Source of the DNA: Candidatus Flavonifractor merdigallinarum
Lineage (GTDB): Bacteria; Bacillota; Clostridia; Oscillospirales; Oscillospiraceae
Direction of reading: 5' to 3'
Assembly (NCBI GenBank): GCA_019115265.1
Contig: DXDX01000077.1
Location: forward strand, 1 to 45,113
Length of the DNA stretch: 45,113 nt
Positions within the stretch are counted from its first letter, which is position 1, and each line of letters opens with the position of its first letter. Of this stretch, positions 1-45,113 are shown in pieces. Position numbers and translations under genes: made by a program. Below the pieces are notes generated by a model. The model was not told the origin of the DNA and did not search any database. It saw only the letters and a program-made list of their open reading frames with translations.

Positions 1-41
1 CGTGCGGGAGGTCACAGGTTCAAGTCCTGTATCGTCCACCA
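1..41 (+). tRNA. 3' part of a tRNA, probably tRNA-Val(GAC), cut by window start
   Basis: The T arm is complete: stem ACAGG/CCTGT around the loop TTCAAGT at 14-30. It is followed by a seven-base acceptor strand, discriminator A and an encoded CCA at 39-41. Counting back over the five-base variable loop AGGTC puts base 1 (C) at anticodon position 36, so the codon starts with G (Val, Ala, Asp, Glu or Gly). The CGT at 36-38 and the body resemble clostridial tRNA-Val(GAC). The amino acid is an inference because the anticodon is mostly outside the window. Confidence 0.8.
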
Positions 42-44
42 GAA

Positions 45-84
45 AAAAGCCTTGAAACTTTCAGAGTTTCAAGGCTTTTCTTTT
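45..84 (+). terminator. Rho-independent terminator of the tRNA transcript
   Basis: A perfect 15-bp inverted repeat (45-59 with 65-79) with a five-base loop follows directly after the tRNA CCA and runs into a T-rich tail. The A-rich left arm would also let it work on the other strand. Confidence 0.85.
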
Positions 85-189
85 CCCCCGAACCGTCCTC
101 TTTTCTCGCGTTCTGCACCGGGCTGTTTGCAGCCCAAAGCAAACCTGCCCCCTCTGCTGGATGACGCAAAGTATAAAATCGTCGATTAG

Positions 190-384
190 GTGAAAAAGAG
201 GAGTATTGAAACCGGTATGCTCTCCGCTGCGCTCTCTCTTTTTGTCAGCTATTTGTGCGCTATCTTTGTCATTTTCACCGCTATACCCGGTCTATTGGAA
301 ATGACAGGTTATTTTTTCGCTCTTGCTGCCGATATAATATGGGTAATCTACTGGGAAGGGATGGAACGTCGAAACAAGCCATAG
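190..384 (+). CDS. possible small membrane protein (64 aa)
   Basis: This short reading frame starts at GTG 190. It encodes two hydrophobic stretches, roughly residues 10-33 and 38-54, and ends in a basic tail ERRNKP, so it would be a small two-helix membrane protein. The start is uncertain: GTG 190 has no clear ribosome site, while the in-frame ATG at 217 lies 13 bases after GAGGAG (198-203) and would give 55 residues. It ends 31 bases before the chemotaxis receptor and could be co-transcribed with it. I recognise no family. Composition is less GC-rich than the neighbours. It may not be a real gene. Confidence 0.4.
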   Translation: MKKRSIETGMLSAALSLFVSYLCAIFVIFTAIPGLLEMTGYFFALAADIIWVIYWEGMERRNKP

Positions 385-415
385 TTTTTGCTTCACGAAG
401 GGAGTCTGTTCAGAA

Positions 416-2478
416 ATGAAGGTCAAGAAAATACATTCCATTCAAGTTTCGCTGCTGCTCGTCATCATACCAGTGATGGCGATTTCACTGATTATCCTAT
501 CGGTCCTAGGGTATCTGACCTCCAAGCGCATCATCCGAAGCAGCGCTGAACAGGAAATGACACAGTCTTTGTCCGTCGCTTCTGAATCCATTGAAAAATC
601 CCTGTCCAACAACAGCATGGTAGCGGAGACATTGGCCCGCGGTGTGGAGTCGGTGTACCGGCAGGTCGGCACCGCCACCGATGCAGACACGCGCACCTAT
701 CAGGCTATGCTGACCTCTTTTGTCGCCAGCAATGATGAAACCTTTGGCGGCGGCATCTGGTTTGAGCCGTACGCCTACCGCCCCGAGGTGCAGTATTATT
801 CCCCCTACTGTATGCGGGAAAACGGCGTGGTCACCTATGTGAATAATTATTTTCTGGGCGACAATGTCCACTACACAGACCAGGACTGGTACAAAAACGT
901 CACCCGCACCTCGGAAAGCTCGGTCTGGTCCACCCCCTACTACGATGATTTTGCTCAGATCTCCATGGTGACCTCTTCCGCCCCCATGTACAAGGCGGAC
1001 GGCACCCTCCTGGGCGTCGCCACAGCCGACATCGACCTGACCCAGATGCAGCAGATGATTGTGTCTCTGCCGGTGTCCGCGCAGGGCGAGGCGTTTCTCC
1101 TGGATCAAGCCGGCGTATACATCGCCCACAAGGACAGCTCCAAACTGCTCAACGTCAATATCCTTGACGACAGCAACGCTTCGGTGGCCGCCCTGGGGCA
1201 GCAGATTCTGAGTGAAAAGAGGGAAGCGGCAGCTATACGATGGACGGCCAGCGCTATCTGGCGTGGTTCACACAGATTCCCGGCAGCGGCTGGTACATTG
1301 TCACCACCGCCTCTGAGCACAACCTGATGGCCGCCGCGGACAGTCTGGGCTGGACGCTGGCCGCTATCTGCATTGTGTTTATTATCCTCATTTTCTTTGT
1401 CCTCCATTTTTACCTGCGCAGCAGCATCATCCGGTCGATTCACAACCTGGATCGCATCACCGGGCAGATCGCAGACGGCAATCTGGATGTTGAATTCGAG
1501 CACAGCGCCAAAAATGAATTCAGCCATGTAAACCTCTCTCTGGAAAAAATGGTCCAGCGCCTCAAGGTCTATATTGCCTACATTGACGAGATTTCCGCGG
1601 TGTTGTCCAAAATGGCCCAAGGCGATTTCCAGTTTGAGCTGTATCAGGACTATACCGGTGAATTTGAGGTGGTAAAAGCTGGCCTCATCAACACCCGCAA
1701 CCACATCACGTCCACCCTCCGCGCCATTGCCGATTCGGCGGAGCAGGTCAATGTGAACGCCGAGCAGGTCTCCAGCGGTTCTCAGGTGCTGAGCCAGGGC
1801 GCGACGGAGCAGGCCAGCGCGGTGGAAGAGCTGTCCGCGACGGCCCAGGATATTCTGGAGAAAGTACAGCAGAACGCCGCCAACACACAGACCGCCAGTG
1901 ACGAGGCCAACGCCACAGGGACCAGCCTGCAGGAGAGCAGCCAGAAAATGCACGATCTGGTCTCCGCCATGGACACCATCAAGCAGACCTCCGATCAGAT
2001 TCAGGGCATCATCAAGACCATTGACGACATTGCATTCCAGACCAACATCCTCGCTCTGAACACCGCAGTGGAGGCCGCCCGCGTCGGCACCGCCGGAAAG
2101 GGCTTTGCCGTGGTGGCGGACGAGGTGCGGAGCCTGGCCGAGAAGTCCGCGCAGGCGTCCCAGATGACCCAGGAGATGATTCAAAACTCCATCGCCGCTG
2201 TGGAGCAGGGCAGCAATCTGGCCACCGAAACCGCCAAGGCTTTGGAGGACGCGGCCAGCAACGCACAAACCGTGGTCCAGGCCATTGCAGGTATCGCCCA
2301 GGCGTCCTCCGAGCAGGCCGATGCGGTATCTCAGGTGTCACAGGGTCTTGACCAGGTCTCCAGCGTGGTTCAGACCAACTCGGCGACGGCAGAAGAGAGC
2401 GCAGCTGCCAGCCAGGAGCTCTCCGGCCAGGCCAACACCCTCAAGCAGCTGATTGGAAAATTCAAACTTTCCATGTAA
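416..2478 (+). pseudogene. methyl-accepting chemotaxis protein, split by a -1 frameshift
   Basis: Two overlapping frames (416-1327 and 1240-2478) together make one receptor. The first begins with a membrane helix (about residues 11-33) and most of a dCache-type sensor domain. The second continues that domain ([17 protein letters not shown]), then a second membrane helix, a HAMP region and a cytoplasmic signalling hairpin whose tip reads [18 protein letters not shown] and [18 protein letters not shown]. This layout is typical of class I receptors that feed CheA/CheW; no CheR-binding tail is visible. The frame breaks near 1216-1223. Stepping back one base at the AAG codon (1217-1219) restores a natural sequence ([13 protein letters not shown]). 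The cause may be a one-base deletion, a sequencing error or programmed slippage. The start ATG 416 has AAGGGAG upstream. Confidence 0.85.
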
Positions 2479-2530
2479 CATCCCTGGTGTATCCGCAAGG
2501 CGTATCCCCATTCCCAAATTCCAGATGAAC

Positions 2531-2570
2531 AAAGCGGCTCTGATCCAAGTTTGGATCAGAGCCGCTTTTC
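2531..2570. terminator. bidirectional terminator between the chemotaxis receptor and the PP2C gene
   Basis: A near-perfect inverted repeat (2531-2548 with 2551-2568) begins with AAA and ends with TTTT. It lies between two convergent genes and can end transcription from both sides. Confidence 0.85.
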
Positions 2571-2576
2571 CATTTG

Positions 2577-3368
2577 TCACTGTACTTCCAGAACCAGAGC
2601 GGTCAAATTGTCCCGTCCCCCCTGCTCCAGGGCGGCATTTACCAGCGCCCAGGCCGCCTCCTCCGGGGTTCCCCGGCCCAGCAGCGCCCCCATCTGCGAG
2701 TGCTCCAGGCTGTCGCTCAGCCCGTCGGAGCACAGCAGCACCCGCTGGCCGGGGGCCAGGGTCCACTGGCCATAACAGGGGGCGGGGTCATACTCGCCGC
2801 AGTCCATGCCAAAATACTGGGTGAGCTGATGGGAGCGGGGGTCGGAAGACGGCGGCATTTTTCCGCCGGTCAGGCCAATGGCCCAGGCTTCCGCCGCCAT
2901 GGTGTGGTCCTGGGTGAGCTGCCGCAGCTGCCCATCGGCCAGCCGGTAGACGCGGCTGTCCCCCAGTCCGTAAATGCGGAGGGTGTTGTCCTGCACAGCG
3001 GCGGCGGCAATGGTGCTGCCCATCTGGCGGCCCTGCTCCTGGCAGGCCCGCCAGAACCGCCGGGACATGTGGATGAGGCTACGCACCCCCTCCTCCGGCT
3101 GTTCCCCGACGAGAAAAGCCTGCCGGCTCTGGTGCAGCCAGGACACCGCCACCAGGGCGGCCAGCTCCCCCTGCTGGTGCCCGCCCATTCCGTCGCACAC
3201 CGCAAAGAGGGCGGGCTGGGCGGTTGTTGTGTGCTCCAGCCGGTTCTCATTCAGCCGCTCGGGCGCTTTCCAGGTCCCGTTGAAGTAGTAGTTGTCCTCA
3301 TTTTTCTGGCGCAGCCGCCCCCTATGGCAGCAGACCGCCGCACTCAGGGTTCCATTACACCCAGTCAT
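2577..3368 (-). CDS. PP2C-family Ser/Thr protein phosphatase
   Basis: This 263-residue protein carries the metal-dependent PP2C signatures in order: RLRQKNEDNYY near the N-terminus, FAVCDGMGGHQQGE in the middle, a CSDGLSD motif near residue 210 and RDNLTALVLE at the C-terminus. The acidic residues of these motifs bind the two catalytic metals, and all are present. No membrane segment is seen, so it should be cytosolic. It is the last gene of a three-gene operon: its start overlaps the end of the RCC1/SLH gene by 14 bases, which suggests translational coupling and explains the weak ribosome site. By analogy with PrpC/PrkC pairs it probably reverses phosphorylation by the kinase encoded two genes upstream. 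The pairing is an inference from gene order. Confidence 0.95.
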   Translation of the reverse strand: MTGCNGTLSAAVCCHRGRLRQKNEDNYYFNGTWKAPERLNENRLEHTTTAQPALFAVCDGMGGHQQGELAALVAVSWLHQSRQAFLVGEQPEEGVRSLIHMSRRFWRACQEQGRQMGSTIAAAAVQDNTLRIYGLGDSRVYRLADGQLRQLTQDHTMAAEAWAIGLTGGKMPPSSDPRSHQLTQYFGMDCGEYDPAPCYGQWTLAPGQRVLLCSDGLSDSLEHSQMGALLGRGTPEEAAWALVNAALEQGGRDNLTALVLEVQ

Positions 3369-5016
3369 ATTTGTCCGCCAGCCGGGCGATGATGAGAAGT
3401 CCCTGCTCCCGGCTCAGCTTGGCGGTGGGAGAGAAGGTCTTGGCCCCGCTGCCCTGCATGATGTCGTTCTTGTAGGCATAGGCCACATAGGGGGCCGCCC
3501 AGCTGGCAATCTGGGGCGCGTCCTGATAGTAGGTCATGCTGCTGACCTGGGTGGGAATGGTGACCTTCTCCGCCGCCTTGAGGAAGGCGCACAGCATGGT
3601 GGCGGCCTCCTGCCGGGTCAGGGAGCTGTTGGGAGAGAAGGTGGTCTCCGAGGTGCCGTTGATGAATTTGAGGTTATAGGCCCGGACAATGTCGTCCTTC
3701 AGGGGGTGATCCTGAATATCGGTGAATTTATCCTGGTTGTTGGTCACAGAGGGGCTGCTGGTATGCAGCGTGCGGTACAGGCTCACCAGCAGATGGGCAA
3801 ACTCGGCCCGGGTGATGCTGTTCTGGTAGTTCCCCCACAGCAGCGGGGAGACCAGCCCAGTATCATAGAGCTCGGAGAGTTCCCCCTTGGCCCAGCTGCT
3901 GGCAGAGTCCAGATTGTCCGTTTGATAGAGGTCCACCCCTTTGAGGGTAACCACCCGCTGGGGTGTCTCCGCGTTTACATTCTTCTTGGTCCCCAGCTGA
4001 TAGTTCTTGTTGCGGCCCCAGGCGTACAGTGTGCCCTGCTCGGTGAGGAACATGCTGTGATATACCCCGCAGTTGATCTGGGCGGGCACCACATTGGAGG
4101 TGAGGGTGACCGGCTTGGGGGTGTTCTGGCTGATGGTGGCGCTGCCACCGCCCAGCTGGCCGTACTCCCCATAGCCCCAGGTATAGAGCTTCTGGTCCTT
4201 GGTGAGGGCCATGGAGCAGTCGGTACCGGCGGCCACCTGGACGGCGTTCTTGACGGTGGTCACCTCCACCGGCACTGCGGAGTCCTCGCTGGAGCGGCTG
4301 CCCAGCTGGCCATTGCTGTTGGAGCCCCAGGCGTAGATGGTGCCGTCAAAGCTCACCGCCAGAGAGTGCCGGTGTCCGGCGGCGATGTCCACAATGTTAA
4401 AGAGGCCGTCCACCTTTTTGGGCGTGGCGCTGTCGGTGGTATCGCCGGTGCCCAGCTGGCCGTCCCAGTTGGAGCCCCAGGCGTAGACATAGCCGTCGGT
4501 GGTGAGGGCCAGGAAGTGGCTGCCGCCGGCGTCCACAGCGGCAATATCGCTCAGCCCCTTCACCTGGGCAGGTGTGCCGCCCAGCGCCCACTGCCACACG
4601 GTGCCGTCGCTCTTCAGTGCCACCAAATCCGTCTGACCGGCGGAGATGGCCACCACACCGGCAAGGCCCTTGACCTGTGTGGGCTTACTCTGTACGCTGC
4701 CGCCCCAGGTGTAGACGGTGCCGTCAAACTTCAGCGCGGCGGAGAAGTTGTAGCCCGCTGCCACTGCCACCATGCTCTCCAGGCCATCCACGGCCTTGGG
4801 GGACTGGAGCTCTGTTTCATCGGGCATGCCCAGCTGCATCTCCTGATTGGAGCCGCAGACCAGCACCTCTCCGTCGTCGGAGAGGAAAATGCTGTGGGAC
4901 ATGCCGCCATCCGCCAGCAGATTCTGCCGGTTGGTGCTCACGGCGTAGGCCGGAACACAGGCCACCATAATGGCCAAAACCACCATCAGAGCCGCCATCC
5001 GTCTCCATACTTTCAT
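3355..5016 (-). CDS. secreted RCC1-repeat protein with C-terminal SLH domains
   Basis: The start is ATG 5016, eight bases after AGGAGG; a longer frame from 5037 would place that ribosome site inside the gene. The 553-residue product begins with a Sec signal peptide (about 25 residues, ending AYA). Five or more RCC1-type beta-propeller blades follow, with motifs such as VYAWGSNWDGQLGTG, IYAWGSNSNGQLG and LYAWGRNKNYQLG. The last 170 residues form SLH-like modules (ITRAEFAHLL, LTRQEAATML, LSREQGLLII), which usually attach proteins to cell-wall polymers. It is therefore probably a surface-displayed propeller. It lies between a transmembrane kinase (44-base gap) and a PP2C phosphatase (overlap), so it may present a ligand or regulate the kinase exterior. 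That role is an inference. Confidence 0.92.
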   Translation of the reverse strand: MKVWRRMAALMVVLAIMVACVPAYAVSTNRQNLLADGGMSHSIFLSDDGEVLVCGSNQEMQLGMPDETELQSPKAVDGLESMVAVAAGYNFSAALKFDGTVYTWGGSVQSKPTQVKGLAGVVAISAGQTDLVALKSDGTVWQWALGGTPAQVKGLSDIAAVDAGGSHFLALTTDGYVYAWGSNWDGQLGTGDTTDSATPKKVDGLFNIVDIAAGHRHSLAVSFDGTIYAWGSNSNGQLGSRSSEDSAVPVEVTTVKNAVQVAAGTDCSMALTKDQKLYTWGYGEYGQLGGGSATISQNTPKPVTLTSNVVPAQINCGVYHSMFLTEQGTLYAWGRNKNYQLGTKKNVNAETPQRVVTLKGVDLYQTDNLDSASSWAKGELSELYDTGLVSPLLWGNYQNSITRAEFAHLLVSLYRTLHTSSPSVTNNQDKFTDIQDHPLKDDIVRAYNLKFINGTSETTFSPNSSLTRQEAATMLCAFLKAAEKVTIPTQVSSMTYYQDAPQIASWAAPYVAYAYKNDIMQGSGAKTFSPTAKLSREQGLLIIARLADKYDWV

Positions 5017-5060
5017 ATCCGTTCCTCCTCTTCTCATTCAAACTATATCTGTATTTCCGG

Positions 5061-7676
5061 TCAGCTGACCGACACGGTACAGCTGGCGCTGTGCCCGGCG
5101 CAGCTGGCGGTAATCACCGCAGTACCCGGCTTGATGGCCCTGACCTGGCCGGAACTGCTCACCGTGGCCACGCTGGGATTGGAGCTGCTCCAGGTTACGC
5201 TCCGGTTGGTGGCGTTGGAGGGGCTCACGGTGGCCGACAGGGTCATGCTGCCGCCCACATCCAGCAGCGCGCTGCTCCGGGAGATACTCACACTGCTCAC
5301 CGCGATGGTGCTGGGAGTGGGCTTGGGGGTGGGTTTCGGCGCGGGCGTGGGGGTAGGCGCCGGTTTCGGGGTGGCCGCCGGCTTGGGGGTGGCGGCGGGT
5401 TTGGCCGTCGGTTTTGCTGTGGGCCTGGGGGTGGGCTTGGCTGTGGGTTTCGCCGTCGGCTTGGGCGTGGCGGTGGGCGCTGTGGTGGGGGCCGCCGACG
5501 CGGTGGGTGTGGGTGTGGCGGTGGGCGCGCCGCTCACGGTGGTCACATGGGCCACCGGGGTCCAGTCCTGGACCGGGTTGCCGTCCGCCGTCAATGTCAC
5601 CAACTGGCTCAGCCCCGCCAGAGGGGTGAGGTCGGTCACCTGGTTACTGCTGATGTCCAGATGGGTCAGGCGGGTGAGTTTTGAGACAAATGCCAGCGAG
5701 GTCAGCCCTGTCCCCCGCAAGTTCAAATATTCCAGTCCTTCCGGCAGCAGCGACAGCTCCGCTGGGTCAGACAGTGTGCATCCGTTCAGATTCAAGGTTG
5801 TGAGGCGGCTCAATTCCGCCAGCGGGGCCAGACTGTCCAGCTTTTGTCCGCTCAGGTCCAGCGTGGTCAGGTTGGGCAGCTGTTTTAAATCGGACAGGCT
5901 CTGGACGGTCACGCCGCTGGAAGTCCCCGCCTGCACGCTCTGCAAGGTGTCCAGCATGTCCGTCCGGAGCGGGCTATCCGCGGTGAGGCCCAGCGCATTG
6001 CGCACCGCCGCCTCCAGACCGGCATCCTGAAAGACTGCGGTCTCCTGAATAGAGGGAGACGCATGGTCTTCCAAGTCAAACCAGGACATCTCCGCATGGG
6101 AGGTCTGGGCGGGGTCCCCGGTCTCGGGGGGCTGTGACCGCTCTGCCAGGTTCACCCCCTGCCCCAGCAGGAGGAATACCGCGACGGCCGCCACTGCCAC
6201 ACCGCCGCCCGCCCCCAGCATCAGCGGCAGTTTGGACTTTTTCGCCCCCTCGGGGGACGGCTTGGCGCTGCCGGACGGCTGAGACGCCGGCTTTTGGGGG
6301 GCTTTCTTTTTGGCTTTGGGCGGCTGGGGCGGCTGATACAGCGGATAGGAGGGCGCTTTGGGCGGCGGAGGCGCGCTCTGGTTTTGCTCCGGCGTCTCCT
6401 GCGTCAGAAGCACGGTGGCCTCCCGGGCCCGGTCCTGCTGATAGAAGATGGTGGGCTCCTGCGGCTCAGGCTCCTGCGCCAGATAGACGGTGCCCTCCTC
6501 CGGCGGCCTGGGCGGAACCGGCTCCGGGTTCCGCTCCGGCGCAGGCGTTTCCGGTTGAGGAGCGGGTGCCGCTTCTCCTGTCGTTGCCCCGCTGCGGGTA
6601 CTGTGTCCCTCCCCGCCGTGGGTGGCAGAGGGGGAGAGATTGGCGGCGGAGAACAGCTCCATCTGCTCCCGCATCAGCCAGTCGGAGCGGGAGCCGGTGG
6701 CGTGTCCATCCCCCAGCGCCCCCAGAACCACCCGGTTTGCCCCCTCCAGGGACAGGCTCTGGCGGTAGTGGACCAGCGCCGCGCACAGGGCGGCGGCGTC
6801 CTCATAGCGGTCCTGGGGGCGGAAGGCGCAGGCTTTGAGGACAATCTCCGCCAGGGCGGCGTCCGCCAGAGCCGGCGCGGGGAGGGGCTCCCCCTGGAGG
6901 CGGCGGCGGTGGGCCTGGTTGTTGGCCTCATAGGACACAGCGGCGGGGGGAAGGGGCAGGAAGGGGCTGCGGTTTCCGTTGAGCAGCCGGTAGAGCACCA
7001 GCCCCAGGGAGTAAATATCCACCCGGTAGTCGCCCTCGCCGCCCCGGGCCACCTCGGGGGCCATAAAGGCGAAGGTGCCCTTGGCGGAGAGGTTGCTCCG
7101 CGTCTTTTCCATGGTGCGGGCCACGCCGAAGTCGCCCAGCTTGAAGTGCCCGCTGCTGTGGACAAAGATGTTGGCGGGCTTGATGTCCCGGTGGATGATT
7201 TTCTCCCGCTGGAGGGCCATGAGAGCCATACAGATGTCACAGCCCAGCTGCACCACATCCGCCACCGTCAGCGGGTGGGCGCGGATGTAGTCCACCAGTC
7301 CGGTGAGCAGCTCCATCTTGATAAAAATATCATAGCCCGGCTCCCCGGTCCGGGGAATCACCTTGTGCTCCTCGTAAGAGACAATGTTGGCGTTGCCCTT
7401 GAGGGCATAGTTGATGTTAATCTCCGCCATCAGGGCGCGGAGCACCTGTTCATAGTAGCTCTGAAGGGTGGCCTCGTCGTGGACCAGCCCCTCGCTGTAC
7501 AGCTCTTTGGTCTGATTGGGGTCGGTGGGAATGGGGATGTACTTGATGGCCGAGTAGTAGTGCTTGCCCAGCTCCACCTTCTCCGCCAGATACACCTTGC
7601 CATAGGACCCCTGCCCCAGCAGACGTACACTGCGCCACTCCCCCCAGAGCGGCTCAAATTCGCGAATGTCCCGCAC
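5061..7676 (-). CDS. transmembrane Ser/Thr protein kinase with extracellular LRR, Thr/Pro-rich linker and Big2 domain
   Basis: This 871-residue protein starts at GTG 7676 behind GAGGTGAT. It opens with a Hanks-type kinase: glycine loop GQGSYG (21-26), catalytic Lys45, HRDIKPAN (162-169), DFG (182-184) and APE (206-208). All key residues are present, so it should be active. A proline-rich juxtamembrane stretch (about 345-480) leads to one membrane helix (near 490-510). Outside come leucine-rich repeats (about 560-700, NLTTLDLSGQKLDSLAPLAEL and similar blocks), a repetitive Thr/Pro/Lys/Ala linker, and a C-terminal bacterial Ig-like (Big2) domain (SVTWSSSNPSVATVSSSGQV). Typical PrkC kinases carry PASTA repeats instead, so this one probably senses something other than muropeptides. 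It heads the operon with the RCC1/SLH protein and PP2C. Confidence 0.94.
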   Translation of the reverse strand: MRDIREFEPLWGEWRSVRLLGQGSYGKVYLAEKVELGKHYYSAIKYIPIPTDPNQTKELYSEGLVHDEATLQSYYEQVLRALMAEININYALKGNANIVSYEEHKVIPRTGEPGYDIFIKMELLTGLVDYIRAHPLTVADVVQLGCDICMALMALQREKIIHRDIKPANIFVHSSGHFKLGDFGVARTMEKTRSNLSAKGTFAFMAPEVARGGEGDYRVDIYSLGLVLYRLLNGNRSPFLPLPPAAVSYEANNQAHRRRLQGEPLPAPALADAALAEIVLKACAFRPQDRYEDAAALCAALVHYRQSLSLEGANRVVLGALGDGHATGSRSDWLMREQMELFSAANLSPSATHGGEGHSTRSGATTGEAAPAPQPETPAPERNPEPVPPRPPEEGTVYLAQEPEPQEPTIFYQQDRAREATVLLTQETPEQNQSAPPPPKAPSYPLYQPPQPPKAKKKAPQKPASQPSGSAKPSPEGAKKSKLPLMLGAGGGVAVAAVAVFLLLGQGVNLAERSQPPETGDPAQTSHAEMSWFDLEDHASPSIQETAVFQDAGLEAAVRNALGLTADSPLRTDMLDTLQSVQAGTSSGVTVQSLSDLKQLPNLTTLDLSGQKLDSLAPLAELSRLTTLNLNGCTLSDPAELSLLPEGLEYLNLRGTGLTSLAFVSKLTRLTHLDISSNQVTDLTPLAGLSQLVTLTADGNPVQDWTPVAHVTTVSGAPTATPTPTASAAPTTAPTATPKPTAKPTAKPTPRPTAKPTAKPAATPKPAATPKPAPTPTPAPKPTPKPTPSTIAVSSVSISRSSALLDVGGSMTLSATVSPSNATNRSVTWSSSNPSVATVSSSGQVRAIKPGTAVITASCAGHSASCTVSVS
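5310..5530 (-). repeat. low-complexity tract coding the kinase Thr/Pro linker
   Basis: Short degenerate units encode repeated TPKP, KPTA and TPAP motifs in the kinase exterior, between the leucine-rich repeats and the Big2 domain. The linker probably spans the cell wall. Such tracts can change length by slippage. Confidence 0.75.
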
Positions 7677-7758
7677 ACTATCACCTCATGGCTGCCGCCA
7701 ATTCCGTACTCCCTGTGGGTGAGACATCGCCTTTCCACAGAAAGCCACGATTTCTTGT

Positions 7759-7787
7759 ATTATAACATATTGCGAAGAAATTTCCAA
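7759..7787 (-). promoter_or_regulatory. sigma-A-type promoter of the kinase operon
   Basis: Read on the minus strand: TTGGAA (7782-7787), 17 bases, TATAAT (7759-7764). The expected start of transcription is near 7752, giving a leader of about 75 bases before GTG 7676. Confidence 0.7.
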
Positions 7788-7848
7788 AATTTTTTCTCCC
7801 ACATCCAGAATCCGTCAAAAAGGTCCCCCCCCATCCGCCCGGCGCATA

Positions 7849-7881
7849 CAAAAAATCCCCCCCGGTCCACGCCGGGAGGGA
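7849..7881 (-). terminator. terminator after the lspA-pseudouridine synthase-HAD operon
   Basis: A ten-base stem with one mismatch around a six-base loop, followed on the minus strand by seven T, lies about 40 bases after the HAD gene. Confidence 0.8.
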
Positions 7882-7919
7882 TGGGCGGGGCAGACCCGCC
7901 TCCACTGATTCTGTTTTCC

Positions 7920-8726
7920 TCAATACCGCTGGTCCAGCAGCGCGATAATCTGGGCAATACAGCTCTCATCACAGCTGCCCACCAGACGCGCCCCCCATTC
8001 CTTCACCGCCGGGGCGCAGTTGGCAGGGGCGAAAGGGATGGCGGAGATGGTCAGCATGGGGATGTCGTTCTCATTGTCCCCCACACAGTAGATGTGCTCC
8101 CGCGCAATGCCCAGGCGCTGGGCCAGGCGGAGCACCATTCCGCCCTTGTGGCTCCCCTTCCGGGTGACCTCCAGTAGCACCTGATTGGAGAAGATGGCCT
8201 CGTAGTGCTCCTCCCAGCGGGTGAGAATGTACGCTCTGGCTCGCTCCAGCACGTCCCGCCGCTGCTCCAGCAGCACCTTGGTCAGGGGCAGCGGGATGTC
8301 CGCCACCGGGCACTCCGTCCCGGAGACATGGGTGTAGGACAGGTGGTTGTAGGTGACCTCGTTGGGGTTGTGGTAGAAGATCTCCTCCCCGTGGTAGGCC
8401 TCCAGCCCCAGCTCCGGGATGGCCCCGGTGAGCTCCAGCAAATCGCCTCCAATCCGCTCCGGCAAAAAGGTCTGCTCCACCATGACCCCGGCGGCAAAGT
8501 CATAGAGGGCCGCCCCGTTGGAGAGGACCACCGGCGCGTTGATGGGGGCCAGCTTGGCGCAGGGGGCAAAGGTGGTGTAGGCCCGCCCGGTGGCCACGGT
8601 AAAGGTGCCCCCCTCCTCAATAAAGCGCTGAATGGCCGCCACATTCTCCGGGGAGACGGTGCGGTTTGAGCCGTAGAGGGTATCGTCAAAGTCACTGGCC
8701 AGCAAAACGCCGCTGAATTTTCCCAT
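7920..8726 (-). CDS. Cof-type HAD hydrolase (subclass IIB phosphatase)
   Basis: This 268-residue cytosolic protein has the haloacid dehalogenase motifs: DFDDTL at residues 12-17 (nucleophile Asp12 and acid/base Asp14), a motif II region after VATGRAYTTF, and the metal-binding GDNENDIPML near residue 214. The large insert between motifs II and III is the type IIB cap of the Cof/YkrA-like group, whose members dephosphorylate small molecules such as sugar phosphates, FMN or PLP. The real substrate cannot be read from the sequence. It starts 15 bases after the pseudouridine synthase gene and is the last gene of the lspA operon. Confidence 0.93.
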   Translation of the reverse strand: MGKFSGVLLASDFDDTLYGSNRTVSPENVAAIQRFIEEGGTFTVATGRAYTTFAPCAKLAPINAPVVLSNGAALYDFAAGVMVEQTFLPERIGGDLLELTGAIPELGLEAYHGEEIFYHNPNEVTYNHLSYTHVSGTECPVADIPLPLTKVLLEQRRDVLERARAYILTRWEEHYEAIFSNQVLLEVTRKGSHKGGMVLRLAQRLGIAREHIYCVGDNENDIPMLTISAIPFAPANCAPAVKEWGARLVGSCDESCIAQIIALLDQRY

Positions 8727-8741
8727 AGCACACCCTCCTTC

Positions 8742-9656
8742 TCACCGCTCCAACCGTTCCAGCCGCTCCAACACCGCCTGGAACCACTCCGGCAGGGGAC
8801 ACTCCACCGTCAAACGCTCCCCGGTGCGGGGGTGGACAAAGGAAAGCTTCCGGGCGTGGAGGCACTGTCCCGCCAGACCGGGCACCGGCTTTTTGGCGCC
8901 GTATACCGTGTCCCCCAGAAGGGGGTGGCCGATGGAGGCCATATGCACCCGAATCTGGTGGGTGCGCCCCGTCTCCAGGCGGCAGCCAATATGGGTATAG
9001 CCGGAAAAGCGCCGCAGCACTTTCCAGTGGGTCACCGCCCGCCGCCCCTGAGGGTCAATTGCCATCTTCTTCCGGTCCACCGGGTGGCGGCCAATGGGAG
9101 CGTCCACCGTCCCCTCGTCCTCCCGGAAGCCCCCCACACAGACGGCCTCATAGGCCCGGTAGAGGGAGTGGTCCTGGAGCTGCTGGGCCAGCCCCAGATG
9201 GGCAAAGTCGTTTTTCGCCGCGATGATGAGCCCCGAGGTATCCCGGTCAATACGGTGGACAATGCCAGGCCGCAGCTCCCCGTTGATTCCAGAGAGGCTT
9301 TCTCCACAGTGATATAACAGTCCGTTGACTAATGTCCCGTCCGGGTGTCCGGCGGCGGGGTGGACCACCATTCCCACCGGCTTGTTGATGACAATGACAT
9401 CGTCATCCTCATACACCACGTCCAGGGGGATATTCTGGGGGCGGATGTCCACCGGCTCCGGGTCGGGGAGGGCCACGGTGTACACCGCGCCCGGCTGGGT
9501 CTTGTCCCTCTTTTTCACCGGCTCCCCCGTCCGGGTCACTGCCCCCTCTTCCATCAATCGCTGCACGGCCGAGCGGGTGAGGTCGGGCAGGCTCCGGGCC
9601 AGAAAGACATCCAGCCGCTCGCCCCCCTCCTCAGCTTGCAGCACCAGAGGCGTCAT
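8742..9656 (-). CDS. RluA/RluD-family 23S rRNA pseudouridine synthase
   Basis: The start is ATG 9656, which follows AAAGGAGGAG; a longer frame from 9716 lacks support. The 304-residue protein has an N-terminal S4 RNA-binding domain (ERLDVFLARSLPDLTRSAVQ) and the pseudouridine synthase core, with the signature HRIDRDTSGL holding the catalytic Asp137. The later KTGRTHQIRVH-type motif appears as ETGRTHQIRVHMASIGHPL. Family members convert uridines in the 23S rRNA stem loop near 1911-1917; the exact site here is an inference. Its start lies inside the end of lspA (26-base overlap). The lspA-ylyB pairing is also found in Bacillus subtilis, which supports the RluD-like assignment. Confidence 0.94.
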   Translation of the reverse strand: MTPLVLQAEEGGERLDVFLARSLPDLTRSAVQRLMEEGAVTRTGEPVKKRDKTQPGAVYTVALPDPEPVDIRPQNIPLDVVYEDDDVIVINKPVGMVVHPAAGHPDGTLVNGLLYHCGESLSGINGELRPGIVHRIDRDTSGLIIAAKNDFAHLGLAQQLQDHSLYRAYEAVCVGGFREDEGTVDAPIGRHPVDRKKMAIDPQGRRAVTHWKVLRRFSGYTHIGCRLETGRTHQIRVHMASIGHPLLGDTVYGAKKPVPGLAGQCLHARKLSFVHPRTGERLTVECPLPEWFQAVLERLERLER

Positions 9657-10122
9657 GGCCCTCCTCCTTTCCCTCCAGCTTTTCATAGAAGAACAAGTAA
9701 TAGAGGCAGAAGGCAATGCCCCCCACTACCACACAGATGTCGGCCACATTAAAGACTGCGAATTGAATAAAGGTGGTCTGGAACATGTCAGTAACAAAGC
9801 CGAAAAGGGCCCGGTCAATGAGGTTGCCCACCGCACCGGCCAGCACCATGGCCAGACACACCCGCCCAATGGGGTGGCGGGTAATCCACTTGCGCGCCAG
9901 CGCCACACACAGGACGATGGAGACCACCAGGGACACCAGGGTCAGAATCCAGGTGTGCTCCTCAAAAATGGAGAAGGCCGCGCCGGTATTTTTGACATAG
10001 GTCAAATCCATAATATGGGGCAGAAAGGGGATGCTCTCATTCCAGGGGATATAGGTGCGCACCAGGTATTTGACCACCTGATCCACCCCCACCAGGAGGA
10101 GCACCAGCAGAGCATAGAGCAT
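9631..10122 (-). CDS. lspA: lipoprotein signal peptidase (SPase II)
   Basis: This 163-residue membrane aspartyl protease removes signal peptides from diacylglyceryl-modified prolipoproteins. Four hydrophobic helices are visible. The conserved boxes are VDQVVK (Asp14), VKNTGAAFS, GNLIDR with catalytic Asp103, and FNVADIC with catalytic Asp128. The length is normal for the family. ATG 10122 follows AAGGAGA. It is the first gene of a minus-strand operon and overlaps the pseudouridine synthase gene by 26 bases, so the two are probably translationally coupled. Confidence 0.97.
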   Translation of the reverse strand: MLYALLVLLLVGVDQVVKYLVRTYIPWNESIPFLPHIMDLTYVKNTGAAFSIFEEHTWILTLVSLVVSIVLCVALARKWITRHPIGRVCLAMVLAGAVGNLIDRALFGFVTDMFQTTFIQFAVFNVADICVVVGGIAFCLYYLFFYEKLEGKEEGHDASGAAS

Positions 10123-10167
10123 GTCGGAATCTCCTTATACAGACAGGTTTGCGCCGCGCGCAGTCTT

Positions 10168-10196
10168 ATTTTATCACGCCTTGGGCGCTATCACAA
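10168..10196 (-). promoter_or_regulatory. promoter of the lspA operon
   Basis: On the minus strand TTGTGA (10191-10196), 17 bases and TAAAAT (10168-10173) with an extended -10 TGA lie 46 bases before lspA and just after the upstream terminator. Confidence 0.6.
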
Positions 10197-10200
10197 CCGC

Positions 10201-10232
10201 AAAAGGGGCGCGGAGCAGCCGCTCCGCGCCCC
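10201..10232 (-). terminator. terminator after the YbjQ-family gene
   Basis: A perfect 12-bp GC-rich stem (10205-10216 with 10221-10232) and a four-base loop are followed on the minus strand by TTTT. It separates this gene from the lspA promoter. Confidence 0.85.
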
Positions 10233-10243
10233 ACAGGGAAGGA

Positions 10244-10564
10244 TTAGTCCAGAACCACAGCCGTTCCCGAGACGCTGACCATCAGCATCCCGTTGTCCGA
10301 GCCCAGGACCTCATAGTCCACATCCACGCCGATGACCGCGTCGGCTCCCAGCGCCTGGGCCCGCTGGCTCATCTCGGCCAGCGCCTCCTCCCGGGCCTTT
10401 TGCAGCTCTTCCTCATAGCCCTGGCTGCGCCCGCCGAAGATGTTGCGCAGACCCGCGCCGATGTCCTTGAACATGTTGATGCCGGTGATAACCTCGCCAA
10501 AGACAATCCCCCGGTACTCCCGGACGGCGCGGCCCTCCACGGCATTGGTGGTGGTGACAATCAT
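10244..10564 (-). CDS. YbjQ/UPF0145 family protein
   Basis: The start ATG 10564 lies nine bases after AGGAGGG; a longer upstream frame is not supported. The 106-residue product has the family hallmarks: N-terminal strand [12 protein letters not shown], a helix with the charged stretch [16 protein letters not shown], then [15 protein letters not shown]. These small cytosolic proteins form beta-rich pentamers in known structures, and their function is unknown. It has its own terminator and sits between ftsH and lspA, each separated by a hairpin, so it is probably monocistronic. Confidence 0.93.
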
Positions 10565-10597
10565 ATGTAGTTCCCTCCTATCGTATTGGTGACACAG

Positions 10598-10636
10598 AAA
10601 ACCGGCGGGCGGCAGCCTGCGCTGCCGCCCGCCCGG
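10598..10636 (-). terminator. terminator after the first ftsH
   Basis: A 15-bp GC-rich stem with one bulged base (10602-10616 with 10621-10636) is followed on the minus strand by TTTT. It ends the ftsH transcript just before the YbjQ-family gene. Confidence 0.8.
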
Positions 10637-10667
10637 TGTGAGTATACCACAGGGAAACGGGAATCGT

Positions 10668-12836
10668 CTAGCCTTTTGGCTTCCCTTCCGGCGGAATCTC
10701 TCCGCCGCTGGAGCCGCTGTCCGAATCCTCAGGCCCACCCTCGGGGGGATTGACCGGCTCACTAACCATATGGATGTTGCGGGCGGGGGGCTCAATGGAG
10801 CGGTCCTTCTGCTCCTCCTCCGGCCGCGCGCCGTAGTTGTCGGCGGTGGCGGGGTCGCGGCCCTCCAGAATGGCCATCATCTCCTCGCCGGTGATGGTCT
10901 CCTTTTCCAGAAGATACTCCACCACCTTGTCCATATCCTCCCGGTTGTCCCGGATGATCTGCACAGCCTTGTCAAAGGACTGGCGCAGCAGCTCCATAAC
11001 CGCCTTATCAATGTCGGCGGCGGTGTTCTGCGCACAGTCAATGCCGTAGCCCCCATCCAGGAACTGATTGCGGCGGGAGGCCAGCGCCATCATACCGAAC
11101 TTGTCGCTCATACCGTACAGGGCCACCATATTGCGGGCCAGCGTCGTGGCCTGCTGGATGTCCTGCGCAGCGCCGTTGGTCTGCACGTTCAGGACCACCT
11201 CTTCGGCGGCCCGGCCGCCCATGCAGGTGGCAATCTCCGAGAGCATCTCGTCCCGAGTCTGGAGGTTCTTGTCCTCCTCGGGGAGGTGGAGGGTGTAGCC
11301 CAGCGCCCCCTGGGTGTGGGGGACAATGGTGATTTTCTGCACGGGGGTGGTGTTCTTCTGTTTGAAGGACACCATAGCGTGGCCCACCTCGTGATAGGCC
11401 ACCAGCTTGCGCTCAAAGGCGGAGAGGACGGAGTTCTTCTTTTCCGCGCCGGCGATGACCAGCTCAAAGGCGGTGAGCAAGTCGTTCTGATTCACCGCCT
11501 TGCGGCCCAGACGCACCGCGCGGAGGGCGGCCTCGTTGACCAGGTTGGCCAGATCCGCGCCCACCGCGCCGGCGGTGGCCAGGGCGATTTTGTTGAGGTC
11601 CACATCTTCCGCCAGGCGGATGTTGCGGGTGTGGACCTGGAGGGTGGCCAGACGTCCAGCCAGGTTGGGCCGGTCCACGGTGATGCGTCGGTCAAAGCGG
11701 CCGGGGCGCAGCAGGGCCTGGTCCAGCACCTCGGGCCGGTTGGTGGCCGCCAGGAGGATGACGCCCTTGGTGGGGTCAAAGCCGTCCATCTCGGCCAGAA
11801 GCTGGTTGAGGGTCTGCTCCCGCTCGTCGTTGCCGCCCATGCGGTTGTCGCGGGATTTACCGATGGTGTCAATCTCGTCAATAAAGACGATACAGGGGGC
11901 CATTTTGCTGGCCTCTTTGAAGAGGTCACGGACACGGGAGGCACCCACGCCCACGAACATCTCCACAAAGTCGGAGCCACTGATGGAGAAGAAGGGCACA
12001 TTCGCCTCACCGGCCACGGCCTTAGCCAGCAGGGTCTTACCGGTGCCCGGCGGGCCCACCAGCAGCGCGCCCTTGGGGAGCTTGGCGCCGATTTCGGTGT
12101 ACTTCTGGGGGTTGTGGAGGAAGTCGATAATCTCCTCCAGGCTCTCCTTGGCCTCGCCCTGACCGGCCACATCTTTAAAGGTAACGCCGGTCTTTTTCTC
12201 CACATAGACCTTGGCGTTGGCCTTGCCCACGCCGCCCAGGCCGCCGCCCATCTTGCCCGCCATGCTGCGGAACAGGAAGGAGAACACCACCACCATCAGC
12301 ACCATGGGCACCACATAGGAGATCAGAATGCTGACAATGGGGTTGAGCTCGGACTCGTAGGGATAGCCGTAGCGCACCCCGTGCTCGTCCATGAGCTGGA
12401 TGATCTCATCGTCGTTGAGGGGGGCGCAGTAGTAGCTGCGGGCCTTGGCCAGCCGCTCGTCCACCGTGAGGGTCTTGCCCTCCCCGGCAAAGAGCTGCTC
12501 CAGGGTCTGGGTGCCCGCGGTCTGGCTCTGGGTCTGGGGCTGGGTGCTCTGGATGACATCAACCTGGGCATTGACATCAATGCCCACCGCCGCGGCGTCC
12601 TCTTTGAGGTAGATGGTAAACTTGCTGTTTGCCGTGGTGACGGAGTAGACCTTGTCCTCGATAACCAGCTGCTTGAATTCGCTGTACCGGATCTCGGTGG
12701 AGTTGGCCTGGGCCGCCATACCGGTAAAGTAGTTGACCAGAATGGTGATGATGAGCGCCCAGAGGACGATGGAGGCGATGCCCATCAGGTTGCGCTTGTT
12801 GTTACTGCCGGATTTACGCGGTTTATCGGGCTTCAA
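10668..12836 (-). CDS. ftsH: ATP-dependent zinc metalloprotease FtsH (long form)
   Basis: I place the start at TTG 12836, eight bases after AAGGAGG; the upstream ATG (12926) overlaps the promoter -35 box. The 722-residue protein has a membrane helix (about residues 18-38), a long Gln/Thr-rich exterior domain (to about 165), a second helix (near 170-190), and the AAA+ module: Walker A GPPGTGKT near 260, Walker [10 protein letters not shown], and the second region of homology [18 protein letters not shown]. The zinc motif is HEVGH near residue 480, where most family members have HEAGH; both His and Glu are kept. FtsH degrades misfolded and regulatory membrane proteins. The acidic/Gly/Pro-rich tail is probably disordered. 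A second ftsH lies at the window's right edge. Confidence 0.97.
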
Positions 12837-12897
12837 ATCGCTGCCCTCCTTGTGTAAAATTGAAGAAGCGCCGCTTTTGGCGCTGTCAGTCCTCTTA

Positions 12898-12926
12898 TTT
12901 ATAACACAACCCACTCCCAAATACAA
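12898..12926 (-). promoter_or_regulatory. ftsH: promoter of the first ftsH
   Basis: On the minus strand TTGTAT (12921-12926), 17 bases and TATAAA (12898-12903) lie 62 bases before the TTG start. The leader contains a six-base-pair hairpin (12867-12872 with 12879-12884). Confidence 0.65.
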
Positions 12927-13010
12927 GGAAACCCACCAGAAAAGCTGTAAACTTTCTGTGAAAGGGGATTAGCGCAGCAGCAAAGCGGATTACGCCCAAC
13001 GTTCAGGTGC

Positions 13011-13050
13011 AAAAAACGGGCCGCTCCGGCACACACCCCGGAGCAGCCCG
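13011..13050 (-). terminator. terminator after the Amt-PII gene
   Basis: A 13-bp GC-rich stem with one mismatch (13017-13029 with 13038-13050) is followed on the minus strand by TTTTTT. It lies 27 bases after the stop codon. Confidence 0.88.
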
Positions 13051-13077
13051 CCGTTTTAAGCCTGCGCGAAACGTGGA

Positions 13078-14817
13078 TTATTCCACATCGTTGAGCGCGG
13101 CCAAATCTTCCTCTCCTGTCCGAACCTTGACAACCTTATCCACACGGTAGACAAAAATTTTGCCGTCGCCAATATGTCCGGTATACAGGGCCTCTTTCGC
13201 CGCCTGGATGATTTGATCCACCGGAATATTGCCCACTACTACCTCTACTTTTACCTTGGGCAGCAGCGTGGCGTCCATCTCTACGCCGCGGTAGCGCTCT
13301 CCGGCGCCCTTCTGAATGCCGCAGCCCATCACCTGGGTTACGGTCATGCCGGTGACGCCGATGCGGTTCATGGCCTTCTTCAGGCGGTCGTAATGGGTCA
13401 GGCGCGAAATGATGGTAACTTTATAAATCCCGGTGTCCCGCTCGGGCATCGGCGCGGGAGCCTGGGTGCCGGCGGCCACGGCCACAGGCGCCCCTTCATC
13501 CACGCCCAGATCGGTATTCTCATTGACATCCATCTGCATGGTGTTGGAGACATCCATGATGCTGAAGCCGGCATAGGCGCTGGGCAGCCCGTGCTCGCAG
13601 GCGTCGAGGCCCACAATCTCCTCTTCCTCGGTCACCCGCAGCCCCACAGTGGCCTTGATGATGGTAAAGGCGATGGTAATGGTGATGGCCGCCCAGGCAC
13701 AGATGGAGACAATGCCCAGCATCTGGAGCAGAAGCTGATGGAAACCGCCGCCGTAGAAGAGCCCCACCACCGAGTCATTGCCCGGGGCGGAAGTGGTCGC
13801 AAAGAGGCCCACAGCCAGGGTGCCCCACACGCCGTTGCAGAAGTGGACCGCCACAGCGCCCACCGGGTCATCAACCCGCAGTTTGTAGTCCAGGAACCAC
13901 ACGCCAAAGCACACCAGCAGGCCGGCCACGGCGCCGATGATGGCCGCGCCCAGGCAGTCTGTGACATCGCAGCCGGCGGTGATGGCCACCAGACCGGCCA
14001 GAGAGGCGTTCAGACACATGGAGACATCAGGCTTGCCGTACTTGGCCCAGGTAAAGATCATGCAGACCACCGTGGCAATGGACGGGGCAATGGTGGTGGT
14101 CAGGAAGATGGAACCCAGCTGGTCCACCGAAGTGGCGGCGGCGCCGTTGAAGCCGTACCAGCCCAGCCAGAGGATAAAGCACCCCAGGCAGCCAAGGGGG
14201 AGGTTGTGCCCGGGGAAGGCATTGACGCGGGTGACATTCCCGGCGCTGTCCCGGTCATACTTGCCAATGCGGGGGCCCAGCATGGCCGCGCCCACCAGCG
14301 CGCACAGGCCGCCCACCATGTGGATGGCCGCGGAACCGGCAAAATCGTGGAACCCCAGCTGGGACAGCCAGCCGCCACCCCAAATCCAGTGGGCCTCAAC
14401 GGGGTAGATGACCGCGGAAATCACCGCGGAGTAGATGCAGTAGGACAGAAACTTGGTCCGCTCCGCCATCGCGCCGGAGACAATGGTGGCGGTGGTGGCG
14501 CAGAACACCAGGTTAAACACAAAATTGGACCAGTCAAAGCTGGAATAGCTGGTAAAGATGTCAAATCCGGGCTTTCCGATGATGCCGAACATGTCCTCGC
14601 CCAGCAGGAGGCCAAAGCCAATCAGGACAAACATAGGGGTGCCGATGCAGAAGTCCATCAGGTTCTTCATCAAAATATTGCCGGTGTTTTTTGCACGGGT
14701 AAAACCGGCCTCCACCATGGCAAAACCGGCCTGCATCCAGAACACAAGAGCCGCGCCAATCAGAAACCAGACGCCAAAGACAATCCCATTGACTGCAAGA
14801 AGCATCTCCTCTGTCAT
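13078..14817 (-). CDS. amt: ammonium transporter fused to a C-terminal PII signalling domain
   Basis: This 579-residue protein joins two proteins that normally interact. Residues 1-395 are an Amt/MEP/Rh channel with about 11 hydrophobic helices. The twin pore histidines are present: His166 in AAIHMVGG and His325 in AVHFCNG. The Amt C-terminal signature follows as EEEEIVGLDACEHGLPSAY. After a Pro/Ala linker, residues from about 464 are a GlnB/PII domain with KVKVEVVV and GHIGDGKIFVY and the C-terminal RTGEED. PII proteins bind ATP, ADP and 2-oxoglutarate and plug the Amt pore through the T-loop. The T-loop Tyr51 equivalent is Met514, so uridylylation should not occur. Fused PII should gate its own channel. 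ATG 14817 follows AAGGAGAGG. The gene is monocistronic. Confidence 0.95.
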   Translation of the reverse strand: MTEEMLLAVNGIVFGVWFLIGAALVFWMQAGFAMVEAGFTRAKNTGNILMKNLMDFCIGTPMFVLIGFGLLLGEDMFGIIGKPGFDIFTSYSSFDWSNFVFNLVFCATTATIVSGAMAERTKFLSYCIYSAVISAVIYPVEAHWIWGGGWLSQLGFHDFAGSAAIHMVGGLCALVGAAMLGPRIGKYDRDSAGNVTRVNAFPGHNLPLGCLGCFILWLGWYGFNGAAATSVDQLGSIFLTTTIAPSIATVVCMIFTWAKYGKPDVSMCLNASLAGLVAITAGCDVTDCLGAAIIGAVAGLLVCFGVWFLDYKLRVDDPVGAVAVHFCNGVWGTLAVGLFATTSAPGNDSVVGLFYGGGFHQLLLQMLGIVSICAWAAITITIAFTIIKATVGLRVTEEEEIVGLDACEHGLPSAYAGFSIMDVSNTMQMDVNENTDLGVDEGAPVAVAAGTQAPAPMPERDTGIYKVTIISRLTHYDRLKKAMNRIGVTGMTVTQVMGCGIQKGAGERYRGVEMDATLLPKVKVEVVVGNIPVDQIIQAAKEALYTGHIGDGKIFVYRVDKVVKVRTGEEDLAALNDVE

Positions 14818-14883
14818 GCCAATCCTCTCCTTCTACGTTCACAGTTTCAGCATTTCTTTTCAGGCCTGTTCCACCGTGTGGAG

Positions 14884-14918
14884 AAAAAGAACAGGGCGCC
14901 GGATTCCTCCAGCGCCCT
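14884..14918 (-). terminator. terminator-like hairpin in the leader of the Amt-PII gene
   Basis: On the minus strand a ten-bp stem (14909-14918 with 14893-14902; one G-T pair) encloses a six-base loop and is followed by GTTCTTTTT. It lies between the promoter and the start codon. A second possible stem (CCTGTTC with GAACAGG) overlaps its 3' arm and T tract. This looks like an attenuator. Confidence 0.6.
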
Positions 14919-14931
14919 TGCTATGTCAAAC

Positions 14932-14960
14932 AGTATAAAAAGAATTTTATAAAATGTCAA
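14932..14960 (-). promoter_or_regulatory. strong promoter of the Amt-PII gene with AT palindromes
   Basis: On the minus strand a consensus TTGACA (14955-14960) and TATACT (14932-14937) are separated by exactly 17 bases. A perfect palindrome ATTTTATAAAAT (14944-14955) fills the spacer. Near-copies lie at about 14970-14979 and 15000-15011, suggesting a repressor or activator site. Confidence 0.8.
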
Positions 14961-15106
14961 CTTGCAGAAATTATAAAATAGGCGGTATTAAAATCTTGAA
15001 TTTTATAAAAAATGAATGAATCTATTTTTAAGGCGTCATTTGTAGCTGTGTGCCGCATATACTATTGCCTATTTGAGCAAATGGGCACCGGGAGAGCCAG
15101 CCGCTG

Positions 15107-15724
15107 TCAGCTTGAAAACGGCTGGGGCGCGATGAGAAGGGAGACATCTCCAAAGCCAAAGAAGCTCTCCTCACTCTCCTGGAAGAAGAGTTCTTCTCCC
15201 CAGGTCAAATTTCGAATGGCCTCCGCGTCCTCTGGATGAAGCCCCGACTGCTGGATGTCCACTCCATACCGGACATACAGCAAATAGCCGCCCGCTTCCG
15301 ACGCTTCCCCCAGAATGGAGGCCGGGTTGATTTGAATGGGGACAGATGCAGGTGCGCTCCAGTCCAGATAGCGCAGGACACAGTTCTGGTAGGCCTGGTC
15401 CAGAAAATAGGCGGTGAGCCGAACTTGGAACAGGCCGCTGAAGTCCTGCGTCAAGGTGGCCCGATAGAACTGCTCCATTCCGTCAATCGTCTCCACCTGG
15501 GAGCGGTCAAAGAATCCAAATTCGCTCGGCAGCTCCTGATACCGCTCAAAGCTCCCCTCAAATTCCGCCTGGGTGGCCGTATCCATCACCTTGGTGGTGG
15601 TAACCCGGTTGGAGATGGCAGGGCGCTCTTCTTTCTCTGCCCCCAAAAAACAGAGAGCGAACAGAACTACCCCCGCCAGAATGACACAGACCAGAACCAA
15701 AAGCAGGCTTTTTTTGTGCGCCAT
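15107..15724 (-). CDS. membrane-anchored protein of unknown function
   Basis: ATG 15724 follows AAAGGAGGGAAG, which decides the start. The 205-residue product has a basic N-terminus (MAHKKS) and one hydrophobic helix (about residues 6-28) followed by a soluble, rather acidic domain, so it is probably anchored in the membrane with the domain outside. The helix contains LAGVVLFALC, but this is not a clean lipobox. I recognise no family. Its start lies 16 bases after the end of the VanZ gene, so the two form a minus-strand operon. Any shared role in the envelope is an inference. Confidence 0.75.
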   Translation of the reverse strand: MAHKKSLLLVLVCVILAGVVLFALCFLGAEKEERPAISNRVTTTKVMDTATQAEFEGSFERYQELPSEFGFFDRSQVETIDGMEQFYRATLTQDFSGLFQVRLTAYFLDQAYQNCVLRYLDWSAPASVPIQINPASILGEASEAGGYLLYVRYGVDIQQSGLHPEDAEAIRNLTWGEELFFQESEESFFGFGDVSLLIAPQPFSS

Positions 15725-15740
15725 CTTCTTCCCTCCTTTT

Positions 15741-16349
15741 TCAAGTACGGAATTGAACCATCGAAACTCTTGTGTACAGGAGCCACCCCAGCGCCGTTCC
15801 CAGGGTGTTGAGAAATACATCGCTGACGTCAACGGCGCGGCCAACCACAAACTGCATCCCCTCAATACTCAAGGACAGGGCCGCTCCCACAGCTACAACC
15901 GGAATTACCCGTTTCCACCGCCACAGAAAGGGCACAAAAACCCCCAGCGGAAGAAAAAGGGCCACATTTCCCACCAGCATGATGCCTTCCCAGAGAGAAT
16001 CGACGCGCAAGCCGCTCCACAGATGGAGGTTAATCCCGCCCTGAAACCAGCGGGGCGCAGGAGGTATCCAGCCGTGAAAGAGGGAAACCCAGACCATTTC
16101 CAAGTTCAGTGTGATACTCAGAAGAAAGGCCAGATAGCACACAAAGAGAAGGACTGCAAGCTCACAGGGCCACTGGACACTCCGTCCTCTCCTCCGCCGC
16201 ACCAGCCACCGTCCGCCACATACCACCAGCAGCGCCAGCAGGACGGAGGGCAGAGACCAGAGCACATACCCAAAGAGCAGGGCAACGGAACTTGAGAACA
16301 AAATGGTGCCCCCTTTCGGGATTGTACTGGTATTTGGGAAGTAGTCCAT
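15741..16349 (-). CDS. VanZ-family membrane protein
   Basis: This protein of up to 202 residues has four to five membrane helices and the VanZ-like core GNVALFLPLGVFVPF, then SIEGMQFVVGRAVDVSDVFL and NTLGTALGWLLY. VanZ of Tn1546 gives low-level teicoplanin resistance by an unknown route, and most chromosomal VanZ-like proteins are uncharacterised envelope proteins. The start is open: ATG 16349 has only a weak ribosome site, while the in-frame TTG 16301 lies seven bases after GAAAGGGGG and just before the first helix. I favour TTG slightly. It is the first gene of a two-gene operon with the unknown anchored protein. No other glycopeptide-resistance gene is near. Confidence 0.88.
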   Translation of the reverse strand: MDYFPNTSTIPKGGTILFSSSVALLFGYVLWSLPSVLLALLVVCGGRWLVRRRRGRSVQWPCELAVLLFVCYLAFLLSITLNLEMVWVSLFHGWIPPAPRWFQGGINLHLWSGLRVDSLWEGIMLVGNVALFLPLGVFVPFLWRWKRVIPVVAVGAALSLSIEGMQFVVGRAVDVSDVFLNTLGTALGWLLYTRVSMVQFRT

Positions 16350-16408
16350 GTATTACTGCCCCACTTCCCACCCCAGCCGCTTTCGTTTTGCAGCTTTTTC
16401 TATCTTCT

Positions 16409-16437
16409 ATTATACAGCACTGGCTTATTTCATAAAT
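16409..16437 (-). promoter_or_regulatory. candidate promoter of the VanZ operon
   Basis: On the minus strand TATAAT (16409-16414) has a weak ATTTAT 17 bases upstream. It lies 60 bases before the ATG. Confidence 0.45.
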
Positions 16438-16541
16438 GACCTGATTCAACAAATTTTTTATTGAAAATTTAGTATATAAGCCAAAGGAGCGGGCACCATT
16501 CCTTTCCACCGCAAGTTTCTCTTTTTCCAAAAGGCGGGATG

Positions 16542-16550
16542 TGTTATACT
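16542..16550 (+). promoter_or_regulatory. extended -10 promoter of rlmB
   Basis: TGTTATACT is an extended -10 element 41 bases before the rlmB start. No good -35 box is seen, which is usual for this promoter class. Confidence 0.5.
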
Positions 16551-16590
16551 GGACTATAAATCTGAATGTTCTGACGAGGAGAACCGTCTT

Positions 16591-17373
16591 ATGAAGGAAA
16601 AAAGAACCTCCCGCCCCACTGAGCCTCTGGAGGCCGGGGCGGACGGCATCATTGAGGGACGCAACGCCGTGATTGAGGCGCTGCGCACCGGCACCGCCAT
16701 AGACAAAATCTACATCGCCAAGGGGGAGACGGACGCCGCCCTGGGCCACATCGCCTCCACCGCCCGCGGAAAGGGCATTGTGGTGGTAGAGGCCGACCGG
16801 CGCAAGCTGGACGGCATGAGCCGCACCCATGCCCACCAGGGGGTCATTGCCCTGGCCGCCGTGCGGGAGTACGCCAGTGTGGAGGACATCCTGAACGCCG
16901 CCAGGGAGAAGGGGGAGTCTCCCCTCATTGTGGTGTGCGATGAACTCTCCGACCCCCACAACCTGGGCGCGGTCATCCGCACCGCCGAGTGCGCCGGGGC
17001 CCACGGCGTGATTATCCCCAAGCGCCGCTCGGCGGGCCTCACCGCCGTGGTGGCCAAGACCTCCGCCGGCGCGGTGAGCCATGTGCCGGTAGCCCGTGTG
17101 CCCAACCTCCCCGCCCTTCTCAAAGAGCTGAAGGAGGAGGGGGTGTGGGTGTTCGGTACCGCCGCCGACGGGGACCGCCTCCTGTACGATGCCGATTTGA
17201 AGGGCCCCGCCGCCATTGTCATCGGCAGCGAGGGGGACGGCATGGGCCGTCTGGTGGCGGAGACCTGCGACTTCAAGGTCCGCATCCCCATGAAGGGCAA
17301 GCTCAACTCCCTCAACGCCAGCGCCGCCGCCGCCATTCTGCTCTATGAGGCGGTGCGCCAGCGCATGGGATAG
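16591..17373 (+). CDS. rlmB: 23S rRNA (guanosine-2'-O-)-methyltransferase RlmB / TrmH-family SPOUT methylase
   Basis: This 260-residue protein has the N-terminal L30e-like RNA-binding domain (IIEGRNAVIEAL to about residue 85) and the SPOUT knotted methyltransferase domain. The three SPOUT motifs are visible: DPHNLGAVIRTAECAGA, the VIGSEGDGMGRL loop, and IPMKGKLNSLNASAAAAI. It uses S-adenosylmethionine to methylate the ribose of a guanosine in the 23S peptidyl-transferase region (G2251 in E. coli). Closely related TrmH-family enzymes cannot be fully excluded. ATG 16591 follows GAGGAGA. The next gene starts 30 bases later and is probably co-transcribed. Confidence 0.93.
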   Translation: MKEKRTSRPTEPLEAGADGIIEGRNAVIEALRTGTAIDKIYIAKGETDAALGHIASTARGKGIVVVEADRRKLDGMSRTHAHQGVIALAAVREYASVEDILNAAREKGESPLIVVCDELSDPHNLGAVIRTAECAGAHGVIIPKRRSAGLTAVVAKTSAGAVSHVPVARVPNLPALLKELKEEGVWVFGTAADGDRLLYDADLKGPAAIVIGSEGDGMGRLVAETCDFKVRIPMKGKLNSLNASAAAAILLYEAVRQRMG

Positions 17374-17403
17374 GAGAATCTCTTTCACACTTAGGAGAAC
17401 GCT

Positions 17404-19737
17404 ATGTCCAAGGACCATGACGACAAACTGAATCCCGACGGCCTGGACTTCACCCTGGCGGAGATTCTGGCGGAGTACGCGGTGAAGGAAAATCAGGAGC
17501 CGGAGGGGAGCATTCCCATCCCCATGGAGCCGGAAGCCGCCACCGCCCCCCCTCCCGCTCCCACCGCCAAGGTACTCCACTTCCCCGGTGCCTCTCCCCC
17601 CTCCAAATCCGCTCAGAAAGGGGCAGAGGAGCCGCCCACGGCGGAGTCCACTCCGAGCGCGGACCCGGAAGAAGCGGAATCCCCGCCAGTCCCCCACACC
17701 GCCCGGCGTCTGCGGGGTGGCGGAAAACGCCTGCTCCATCCGCCCGAGCCAGAACCGGAGCCCCCGCCGCCACCACAGCCACCCAAAGCTCCCCCCAAAA
17801 CGCCTCCCAAAAAACAGCCGGAAGCGGAGCGGAAGGGGGGCAAGCATCTGCCCCCCAACCCGCCCCCGGAGAAGGTTGTCCCCTTCCCCAAGCGGGAAAA
17901 GGGCCTCATGGCCAAGCTGCGGGGCCTCCAGGCCAAGGCGGACGGCTTTGCCGAGCACATGTTTGAGGAGGAGGGCAAAGAGGACTCCCCCGAGGTGCGC
18001 GAGGCGGAGCAGTATATCCCCGGCGTGGATTTGGAGGAGCCGGAAGAGGTGCGCCCGCCCCGCCGTAAGCGCCGCCCACCGCCCCCCGCGCCCGACCTGC
18101 CGCCCCAGGAGCTCTTCCGCCGGTACAGCCGGGGGCTGATGGTGCTCAAGCTGCGCACCGTTCTGGTCTTTCTGCTGGCTGGTGTCCTTCTCTTTCTCAC
18201 ACTGGGCCCTACCTTCGGCGGACCGCTGCCCGACCTGCTGGCTCAAAGCCGCTCCCTGCTCCTCTACTGTCAGGCCGGTCTGTTGCTGCTGGCCATGCTG
18301 CTGGGGCTGGACGCGGTGCTGTGGGGGCTCTTCCGCCTGGTCACCCTCCGCCTGGGGATGGACAGCCTGGTGGTACTCTCCTGCGCGGCCGCTCTGGCGG
18401 ACGCCCTGACGCTGATGCGCTTTCCCAGCGCCTCGGAGCGGCAGCCCTACTGCGCCATTGCCGCCCTGGCGCTGGCCTTTACCATGCAGGGTAACTACCT
18501 CAAGCGGAGAGGGCAGCGGGTGGCCTGCCGCACGGCGGCCTCCGCCGGGGAGCCCTATCTGGTTACGCTGGACGAGGCGGCGTGGAACGGCCAGGACGCC
18601 TATGCCAAGTGGTCCGGGGAGCCCATCGGCTTTGGCCGTCAGATGCAGGCCCCCGACGGGGCGGAGCGGGTCTTTCACCTGATGGCCCCTCTGCTGCTGC
18701 TGGCGTGTCTCCTCTTCGCGGTGCTGGCGTCGGTGGGCCGGCGTAGGCCGGAGGACTTGCTCTGGTGCCTGTCCGCCCTGCTGAGTTCGGCGGCCTCCTT
18801 TTCCGCCACATTGTGCTACGGAGTACCGTGGAATACCCTGTCTGACCGGTTGGCCAAGAGCGGCGCGGCGCTGGCCGGCTGGGACGGCGTCACCGGCACC
18901 AGCGGGCGCTGCGGCATCCTGCTCACCGACTACGACCTCTTCCCCCCTGGCACCGTCTCCCTCAACGGCATCAAAATCTTTGGAGACGTGCCGGTGGACA
19001 AGGTGGTGGGGGTGACTGCCACCCTCATTCGGGACTCAGGCAGCGGCCTCGACAAGATCTTCCACGACCTGCTCCGCTCCCAGGGGGCGGTGTACCGCCG
19101 GTCCACCGACTTCTGTTGCTATGAGGGGGGCGGCGTGTCCGCCGTCATGCGGGGGGAGCTGGTGCTGGTGGGCTCGGCCTCCTTTATGCACCTGATGGAA
19201 GTCCCCCTCCCCCCGGGGCTGAACATCAAAAACGCGGTATTCTGCGCCATTGAGGGGGAGCTGGCGGGGCTGTTCGCCCTGAAATACTCCCTTCACGGCA
19301 CGGTGGAGCCCGCCCTCTTTGCCCTCATCCACAACCACATCGCCCCTGTTCTGGCCACGCGGGATTTCAACATCATCCCCGCCATGCTTCAGCAGCGCTT
19401 CAAGCTCCCCGCCGACCGCATGGAGTTCCCGGCAATCGAGCGGCGGGTGGAGCTCTCTTCCCAGAACCGCAAGCACAGCGACATCCTCACCGCCATTCTC
19501 TGTCGGGAGGGTGTGGGGCCCTTTACCGAGGCCGCGGTGGGCGGCAAGCGCCTGCGCGCGGCGGTGCGGGCCTCCGCATGGCTGGCCTGTCTGGGCTCTT
19601 GTGTGGGGGTGGTACTGGCCTTCTACCTCACCTTTATGGCCGCTTACAACTCCCTGACCCCCTTTAATCTGCTCATCTTTCTGCTGATGTGGATGGTGCC
19701 CACTGCGCTCATCTCCCACTGGATCAACCGATATTAA
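17404..19737 (+). CDS. multi-pass membrane protein resembling a degenerate, inactive P-type ATPase
   Basis: ATG 17404 follows TTAGGAGAA. The 777-residue protein begins with about 230 charged and proline-rich residues, probably disordered. Hydrophobic helices follow near 245-270, 280-330, 350-365, 420-440 and 455-475, with two more at the C-terminus. The second half follows the order of a P1B-type ATPase: where DKTGT is expected there is LLTDYDLFPPGT (Asp509 region); then a nucleotide-domain-like stretch LVLVGSASFM and VFCAIEGELAGLFALKY; and where TGDN is expected there is ATRDFN (652-656). No TGE actuator motif is seen. The key catalytic sequences are therefore replaced, which suggests a pump-derived scaffold or sensor. 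This homology is my reading of the motif order, not a database result. A flavoprotein gene follows. Confidence 0.75.
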   Translation: MSKDHDDKLNPDGLDFTLAEILAEYAVKENQEPEGSIPIPMEPEAATAPPPAPTAKVLHFPGASPPSKSAQKGAEEPPTAESTPSADPEEAESPPVPHTARRLRGGGKRLLHPPEPEPEPPPPPQPPKAPPKTPPKKQPEAERKGGKHLPPNPPPEKVVPFPKREKGLMAKLRGLQAKADGFAEHMFEEEGKEDSPEVREAEQYIPGVDLEEPEEVRPPRRKRRPPPPAPDLPPQELFRRYSRGLMVLKLRTVLVFLLAGVLLFLTLGPTFGGPLPDLLAQSRSLLLYCQAGLLLLAMLLGLDAVLWGLFRLVTLRLGMDSLVVLSCAAALADALTLMRFPSASERQPYCAIAALALAFTMQGNYLKRRGQRVACRTAASAGEPYLVTLDEAAWNGQDAYAKWSGEPIGFGRQMQAPDGAERVFHLMAPLLLLACLLFAVLASVGRRRPEDLLWCLSALLSSAASFSATLCYGVPWNTLSDRLAKSGAALAGWDGVTGTSGRCGILLTDYDLFPPGTVSLNGIKIFGDVPVDKVVGVTATLIRDSGSGLDKIFHDLLRSQGAVYRRSTDFCCYEGGGVSAVMRGELVLVGSASFMHLMEVPLPPGLNIKNAVFCAIEGELAGLFALKYSLHGTVEPALFALIHNHIAPVLATRDFNIIPAMLQQRFKLPADRMEFPAIERRVELSSQNRKHSDILTAILCREGVGPFTEAAVGGKRLRAAVRASAWLACLGSCVGVVLAFYLTFMAAYNSLTPFNLLIFLLMWMVPTALISHWINRY

Positions 19738-19763
19738 AACGAAACTATGGAGCACACACCCCT

Positions 19764-20279
19764 ATGAATTTGATTTTAAGCGACCGCCCCCTCTCCCTCC
19801 AGCTCCCCCCGGACGGCGACTCTGTCTATGTGGATTTGTCCCAGAAGAAAATCGCCAACTGTGTGGGGTGCTTCGGCTGCTGGACCAAAACCCCCGGCAA
19901 GTGCGTCATCCGGGACGACGCGGTGGAAATTTACCCCCTCATTGCCCAGAGCGACCGGGTGCTGTACGTCAGCCGCGTCCGGTACGGCGGCTACGACACC
20001 CCCATGAAAACCATGCTGGAGCGAGCTATCCCGGTGCAGCAGGCCTTTATCCGCCTGTTGGACGGGGAAACTCACCATGTCCAGCGGGCCGTCCGCCCCA
20101 AAACAGCCACCATTCTGGCCTATGGCGTCTCAGATACAGAGGAACAGGCCCTGTTTGAGCGCCTGGTGGAACGCAACGCCCACAACATGAATTTCCAGAG
20201 CTGGAACGCCGTCTTTTGCTCGGAAGAGGGTCTAGAGGCGTCCGTCCAGGAGGAGGTGTGGAAATGGCAGATGTGCTGA
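19764..20279 (+). CDS. flavodoxin-like NAD(P)H-dependent oxidoreductase
   Basis: The start is ATG 19764, behind a modest GGAG. The 171-residue protein lacks the usual N-terminal phosphate-loop strand of FMN reductases but has the central signature CVGCFGCWTKTPGKCVIRDD, which matches the iron-sulfur-flavoprotein/NAD(P)H oxidoreductase group, then VLYVSRVRYGGYDTPMKTML. It is cytosolic and probably binds FMN. Its end overlaps the next gene by 16 bases, and that gene encodes a protein with the missing phosphate-loop type N-terminus. The two may be subunits of one enzyme or the result of splitting a larger reductase. The substrate is unknown. Confidence 0.82.
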   Translation: MNLILSDRPLSLQLPPDGDSVYVDLSQKKIANCVGCFGCWTKTPGKCVIRDDAVEIYPLIAQSDRVLYVSRVRYGGYDTPMKTMLERAIPVQQAFIRLLDGETHHVQRAVRPKTATILAYGVSDTEEQALFERLVERNAHNMNFQSWNAVFCSEEGLEASVQEEVWKWQMC

Positions 20280-20881
20280 TTCTCAACGCCAGCCCCCGGG
20301 CCCCCAAGTCCAACTCCAAGCGCTACGCCCAACTCTTTGCGGAGCAGTGCTCTCTACCCTCGGAGACCTGTAACGTCACCCGGAACAACCATCTGGAGCT
20401 GTGCGAAAAGCTGAACGCCTGTTCCCAGGTGCTGCTGGTCTTTCCCCTCTACGCCGACGCCATTCCGGTTACGCTGCTGAACTTTTTCAAGACGCTGGAG
20501 CAGCACCCACCCAAACAGAAACCCACCGTCTCGGTACTCATCAACTGCGGCTTTCTGGAGCCCCACCAAAACGATGTGGCGGTGGACATGGTGAAGCTCT
20601 TCTGCAAGCAGAACCACTACCCCTTTGGCTCGGTACTCCAGCTGGCCAGTGGAGAGGCCATTCTGGACACCCCCTTCCGCTGGATTGCCCGCCGGGCCAT
20701 TGGGAAGCTGGCCCGGACGGTGGCTAAGGGGAAACACTGCACCATCCGGGCGGCCATGCCCATCCCCAAGTCCTGGTTTATCCGGGCCTCCACCCAGTAT
20801 TGGACCCAATACGGACAGCGCAACCACGTCTCCCCGGAGGAAATGCGCACCATGTCCATTGAGGGACGGGAGTTGGAATAG
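20264..20881 (+). CDS. flavodoxin-fold oxidoreductase
   Basis: ATG 20264 lies seven bases after AGGAGG and inside the end of the previous gene. The 205-residue protein starts with the flavodoxin-like phosphate loop strand MADVLILNASPRAPKSNSKR, which binds the FMN phosphate in this fold. It then has VLLVFPLYADAIPVTLLNF, another family hallmark. It is cytosolic. The tight overlap with the upstream flavoprotein suggests paired expression. No specific substrate can be named. The structured repeat element begins 20 bases after the stop. Confidence 0.85.
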   Translation: MADVLILNASPRAPKSNSKRYAQLFAEQCSLPSETCNVTRNNHLELCEKLNACSQVLLVFPLYADAIPVTLLNFFKTLEQHPPKQKPTVSVLINCGFLEPHQNDVAVDMVKLFCKQNHYPFGSVLQLASGEAILDTPFRWIARRAIGKLARTVAKGKHCTIRAAMPIPKSWFIRASTQYWTQYGQRNHVSPEEMRTMSIEGRELE

Positions 20882-20900
20882 GCCAGATTTGGATGGTCTA

Positions 20901-21344
20901 ACCGCCCAAGGCGGGGAGGGTTTGTCCTCGCCGGACGGGCCGCCTACTCGGCGGGAGCACCGCTTTCTTTGCCAAAGAAAGCGGTGGGAAAGAAAGCGCA
21001 GAGGGGGGATACCCCCCTCTGCACTCCCCCAAGACGCAACCGGGCTTAAGTTCTGCTGCGGTGGGATTTCCCCACCCTGGCATAGCAAAAAACCGACCTT
21101 GGTGCCTATGAGGGAAGTGTTGTACTGCCATGCAAAACAGGTAACCGCAGAAATTGTAAGTCACCGCCAAAAAATGGGGCGGCCCCCTTTAAAAGGCCGC
21201 CCTTTTGGAGGGGAGTGGAGAGGGGAACGAGAAGTGCCCCTCTCCGCCTTTTCTTTCCCCGGTTTCTTTTCCGCGAAAAGAAACCGGGCGCTGTCCGCGT
21301 AGGACGCCCGCGCGGCGAGCGCAAAACCTCCCGGCTTGGCCAGG
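20901..21344 (+). repeat. dispersed multi-hairpin element, copy 1
   Basis: This non-coding element of about 445 bases has a second copy at 35312-35764. Hairpins in order: GTCC/GGAC (20924-20936), CCGCC/GGCGG (20940-20954), a long stem at 20958-20986, 20998-21022 (11 bp), a variable hairpin near 21060-21077, GGGCGGCC/GGCCGCCC (21177-21202), 21217-21245, a 14-bp stem at 21258-21288, and GTCC/GGAC (21293-21305). A conserved linear block lies at 21107-21149. The ends pair with each other (ACC and CCAAG at 20901-20910 with CTTGG and GGT at 21335-21344). No convincing gene lies inside. It follows a plus-strand gene and precedes a terminator. Confidence 0.85.
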
Positions 21345-21353
21345 TACACCAAT

Positions 21354-21389
21354 AAAGACGGATCTGCATACGCAGGTCCGTCTTTTTTC
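21354..21389 (+). terminator. terminator downstream of repeat copy 1
   Basis: A 14-base stem containing one G-T pair (21354-21367 with 21372-21385) is followed by TTTTTT. It separates the oxidoreductase and repeat transcript from the SWIM operon promoter. Confidence 0.88.
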
Positions 21390-21394
21390 TACAT

Positions 21395-21422
21395 TTGCAT
21401 TCCAGCATTTTTGTGGTAAAAT
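21395..21422 (+). promoter_or_regulatory. promoter of the SWIM/MoxR/VWA operon
   Basis: TTGCAT (21395-21400), 16 bases and TAAAAT (21417-21422) lie 80 bases before the first gene and directly after a terminator. No other clear promoter is seen in the next 12 kb of this strand. Confidence 0.6.
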
Positions 21423-21502
21423 GGAGAAGAATCAGCGAAATTACGCAAAAATAGTCCCTTAATCGTGACATATCCCATATTTATGCAAAAGAAGGTGTTC
21501 CT

Positions 21503-22945
21503 ATGGAATTGACCGAGCAATTCATCCTGCTCCAGGCGCCCAACTCCGCCGCGGCGGAAAATGGCCGCAAGCTCTCCCGGACGGGCAAATTTGTCCACCT
21601 GTACAAGACGGAGGACGGCTCCCTCTACTGGGGGGAGTGCGCCGGCAGCGGCAAGAATCCCTACCGGGTGTCCATCGACTGGACGGACCCCAATTCCCCG
21701 GTGTGCCGGTGCTCCTGCCCCAGCCGCCAGTTCCCCTGCAAGCACGCCCTGGGGCTGATGTTTGAGCAGCTCAGCGGCAAGACCTTTGAGGTCGCCGAAA
21801 TCCCCCAGGATATCGCGGAGAAGCGGGCCAAGCAGGCCGCTCGGGCCGCCAAAAAGGAGGCGGACGCCCAGGCCCCCAAAAAGCCCCGCAAGACCAACAC
21901 CGCCGCCGCAACCAAGCGCCTCAACCGCCAACTGGAAGGGCTGGATATGGCGGATCGGATGGTGGAGGACCTTCTGAGCGCCGGTATTGGCAGTCTGGGC
22001 GGCACCTCCGCCAAGACCTATGAGACGCTGGCCAAGGAGCTGGGCAACCACTACCTCACCGGCCCCCAGACCGCCTTCTCCCGCATCGCTCTGGCGGTGA
22101 AGGACATCCAGAAGTCCCCTGACCAGGCCAAGGGCGCCTATGCCGAGGCCCTGCGCATTCTCATCGCCTTGCGCTCCACCATCAAAAAGGGCCGGGCCTT
22201 CCTCCAGGAAAAGCTGGAGGCGGGACAGTTCTCCGCCGAGGACACGGTGCTCTTTGAGGCCATGGGCGGTGTGTGGAAACTGGAGGACCTCCACGCCATC
22301 GGGGCCTACCGGGAGAATGCCCGCCTGGTACAGCTCTCCTTTGATGTCTCCTATGACGCAGCCAAGAAGGAGTATGTGGAGCGGGGCTTCTGGCTGGATT
22401 TGGACAACGGACACATTGACCAGACCCTCAATCTCCGCCCGGTGAAAGCCCTCCAGCATGTGAAGGGGGAGGACAGCTGCTTCTCCCTGCTGGAGGTGCC
22501 GGTGCTGTACACCTACCCCGGCGAGGGCTGCCGCCGCATCCGCTGGGAGGGCTGCGCCCCCCGGGACTTGACCCCGGAGGAGAAAGCCACTCTCCCCACG
22601 CTGGCCCAGCCCGACCTGGCCACCGCCATCAAGCTTACCAAGGGGCAGATTAAAAACACCCTCCTGCCCAAGTTCCTGCCGGTGCTGGTGCCGGTGGGAC
22701 AGGTGGGCACCATAGAGGGCACCTTTGTGCTGGAGGACCCCGCCGGAGGGCGCATTGTCCTGCGGGACCGCCCGGAGGACGGCGAGGACCACAACTCCAC
22801 CGCTCGCCTGGCCTCGGTACCCGACGGCCTGAACCGGGGGGACGCCCTCTTTGGCCTTTTGTTCTACGACCACCGGGACCGCTCCCTGTGTCTCCACCCG
22901 TACAGCGTAGTCACCCCCACCCAGATCATCCGTCTGCAATACTAA
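21503..22945 (+). CDS. SWIM zinc-finger protein
   Basis: This 480-residue cytosolic protein has a SWIM-type zinc finger near the N-terminus: CRCSCPSRQFPCKHALGL, with Cys70, Cys72, Cys79 and His81 as the CxC...CxH ligands. SWIM fingers bind nucleic acid or partner proteins. Residues 95-135 form a Lys/Ala-rich helix. The large remainder is alpha-helical followed by a beta-rich C-terminal part with no motif I recognise. ATG 21503 follows AAGAAGGTG. It opens a seven-gene operon, and the first HEAT-like gene starts within about 15-30 bases. Its likely role is targeting for the MoxR/VWA machinery downstream; this is an inference. Confidence 0.9.
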   Translation: MELTEQFILLQAPNSAAAENGRKLSRTGKFVHLYKTEDGSLYWGECAGSGKNPYRVSIDWTDPNSPVCRCSCPSRQFPCKHALGLMFEQLSGKTFEVAEIPQDIAEKRAKQAARAAKKEADAQAPKKPRKTNTAAATKRLNRQLEGLDMADRMVEDLLSAGIGSLGGTSAKTYETLAKELGNHYLTGPQTAFSRIALAVKDIQKSPDQAKGAYAEALRILIALRSTIKKGRAFLQEKLEAGQFSAEDTVLFEAMGGVWKLEDLHAIGAYRENARLVQLSFDVSYDAAKKEYVERGFWLDLDNGHIDQTLNLRPVKALQHVKGEDSCFSLLEVPVLYTYPGEGCRRIRWEGCAPRDLTPEEKATLPTLAQPDLATAIKLTKGQIKNTLLPKFLPVLVPVGQVGTIEGTFVLEDPAGGRIVLRDRPEDGEDHNSTARLASVPDGLNRGDALFGLLFYDHRDRSLCLHPYSVVTPTQIIRLQY

Positions 22946-22973
22946 GGGGGGAGCGGTTACGAACGTACAGCCT

Positions 22974-24896
22974 TTGTATAACGTACAGGAGCGGCTGGAG
23001 CAGGCCGCTGTGGCGGGCACCAACCTGCTGGGGGAGGATTTCCGCCTGAAGCGGGCTATGGAACATCTCGCCCCCCTGGCCGCCGCCAGTCCTGTCTTTG
23101 GGAAAATCGGCGCCGCTCTGGAACATCTGCTCTCCGCGCCCCCGGAGAAGCGGGGCGGAGCGCTGCTGGACACGTTGGCCCTGGTGGACGCGGTGGTGTA
23201 CACACAGGGGAAAGCGGGCTGCTCCGGCACTCTGGAACCCCTGCCCCATGGAGTAGGCACCTGCCAGCCCCTCACCTATACGCAGCTCCAGCCTCTGCTG
23301 GAGGCCCTCACCGGCACCGGCAGCGGGCGCTACGCCGTAATTACAGAGTTCTGGCAAACCCACCCGGAGTACTTCTCCGACTACCGGGTGCTCCCCCTTC
23401 TGGTGAAGGGGCTGGGGGACAGCTATTCCACGCTGGCAGAGGAAAACCGGGACCGGCTCATTCAGCTGGGTCCAGCGTCCATTCCCCTTCTGAAAGAGGG
23501 CTTTGACCCCGCCGGAAAGCGGGAGATGGTCTACCGGGTGATGGTGCTGGACGCGGTGGCGGGGGCGGCGGAAAATGACTTCTACCGCGCCCAGCTCCCC
23601 AACGCCAAGCGGGAGGTGCGGGGGGTGCTGATCTCTGCGCTGCAATACCATCCCGACAACCTCCCTCTCCTGCTGGAGCTGTGCCAGAAGGAGCGGAAGG
23701 AGGACAACCGGAAGCGAGCCTGGAGGGCTTTGGCCCAATTTGAGAGCCCAGAGGTGGAAGCGGCCCTGAAACAGCTGTCCCAAACGGACTGGGAACTGGC
23801 AATGTACACCCTGGCCCACACAAATACCTCCATTGCCAGCCGTCTGACTGCCCAACTCTTTGAGGAGGAGCTGGCCCTCTTTGACGCAGATCCAGATCGC
23901 CCCCTCACGGCGGAACATACCCCCCGCTTCCGAAAGCTGCTTGACGCACTGTATGGGAAAACCGGACCGGAGGTGTGCCAGCTCTACCGCCACGCCGCCG
24001 CTCTCACTCCCGTGCTGGAGCGGCCCCTGGATGATGGCCACCAGGTGCCCCGTTACATGCGGTTTCCCCACTACACCGCTCCCAGCCGGGAAGGCCATCT
24101 GTTTGGGCGGTGTCTAGCGTGGACGCTGGCCCATACTCTGATGCTCCATCCCGATGGGGAGCTGTGCGATGTAGCTCTGGAGCTCTACGAGCAGGACAGC
24201 GCCACCCATTTTGCGCCCGCCCTGGTGGCTCAGCTCCATCGTCTCAGCAGTGGAGAGAGCTACCAGTGGGCGGCGGAGCAGATGCCCCAGAATGCCGTCC
24301 TCCGCCAATCGGCCATTCAGACCTGTATCGAGGTACTAGGACGTCTGGTCTGGAGTTCGGCTCAGCAGACCTATGGCTTTAAAAATTGGATGGTCGATCA
24401 CAATGACCGGCTCTGCTGGCACACCACCCCCATTCCCAACCTGGATGTGCGTTGGTTCTCTCTGTTCGCCCAAAGTCCCGACCAGGCCTATGCCGTTCTG
24501 CTCAGGCTGCTGCATCAGCGGGAGGCCATTCTCAATCTCCCGCCGCAGGTGCTGAACTGCCTCTATGAACAGACCTTACAGGCAAACAATTTCAGCCGCG
24601 CATTGGATGCCATCTCCATTCTCTGCGCCCAGGGATGGAGTGATTGGGACGATTTTGTGGTGAAGTGGGCCAACTCCAGAGAAGCTCAAGCGATGGGGGT
24701 CAACTTCTGGGAGGTGTTCCGTCTCTTGGAGAATCTCCCCATCCCGCCCGAAAAGAAAGCCGATCAGCTTCAAACCATCCACGATCTGATGGTTTCCAAA
24801 AAGCTCAAAGTCTGCGCCTATCAGTCCTGGCTGGACGGAAGGGCCGTGGAGCAGATTGCCCTGTGGAAGCAGCAGGCATCCAAGTCCACCACCTAA
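22974..24896 (+). CDS. HEAT-like alpha-solenoid protein, tandem paralog 1 of 3
   Basis: This protein of about 640 residues is the first of three tandem paralogs. They share the N-terminal block QERLEQAAVAGTNLLGEDF and repeated helix pairs such as DYRVLPLLVKGL, PNAKREVRGVLISAL and DNLPLLLELCQKER, which look like HEAT repeats. The C-terminal landmarks are GWSDWDDF and LPIPPEKKADQL. There is no signal peptide or catalytic motif. The start is odd: the paralogs begin ATG AAT TTA CAG CCT TTG, but here the matching position (22959) reads ACG AAC GTA CAG CCT TTG. Either ACG is used, with GGGGGGAG seven bases upstream, or the TTG at 22974, which is far from the ribosome site. The likely job is a binding scaffold for the MoxR/VWA pair (inference). 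Confidence 0.8.
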   Translation: MYNVQERLEQAAVAGTNLLGEDFRLKRAMEHLAPLAAASPVFGKIGAALEHLLSAPPEKRGGALLDTLALVDAVVYTQGKAGCSGTLEPLPHGVGTCQPLTYTQLQPLLEALTGTGSGRYAVITEFWQTHPEYFSDYRVLPLLVKGLGDSYSTLAEENRDRLIQLGPASIPLLKEGFDPAGKREMVYRVMVLDAVAGAAENDFYRAQLPNAKREVRGVLISALQYHPDNLPLLLELCQKERKEDNRKRAWRALAQFESPEVEAALKQLSQTDWELAMYTLAHTNTSIASRLTAQLFEEELALFDADPDRPLTAEHTPRFRKLLDALYGKTGPEVCQLYRHAAALTPVLERPLDDGHQVPRYMRFPHYTAPSREGHLFGRCLAWTLAHTLMLHPDGELCDVALELYEQDSATHFAPALVAQLHRLSSGESYQWAAEQMPQNAVLRQSAIQTCIEVLGRLVWSSAQQTYGFKNWMVDHNDRLCWHTTPIPNLDVRWFSLFAQSPDQAYAVLLRLLHQREAILNLPPQVLNCLYEQTLQANNFSRALDAISILCAQGWSDWDDFVVKWANSREAQAMGVNFWEVFRLLENLPIPPEKKADQLQTIHDLMVSKKLKVCAYQSWLDGRAVEQIALWKQQASKSTT

Positions 24897-24926
24897 AATC
24901 AAATCCGTTTCCCAAAGGGGGATGTT

Positions 24927-26858
24927 ATGAATTTACAGCCTTTGTACGAACTCCAAGAGCGGCTGGAGCAGGCTGCGGTGGCGGGCACCAACCTGTTGGG
25001 GGAGGATTTTCGCCTGAAGCGGGCTATGGAGGGCCTCGCCCCGCTGGCCGCCGCCAGCCCTGTTTTTGCAAAAATTGGCGCCGCTCTGGAGGAGCTGCTC
25101 TCCGCGCCCCCGCAAGGGCGGGGCGGTGTGCTGCTGGACACTTTGGCCCTGGTGGACGCGGTGGTGTACACCCAGGGGAAAACCGGCTGTCCCGGCACTC
25201 TGGAGCCTCTGCCCCACGGGATAGGCACCTGTCAGCCCCTCACCTATACACAGCTTGGTCCCCTGCTGGCGGCCCTCAACGGCACCGGCAGCGACCGCTA
25301 CAACACCAGTGAGGAGTTCTGGAACACCCATCCCGAGTACTTCACCGACTATCGGGTGCTCCCCCTGCTGGTAAAGGGGCTCAAGGACACCGGTTTCTGT
25401 ATGGCGGAGCGAAACCGGGACCGTCTCATTCAGCTGGGGACGCTGTCCTTTCCCCTTCTGAAAGCGGACTTTGACCCGGCGGGCAAGCGGGAGATGGTCT
25501 TTCGGGTCAACATTCTGGACAAGGTGGCCGGGGCGGCGGAAAATGACTTCTACCGTGCCCAGCTCCCCCACGCCAAGCGGGAGGTGCGGCAGGCGCTGAT
25601 TGCCGCCCTGCGGCATGATCCCGCCAATCTCCCTCTGCTTCTGGAGCTGTGCCAGAAGGAGCGGGCGGGCAAAAATCAGGACCAGGCGTGGAAAACCCTG
25701 GCCCAACTGGATCACCCGGAGGTGGAAGCGGTCCTGTATGAGCTGTCCCGCAAGGACTGGCGCCAGCTTCTCTACATCCTGGACTATACCCCGGAACCCA
25801 TCGCCTCCCACCTGACCGTTCGGCTCTTTGAGGAGGAACTGGCCCCCTTTGAGGCGGAGCCCGAGCGCCCCCTGACAGAGGAGAACGCCTCCCGCTTCTC
25901 CACGCTGCTCCATAGACTGAAAGAAAAAACCGGGCCGGAGGTGTGCCAGCTCTATCGCCATGCTGCCGCCCTCGCCCCGGTGCTGGAGCGCTCCCTGGAT
26001 GGCAGCGGCCAAACACCGAACTGTATGCGGTTTTCGCATTACACGGCGCTGAATTCCGATGGGCTGTTGTTTGGGGAGTATTTGGGGTGGATACTGGCCA
26101 ATACCCTCATGCTCCACCCCGATCGGGCGCTGTGTGCACTGGCTCTGGAGCTGTATGAGGAGTATGGTACCTCCTATTTTATCCCCGCCCTGACGGTCCA
26201 GCTCCTGTGTCTGGACAGCGCGGAGTGCTACCAGTGGGCGGAGGCACAGCTTCCCCCGGACGGCCCGCTCCGCCGCTGGATGATGCAGGCCTTTGTGTGG
26301 ATATTGGGGTATCTGAGGTGGAGCCCGGAGAAAGAGACCTATTTCTTCCATCAGGGGTGCTACGACTATCAGGTGGAATTCCACTGGTACGACAACTACA
26401 TTGCCAATCTGGATGTGCGGTGGTTTCTCCTGCTCACGCAGAATCCCGACCCGCCAAGCGCCCTTTGGCGCGAGCTGCTGCTCTATCGTGAGGTCATCCC
26501 CGGTCTCTCTCCGCAGGTGCTGGAGTTCCTCTATGGGCAGATCTTCCAGGGGCTCGATTTCAGCCCTACACACAACATCATCGACATTCTCCACACCCAG
26601 GGCTGGAGCGATTGGGACGACCTTGTGGTCAAGCTGGCCAAATCCAGAGCGATGCAGCGCGTGGGAATCCGTCCTGGGCATATTTTCAGCTTTCTGGACG
26701 CGCTGCCGGTTCCCCCAAAACAGAAGGCCGCTCAGCTCCAGAAAATCGACCAGCTGGTGCTGGCCCGAAAGCTCCAGACAGAAGGCATCTGGCCCCGCGA
26801 TCAGGTGCAGGAACACATCAAGCAGTGGAGGCAGCAGGCTTCCACACCCACCAACTAA
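24927..26858 (+). CDS. HEAT-like alpha-solenoid protein, tandem paralog 2 of 3
   Basis: This is the 643-residue second member of the tandem triplet. ATG 24927 follows AAAGGGGGATGTT, a leader copied almost exactly before paralog 3. The first third is nearly identical to the other two (AAVAGTNLLGEDFRLKRAME, LVDAVVYTQGKTG, PHGIGTCQPLTY). The middle has HEAT-like helix pairs (HAKREVRQALIAALRHDPAN, HPEVEAVLYELSRKDW). The C-terminal third differs strongly apart from GWSDWDDLVVKLAKS and ALPVPPKQKAAQL. It is cytosolic, with no catalytic residues recognised. The 30-base spacing on each side fits one transcript. A divergent C-terminus behind a constant N-terminus suggests a common docking end and a variable client-binding end. 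Confidence 0.85.
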   Translation: MNLQPLYELQERLEQAAVAGTNLLGEDFRLKRAMEGLAPLAAASPVFAKIGAALEELLSAPPQGRGGVLLDTLALVDAVVYTQGKTGCPGTLEPLPHGIGTCQPLTYTQLGPLLAALNGTGSDRYNTSEEFWNTHPEYFTDYRVLPLLVKGLKDTGFCMAERNRDRLIQLGTLSFPLLKADFDPAGKREMVFRVNILDKVAGAAENDFYRAQLPHAKREVRQALIAALRHDPANLPLLLELCQKERAGKNQDQAWKTLAQLDHPEVEAVLYELSRKDWRQLLYILDYTPEPIASHLTVRLFEEELAPFEAEPERPLTEENASRFSTLLHRLKEKTGPEVCQLYRHAAALAPVLERSLDGSGQTPNCMRFSHYTALNSDGLLFGEYLGWILANTLMLHPDRALCALALELYEEYGTSYFIPALTVQLLCLDSAECYQWAEAQLPPDGPLRRWMMQAFVWILGYLRWSPEKETYFFHQGCYDYQVEFHWYDNYIANLDVRWFLLLTQNPDPPSALWRELLLYREVIPGLSPQVLEFLYGQIFQGLDFSPTHNIIDILHTQGWSDWDDLVVKLAKSRAMQRVGIRPGHIFSFLDALPVPPKQKAAQLQKIDQLVLARKLQTEGIWPRDQVQEHIKQWRQQASTPTN

Positions 26859-26888
26859 AACCGGACGTATCTCCAAAAGGGGGATGTT

Positions 26889-28832
26889 ATGAATTTACAG
26901 CCTTTATACGATGTACAGGAGCGGCTGGAACACGCCGCTGTGGCGGGCGCCAACCTGCTGGGGGAGGATTTCCGCCTGAAACGGGCTATGGAAGGCCTCG
27001 CCCCGCTGGCCGCCGCCAGTCCTGTCTTTGGAAAAATCAGCGCCGCCCTGGAGGGGCTGCTCTCCGCGCCCCCGGAGGGGCGGGGCGGGCGTCTGCTGGA
27101 CGCCCTGTCCCTGGTGGACGCGGTGGCGTATACCCAGGGGAAAACCGGCTGCCCCGGCGCTTTGGAACCGCTGCCCCACGGCACAGGCACCTGCCAGACC
27201 CTCTCCTACCGGCAGCTCCAGCCGCTGCTGGAGGCCCTCACCGGCACCGGCAGCGGGCGCTATGGCACCTTGGAAGAGACTTGGAAGGAACACCCGGAGT
27301 ATTTCTCCGACTATCGGGTGCTCCCCGCCCTGGTGAATGGTCTGGGGGACAGCTATGGCGATTTGGCCGAGCAGAACCAAAAGCGCCTCATTCAGCTGGG
27401 CCCCGTGTCCATCCCCCTTCTAAAAGCGGGCTTTGACCCGGCCGGGGGCAAAGACATGGTCCGCCGGATGACGGTGCTGGACGCGGTGGCGGGGGCGGCA
27501 GAAAACGACTTCTACCTCGCCCAGCTCCCCGAGGCCAAAAAGGAGGTTCGCGCGGCCCTCATCTGCGCCCTACGGCATGACACGGACAACCTCCCCTTCC
27601 TGCTGGATTTGCTTCAGACGGAGCGGAAGGGGGAGGCCCGCAGCCGAATCTGGCGGATTTTGGCCCAGATGGAGGGGCCAGAGGTGGAGGAAGCCCTGCA
27701 ATCCCTGGTGAAAAAGGACTGGATGCAGGCGGTGGAGGCGCTGTCCTACTCCAATTCCCCGCTGGCCTGCCACCTCACCGTCCAGCTCTTTGAGGCGGAG
27801 CTGGAGCCATACGAGGCGGATCCAGACCGCCCGGTCCCCGAGGAGATGAAGCTCCGCCTGGAGGCCCTCACCACCGCTCTGGACTGGAAGGCCGGGCCGG
27901 AGGTGTTCCAGCTCTACCGCCGGGCCGCCGCAGTGGCCCCCGCTCTTACCTACCTGACCACCAAAAATGGCAAGCGGGAAATCATGCGCTTCCCCCACGC
28001 CCTGGCCACCCAAAAAGGGGCCACCTTCCAGCAGCTTATACCTCTGGTGCTCACCTATACCCTGATGGGCAGCCCGGATACCGAACTGTGCCGTCTGGCT
28101 TTGGAGCTGTATGAGCAGTACGGCATAGACTACCTGGCCCCCGCCCTCACCGCCCAGATCTGGCAGCTGGACAGCAAAGAGAGCTACCAGTGGGCGGAGC
28201 AGCAGGTGGTGAAATCCGGTGTGCTGGGGGAGTCCATCCGCGGCGAGGCGATACGGCCCCTGCAAATCGCGCTGGGGCGGCTGAACTGGTATTCTCAAAA
28301 GGAATCTTACCTGTATTCCCGCCCCCGAAACACATTGGCCAAACAGGTCGCCTGGACTTATACTCTGGTGCCCACCCTGGACCCTCGGTGGTTTACCCGC
28401 ATGACACAGGCCAAGGGCGGAATGGACGAAATTTTGGTGCGCCTGCTGCACCAACGGGAGTCCATCCCGGAGCTGTCTGACCAGGTGCGCACCTACCTCT
28501 ATCAAATGGCCATGCGCTGCTCAGAATGGAACCGTCTGCTGGAGGTCATCACCGTTTTAAAGAAGCAAAACTGGAGTGATTGGGACAATTTTGCCCTCAA
28601 GTATCTCCAGAAAAACGGCCGGCCCTTCTACCACTGGGAGATTTTCAACCTGGTAGATGAAATGCCCATCCCACCCTTGCAGAAGGTGGAACAGCTTCTG
28701 ACCATTGGCGGGCAGATCTGGGATAAGAAAATTAAAATCCGGGGCGGAAGTTGGCCGTCTGTCAATGTCCAGCGGCAAATTGCGATCTGGGAACAGCAGG
28801 CACAACTGGAAGGAGGAAACGGACATGTCTAA
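26889..28832 (+). CDS. HEAT-like alpha-solenoid protein, tandem paralog 3 of 3
   Basis: This is the 647-residue third member of the triplet, starting at ATG 26889 after AAAGGGGGATGTT. It keeps the common N-terminal block (QERLEHAAVAGANLLGEDF) and the helix-pair middle (AKKEVRAALICALRHDTDN, EGPEVEEALQSLVKKDW). It is the most diverged in the C-terminal half, which is richer in Tyr, Lys and Arg; NWSDWDNFALKYLQKNG and MPIPPLQKVEQL mark the shared positions. Its last eight bases overlap the start of the MoxR gene, so translation is probably coupled and this copy may be the closest partner of the ATPase. The function is unknown. Confidence 0.85.
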   Translation: MNLQPLYDVQERLEHAAVAGANLLGEDFRLKRAMEGLAPLAAASPVFGKISAALEGLLSAPPEGRGGRLLDALSLVDAVAYTQGKTGCPGALEPLPHGTGTCQTLSYRQLQPLLEALTGTGSGRYGTLEETWKEHPEYFSDYRVLPALVNGLGDSYGDLAEQNQKRLIQLGPVSIPLLKAGFDPAGGKDMVRRMTVLDAVAGAAENDFYLAQLPEAKKEVRAALICALRHDTDNLPFLLDLLQTERKGEARSRIWRILAQMEGPEVEEALQSLVKKDWMQAVEALSYSNSPLACHLTVQLFEAELEPYEADPDRPVPEEMKLRLEALTTALDWKAGPEVFQLYRRAAAVAPALTYLTTKNGKREIMRFPHALATQKGATFQQLIPLVLTYTLMGSPDTELCRLALELYEQYGIDYLAPALTAQIWQLDSKESYQWAEQQVVKSGVLGESIRGEAIRPLQIALGRLNWYSQKESYLYSRPRNTLAKQVAWTYTLVPTLDPRWFTRMTQAKGGMDEILVRLLHQRESIPELSDQVRTYLYQMAMRCSEWNRLLEVITVLKKQNWSDWDNFALKYLQKNGRPFYHWEIFNLVDEMPIPPLQKVEQLLTIGGQIWDKKIKIRGGSWPSVNVQRQIAIWEQQAQLEGGNGHV

Positions 28833-29916
28833 CCAAAAAGTACAGCGTCTCCCGGCGGAGGAACTGTTCCAGCGGGAGCTGGAGGCCCTCATCGCCGCGG
28901 AGCAGGATGCCATTCCCACTGGGTGGCGGATGTCCCCCCGCTCGGTGCTCACCTATATCACCGGCGGCGTCAAGGTCAAAGGGGTGGAGATTACCCCCAA
29001 GTATATGGGCAACCGCCGCCTGGTGGAAATCGCCATTGCCACTCTGGTCACCGACCGGGCGCTGCTCCTCATCGGGGAGCCGGGCACTGCCAAGTCATGG
29101 CTCAGTGAACATCTGGCCGCCGCCGTCAACGGGGACTCCACCAAGGTCATCCAGGGTACTGCCGGCACCACCGAGGAGCAAATCCGCTACTCCTGGAACT
29201 ACGCCATGCTCATCGCCAAGGGCCCCAGCCCGGAGGCCATGGTGAAAAGCCCCATCTACCGGGCTATGGAGAGCGGCTCCATCGCCCGTGTGGAGGAAAT
29301 CTCCCGCTGCGCCAGCGAGGTGCAGGACGCCCTCATTTCCATTTTGTCGGAAAAGCGTCTGAGCGTCCCGGAGCTGGGGCTGGAAGTTCCAGCGGCCAAG
29401 GGCTTCTCGGTCATCGCTACCGCCAACACCCGGGACAAGGGGGTCAACGACATGTCCGCCGCCCTCAAGCGCCGGTTCAACATCGTGGTCCTCCCCACCC
29501 CCTCCGATTTGGAGACGGAGCTGGAAATTGTCCGCACACGGGTGGAGCAGCTCTCCGCGGGGCTGGATTTGAACGCCCAGCAGCCCGACGGGGACACCGT
29601 GGAGCAGGTGGTCACCATCTTCCGGGAGCTGCGGGGCGGGGCCACCCTGGACGGCAAGCAGAAGCTGAAAACTACCAGCGGCGTCCTCTCCACCGCCGAG
29701 GCCATCTCCCTGCTGGCCAACTCCATGGCGCTGGCCGGGAGCTTTGGCAACGGCACCATCTCGGCGGCGGATCTGGCCGCCGGTCTCCAGGGCGCGGTGG
29801 TCAAGGACGAGGAGAGCGACAAAATCTCCTGGAAAGAGTATCTGGAGAACGTGATGAAAAAGCGGGGCAGCGGCTGGCTCCCCCTGTATCGGGCCTGCCG
29901 GGAGCTGAATGCGTGA
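28825..29916 (+). CDS. MoxR-type AAA+ ATPase
   Basis: ATG 28825 follows AAGGAGGAAAC and overlaps the previous gene by eight bases; a longer frame from 28705 is not supported. The 363-residue ATPase has Walker A GEPGTAKS (84-91), a Walker B region reading IARVEEISRCASEVQDAL where MoxR proteins normally show a DE pair, sensor 1 in SVIATANTRDKGVND, and an arginine-finger stretch ALKRRFN. The glutamate is kept and the aspartate appears replaced by Glu. MoxR ATPases act as chaperones that assemble or activate client complexes with a VWA protein, which is encoded two genes downstream. It shares a four-base overlap with the DUF5682-like gene. Confidence 0.95.
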   Translation: MSNQKVQRLPAEELFQRELEALIAAEQDAIPTGWRMSPRSVLTYITGGVKVKGVEITPKYMGNRRLVEIAIATLVTDRALLLIGEPGTAKSWLSEHLAAAVNGDSTKVIQGTAGTTEEQIRYSWNYAMLIAKGPSPEAMVKSPIYRAMESGSIARVEEISRCASEVQDALISILSEKRLSVPELGLEVPAAKGFSVIATANTRDKGVNDMSAALKRRFNIVVLPTPSDLETELEIVRTRVEQLSAGLDLNAQQPDGDTVEQVVTIFRELRGGATLDGKQKLKTTSGVLSTAEAISLLANSMALAGSFGNGTISAADLAAGLQGAVVKDEESDKISWKEYLENVMKKRGSGWLPLYRACRELNA

Positions 29917-32177
29917 TGGGCGGGCCAGTGCTGTACGGGGTGCGCCACCTGTCCCCCGCCATGGCCTTCCACCTGCGGCAGGCGCTGGACGCCCATCAGC
30001 CCGCCCTGGTGCTGGTGGAGGGCCCCAGCGACCTCAATGACCAGATGCACTGGCTCTGCCATCCGGAGACCCGCTTTCCGGCGGCCATTCTGGCCTACAC
30101 CAAGACCCCGCCGGTGCGCACCATCCTCTATCCGCTGGCCATCTACTCCCCCGAATTGCAGGCCATTCTGTGGGCCCATGAGCACGGGGTGGAGTGCCGC
30201 TTTATGGACTTGCCCTCCGGGGCCATGCTGGCTCTGGAGGAGGGCTCCGCCCTTCTGGAGGACGAGGAAGAGCCAGAGGAAAACACCGAGTGGGTGTACC
30301 GCCGTCTGGAGGAGGTGACCGGGGAGGGCCACGACACCTTCTGGGAGCGGAAGTTTGAGCAGATTGGGGACTGGCAGACCTGCCAGAAGGCCGCCAACAC
30401 CTTCGGCGCCCAGCTGCGGGAGGCGGCCCAGGACGGCAAGCGCCGCACCGCCCAGACGCTGGTGCGGGAGGCGTACATGAAGCGGGTCATCTGTGAGGCG
30501 GTGGACCAGGGGATTCCCCCGGAGAAAATTTTCTGTGTCTGCGGGGCCTTCCATGTGCCCGGTCTGGAGGAAAACGCCCCCATGACCGACGAGGAGGAGG
30601 CCGCCCTCCCCCGGGCGGACTGTGCGGCCACCCTCATGCCCTACTCCTATTACCGCCTCTCCAGCCGCTCAGGCTACGGGGCGGGCAACAAGGCCCCCGC
30701 CTATTTTGAACTCCTGTGGGACACCCTCCACCGGGAGGGGCTGTCCGGCCTGCCCAGCCGCTATCTGGCCCATCTAGCTGAGGCCCACCGGAAGGCGGGC
30801 AACCTGGTGTCCTCCGCCGAGGTCATCGAGGGGGTACGCCTGGCCCAGACCCTGTGCGCCATGCGGGGCAGCCGCTATCCCTCTTTGGCCGATTTGCGGG
30901 ACGCCGCCATCACCACCATGGGCCACGGCAACTTTTCCGAGCTGTCGGTGGCCGTGGCGGAGACGGAGATTGGCCGCCGGGTGGGCTTTCTCCCCGAAGG
31001 GGTGAGCCGCACCTCGGTGCAGGAGGACTTCTACCGGCAGCTCAAGGAGCTGCGCCTGGAGAAATACCGGGGTCTGGAGCGCCAGCAGCTGGATTTGGAT
31101 TTGCGCGAGCGTCTGAATGTGAAAAACCAGCAGACCGCCCTGTTGGATTTGCGTCGCTCCTTCTTCCTCCACCGGCTGCGGGTGCTGGGCATCCACTTTG
31201 CCGCGCCCCTGCCCTCCCGACAGGAGGGGGCCAACTGGGGAGAATACTGGGATCTGCGCTGGACCCCCGAGGTGGAAATTGAAGTGGTGGAATCCTCCCT
31301 GCTAGGGGACACCATCGAGGGGGCCGCCGCCTTTGCCCTCAAGGAGCGGGGGGAGAACAGTACCTCCATTGGGGAGGCCGCCGCTATCTTCCAGGACGCC
31401 TTCCTGTGCGGGATGCCCGCCGCCGCTGACCACGCCCTTTCGGTACTGCAAAGCCTGTCAGTGGACGCCGCCGCCCTCACGGAGGTGGCGGAAACTGCCA
31501 GCCGCCTGTCCCTGGTGGTGCGGTACGGCGACCTGCGCCGGTTTGACGCCGCACCGGTGATGCCTCTGCTCCAGCAGCTCTATCTGCGGGCCTGCCTGAC
31601 GCTGGAAGATGCCTGCCAGTGTGATGCCAAGGCTGCCCCCGCTGTGACGGCTGCCATGGATCAGCTCAATCTGCTCCAGCTCAACCACGACTGTCTGGAC
31701 GAGGCGCGTTGGCTGGACTTGCTCCAGCGCATCTCCGACCGGGACGATTTGAACACCCGCTGCTCTGGCTTTGCCATGGCCATTTTGCTGGAGCGGGGCA
31801 AGGCAGACGAGGAACTGCTGGCCCGGGAAGTCTCCCGCCGCCTGTCCCCCGGCGTGCCCGCCGATTTGGGCGCGGGGTGGTTTGAGGGATTGGCGGGGAA
31901 AAACCGCTACGCCCTCATTGCCCGGCTCTCCCTGTGGCGGCACCTGGATGACTACCTCAATACCTTGGACGACGAGCACTTCCGCCGGGCGCTGGTGTTC
32001 CTCCGCCGGGCCTTTGCCGACTTCACCCCCAGCGAGAAAAATGACATTGCGGAAAATCTGGGGGAGATCTGGGGCATCAACCAGGCCCAGGCCGCCGAGG
32101 TGCTCATGGGGGATCTGAGCGAGAGCGAGCAGGAGGTACTCAGCGGCCTGGACGAGTTTGACTTTGACGACATCTGA
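29913..32177 (+). CDS. DUF5682-like protein with TraB/TIKI-type GxxH motifs
   Basis: This 754-residue cytosolic protein starts at GTG 29913 (or ATG 29916), inside the end of the MoxR gene. The N-terminal region has GVRHLSPA (GxxH, residues 9-12), LVEGPSD (Glu36) and, near residue 211, CGAFHVPGL (GAFH 211-214). Paired GxxH motifs with an acidic residue between them are the mark of the TraB/TIKI/ChaN-type fold, whose members include metal-dependent peptidases. The remainder is helical, with an acidic end (LSGLDEFDFDDI). To my knowledge DUF5682 proteins occur next to SWIM, MoxR and VWA genes in other bacteria. An effector or peptidase role is plausible but unproven. The gap to the VWA gene is 14 bases. 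Confidence 0.85.
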   Translation: MMGGPVLYGVRHLSPAMAFHLRQALDAHQPALVLVEGPSDLNDQMHWLCHPETRFPAAILAYTKTPPVRTILYPLAIYSPELQAILWAHEHGVECRFMDLPSGAMLALEEGSALLEDEEEPEENTEWVYRRLEEVTGEGHDTFWERKFEQIGDWQTCQKAANTFGAQLREAAQDGKRRTAQTLVREAYMKRVICEAVDQGIPPEKIFCVCGAFHVPGLEENAPMTDEEEAALPRADCAATLMPYSYYRLSSRSGYGAGNKAPAYFELLWDTLHREGLSGLPSRYLAHLAEAHRKAGNLVSSAEVIEGVRLAQTLCAMRGSRYPSLADLRDAAITTMGHGNFSELSVAVAETEIGRRVGFLPEGVSRTSVQEDFYRQLKELRLEKYRGLERQQLDLDLRERLNVKNQQTALLDLRRSFFLHRLRVLGIHFAAPLPSRQEGANWGEYWDLRWTPEVEIEVVESSLLGDTIEGAAAFALKERGENSTSIGEAAAIFQDAFLCGMPAAADHALSVLQSLSVDAAALTEVAETASRLSLVVRYGDLRRFDAAPVMPLLQQLYLRACLTLEDACQCDAKAAPAVTAAMDQLNLLQLNHDCLDEARWLDLLQRISDRDDLNTRCSGFAMAILLERGKADEELLAREVSRRLSPGVPADLGAGWFEGLAGKNRYALIARLSLWRHLDDYLNTLDDEHFRRALVFLRRAFADFTPSEKNDIAENLGEIWGINQAQAAEVLMGDLSESEQEVLSGLDEFDFDDI

Positions 32178-32191
32178 GGGAGGGAAGCGCC

Positions 32192-33364
32192 ATGGATTAC
32201 AGTGAACAGATGGCCCGTTGGCGGCTGATTCTTGGCTCAGAGAGCCAGGAGACCTTTGACGGCATGGGCGCCTCCCCCCTCTCCGCAGAGCAGCTCTTGA
32301 TGGACAGCGCCCTCTCCGCCATCTACGGCGGGCCGGGGGAGGGCTTTGGCGAGAAGGGGCGCGGCGCGGGCCGGGGGCCCTCCTCCCCCCACATCTCCAA
32401 GTGGCTGGGGGATTTGCGCAGCCTCTTTGACCCGGAGATGGTAGCGGTGGTGCAGAACGACGCCATTGAGCGCAAGGGGCTCAAGCAGCTTCTGCTGGAG
32501 CCGGAGCTGTTGGAGGGGCTGGAACCGGACTTGAACCTGGCCTCCACCCTTCTGATGCTCAAGGACCAGATTCCCAAAAAATCCAAGGAGTCCGCCCGGA
32601 AGTTCATCCGCAAAATTGTGGAGGAGATCAACAAGCTCCTGGAGCAGGATGTTCGCCGGGCGGTGACCGCCGCCCTCAATCGCCGGGCCCACTCCCCCCT
32701 GCCCAGCGCCGCCGCCATCGACTTTCCCTGTACCATCCGGCGGAATCTGCGCCACTACAACCCGGGGCTGGGGGCCATCATCCCGGAGCGGGTGTGGTTC
32801 TTTGACCGCTCCAGCCGCGCCAACCGCTGGCACATCATTCTGGACATTGACCAGAGCGGCTCCATGGGGGAGTCCATCCTCTACTCGTCGGTCATGGCCT
32901 GTATTCTGGCCTCCATGACGGCGGTGCAGACCCATGTGGTGGCCTTTGACACCCAGATCATGGACTTGACCCCCCTGTGTGCCGACCCGGTGGATCTGCT
33001 CTTTGGGTTCCAGATGGGGGGCGGCACCGACATCGCCAAATCCATCGCCTATTGTCAAGGGCTGGTGCAGGAGCCGTCCAGGACCATCTTCTTCCTCATC
33101 TCCGATTTGGACGAGGGCGGAAACCGGGCGGCGCTGCTCCGCCGGTTGGAGGAGCTGAAGGCCTCTGGGGTGACGGTGGTAACCATGCTGGCCATTGCCG
33201 ACGGCGGCAAGCCCTACTACGACGCCCAAACCGCCCAGCGCATCGCTGGAATGGGCATCCCCTGCTTTGCCTGTACCCCGGAAAAGCTGCCCCAGGTGCT
33301 GGAGCGGGTGCTCAAGGGGCAGAGTCTGGAGGAATTCGGGAAGCTGGACACCAAAAAGGCCTGA
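32192..33364 (+). CDS. VWA-domain protein with intact MIDAS
   Basis: ATG 32192 follows GAGGGAAGC. In this 390-residue protein the first 200 residues are helical and contain a basic stretch (LNRRAHSPLPSAAAID). The C-terminal von Willebrand A domain holds all metal-site elements: DQSGSM (Asp220, Ser222, Ser224), the GGGTDI threonine near 275 and SDLDEGG near 300. No signal peptide or membrane helix is present, so it acts in the cytosol. VWA proteins of this kind partner MoxR ATPases and bind clients through the MIDAS metal. It is the last gene of the SWIM/HEAT/MoxR/DUF5682/VWA operon and is followed by a strong terminator. Confidence 0.94.
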   Translation: MDYSEQMARWRLILGSESQETFDGMGASPLSAEQLLMDSALSAIYGGPGEGFGEKGRGAGRGPSSPHISKWLGDLRSLFDPEMVAVVQNDAIERKGLKQLLLEPELLEGLEPDLNLASTLLMLKDQIPKKSKESARKFIRKIVEEINKLLEQDVRRAVTAALNRRAHSPLPSAAAIDFPCTIRRNLRHYNPGLGAIIPERVWFFDRSSRANRWHIILDIDQSGSMGESILYSSVMACILASMTAVQTHVVAFDTQIMDLTPLCADPVDLLFGFQMGGGTDIAKSIAYCQGLVQEPSRTIFFLISDLDEGGNRAALLRRLEELKASGVTVVTMLAIADGGKPYYDAQTAQRIAGMGIPCFACTPEKLPQVLERVLKGQSLEEFGKLDTKKA

Positions 33365-33410
33365 ATCGCCACATAGTCTCTGAACGACAATTTCACCGGA
33401 CCATTTGGCA

Positions 33411-33458
33411 AAAAGAAGGACCCGTTGCAGAACAAAATCATTCTGCAACGGGTCCTTT
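33411..33458. terminator. bidirectional terminator after the VWA gene
   Basis: A perfect 17-bp stem (33416-33432 with 33441-33457) with an eight-base loop is flanked by A and T tracts. It lies between the VWA gene and the convergent zinc-ribbon gene. Confidence 0.88.
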
Positions 33459-33478
33459 GTCTGGTCACACAGCATTTC

Positions 33479-33766
33479 TCAATGGGACAACAAAAGCCAG
33501 GCCACAACCCCGCCGATGACCACAAGGCACACCAGCGCGGCCGCCAACGCCGCATAGGGTTTCTTCTCCGGCTCCCGCTTCACTGGGACAAACTCGTCGT
33601 CCTCATCCTCCCTGGATACTGTCTTTCTGATGTGAGAGGGATCTTTTTTCATCTTCTCATAGCTCAGAAGCACTCTGACATTGTCATCCAGGGATTCTCC
33701 GCACTGCTGGCAGAAATAGCGATCGTCCTCATTCTGGTGACCACACCGCTTGCATCGTTTCGACAT
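33479..33766 (-). CDS. zinc-ribbon membrane protein
   Basis: This 95-residue protein starts at ATG 33766 behind AAGAGGTGAAG. Its N-terminus is a zinc ribbon, CKRCGHQNEDDRYFCQQCGE, with Cys5, Cys8, Cys19 and Cys22 as ligands. A charged linker follows, then a single C-terminal membrane helix (about residues 69-92, AALAAALVCLVVIGGVVAWL). The ribbon therefore faces the cytosol on a tail anchor. Small proteins of this kind are common in Firmicutes and mostly uncharacterised. It is monocistronic and convergent to the VWA operon; the shared terminator is the only visible link. Confidence 0.88.
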   Translation of the reverse strand: MSKRCKRCGHQNEDDRYFCQQCGESLDDNVRVLLSYEKMKKDPSHIRKTVSREDEDDEFVPVKREPEKKPYAALAAALVCLVVIGGVVAWLLLSH

Positions 33767-33811
33767 ACTTCACCTCTTATCGTCTCAATTTTTCTCTGTG
33801 TTTTTACATTC

Positions 33812-33896
33812 TGGTACGGGTAGTGGGGGTCGAACCCACACGCCTTGCGGCACAGGAACCTAAATCCTGCACGTCTGCCAATTCCGCCATACCCGC
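33812..33896 (-). tRNA. tRNA-Leu(UAG)
   Basis: On the minus strand a complete 85-base class II tRNA folds. The acceptor GCGGGTA pairs with TACCCGT, the anticodon stem CAGGA pairs with TCCTG around the loop TTTAGGT (anticodon TAG), there is a long variable arm, the T loop is TTCGACC, and CCA is encoded (33812-33814). Confidence 0.96.
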
Positions 33897-33941
33897 ATAG
33901 AGGGACTTCCCCAGTTTAGCATTGAATGGGGAAAAAGTCAA

Positions 33942-33970
33942 TTGAAGCTGCGGCACAAAAGGGCTATAAT
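33942..33970 (+). promoter_or_regulatory. promoter of the pyridoxamine kinase gene
   Basis: TTGAAG (33942-33947), 17 bases and TATAAT (33965-33970) lie 40 bases before ATG 34011. Confidence 0.75.
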
Positions 33971-34010
33971 AGGCCAAACATGATTTTTTCCTTTAAAGGA
34001 GGCCATCCCT

Positions 34011-34853
34011 ATGAAACAGGCGCCCCAGGTGGCGGCCATCCACGATCTGTCCGGCTTTGGCCGCTGCTCGATGGGCATTGTGCTGCCGGTGCTGTCCGCC
34101 ATGGGCAACCGGTGCAGCACCCTGCTCACCGCCTATCTCTCCGCCCACACCGCCTACCCCCCCTCCGACCGCTCGGTCTTTCTGGACCTCACCGACCGGA
34201 TGGAGCCGGTCTGGTCCCACTGGGAGGAGCTGGGCGCCCGGTTTGACGCCATTTACAGCGGCTTTTTGGGCTCGGTGGAGCAAATTGATTTGCTGCGCAC
34301 CTTTGTCACACGCTTCCGCGGGGCACACACCCTGGTGCTGGTGGACCCGGTGATGGGGGACCACGGCAGGCCCTATGCCACCTATACCTCCGAGATGTGC
34401 GCCCGGATGGGTTCTCTGGCCGCCGAGGCTGACCTCATCACCCCCAACCTCACCGAGGCCGCCCTTCTGCTGGGGGAGCCCTATGAGGCCGCCCCCACCA
34501 CCCAGGCCGCGGCCGCACAGTGGCTACGGCGGCTCTCCATGGACGGAAAGCGCTCGGTGGTCATCACGGGGCTGTGTCTCACCCCCGGTCAGGTGGGGGC
34601 GGGCAGTCTGGACCGCACCACCGGCGCCATCTCCTTCGCCCAGGCCCCCGAGGTCCCCGGCCATTTCCCCGGCACCGGCGACCTCTTCTCCAGTGTGCTG
34701 TTGGGTGAGCTGCTCCGGGGCCGCAGCCTGGAAACTGCCTGCGCCCGGGCGGTTTCCTTTGTGCAGTGCTGCGCCGCCTACACCCTCCAGCTGGACACAC
34801 CGCTGCTGGACGGAGTGGAGTTTGAACCCCTCCTGCGCCAATTGATGGAGTAA
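34011..34853 (+). CDS. pyridoxamine/pyridoxal kinase (ribokinase family)
   Basis: This 280-residue ribokinase-fold kinase phosphorylates B6 vitamers in the PLP salvage pathway. The family features are an N-terminal HDLSGFGRCSMG, DPVMGDHG near residue 112, ITPNLTEAALLLGE, and the anion-hole motif GTGDLFSS with catalytic Asp224. It resembles the group annotated as pyridoxamine kinase in Firmicutes more than ThiD. ATG 34011 follows AAAGGAGG. The next gene encodes a PNPOx-fold protein, which fits B6 or flavin metabolism, although it has its own promoter. Confidence 0.92.
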   Translation: MKQAPQVAAIHDLSGFGRCSMGIVLPVLSAMGNRCSTLLTAYLSAHTAYPPSDRSVFLDLTDRMEPVWSHWEELGARFDAIYSGFLGSVEQIDLLRTFVTRFRGAHTLVLVDPVMGDHGRPYATYTSEMCARMGSLAAEADLITPNLTEAALLLGEPYEAAPTTQAAAAQWLRRLSMDGKRSVVITGLCLTPGQVGAGSLDRTTGAISFAQAPEVPGHFPGTGDLFSSVLLGELLRGRSLETACARAVSFVQCCAAYTLQLDTPLLDGVEFEPLLRQLME

Positions 34854-34879
34854 GCGGTCCCCCCTTGTTTGTCCAAATG

Positions 34880-34888
34880 TGCTATAAT
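34880..34888 (+). promoter_or_regulatory. extended -10 promoter before the PNPOx-fold gene
   Basis: TGCTATAAT is an extended -10 element 28 bases before ATG 34917. No well-spaced -35 box is seen. Confidence 0.6.
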
Positions 34889-34916
34889 AGAGCATATTTC
34901 AAAGGAGGGTTGCTTT

Positions 34917-35309
34917 ATGCAGGAAGTCTATGAATTTTTGAAAAAGTGCGGGACCTACTATCTGGCCACCGTAGAGGGAGACCAGCCCCGGGTGCGCCCC
35001 TTCGGCACCATTGACCTCTTCGAGGGCCGTCTCACCATCCAGACCGGCAAGGTGAAGGAGGTCTCCAAGCAGATTCTGAAAAATCCCAAGGTGGAGCTGT
35101 GCGCCTTTGATGGGGAGCGCTGGCTGCGTGTGGCGGCCACCGCTGTGGAAGAGCCCAAGGTGGAGGCCCAGGTACACATGCTGGACGCCTACCCCTCGCT
35201 TAAGAACATGTACCAGCCCGGCGACGGCAACACCCAGATTTTTGCCCTGGAGCAGATCACCGCCACCTTCTCCTCCTTTACGGAGGCACCCCGCACAGTG
35301 CAGTTTTAA
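34917..35309 (+). CDS. pyridoxamine 5'-phosphate oxidase-fold (flavin-binding) protein
   Basis: ATG 34917 follows AAAGGAGGGTT; the longer frame from 34869 starts upstream of the promoter -10 and is rejected. The 130-residue protein has the split-barrel pattern of the PNPOx-like family: EVYEFLKKCGTYYLATVEGDQPRVRP would be the first strand pair, then GRLTIQTGKVKEVSKQI and VELCAFDGERWLRV. Members bind FMN or F420 and include many uncharacterised reductases. A role near PLP metabolism is suggested only by the adjacent kinase. Repeat copy 2 begins just after the stop codon. Confidence 0.88.
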   Translation: MQEVYEFLKKCGTYYLATVEGDQPRVRPFGTIDLFEGRLTIQTGKVKEVSKQILKNPKVELCAFDGERWLRVAATAVEEPKVEAQVHMLDAYPSLKNMYQPGDGNTQIFALEQITATFSSFTEAPRTVQF

Positions 35310-35311
35310 GC

Positions 35312-35764
35312 GGTACCCGGCCAGGGCGGGGAGATTTTGTCCTCGCCGGACGGGCCGCCTGCTCGGCGGGAGCACCGCTTTCTTTGCCAAAGAAAGCGGT
35401 GGGAAAGAAAGCGCAGAGGGGGCAACCCCCTCTGCACTCCCCCCAATGCGCTCCCCGGCCAAATTTCACCTGCGGTGGGATTGCGCTGGTACGGTGCCAT
35501 TTGGGCGGGAGCTTCCCGCCTATGAGGAAAGCGTTGTACTGCCTTGCAAGACAGGTAACCGCAAAGACGGAAAGTCACCGCCAAAAAAATGGGGCGGCCC
35601 CATGAAAAGGCCGCAATTTTGGAGGGGAGTGGAGAGGGGAACGAGAAGTTCCCCTCTCCGCCTTTTCTTTCCCCGGTTTCTTTTCCGCGAAAAGAAATCG
35701 GGCGCTGTCCGCGTAGGACGCCCGCCCGGCAAGCGCATCCCCTCCCCTGTCCGGGGAAACTACC
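35312..35764 (+). repeat. dispersed multi-hairpin element, copy 2
   Basis: This second copy of the element at 20901-21344 has the same orientation and hairpin order: GTCC/GGAC (35339-35351), CCGCC/GGCGG (35355-35369), 35373-35401, 35413-35435 (10 bp, one G-C pair shorter than copy 1), a variable middle with GGCGGGA/TTCCCGCC near 35508-35522, GCGGCC/GGCCGC (35594-35614), 35631-35659, 35672-35702 and GTCC/GGAC (35707-35719). Its ends pair (35316-35333 with 35737-35756), using a sequence different from copy 1. It lies between convergent genes, beginning three bases after the PNPOx-fold stop and ending seven bases before the GNAT stop. Confidence 0.85.
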
Positions 35765-35770
35765 TGCTAG

Positions 35771-36670
35771 TTAAGTATGAGACAAAATCGGAAAGCGCAT
35801 CTGATAGTGCCGCAGCAGCGGCTCCACCTGGCCCTGGGCCAGCAGCACACCCTCCCCGCCGGAGAGGGGCCGCACCGAACACCGGCCACCGGCCCGGGGG
35901 GTAAAGCCCAGCACCGCCTTCTCCGTCTCCGGCTGGGCCAGGGCGGTCAGCACTGTCTCCAGCTCCGCCCCGCTGCCGCTGCCCAGCAGCTCCTGACAGT
36001 ACATAGTGTTTCCATCATAGGTCACCACCGCCGTCAAATCAAAGTCCGGCAAATCGTAGATGCACTCCCGCAGAGCTCCGCCGCAGTGGAACATGAGCAG
36101 CCCCGGATTGTGCTCCCACTGGAGAAGGCTGTACGGATTGCCCTTCTGGTAGCGGCGCAGCAGCAGCGCCTTGTCCTGGGAGAGCTCGGGAATGAGCCGC
36201 CGGGGAGCGCGCCCCCCCTCCTGGGGCTGGATGGACATGGTGTGCCGGAACTCCCGTACCCGGGCAAAGCCAAAGCGGGGGTAAAAGTCCACCGTCTCCT
36301 GGTTGGCAAAGAGGTAGATGCCGTCGCACTTCCCCTTCCAGTCGGTGAGCGCCCGGGCCATCAAAAAGTGGATGAGCCCCCGCCCCCGCTCGGACGGCGC
36401 GGACATGACAGTGCCAATCTGGAGAAAGTGAAACTCCTTGCCCATGCAACGCAGATCCATGGGGCTCACCGACACGTTGGCGGCCACTTTCCCCTCCCGG
36501 ACCAGGGAATAGAGCCGGTAGCGGTCCCCCCAGTACCCCGCGCGGTACCAGGGCTCAAAGTCCAGCCCAAAGACCTCCTGGGCCAGCGCGCAGAAGCTCC
36601 CCCGCAGGCCGTTTTCCTCCTGATAGCAGGTGCGATAGTCAAAGCTGCTTCCATCCAACGTGATTTCCAT
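35771..36670 (-). CDS. GNAT-family N-acetyltransferase, two-domain
   Basis: ATG 36670 follows AGAGGAGAG, so the longer frame from 36757 is rejected. The 300-residue protein has a GNAT core in the first half: QIGTVMSAPSERGRGLIHFLM carries the acetyl-CoA loop (RGRG type), and YLFANQETVDFYPRFGFARV is the C-terminal motif. The second half is a further domain seen in Eis-like and other double GNAT proteins, ending HYQMRFPILSHT. The substrate is unknown. It lies downstream of ilvE on the same strand with a terminator hairpin between them, and its stop codon is seven bases from repeat copy 2. Confidence 0.88.
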   Translation of the reverse strand: MEITLDGSSFDYRTCYQEENGLRGSFCALAQEVFGLDFEPWYRAGYWGDRYRLYSLVREGKVAANVSVSPMDLRCMGKEFHFLQIGTVMSAPSERGRGLIHFLMARALTDWKGKCDGIYLFANQETVDFYPRFGFARVREFRHTMSIQPQEGGRAPRRLIPELSQDKALLLRRYQKGNPYSLLQWEHNPGLLMFHCGGALRECIYDLPDFDLTAVVTYDGNTMYCQELLGSGSGAELETVLTALAQPETEKAVLGFTPRAGGRCSVRPLSGGEGVLLAQGQVEPLLRHYQMRFPILSHT

Positions 36671-36714
36671 GTGTTTCTCTCCTCTGTACAACAATTCCAT
36701 TCCCACACACAAAC

Positions 36715-36750
36715 AAAAAAGCGGGGAGGGCGGCAGGCCGCTCTCCCCAC
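36715..36750 (-). terminator. terminator between ilvE and the GNAT gene
   Basis: A stem of about 13 pairs with one mismatch (36721-36750) is followed on the minus strand by TTTTTT (36715-36720). A possible TAAAAT -10 box (36763-36768) lies upstream of the hairpin, so it may instead act as a leader attenuator of the GNAT gene. Confidence 0.8.
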
Positions 36751-36798
36751 TTCGCACAGTTTATTTTATCATACATTTCCACACACGAAAAGACTTTT

Positions 36799-37863
36799 TT
36801 ACAGGCGCACCACCCAGTTGTGGGGGTCCTCGCAGGTGCCCCACTGGATGCCGGTGAGGGTGTCATAGAGCTGCTGGGTGATGGGGCCAATCTTGCCGCC
36901 ATTCACCACGGCGTGCTGGTCGTTCCAGCCCATCTCACCCACCGGGGACACCACCGCGGCGGTGCCGGTGCCCCAGGCCTCCTCCAGCTTGCCGTCCTTG
37001 GCCGCGTCAAAAAGCTCCTGGGCGGTGATGAGGCGCTCCTCCACCTCCACGCCCCAGTCCTTCAGCAGCTGGATGCAGGAGCGGCGGGTAATGCCGGGCA
37101 GCACTGAGCCGGTGAGCTTTGGGGTGATGACCTTGCCGTCCACCTTGAACATGACGTTCATGGAGCCCACTTCCTCAATGTACTTGCGCTCCACACCGTC
37201 CAGCCACAGCACCTGGGCATAGCCCTGCTCCTCCGCCCGCTCGCCGGCGCGGATGGAGGCGGCGTAGTTTCCGCCGCACTTGGTGTAGCCGGTGCCGCCC
37301 CGGACGGCGCGGACATCCTCATTCTCCACATAAATGCGCACCGGGTTGATGCCCTCGCGGTAGTAGGCGCCCACCGGGCAGCAGATGACGCAGAAGAGAT
37401 AGCTGTGGGAGGCGTGGACACCCAGGCTGGCGTCGGTAGCAATGATAAAGGGGCGGATATACAGGGAGGTGCCCGGCTCGCTGGGGACCCAGTCCTCCTC
37501 CACACGGACCAGCTCCTCAATGGCGGCCAGCGCCTCCTCCTCCGGCAGCTTGGGGATGCACAGACGCTCGCAGGAGTCGTTGAGGCGGCGGACATTGTCC
37601 ATGGGCCGGAAGAGCTGCACCCCGCCGTCGGGGCGGCGGTAGGCCTTCATGCCCTCAAAGACCTCCTGGGCGTAGTGGAACACCATGGCCGAGGGGGCCA
37701 GCTCCAGCGGGCCATAGGGGACAATGCGCCCGTCGTGCCAGCCCTGACCGGCGTTATAATTCATCACAAACATGTGGTCGGTAAAGGTCTTGCCGAACAC
37801 CAGCGTCTTGGGGTCCGGCTTCTCCTTGAGCTGCGCAGCGCGCTGAACCGGGAACTTATCCAT
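36799..37863 (-). CDS. ilvE: branched-chain amino acid aminotransferase
   Basis: This 354-residue PLP enzyme swaps amino groups between 2-oxoglutarate/glutamate and the keto acids of leucine, isoleucine and valine. Class IV motifs are clear: VFHYAQEVFEGMKAYR near the N-terminus, GGTGYTKCGGNYAAS with the Schiff-base Lys195, YIEEVGSMNVMF and GSVLPGITRRSC. The length matches the long bacterial and eukaryotic (IlvE type II) form. ATG 37863 follows AGGAGG. It is the only biosynthetic ilv gene here and seems monocistronic. Confidence 0.96.
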   Translation of the reverse strand: MDKFPVQRAAQLKEKPDPKTLVFGKTFTDHMFVMNYNAGQGWHDGRIVPYGPLELAPSAMVFHYAQEVFEGMKAYRRPDGGVQLFRPMDNVRRLNDSCERLCIPKLPEEEALAAIEELVRVEEDWVPSEPGTSLYIRPFIIATDASLGVHASHSYLFCVICCPVGAYYREGINPVRIYVENEDVRAVRGGTGYTKCGGNYAASIRAGERAEEQGYAQVLWLDGVERKYIEEVGSMNVMFKVDGKVITPKLTGSVLPGITRRSCIQLLKDWGVEVEERLITAQELFDAAKDGKLEEAWGTGTAAVVSPVGEMGWNDQHAVVNGGKIGPITQQLYDTLTGIQWGTCEDPHNWVVRL

Positions 37864-38173
37864 AACAAGGGCCTCCTAAATGAAATTCGGGCGGAAGGGC
37901 CCGTTTTGCTTTAGTATGACACAAAATGCCTCAAAAGACTGTAAAGCACGATACAATGTGGCCGGACAGCCGGGCTTGGGCGCCGTCCCACCCCGTTCTT
38001 TTGCATGATAACACAATCTGTCCCACCACGTAAGGGCCCAATCACAGAAAATGCTTCCGTGCCCCTGTCAAATGTGATATAATATGGATGATTTCGTTTT
38101 TCCGTTCCCCATTGGCCCTGTGCGCCGTTTCATCTCCACCTGTGCCGCGTCCGCGGTGGAAGGAGTCCTGCCT
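37864..38173. other. divergent intergenic region between ilvE and gdpP
   Basis: About 310 bases hold no supported gene. The ilvE ribosome site lies at the left end. A short GC hairpin (CGGGC/GCCCG near 37887) and the gdpP extended -10 at 38075-38083 are the only signals seen. I looked for a T-box leader before ilvE and did not find one. Confidence 0.5.
38075..38083 (+). promoter_or_regulatory. extended -10 promoter of the gdpP-rplI-dnaB run
   Basis: TGATATAAT is an extended -10 element. The expected start of transcription near 38090 lies after ATG 38084, which supports the downstream start codon at 38174. Confidence 0.6.
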
Positions 38174-40165
38174 ATGCGAAAGAAAAAACTCTCCCGGCTG
38201 CTGGAACCCGGCTTTCAGCTCTATTTTGTCTGTCTGGCCGTGTTCGCCCTGGCGTCCGCCATGCTGGACCCGGCTCTGGGCATCACCGAGGGCGTGGTCA
38301 TTCTCATTCTCTACTTCTACTTCCGCCGCACCAACGCCCTGCGCCAGAAGGAAATTCTGAAATATATCGACAACATCACCTGCAATGTGGATGTGGCCAC
38401 CAAGGACACCATGATCAACGCCCCCCTCCCCATGGTGATTTTCCGGCCGGAAAATGACGAGGTTATCTGGTCCAACGACCGTTTTCTCCAGCTCACCGGG
38501 GAGCGGGAGCACCTCTTTGACACCAAGCTCTCTGCGGCGGTGCCCGGCTTTTCCTCCCGCTGGCTCATGGAGGGCAAGACCGAGTGCCCCAGCGAGGTGG
38601 AGCTGGCCGATCGGCGCTTTCTGGTGTTCGGGCACTTGGTGCGCACCGATGAAAAGGGCGCCCACAGCTTTCTGGCCACCACCTACTGGGTGGACGTCAC
38701 CGACTACTCCGCTGTGCGGGAGGAGTTCTATAACTCCCGGCCAGTGTGCGCTATCCTCACCCTGGATAACTACGAGGAGCTGATGAAGGGGGTGCCGGAC
38801 AACACCAAGTCCGCCATCCTCAGCAGCATTGACGAAAAGCTCAACGAGTGGACCGCCCCCACCGGGGGCCTCTTCTGCAAGTACGACCGGGACCGCTACC
38901 TCTTCTTCTTCGAGGAGCGCTACCTCAAGGAGCTCCAGGACGGGAAATTTTCGGTACTGGACGCGGTGCGCTCGGTGCTCAACCCCCGGGACATGCCCGC
39001 TACCCTGTCTATCGGCATTGGCCGGGACGCGGACAGCATGCAGGAGCTCTTTCAGTATGCCGCGCTGTCGGTGGAGATGGCCCTCTCCCGGGGCGGCGAC
39101 CAGGTGGTCATCAAGAACAAATTTAACTTTGAATTTTACGGCGGGCGCTCCAAGGAGCTGGAAAAGCGCACCAAGGTGAAAAGCCGCGTCATGGCCAACG
39201 CCCTGGGTGAGCTCATTGCTGACGCCTCCCACGTCTTTGTCATGGGCCACAAGTTCCCCGATTTGGACTGCATCGGCGCCGCCACCGGCGTCTGCGCCAT
39301 TGCGCGAAAAAAGGGTACCCCCGTCTTTGTCATCCGGGACCCCAATCCCAACCCGGGCAACGACATGGTGGTGCGGCTTCTGGAGCTGCCGGAGTACCGG
39401 GATGTGTTCGTCTCCCCCCAGGACGCCATGATTCGGGCGGATACCCAGTCTCTCCTGGTGGTGGTGGACACCAACCGCCCGGAACAGACCCTCTCAGAGG
39501 ATTTGCTCCTCTCCTGCAACAAGGTGGCGGTCATCGACCACCACCGCCGGGCGGCCACCTACATTGCCGACGCCGCCCTCAACTTCCACGAGCCCTACGC
39601 CTCCTCCGCCAGTGAGCTGGTCACCGAGCTGCTGCAATACCTCTTGGAGCCGGCGGATCTGCTGCGCACCGAGGCGGAGGCCCTTCTGGCCGGAATGGTG
39701 CTGGACACCAAGCAGTTCACCATGCGCACCGGCAGCCGCACCTTTGAGGCGGCGGCCTTCCTGCGCCGGGCGGGGGCGGACACCGCCGACGTGCGCAAGC
39801 TCTTCCAGAACGATCTGGAGGGCACCATCGCGAAATACTCCATCATCCAGAACGCCCAGATGTACCGGGATGGGGTGGCGGTGGCGGTGGTGGACCACCT
39901 GGTGGGGCGGGTTACCGCCGCCCAGGCGGCGGACGAGCTGCTCAATATCTCCGGGGTGGACGCCTCCTTCGTGCTCTTCCCCGATGGGGAGCGGGTCATT
40001 ATCTCCGCCCGCTCCATGGGCGACACCAATGTACAGGTGATTTTGGAGAAGCTGGGGGGCGGGGGCAACGCCGCCGCCGCCGGCGGACAGATTCCCGGCT
40101 CCATTCATCAGGTGGCCCGGGACCTGTTTACCGCCATCGACCAATATTTTGAAGAAGAAATCTGA
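38174..40165 (+). CDS. gdpP: cyclic-di-AMP phosphodiesterase GdpP
   Basis: ATG 38174 follows AAGGAG; the longer frame from 38084 is rejected because the promoter covers it. The 663-residue protein has two N-terminal membrane helices (about residues 13-55), a degenerate PAS domain, a degenerate GGDEF domain (FCKYDRDRYLFFF, no GGDEF motif) and the DHH-DHHA1 phosphodiesterase. Metal ligands are visible as GHKFPDLDC (His359, Asp363, Asp365), VVDTNRPE (Asp432) and DHH (455-457). The DHHA1 part ends with GERVIISARSMGDTNVQ and a GGGGNAAAAGGQI stretch. It hydrolyses c-di-AMP to pApA and so tunes cell-wall and potassium homeostasis. It is followed closely by rplI and dnaB, the usual Firmicute order. 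Confidence 0.97.
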   Translation: MRKKKLSRLLEPGFQLYFVCLAVFALASAMLDPALGITEGVVILILYFYFRRTNALRQKEILKYIDNITCNVDVATKDTMINAPLPMVIFRPENDEVIWSNDRFLQLTGEREHLFDTKLSAAVPGFSSRWLMEGKTECPSEVELADRRFLVFGHLVRTDEKGAHSFLATTYWVDVTDYSAVREEFYNSRPVCAILTLDNYEELMKGVPDNTKSAILSSIDEKLNEWTAPTGGLFCKYDRDRYLFFFEERYLKELQDGKFSVLDAVRSVLNPRDMPATLSIGIGRDADSMQELFQYAALSVEMALSRGGDQVVIKNKFNFEFYGGRSKELEKRTKVKSRVMANALGELIADASHVFVMGHKFPDLDCIGAATGVCAIARKKGTPVFVIRDPNPNPGNDMVVRLLELPEYRDVFVSPQDAMIRADTQSLLVVVDTNRPEQTLSEDLLLSCNKVAVIDHHRRAATYIADAALNFHEPYASSASELVTELLQYLLEPADLLRTEAEALLAGMVLDTKQFTMRTGSRTFEAAAFLRRAGADTADVRKLFQNDLEGTIAKYSIIQNAQMYRDGVAVAVVDHLVGRVTAAQAADELLNISGVDASFVLFPDGERVIISARSMGDTNVQVILEKLGGGGNAAAAGGQIPGSIHQVARDLFTAIDQYFEEEI

Positions 40166-40208
40166 CACGCCGCCCCGTGCGGCTTTTGAGAGAAAGGACG
40201 GAACCAAC

Positions 40209-40655
40209 ATGAAAGTGATTTTACAGCAGGACGTGAAGGGCCAGGGCAAGAAGGGCCAGATGATTGAGGCCAGCGACGGCTACGCCCGCAACTTCCTACT
40301 TCCCCGCAAGCTGGCTGTGCCCGCCACCGCCGAGAACATCAACACCATGAAGCAGCAGGAGAAGGCCAAAAAGGCCCAGGAGGCCGCCGAGAAGGCAGAG
40401 GCCGAGGCCATCGCCGCCAAGCTCAAGGACCTCACCGTGCGCATCCCTGCCAAGGCGGGCAACGGCGGGCGGCTCTTCGGTGCGGTGACCTCCAAGGAGA
40501 TTGCCGACGCCCTCAAGGAGCAGCACGGCATCAACATCCCCAAGACCAAAATCGTCCAGGAAGAGCCCATCAAGGCCTTCGGCGGCTACGACCTCAAGTG
40601 CAAGCTGGGCTATGAGGTCACCGGCACCCTGAAGGTCATGGTGGTGGAGGGCTGA
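40209..40655 (+). CDS. rplI: 50S ribosomal protein L9
   Basis: ATG 40209 follows AAAGGACGG; the ORF upstream of it belongs to no gene. The 148-residue protein has the L9 N-terminal RNA-binding domain MKVILQQDVKGQGKKGQMIE with YARNFLLPRKLA, a long connecting helix rich in Ala, Lys and Glu (about 42-75), and a C-terminal domain. L9 binds domain V of 23S rRNA at the base of the L1 stalk. It lies 43 bases after gdpP and 64 bases before dnaB. Confidence 0.98.
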   Translation: MKVILQQDVKGQGKKGQMIEASDGYARNFLLPRKLAVPATAENINTMKQQEKAKKAQEAAEKAEAEAIAAKLKDLTVRIPAKAGNGGRLFGAVTSKEIADALKEQHGINIPKTKIVQEEPIKAFGGYDLKCKLGYEVTGTLKVMVVEG

Positions 40656-40719
40656 GCGGCCCGAAACCAGTCCGGCTGGTGGCCACACCGGCCCAGATTC
40701 CCTGAGAGGTGAACGCCAC

Positions 40720-42069
40720 ATGGCAATGGAAGAAGAACTGCTGGGCCGCCAGATGCCCCACAGTGTGGAGGCGGAACAGGCGGTTCTGGGCTCTATGCTC
40801 ATTGACGCCCGGTGTGTGCCGGAAGTCATTGAGCTTTTGAAGCCGGAGGACTTCTACCTGCGGCAAAACCGGGAGATTTACGAGACCATCTACTCCATGT
40901 TCAACTACTCCATGACCATTGACCCGGTGACGGTGCTGGACCACATGCGGCAAAATGGGGTGTATAACGAGAACACCTCCCGTAACTATGTGCTCCAGCT
41001 TATGGAGATCACCCCCACGGCAGCCAATGTGAAGGAGTACGCCGGCATTGTGCGGGACAAATCCCTCCTCCGCCGCATTGCCGAGACCGCCGGCGCCCTC
41101 ACCGCCCTGGTGCAGGAGGGCACCGGCACCGCCCAAGAGATTCTGGAGGCCGCTGAGCAGCGCATCTACGCCATCCGGCAGGGGCGCAACGTCCAGGGCC
41201 TGGAGCATATCTCCTCGGTGATTCTCAGTGTGTATGAGCGCCTGGCCGAGCTGGCCGCCAGTGATAAGGCGGTCCCCGGCCTGAGCACCGGCCTTCCCGA
41301 TGTGGATATGGCCATCTCCGGCCTCAACAAGTCCGACCTCATCCTCCTGGCCGCCCGCCCCGGCATGGGCAAGACCTCCTTCGCGCTGAATCTGCTCCTC
41401 CACGCGGGCAAATTCTCCGGCAAGACGGTGGTCTTTTTCTCCCTGGAGATGAGCCGGGAACAGCTGTGTATGCGCCTCATCGCAGGCGAGTCCTTCGTAG
41501 ACAACAAAAAACTGGTCACCGGGCGGCTCAACGAGGAGGACTGGGGGCGCATTGCCGCCGCCTCCGCCGCGCTGAACCGGACCCAGATTCTCATTGACGA
41601 CAACCCCTCCCTCAGTGTGGCCGACATGAACGCCAAGTGCCGCCGGGTGGATAATCTGGGACTGGTGGTCATAGACTACCTCCAGCTGATGACCTCCGCG
41701 GGCGGCAGCGTCCGCCAGGGGGACAACCGTCAGCAGGTGGTGTCCGACATCTCCCGGGCCCTGAAAATCATGGCCAAGGAGCTCAATGTGCCGGTGCTGT
41801 GCCTCTCCCAGCTCTCCCGTGGGCCGGAGAGCCGCTCTGACAAGCGCCCCATGCTCTCCGATTTGCGGGAGTCGGGCGCCATCGAGCAGGATGCGGACAT
41901 CGTCATGTTCCTCTACCGGGAGGACTACTACAACGAGGACAGCGAAAACCACAACCTGGCCGAGTGCATCATCGCCAAAAACCGCCACGGCGAGACCCGG
42001 ACGGTGGAGCTCCAGTGGCTGCCGGAGTACACCACCTTCTCCTCCATCGACCGGCGCCACAGCGAATAG
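40720..42069 (+). CDS. dnaB: replicative DNA helicase
   Basis: This 449-residue hexameric helicase opens the chromosome fork. The N-terminal primase-interaction domain begins MPHSVEAEQAVLGSML. The RecA-like motor has Walker A ARPGMGKTSFALN near residue 213, Walker B LVVIDYLQLM, and the DnaB motifs VPVLCLSQLSRGPESR and LRESGAIEQDADIVMFLYR. The length is standard, with no intein or insert. ATG 40720 follows GAGAGGTGA. It is co-directional with rplI and tilS. Confidence 0.98.
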   Translation: MAMEEELLGRQMPHSVEAEQAVLGSMLIDARCVPEVIELLKPEDFYLRQNREIYETIYSMFNYSMTIDPVTVLDHMRQNGVYNENTSRNYVLQLMEITPTAANVKEYAGIVRDKSLLRRIAETAGALTALVQEGTGTAQEILEAAEQRIYAIRQGRNVQGLEHISSVILSVYERLAELAASDKAVPGLSTGLPDVDMAISGLNKSDLILLAARPGMGKTSFALNLLLHAGKFSGKTVVFFSLEMSREQLCMRLIAGESFVDNKKLVTGRLNEEDWGRIAAASAALNRTQILIDDNPSLSVADMNAKCRRVDNLGLVVIDYLQLMTSAGGSVRQGDNRQQVVSDISRALKIMAKELNVPVLCLSQLSRGPESRSDKRPMLSDLRESGAIEQDADIVMFLYREDYYNEDSENHNLAECIIAKNRHGETRTVELQWLPEYTTFSSIDRRHSE

Positions 42070-42087
42070 TCAACCAAAGGAGATTCT

Positions 42088-43473
42088 ATGCTGGACAACG
42101 CCCTTGCCCTCATGGATGAATACGCCATGCTTCCCGCCGGGGGGACGGTGCTGTGCGCCGTATCCGGCGGGGCCGACTCGGTGTGCCTCCTCCACTTGCT
42201 CCACAGTCTGGCGGAAACGAGGGGCTTCACCCTCCATGCCGCCCACTTTGACCACCAGCTCCGGGGAGAGTTTTCCACCGCAGACGCCGTTTTTGTGGAA
42301 AACCTGTGCAAAGAGTGGAAACTTCCCTTCCACCTGGGGCGGGGAAATGTGGCCGCGGCGGCAGCGGAGCGGGGCGGCATTGAGGAGATTGCCCGCACCA
42401 TGCGCTATGCCTTTTTGGAGGAGACCGCCCAGGAAATCGGGGCGGATCTCATTGCCACCGCCCACAACGCCGGGGACAATGTGGAGACGGTGTTTCTCCA
42501 CCTCCTCCGGGGTACGGGGCTCCAGGGCCTCACCGGCATCCCGCCCCGGCGGGGGGCGCTGGTGCGCCCGCTACTCACCACACCCCGGACGGACATTGAG
42601 GCCTATCTCCGCGCCCACCACCTCACCTGGCGGGAGGACGCCTCCAACGCCGACGACACTTACACGCGCAACTACATCCGCCACCAGCTCATCCCCCAGA
42701 TGGAGGCGCGCAACCCCCGCTTTCTCGCGGGGATGGAGCGCACCATCCGCCTATTGCGGCAGGACAACGACTTTCTCAACGCCCAGGCCGCCCAGGTGGC
42801 CGCGCTGGGCCGCTGGGCGGAGGATGATCTGGTGATTGAGGCCCGGCATATCGCCTCCGCGCCCGCCGCCATCGCCCCGCGGGCGGTGCGGACGCTGCTG
42901 GCTATGCTGGGCAACGGCAGCACCGACTACGCCGCCGCCCATCTGGAGGCGGTAGTGGAGCTGGCCCGGGGATCAGACCCCTCCGCCATGGTGGATCTGC
43001 CGGGGGGCCTCATGGCTCAGCGTGTCTATGGGGAGCTGCTTCTCACCACCCGGCGGGACCCGGTTTCCTTTTCCCCCACTCCGCTGGTGCTGGACGGGAA
43101 GACCCGCCCAAAAGGCGCCCTGTGGGGCTGCCGGTGCCGCCGGAGTGTCTGTCCCGACACCGCGCCGCCGGATACCTGCTACCTCGCCCCCTTCCAGGGG
43201 ACGCCGCTGCTCCGCCCCAGAGAAACGGGAGACGAAATCAAGCTCCCGGGACGGGACACCAAGCGGCTCAAAAAGCTCTTTATTGACGAAAAAATCCCCC
43301 GCCGGGACCGGGAGCGCATCCCCGTCTTAGTGGACGAGGGGGGCGTACTGGCCCTCCCCCATTTTGGCCCCAACGCTCCGCGCCTGGCCCAGCCCCGCGA
43401 ACCGGCCTGGGAAGTGACATTTTTCCCCCAAACCACCACAGAATCGGACGCGCCATCAGCCGCGCTCCATTGA
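42088..43473 (+). CDS. tilS: tRNA(Ile)-lysidine synthase
   Basis: This 461-residue N-type PP-loop ATPase joins lysine to C34 of the minor tRNA-Ile so that it reads AUA. The ATP-binding SGGADS lies at residues 26-31. The HxAHNAGDN region follows as IATAHNAGDNVETVFLHLLRG, with RPLL and the FREDASN-like WREDASNADDTYTRNYIRH. The C-terminal TilS domain is present (RETGDEIKLPGRDTKRLKKL). ATG 42088 follows AAAGGAGATT. The gene leads a tilS-hpt-ftsH run, a widespread Firmicute order. Confidence 0.97.
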   Translation: MLDNALALMDEYAMLPAGGTVLCAVSGGADSVCLLHLLHSLAETRGFTLHAAHFDHQLRGEFSTADAVFVENLCKEWKLPFHLGRGNVAAAAAERGGIEEIARTMRYAFLEETAQEIGADLIATAHNAGDNVETVFLHLLRGTGLQGLTGIPPRRGALVRPLLTTPRTDIEAYLRAHHLTWREDASNADDTYTRNYIRHQLIPQMEARNPRFLAGMERTIRLLRQDNDFLNAQAAQVAALGRWAEDDLVIEARHIASAPAAIAPRAVRTLLAMLGNGSTDYAAAHLEAVVELARGSDPSAMVDLPGGLMAQRVYGELLLTTRRDPVSFSPTPLVLDGKTRPKGALWGCRCRRSVCPDTAPPDTCYLAPFQGTPLLRPRETGDEIKLPGRDTKRLKKLFIDEKIPRRDRERIPVLVDEGGVLALPHFGPNAPRLAQPREPAWEVTFFPQTTTESDAPSAALH

Positions 43474-43490
43474 GAGAAAGGAATCTGAGT

Positions 43491-44039
43491 ATGCTGGAAC
43501 ACGATATTGACCATGTCCTCTTTAGTGAGGAAGCCCTGCGCCAGCGGGTGTCCGAGCTGGCCGCCCAGATTGACCGGGATTACGCCGGAAAGGAGCCGCT
43601 GCTCATCAGCATCCTGCGGGGCTCGTTCGTCTTTATGGCCGACCTGGTGCGCAGCATCACCCTCCCCTGTACCGTGGACTTCATGGCCGTCTCCTCCTAT
43701 GGCAGCGGCACGGTCAGCTCCGGGCAGGTGAAGATTGTCAAGGATTTGTCCGAGCCCATTGAGGGGAAAGACATTCTGGTGGTGGAGGACATTCTGGACA
43801 GCGGCAACACCCTCTCCTACCTCTTTAAGCTCCTGGACGCCCGCCATCCCGCCTCCATCCGCCTGTGCACCCTGCTGGATAAGCCGGAGCGGCGTACCAA
43901 ACCGGTGGCGGTGCAGTACACCGGCTTTACCATCCCCGACGAGTTTGTGGTGGGCTACGGTCTGGACTACGACGAGAAGTACCGCAACCTGCCCTACATC
44001 GGTGTGCTCAAGCCATCGGTGTACGGAGGGGAGAAGTAA
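43491..44039 (+). CDS. hpt: hypoxanthine phosphoribosyltransferase
   Basis: ATG 43491 follows GAGAAAGGAAT; a seven-codon-longer frame is less likely. The 182-residue purine salvage enzyme makes IMP or GMP from hypoxanthine or guanine and PRPP. The PRPP-binding signature VVEDILDSGNTL spans residues 97-108, and the flexible loop SSYGSGTVSSG and the base-binding VVGYGLDYDEKYRNLPYIG are present. It is tightly spaced between tilS and a small unknown gene. Confidence 0.97.
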   Translation: MLEHDIDHVLFSEEALRQRVSELAAQIDRDYAGKEPLLISILRGSFVFMADLVRSITLPCTVDFMAVSSYGSGTVSSGQVKIVKDLSEPIEGKDILVVEDILDSGNTLSYLFKLLDARHPASIRLCTLLDKPERRTKPVAVQYTGFTIPDEFVVGYGLDYDEKYRNLPYIGVLKPSVYGGEK

Positions 44040-44040
44040 G

Positions 44041-44382
44041 ATGGAATTTTTGCTCAGCGGGGAACACCTGCCGTCAGGGCGGCATCCGGTGGCGGACTTC
44101 TCCAGTGTGGAGGATGCGCTGAACTACCTCTATCAGCAGTCCGATGGCTTTCTCATTCTGGAGCAGTCCGAAATGGAGTACATCCAGTGTGCGCTGGAGT
44201 TCCACGGCTCGCTGAAATCCTTCGTGGTGGAGGTGCAGGAGCTGCGGCCCGATGGAAGTCCCCACCATGTGATGACCCAGTTTATCACCCTGCCTCTGGC
44301 GGTGGAGTATTTTTCCCAGTACTACTGGGGGACGCTGGATTACTCCAACTGGGAGGATATCACCAGCGAGCTCTATGGCTGA
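44041..44382 (+). CDS. unknown small protein in the tilS-hpt-ftsH operon
   Basis: ATG 44041 begins one base after the hpt stop codon and uses GGGAGAAG at the end of hpt as ribosome site. The 113-residue product is acidic and soluble, with no signal peptide or membrane helix. It shows patterns such as SVEDALNYLYQQSDGFLILE and EYFSQYYWGTLDYSNWEDI. I recognise no family. Its position suggests co-transcription with hpt and ftsH; whether it touches either process is unknown. Confidence 0.82.
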   Translation: MEFLLSGEHLPSGRHPVADFSSVEDALNYLYQQSDGFLILEQSEMEYIQCALEFHGSLKSFVVEVQELRPDGSPHHVMTQFITLPLAVEYFSQYYWGTLDYSNWEDITSELYG

Positions 44383-44472
44383 CCTGCCATTCCAACGCTT
44401 TGATTCGTTATCCTGCGCCCGCACCGGGGGCGCACCGGGGGGAGTGTCCGCTTTTTGAATCGAAAAGGAAGT

Positions 44473-45113
44473 ATGCGCGACATCGGCTTTTCTGTGCTGG
44501 TGATCGCCATTCTGCTGCTGACCGTGTTCGCCATGCGGGACGGCGGAAACCAGTCCATGCTGACCTACGGCGATGTGCGGCAGTTGCTGGAGCAGCAGAA
44601 GGTCTCCGAGGTGGTGGTGAACGACACCACCCTCATCCTTACTCTGAAGGAGGACGAGGGGTACGGCACCAAGCGCCTGACCTATGATCTGCCCAACTTC
44701 TGGGTGTTTTACAACGACTTTAACGACCTGCTGGCCAGCCAGAAGGAGGCCGGCCTGCTGACCTACGACTACAAGCCCGGCTTCCAGCCGCCCTTCTGGC
44801 TGACCTTCCTGCCGTGGATCATCGTACCCATCATCTTCGGCCTCTTGTGGTACTTTATGATCCTGCAGCAGAACAACGCCGGCGGCGGTGGGGTGGACCG
44901 CACCTCCCGCTTTGGCCGGGCCCGTACCCGCACCGGGGACGACCAGACCAAAAAGGTCACCTTCTCCGATGTGGCCGGCGCCAAGGAGGAAAAGGCGGAA
45001 TTGCAGGAGATTGTGGAGTTCCTCCGGGACCCCAAGCGCTTTCTGGATCTGGGCGCCCGCATCCCCAAGGGCGTGCTGCTGGTGGGCCCGCCGGGCACCG
45101 GCAAGACTTTGCT
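44473..45113 (+). CDS. ftsH: ATP-dependent zinc metalloprotease FtsH, second copy, cut by window end
   Basis: ATG 44473 follows AAAAGGAAG. About 213 residues are visible: a membrane helix (about 5-21), a short exterior domain (to about 110), a second helix (about 117-135), a glycine-rich linker, and the start of the AAA+ module [20 protein letters not shown], ending in Walker A GPPGTGKT. The protease half lies beyond the window. This is the usual tilS-hpt-ftsH copy. It differs clearly from the ftsH at 10668-12836, which has a much longer exterior domain. The 90 bases before it contain a small GC hairpin (near 44414-44434) without a T tract. Confidence 0.95.

Follow-up and report, generated by a model that had tools for sequence, protein, structure and literature searches.

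A family of GC-rich repeats with inverted hairpin modules in Flavonifractor, likely two-way terminators at gene 3' ends and probably spread as mobile DNA

The window, the whole 45,113-nt stretch of DNA analyzed here, is from Candidatus Flavonifractor merdigallinarum. Two copies of a GC-rich repeat of ~445 bp are found in it. Copy 1 lies between two genes in tandem, the second with a SWIM zinc finger, and copy 2 separates convergent PNPOx_N and GNAT genes (Table 1). The positions, shared orientation and common hairpin order of the copies are as described in an earlier note made from the sequence alone. Two stems singled out there also hold: the G/C-run stem is GGGGGG...CCCCCC in copy 1 and GGGGG...CCCCC in copy 2, and the long stem keeps pairing through a G-U. 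Terminator prediction picks out the H5' hairpin in copy 2 and not in copy 1.

Table 1. Features of the two repeat copies and their neighboring genes, in window coordinates
Feature	Coordinates	Strand	Remarks
Repeat copy 1	20900..21350	+
Copy 1 left end module	20900..21026	+	H1-H5 read inward; R1 model match, 139 bits (copy 1 is among the sequences used to build R1)
Copy 1 H1	20902..20914	+	Terminal hairpin CCGCC-CAA-GGCGG, then T-rich tract; alignment columns 9-21
Copy 1 H2	20924..20936	+	Hairpin GTCC-TCGCC-GGAC; covarying stem, mostly conserved loop
Copy 1 H3	20940..20954	+	Hairpin CCGCC-TACTC-GGCGG; covarying stem
Copy 1 H4	20958..20986	+	A-rich long hairpin; alignment
Copy 1 H4-H5 linker	20987..20997	+	Predicted to pair with linker of opposite end
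Copy 1 H5	20998..21022	+	G/C-run hairpin; 6 run pairs (copy 2: 5); minus strand terminator-like
Copy 1 core	21027..21212	+	Separates both modules; differs among species (by eye)
Copy 1 inner hairpin and T tract	21177..21202	-	Terminator-like; terminator prediction
Copy 1 right end module	21213..21345	-	Left module inverted; R1 match, 130 bits
Copy 1 H5'	21215..21247	+	Hairpin, then CTTTTCTTTCC; alignment columns 329-361
Copy 1 H4'	21258..21288	+	Long hairpin; alignment
Copy 1 H2'	21310..21322	+	Hairpin GCGC-GGCGA-GCGC; alignment
Repeat copy 2	35312..35764	+
Copy 2 left end module	35315..35439	+	R1 match, 132 bits
Copy 2 right end module	35627..35758	-	R1 match, 112 bits
Copy 2 terminator-like hairpin	35629..35661	+	Terminator prediction
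Copy 2 terminator-like hairpin	35594..35614	-	Terminator prediction
Gene upstream of copy 1	20264..20881	+	No Pfam match; stop codon 19 nt before copy
SWIM zinc finger gene	21503..22945	+	Start downstream of copy 1, making it a tandem site
PNPOx_N gene	34917..35309	+	Ends directly before copy 2; gene call and Pfam
GNAT gene	35771..36670	-	Convergent, ends directly after copy 2; gene call and Pfam

Each element is composed of two inverted modules of ~130 nt, with five hairpins apiece, that flank a variable core. The right end matches the inverted left end at 71-79% in the longer such matches, and the two are inverted terminal repeats. Read from either flank toward the core, the loop motifs are conserved. 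In a structure-fitted alignment, 96.5% of cells are paired, compared to 74.8% in shuffles and at most 62.4% in slid-register controls. Double-change cells number 370 versus 112 in shuffles, which bears out the earlier observation that stems change in step. Further pair types are less clear-cut, with 47 of 500 shuffles reaching the observed level. In A1, a MAFFT alignment not fitted to the structure, both sides have changed in 17 of 124 predicted pairs. At H1, the variable end sequences fold into a local hairpin at each end (88.2% of cells paired). H2 has four main interchangeable stems, and its loop is TCGCC in 41 of 61 sequences; the H3 loop reads T[AG][CT]NC in 70 of 72. The H4-H5 linker is nearly invariant, so its predicted pairing carries no covariation evidence. 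In the strand test, G-T exceeds A-C, though mostly through one or two dominating columns. A coding core was ruled out because 26 copies share no reading frame: the longest is 29-136 aa, and its strand and frame vary.

The ends of each copy had been proposed to pair with each other in a compensating terminal helix. Across 26 copies, this pairing is no better within a copy (-22.3 kcal/mol) than between ends of different copies (-23.1 kcal/mol; permutation p=0.80), and the end-to-end helix was rejected. The argument built on it fails; a single hairpin module stands at both ends, inverted in one relative to the other. Inverted modules with loops conserved inward point to DNA ends or two converging transcripts rather than a helix-closed RNA. 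What stands of the kinds first suggested is a structured, non-coding and probably non-autonomous element at 3' regions, and the RNA closed by a terminal helix is dropped.

The repeat belongs to a high-copy family. A first sequence search of the host genome gave 183 first-look candidates, of which 40 were scored, and 91 matching pieces. The R1 model search found at least 150 end modules in this genome, which places the repeat there at least 75 times. Matches occur in 10 of 10 genus genomes, including Flavonifractor sp. An92 and Pseudoflavonifractor sp. MSJ-37, both cultured isolates, and the family is expanded in two of the genus genomes. A second model, R2, matches 20 of 150 family genomes (among the matches listed) and 8 of 197 order genomes, tallies that are not independent because R2 was built partly from distant hits that it finds again. 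Of 34 elements in 926 kb of An92, 33 are 379-407 bp long and the other is 238 bp; two further ends, truncated at contig ends, are left out of this set.

Convergent genes flank 23 of 26 host elements (31 loci were examined, 5 of them without a gene on both sides) and 17 of 34 An92 elements. Compared to 69 of 765 other An92 junctions, each of the two sets is enriched with a Fisher P below 1e-8. Outside of these genomes, only 5 of 22 sites are convergent (25 elements given); genes were called with a home-made score of codon use, which was trained on 26 genes of the window and is less reliable outside the host. Both strands have a strong hairpin followed by a T tract in 23 of 26 host copies (0 of 78 shuffles) and 30 of 34 An92 copies (0 of 102), or 53 of 60 pooled (0 of 180). 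The T tract directly after H1, with at least 4 T in 8 nt, is present at 30 of 49 host ends and only 10 of 64 An92 ends. Fourteen 3' gene ends were compared by eye between An92, where the element is absent, and the host. The An92 ends have a hairpin after the stop codon, and in some of them no clear T run is seen. Among their host counterparts, 11 have only the element's own H1 and 3 retain a hairpin of their own. Occupancy also differs elsewhere. The site upstream of a gene reading as mnmG is occupied in genome G005 and empty in G006, and a site occupied in G000 (L103) has a plain hairpin instead in G005.

Elements are also associated with breaks in gene order. In the host, 2 of 14 element comparisons are syntenic versus 20 of 22 controls, a weak test because the assembly is fragmented and 19 of the 22 controls are tandem pairs. 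It was therefore repeated with An92 against G006 and G005, where 3 of 24 element comparisons are syntenic versus 52 of 88 controls with gaps of at least 40 nt (p=5e-5), or 27 of 52 with gaps of at least 80 nt (p=0.001). Strand-switch controls with the larger gap are syntenic in 17 of 25. For convergent sites alone, 1 of 4 controls and 0 of 10 elements are syntenic, with controls too few to judge. In some genomes, elements cluster near the origin: 6 of 7 in G006 and 5 of 11 in MSJ-37 (leaving out a weak overlapping pair at 234 kb of contig C2) lie within 60 kb of dnaA. Among the matches listed, 7 of 10 genus genomes have an element on the dnaA contig within ~60 kb; G001, G003 and G007 have none on that contig. 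In other genera, a model match is near dnaA in 4 of 5 genomes, hand-chosen from 17 with matches listed. An92 genes whose ortholog lies in the origin region of G006 make up 41 of 255 within 5 kb of an element, 2 of 138 at 5-20 kb and 0 of 450 beyond 20 kb, counts that are biased because, apart from five full contigs, most of the An92 stretches used had been picked for lying around an element; the dnaA positions are the cleaner test. Element sites differ between close species.

We favor the reading that the members of this dispersed, non-coding repeat family likely serve as two-way terminators at gene 3' ends and probably have spread as non-autonomous mobile DNA; both termination and movement are deduced from sequence. 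RNA polymerase arriving from either gene would meet H1 and its T-rich tract, then the inner hairpins, and stop. With polymerase stopped by the element, the host could lose its native terminator. The conserved H2 and H3 loops on interchangeable stems may be handles by which a putative recombinase recognizes the ends. Recombination between copies, or shared targeting, may have placed elements at gene-order breakpoints, most densely near the replication origin. Some observations sit poorly with this account: copy 1 itself is at a tandem site, convergent sites are few outside the host and An92, and many ends have only a weak T tract behind H1. No target-site duplication was seen across 26 copies, and 926 kb of An92 yielded no autonomous relative. 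Were H1 to stop all transcription, something else would have to explain why H2-H5 are conserved. A bolder version, which we hold tentatively and consider doubtful, is a new class of mobile DNA recognized by hairpin shape and loop through an enzyme other than Y1. It would settle at origin-side gene ends, replace host terminators and then become a joint where the order of genes close to the origin is cut anew from species to species.

The repeat might instead be a passive MITE-like sequence without function, sitting at gene ends because insertions are tolerated there and homogenized and shuffled by recombination. MITEs, as reviewed in PMC10969869, are short, non-coding, stem-loop-rich and present in many copies with inverted ends, and the present repeat is likewise short, non-coding and rich in stem-loops, with inverted ends and many copies. 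Its patchy presence, its expansion in two genus genomes and its position at An92 breakpoints fit this reading, and pneumococcal repeats have the same kind of convergent bias, which according to their authors may signal parasitic mobile elements (PMC3049150). We nevertheless consider it unlikely, since terminator-like hairpins are found on both strands of most copies and the native hairpin is apparently gone in 11 of the 14 comparisons by eye. Identical ends with target-site duplications, as in a simple MITE, were also not seen: the ends vary, and direct repeats at a copy's own edges average 4.46 nt versus 4.40 nt across copies (p=0.41; 26 copies, element edges uncertain). Unlike MITEs, the repeat is GC-rich rather than AT-rich, and its ends keep their structure better than their sequence. 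In 926 kb of An92, no parent transposon with the same ends was found; other genomes were covered as end-match lists. REPINs, described as an extragenic, non-autonomous population of two inverted hairpin units linked to RAYT transposases (PMC3116915), resemble the repeat in their inverted, extragenic, many-copy hairpin units. Mobilization by a RAYT (Y1 HUH) enzyme is scarcely credible. Though 5 of 10 genus genomes are positive for Y1_Tnp, no match was found in G000 (82% complete), G008 or G005, all rich in copies, and a RAYT partner was rejected. The repeat also differs from REPINs in its ~445 bp, its five hairpins per unit and the lack of a Y1 transposase in the two copy-richest genomes.

Strong covariation, conserved loops and the predicted long-range pairing of the two linkers are what a structured RNA, the original reading in which the folded transcript is the functional molecule, would display. 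With the same module inverted at both ends, however, a single transcript would contain the motif in sense at one end and in antisense at the other. The ends of one copy do not covary with each other, and no sigma-70-like promoter was found in either window copy. Rfam 15 returned only a tRNA at gathering score for the whole window and nothing for 12 related loci. Copy 1 gave 29 weak matches at E up to 5, all far under gathering score, and an Rfam relative at gathering score was rejected. This agrees with the earlier remark that the element was not recognized as any known large bacterial RNA. We regard a structured RNA as very unlikely. An origin-linked chromosome element, kept at set positions near oriC for segregation, topology or replication, would agree with the dnaA-proximal elements in G006, MSJ-37, most genus genomes and 4 of the 5 chosen others. 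This reading is highly improbable: many G008 copies are on contigs with few or no G006 origin-region orthologs, sites vary between close species, for three genus genomes no element is listed on the contig with dnaA, and closeness could reflect early-replicating, highly expressed genes. Plasmid or phage carriage was also rejected: the searches for it gave no match, and one exact pattern had none in viral contigs.

Group IIC introns insert after terminators. The repeat is similar to them in its preference for terminator hairpins and differs in its symmetric ends, the lack of a shared reading frame and the lack of an Rfam intron match. A literature search (titles and abstract starts in an open library) returned no paper describing the repeat. 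Among the close likenesses are SPRITE, BOX and RUP, interspersed structured repeats of Streptococcus pneumoniae enriched between convergent genes. SPRITE is terminator-like and lies near 3' ends, and its co-option as a terminator has been suggested; it is AT-rich, measures <200 bp and has a single 18-bp duplex with AAAA/TTTT ends, whereas BOX has a modular build and reaches 637 bp (PMC3049150). Like SPRITE, the present repeat is over-represented between convergent genes in the host and An92 (5 of 22 in other species) and has a stem and T tract on both strands. Unlike SPRITE, it is GC-rich with two inverted five-hairpin modules, and the two are likened by description. From the pneumococcal repeats in general it differs in its bacterial group, its covarying stems with conserved loops and its clustering near dnaA in some genomes.

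If the favored reading is correct, the repeat replaces the host terminator at many gene ends and is a natural experiment on bacterial tolerance of mobile DNA at gene ends. The conserved loops on freely exchanged stems are a testable case for structure-based recognition. The breakpoint and origin link, if true, would tie the repeat to chromosome rearrangement in bacteria related to common gut species. The repeat also matters for assembly: of the 150 host end modules listed, 28 start no more than 60 bases from the first base of a contig, and those contigs therefore begin inside an element.

Both window stretches that the earlier note described as copies of one repeat of about 445 bases are indeed 445-base copies of a single repeat. 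In the host genome (2.58 Mb, 219 contigs), a nucleotide search returned 91 matching pieces from the best 40 of 183 candidates, and the 39 further long matches share 81-92% identity with copy 1. The two ends of the element are one module in opposite orientations, as right ends match inverted left ends in a nucleotide search. The module is composed of five hairpins, H1-H5, numbered inward from the element edge. The core between the modules of copy 1 is 186 nt long, and by eye its sequence varies from species to species. No reading frame common to 26 copies was found.

Parts of the end module, the window copies and features noted near elements
Feature	Position	Strand	Description
H1	outermost		short, variable terminal hairpin, then T-rich tract
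H2	inward of T-rich tract		4-bp stem, loop mostly TCGCC
H3	inward of H2		loop type T[AG][CT]NC
H4	inward of H3		long A-rich stem
Linker	between H4 and H5		A-rich
H5	innermost		G run paired with C run
Copy 1	window 20900..21350	+	tandem gene site
Copy 2	window 35312..35764	+	convergent gene site
Gene row between the copies	window 21503-33364		cassette-like: SWIM zinc finger, HEAT-repeat protein and similar long proteins, MoxR-type AAA, DUF5682, VWA_CoxE
tRNA	window 33815-33896	-	
Variant end	L129 3006-3156 (Pseudoflavonifractor sp. MSJ-37)		example of MSJ-37 ends in which an additional hairpin run replaces H1-H2
Solitary half element	L125 8508-8641 (G006)		ends shortly upstream of a gene reading as mutS
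Second half element	MSJ-37 C1, near 620382		
Short repeats	L263 12660-12900 (G101)		other repeats, form GTCATTGCGAGG...GGCAAT, directly adjoin the module

The stems change on both sides. When 26 host copies are aligned with MAFFT, this occurs in 17 of 124 predicted pairs. Among 72 distinct ends from the genus, in a model alignment fitted to the structure, 96.5% of cells are paired and 370 are double changes, against a shuffled mean of 112; none of 500 shuffles reached 370. Sliding the register of this same structure-fitted alignment lowers pairing to at most 62.4%. The H2 stem occurs mainly as GTCC/GGAC, GCGC/GCGC, GCCC/GGGC and GTGC/GCAC, with the loop TCGCC in 41/61 sequences, and the H3 loop fits its type in 70/72. 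The closing helix proposed earlier between the two ends of each copy was not borne out: ends pair within their own copy no better than across copies.

The element is found at the ends of genes. Genes were called on both sides at 26 of the 31 host loci examined, and 23 of these sites are convergent and three tandem. The upstream stop codon lies within 30 nt of the element in 19/26, the stop codon on the other side in 21/25, and both at 14 of the 23 convergent sites. The 34 elements of Flavonifractor sp. An92 comprise 17 convergent, 16 tandem and one divergent, compared to 69 convergent among 765 other An92 junctions. The convergent share falls to 5/22 in the remaining genus members, and the bias is therefore strongest where copies are many.

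The element probably terminates transcription. Strong hairpin and T-tract signals are present on both strands in 23/26 host copies and 30/34 An92 copies (shuffles, 0/180), and a separate terminator scan detected three and six signals in the two window copies versus 1.2 and 1.0 in shuffles. The T tract that immediately follows H1 is weaker, with at least four T in eight in 30/49 host ends and 10/64 An92 ends. By eye, a hairpin follows the stop codon at 14 orthologous An92 gene ends that lack the element; 11 of the 14 host counterparts run into H1 of the element with no other hairpin, and three keep their own. For one of these three (L092), the 150 nt displayed do not include the element.

Several sites differ in occupancy between genomes. 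The site between a lipid-kinase gene and a gene reading as mnmG is filled in MSJ-37 and empty in genome G006 (49-nt gap), and an element also precedes this mnmG-reading gene in the host, An92 and G002. Another site (L103) has the element in the host and a plain hairpin in MSJ-37. Host element sites are occupied in An92 in 4/14 comparisons. The same partner gene is kept in An92 in 2/14 host element comparisons (one site) versus 20/22 controls, where the host assembly is fragmented and 19 of the 22 controls are tandem. Between An92 and G006 plus MSJ-37, 3/24 element junctions keep their partner versus 52/88 controls (gap of at least 40 nt); convergent controls alone give 1/4, too few to judge by.

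We file the repeat among the dispersed structured bacterial repeats, a known kind. It probably works like the terminator-like SPRITE and modular BOX repeats of pneumococcus (PMC3049150), while its architecture is that of an oversized REPIN (PMC3116915). As to a RAYT, no Y1 transposase match was found in the host (82% complete), An92 or MSJ-37, and comparison of own and cross-copy direct repeats in 26 copies found no target duplication.

R1, an end-module covariance model derived from 50 ends across 26 copies, identified at least 150 modules in the host, 103 in An92 and 5 to 23 per genome in the remaining eight genus genomes. Genus members included, R1 modules occur in 17/150 family genomes. 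A later model, R2, built partly from distant matches that it then re-finds, places the module in 20/150 family genomes and 8/197 order genomes (seven in the same family), again counting genus members. Beyond the genus, the retained part is mostly H3-H4-linker-H5 by eye.

In several genomes, elements also lie near the replication origin. In G006, 6/7 are within 60 kb of dnaA on a single contig that also carries lepA, ricT, gyrA, dnaN and ychF and, by eye, parA-like and parB-like frames; in MSJ-37, 5/11 are within 60 kb. The dnaA contig carries an element within about 30 kb in the host, An92, G002, G004 and G009, and has none among the matches listed in G001, G003 and G007. Distance to dnaA was also checked in five genomes belonging to other genera, selected from 17 that had matches. 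A model match lies about 5 kb away in G089, 13 kb in G044, 31 kb in G101 (one contig) and 55 kb in G127; in G097, the sole match among those listed is on a different contig from dnaA. At L150 (G130), one module lies on either side of a gene reading as gyrB.
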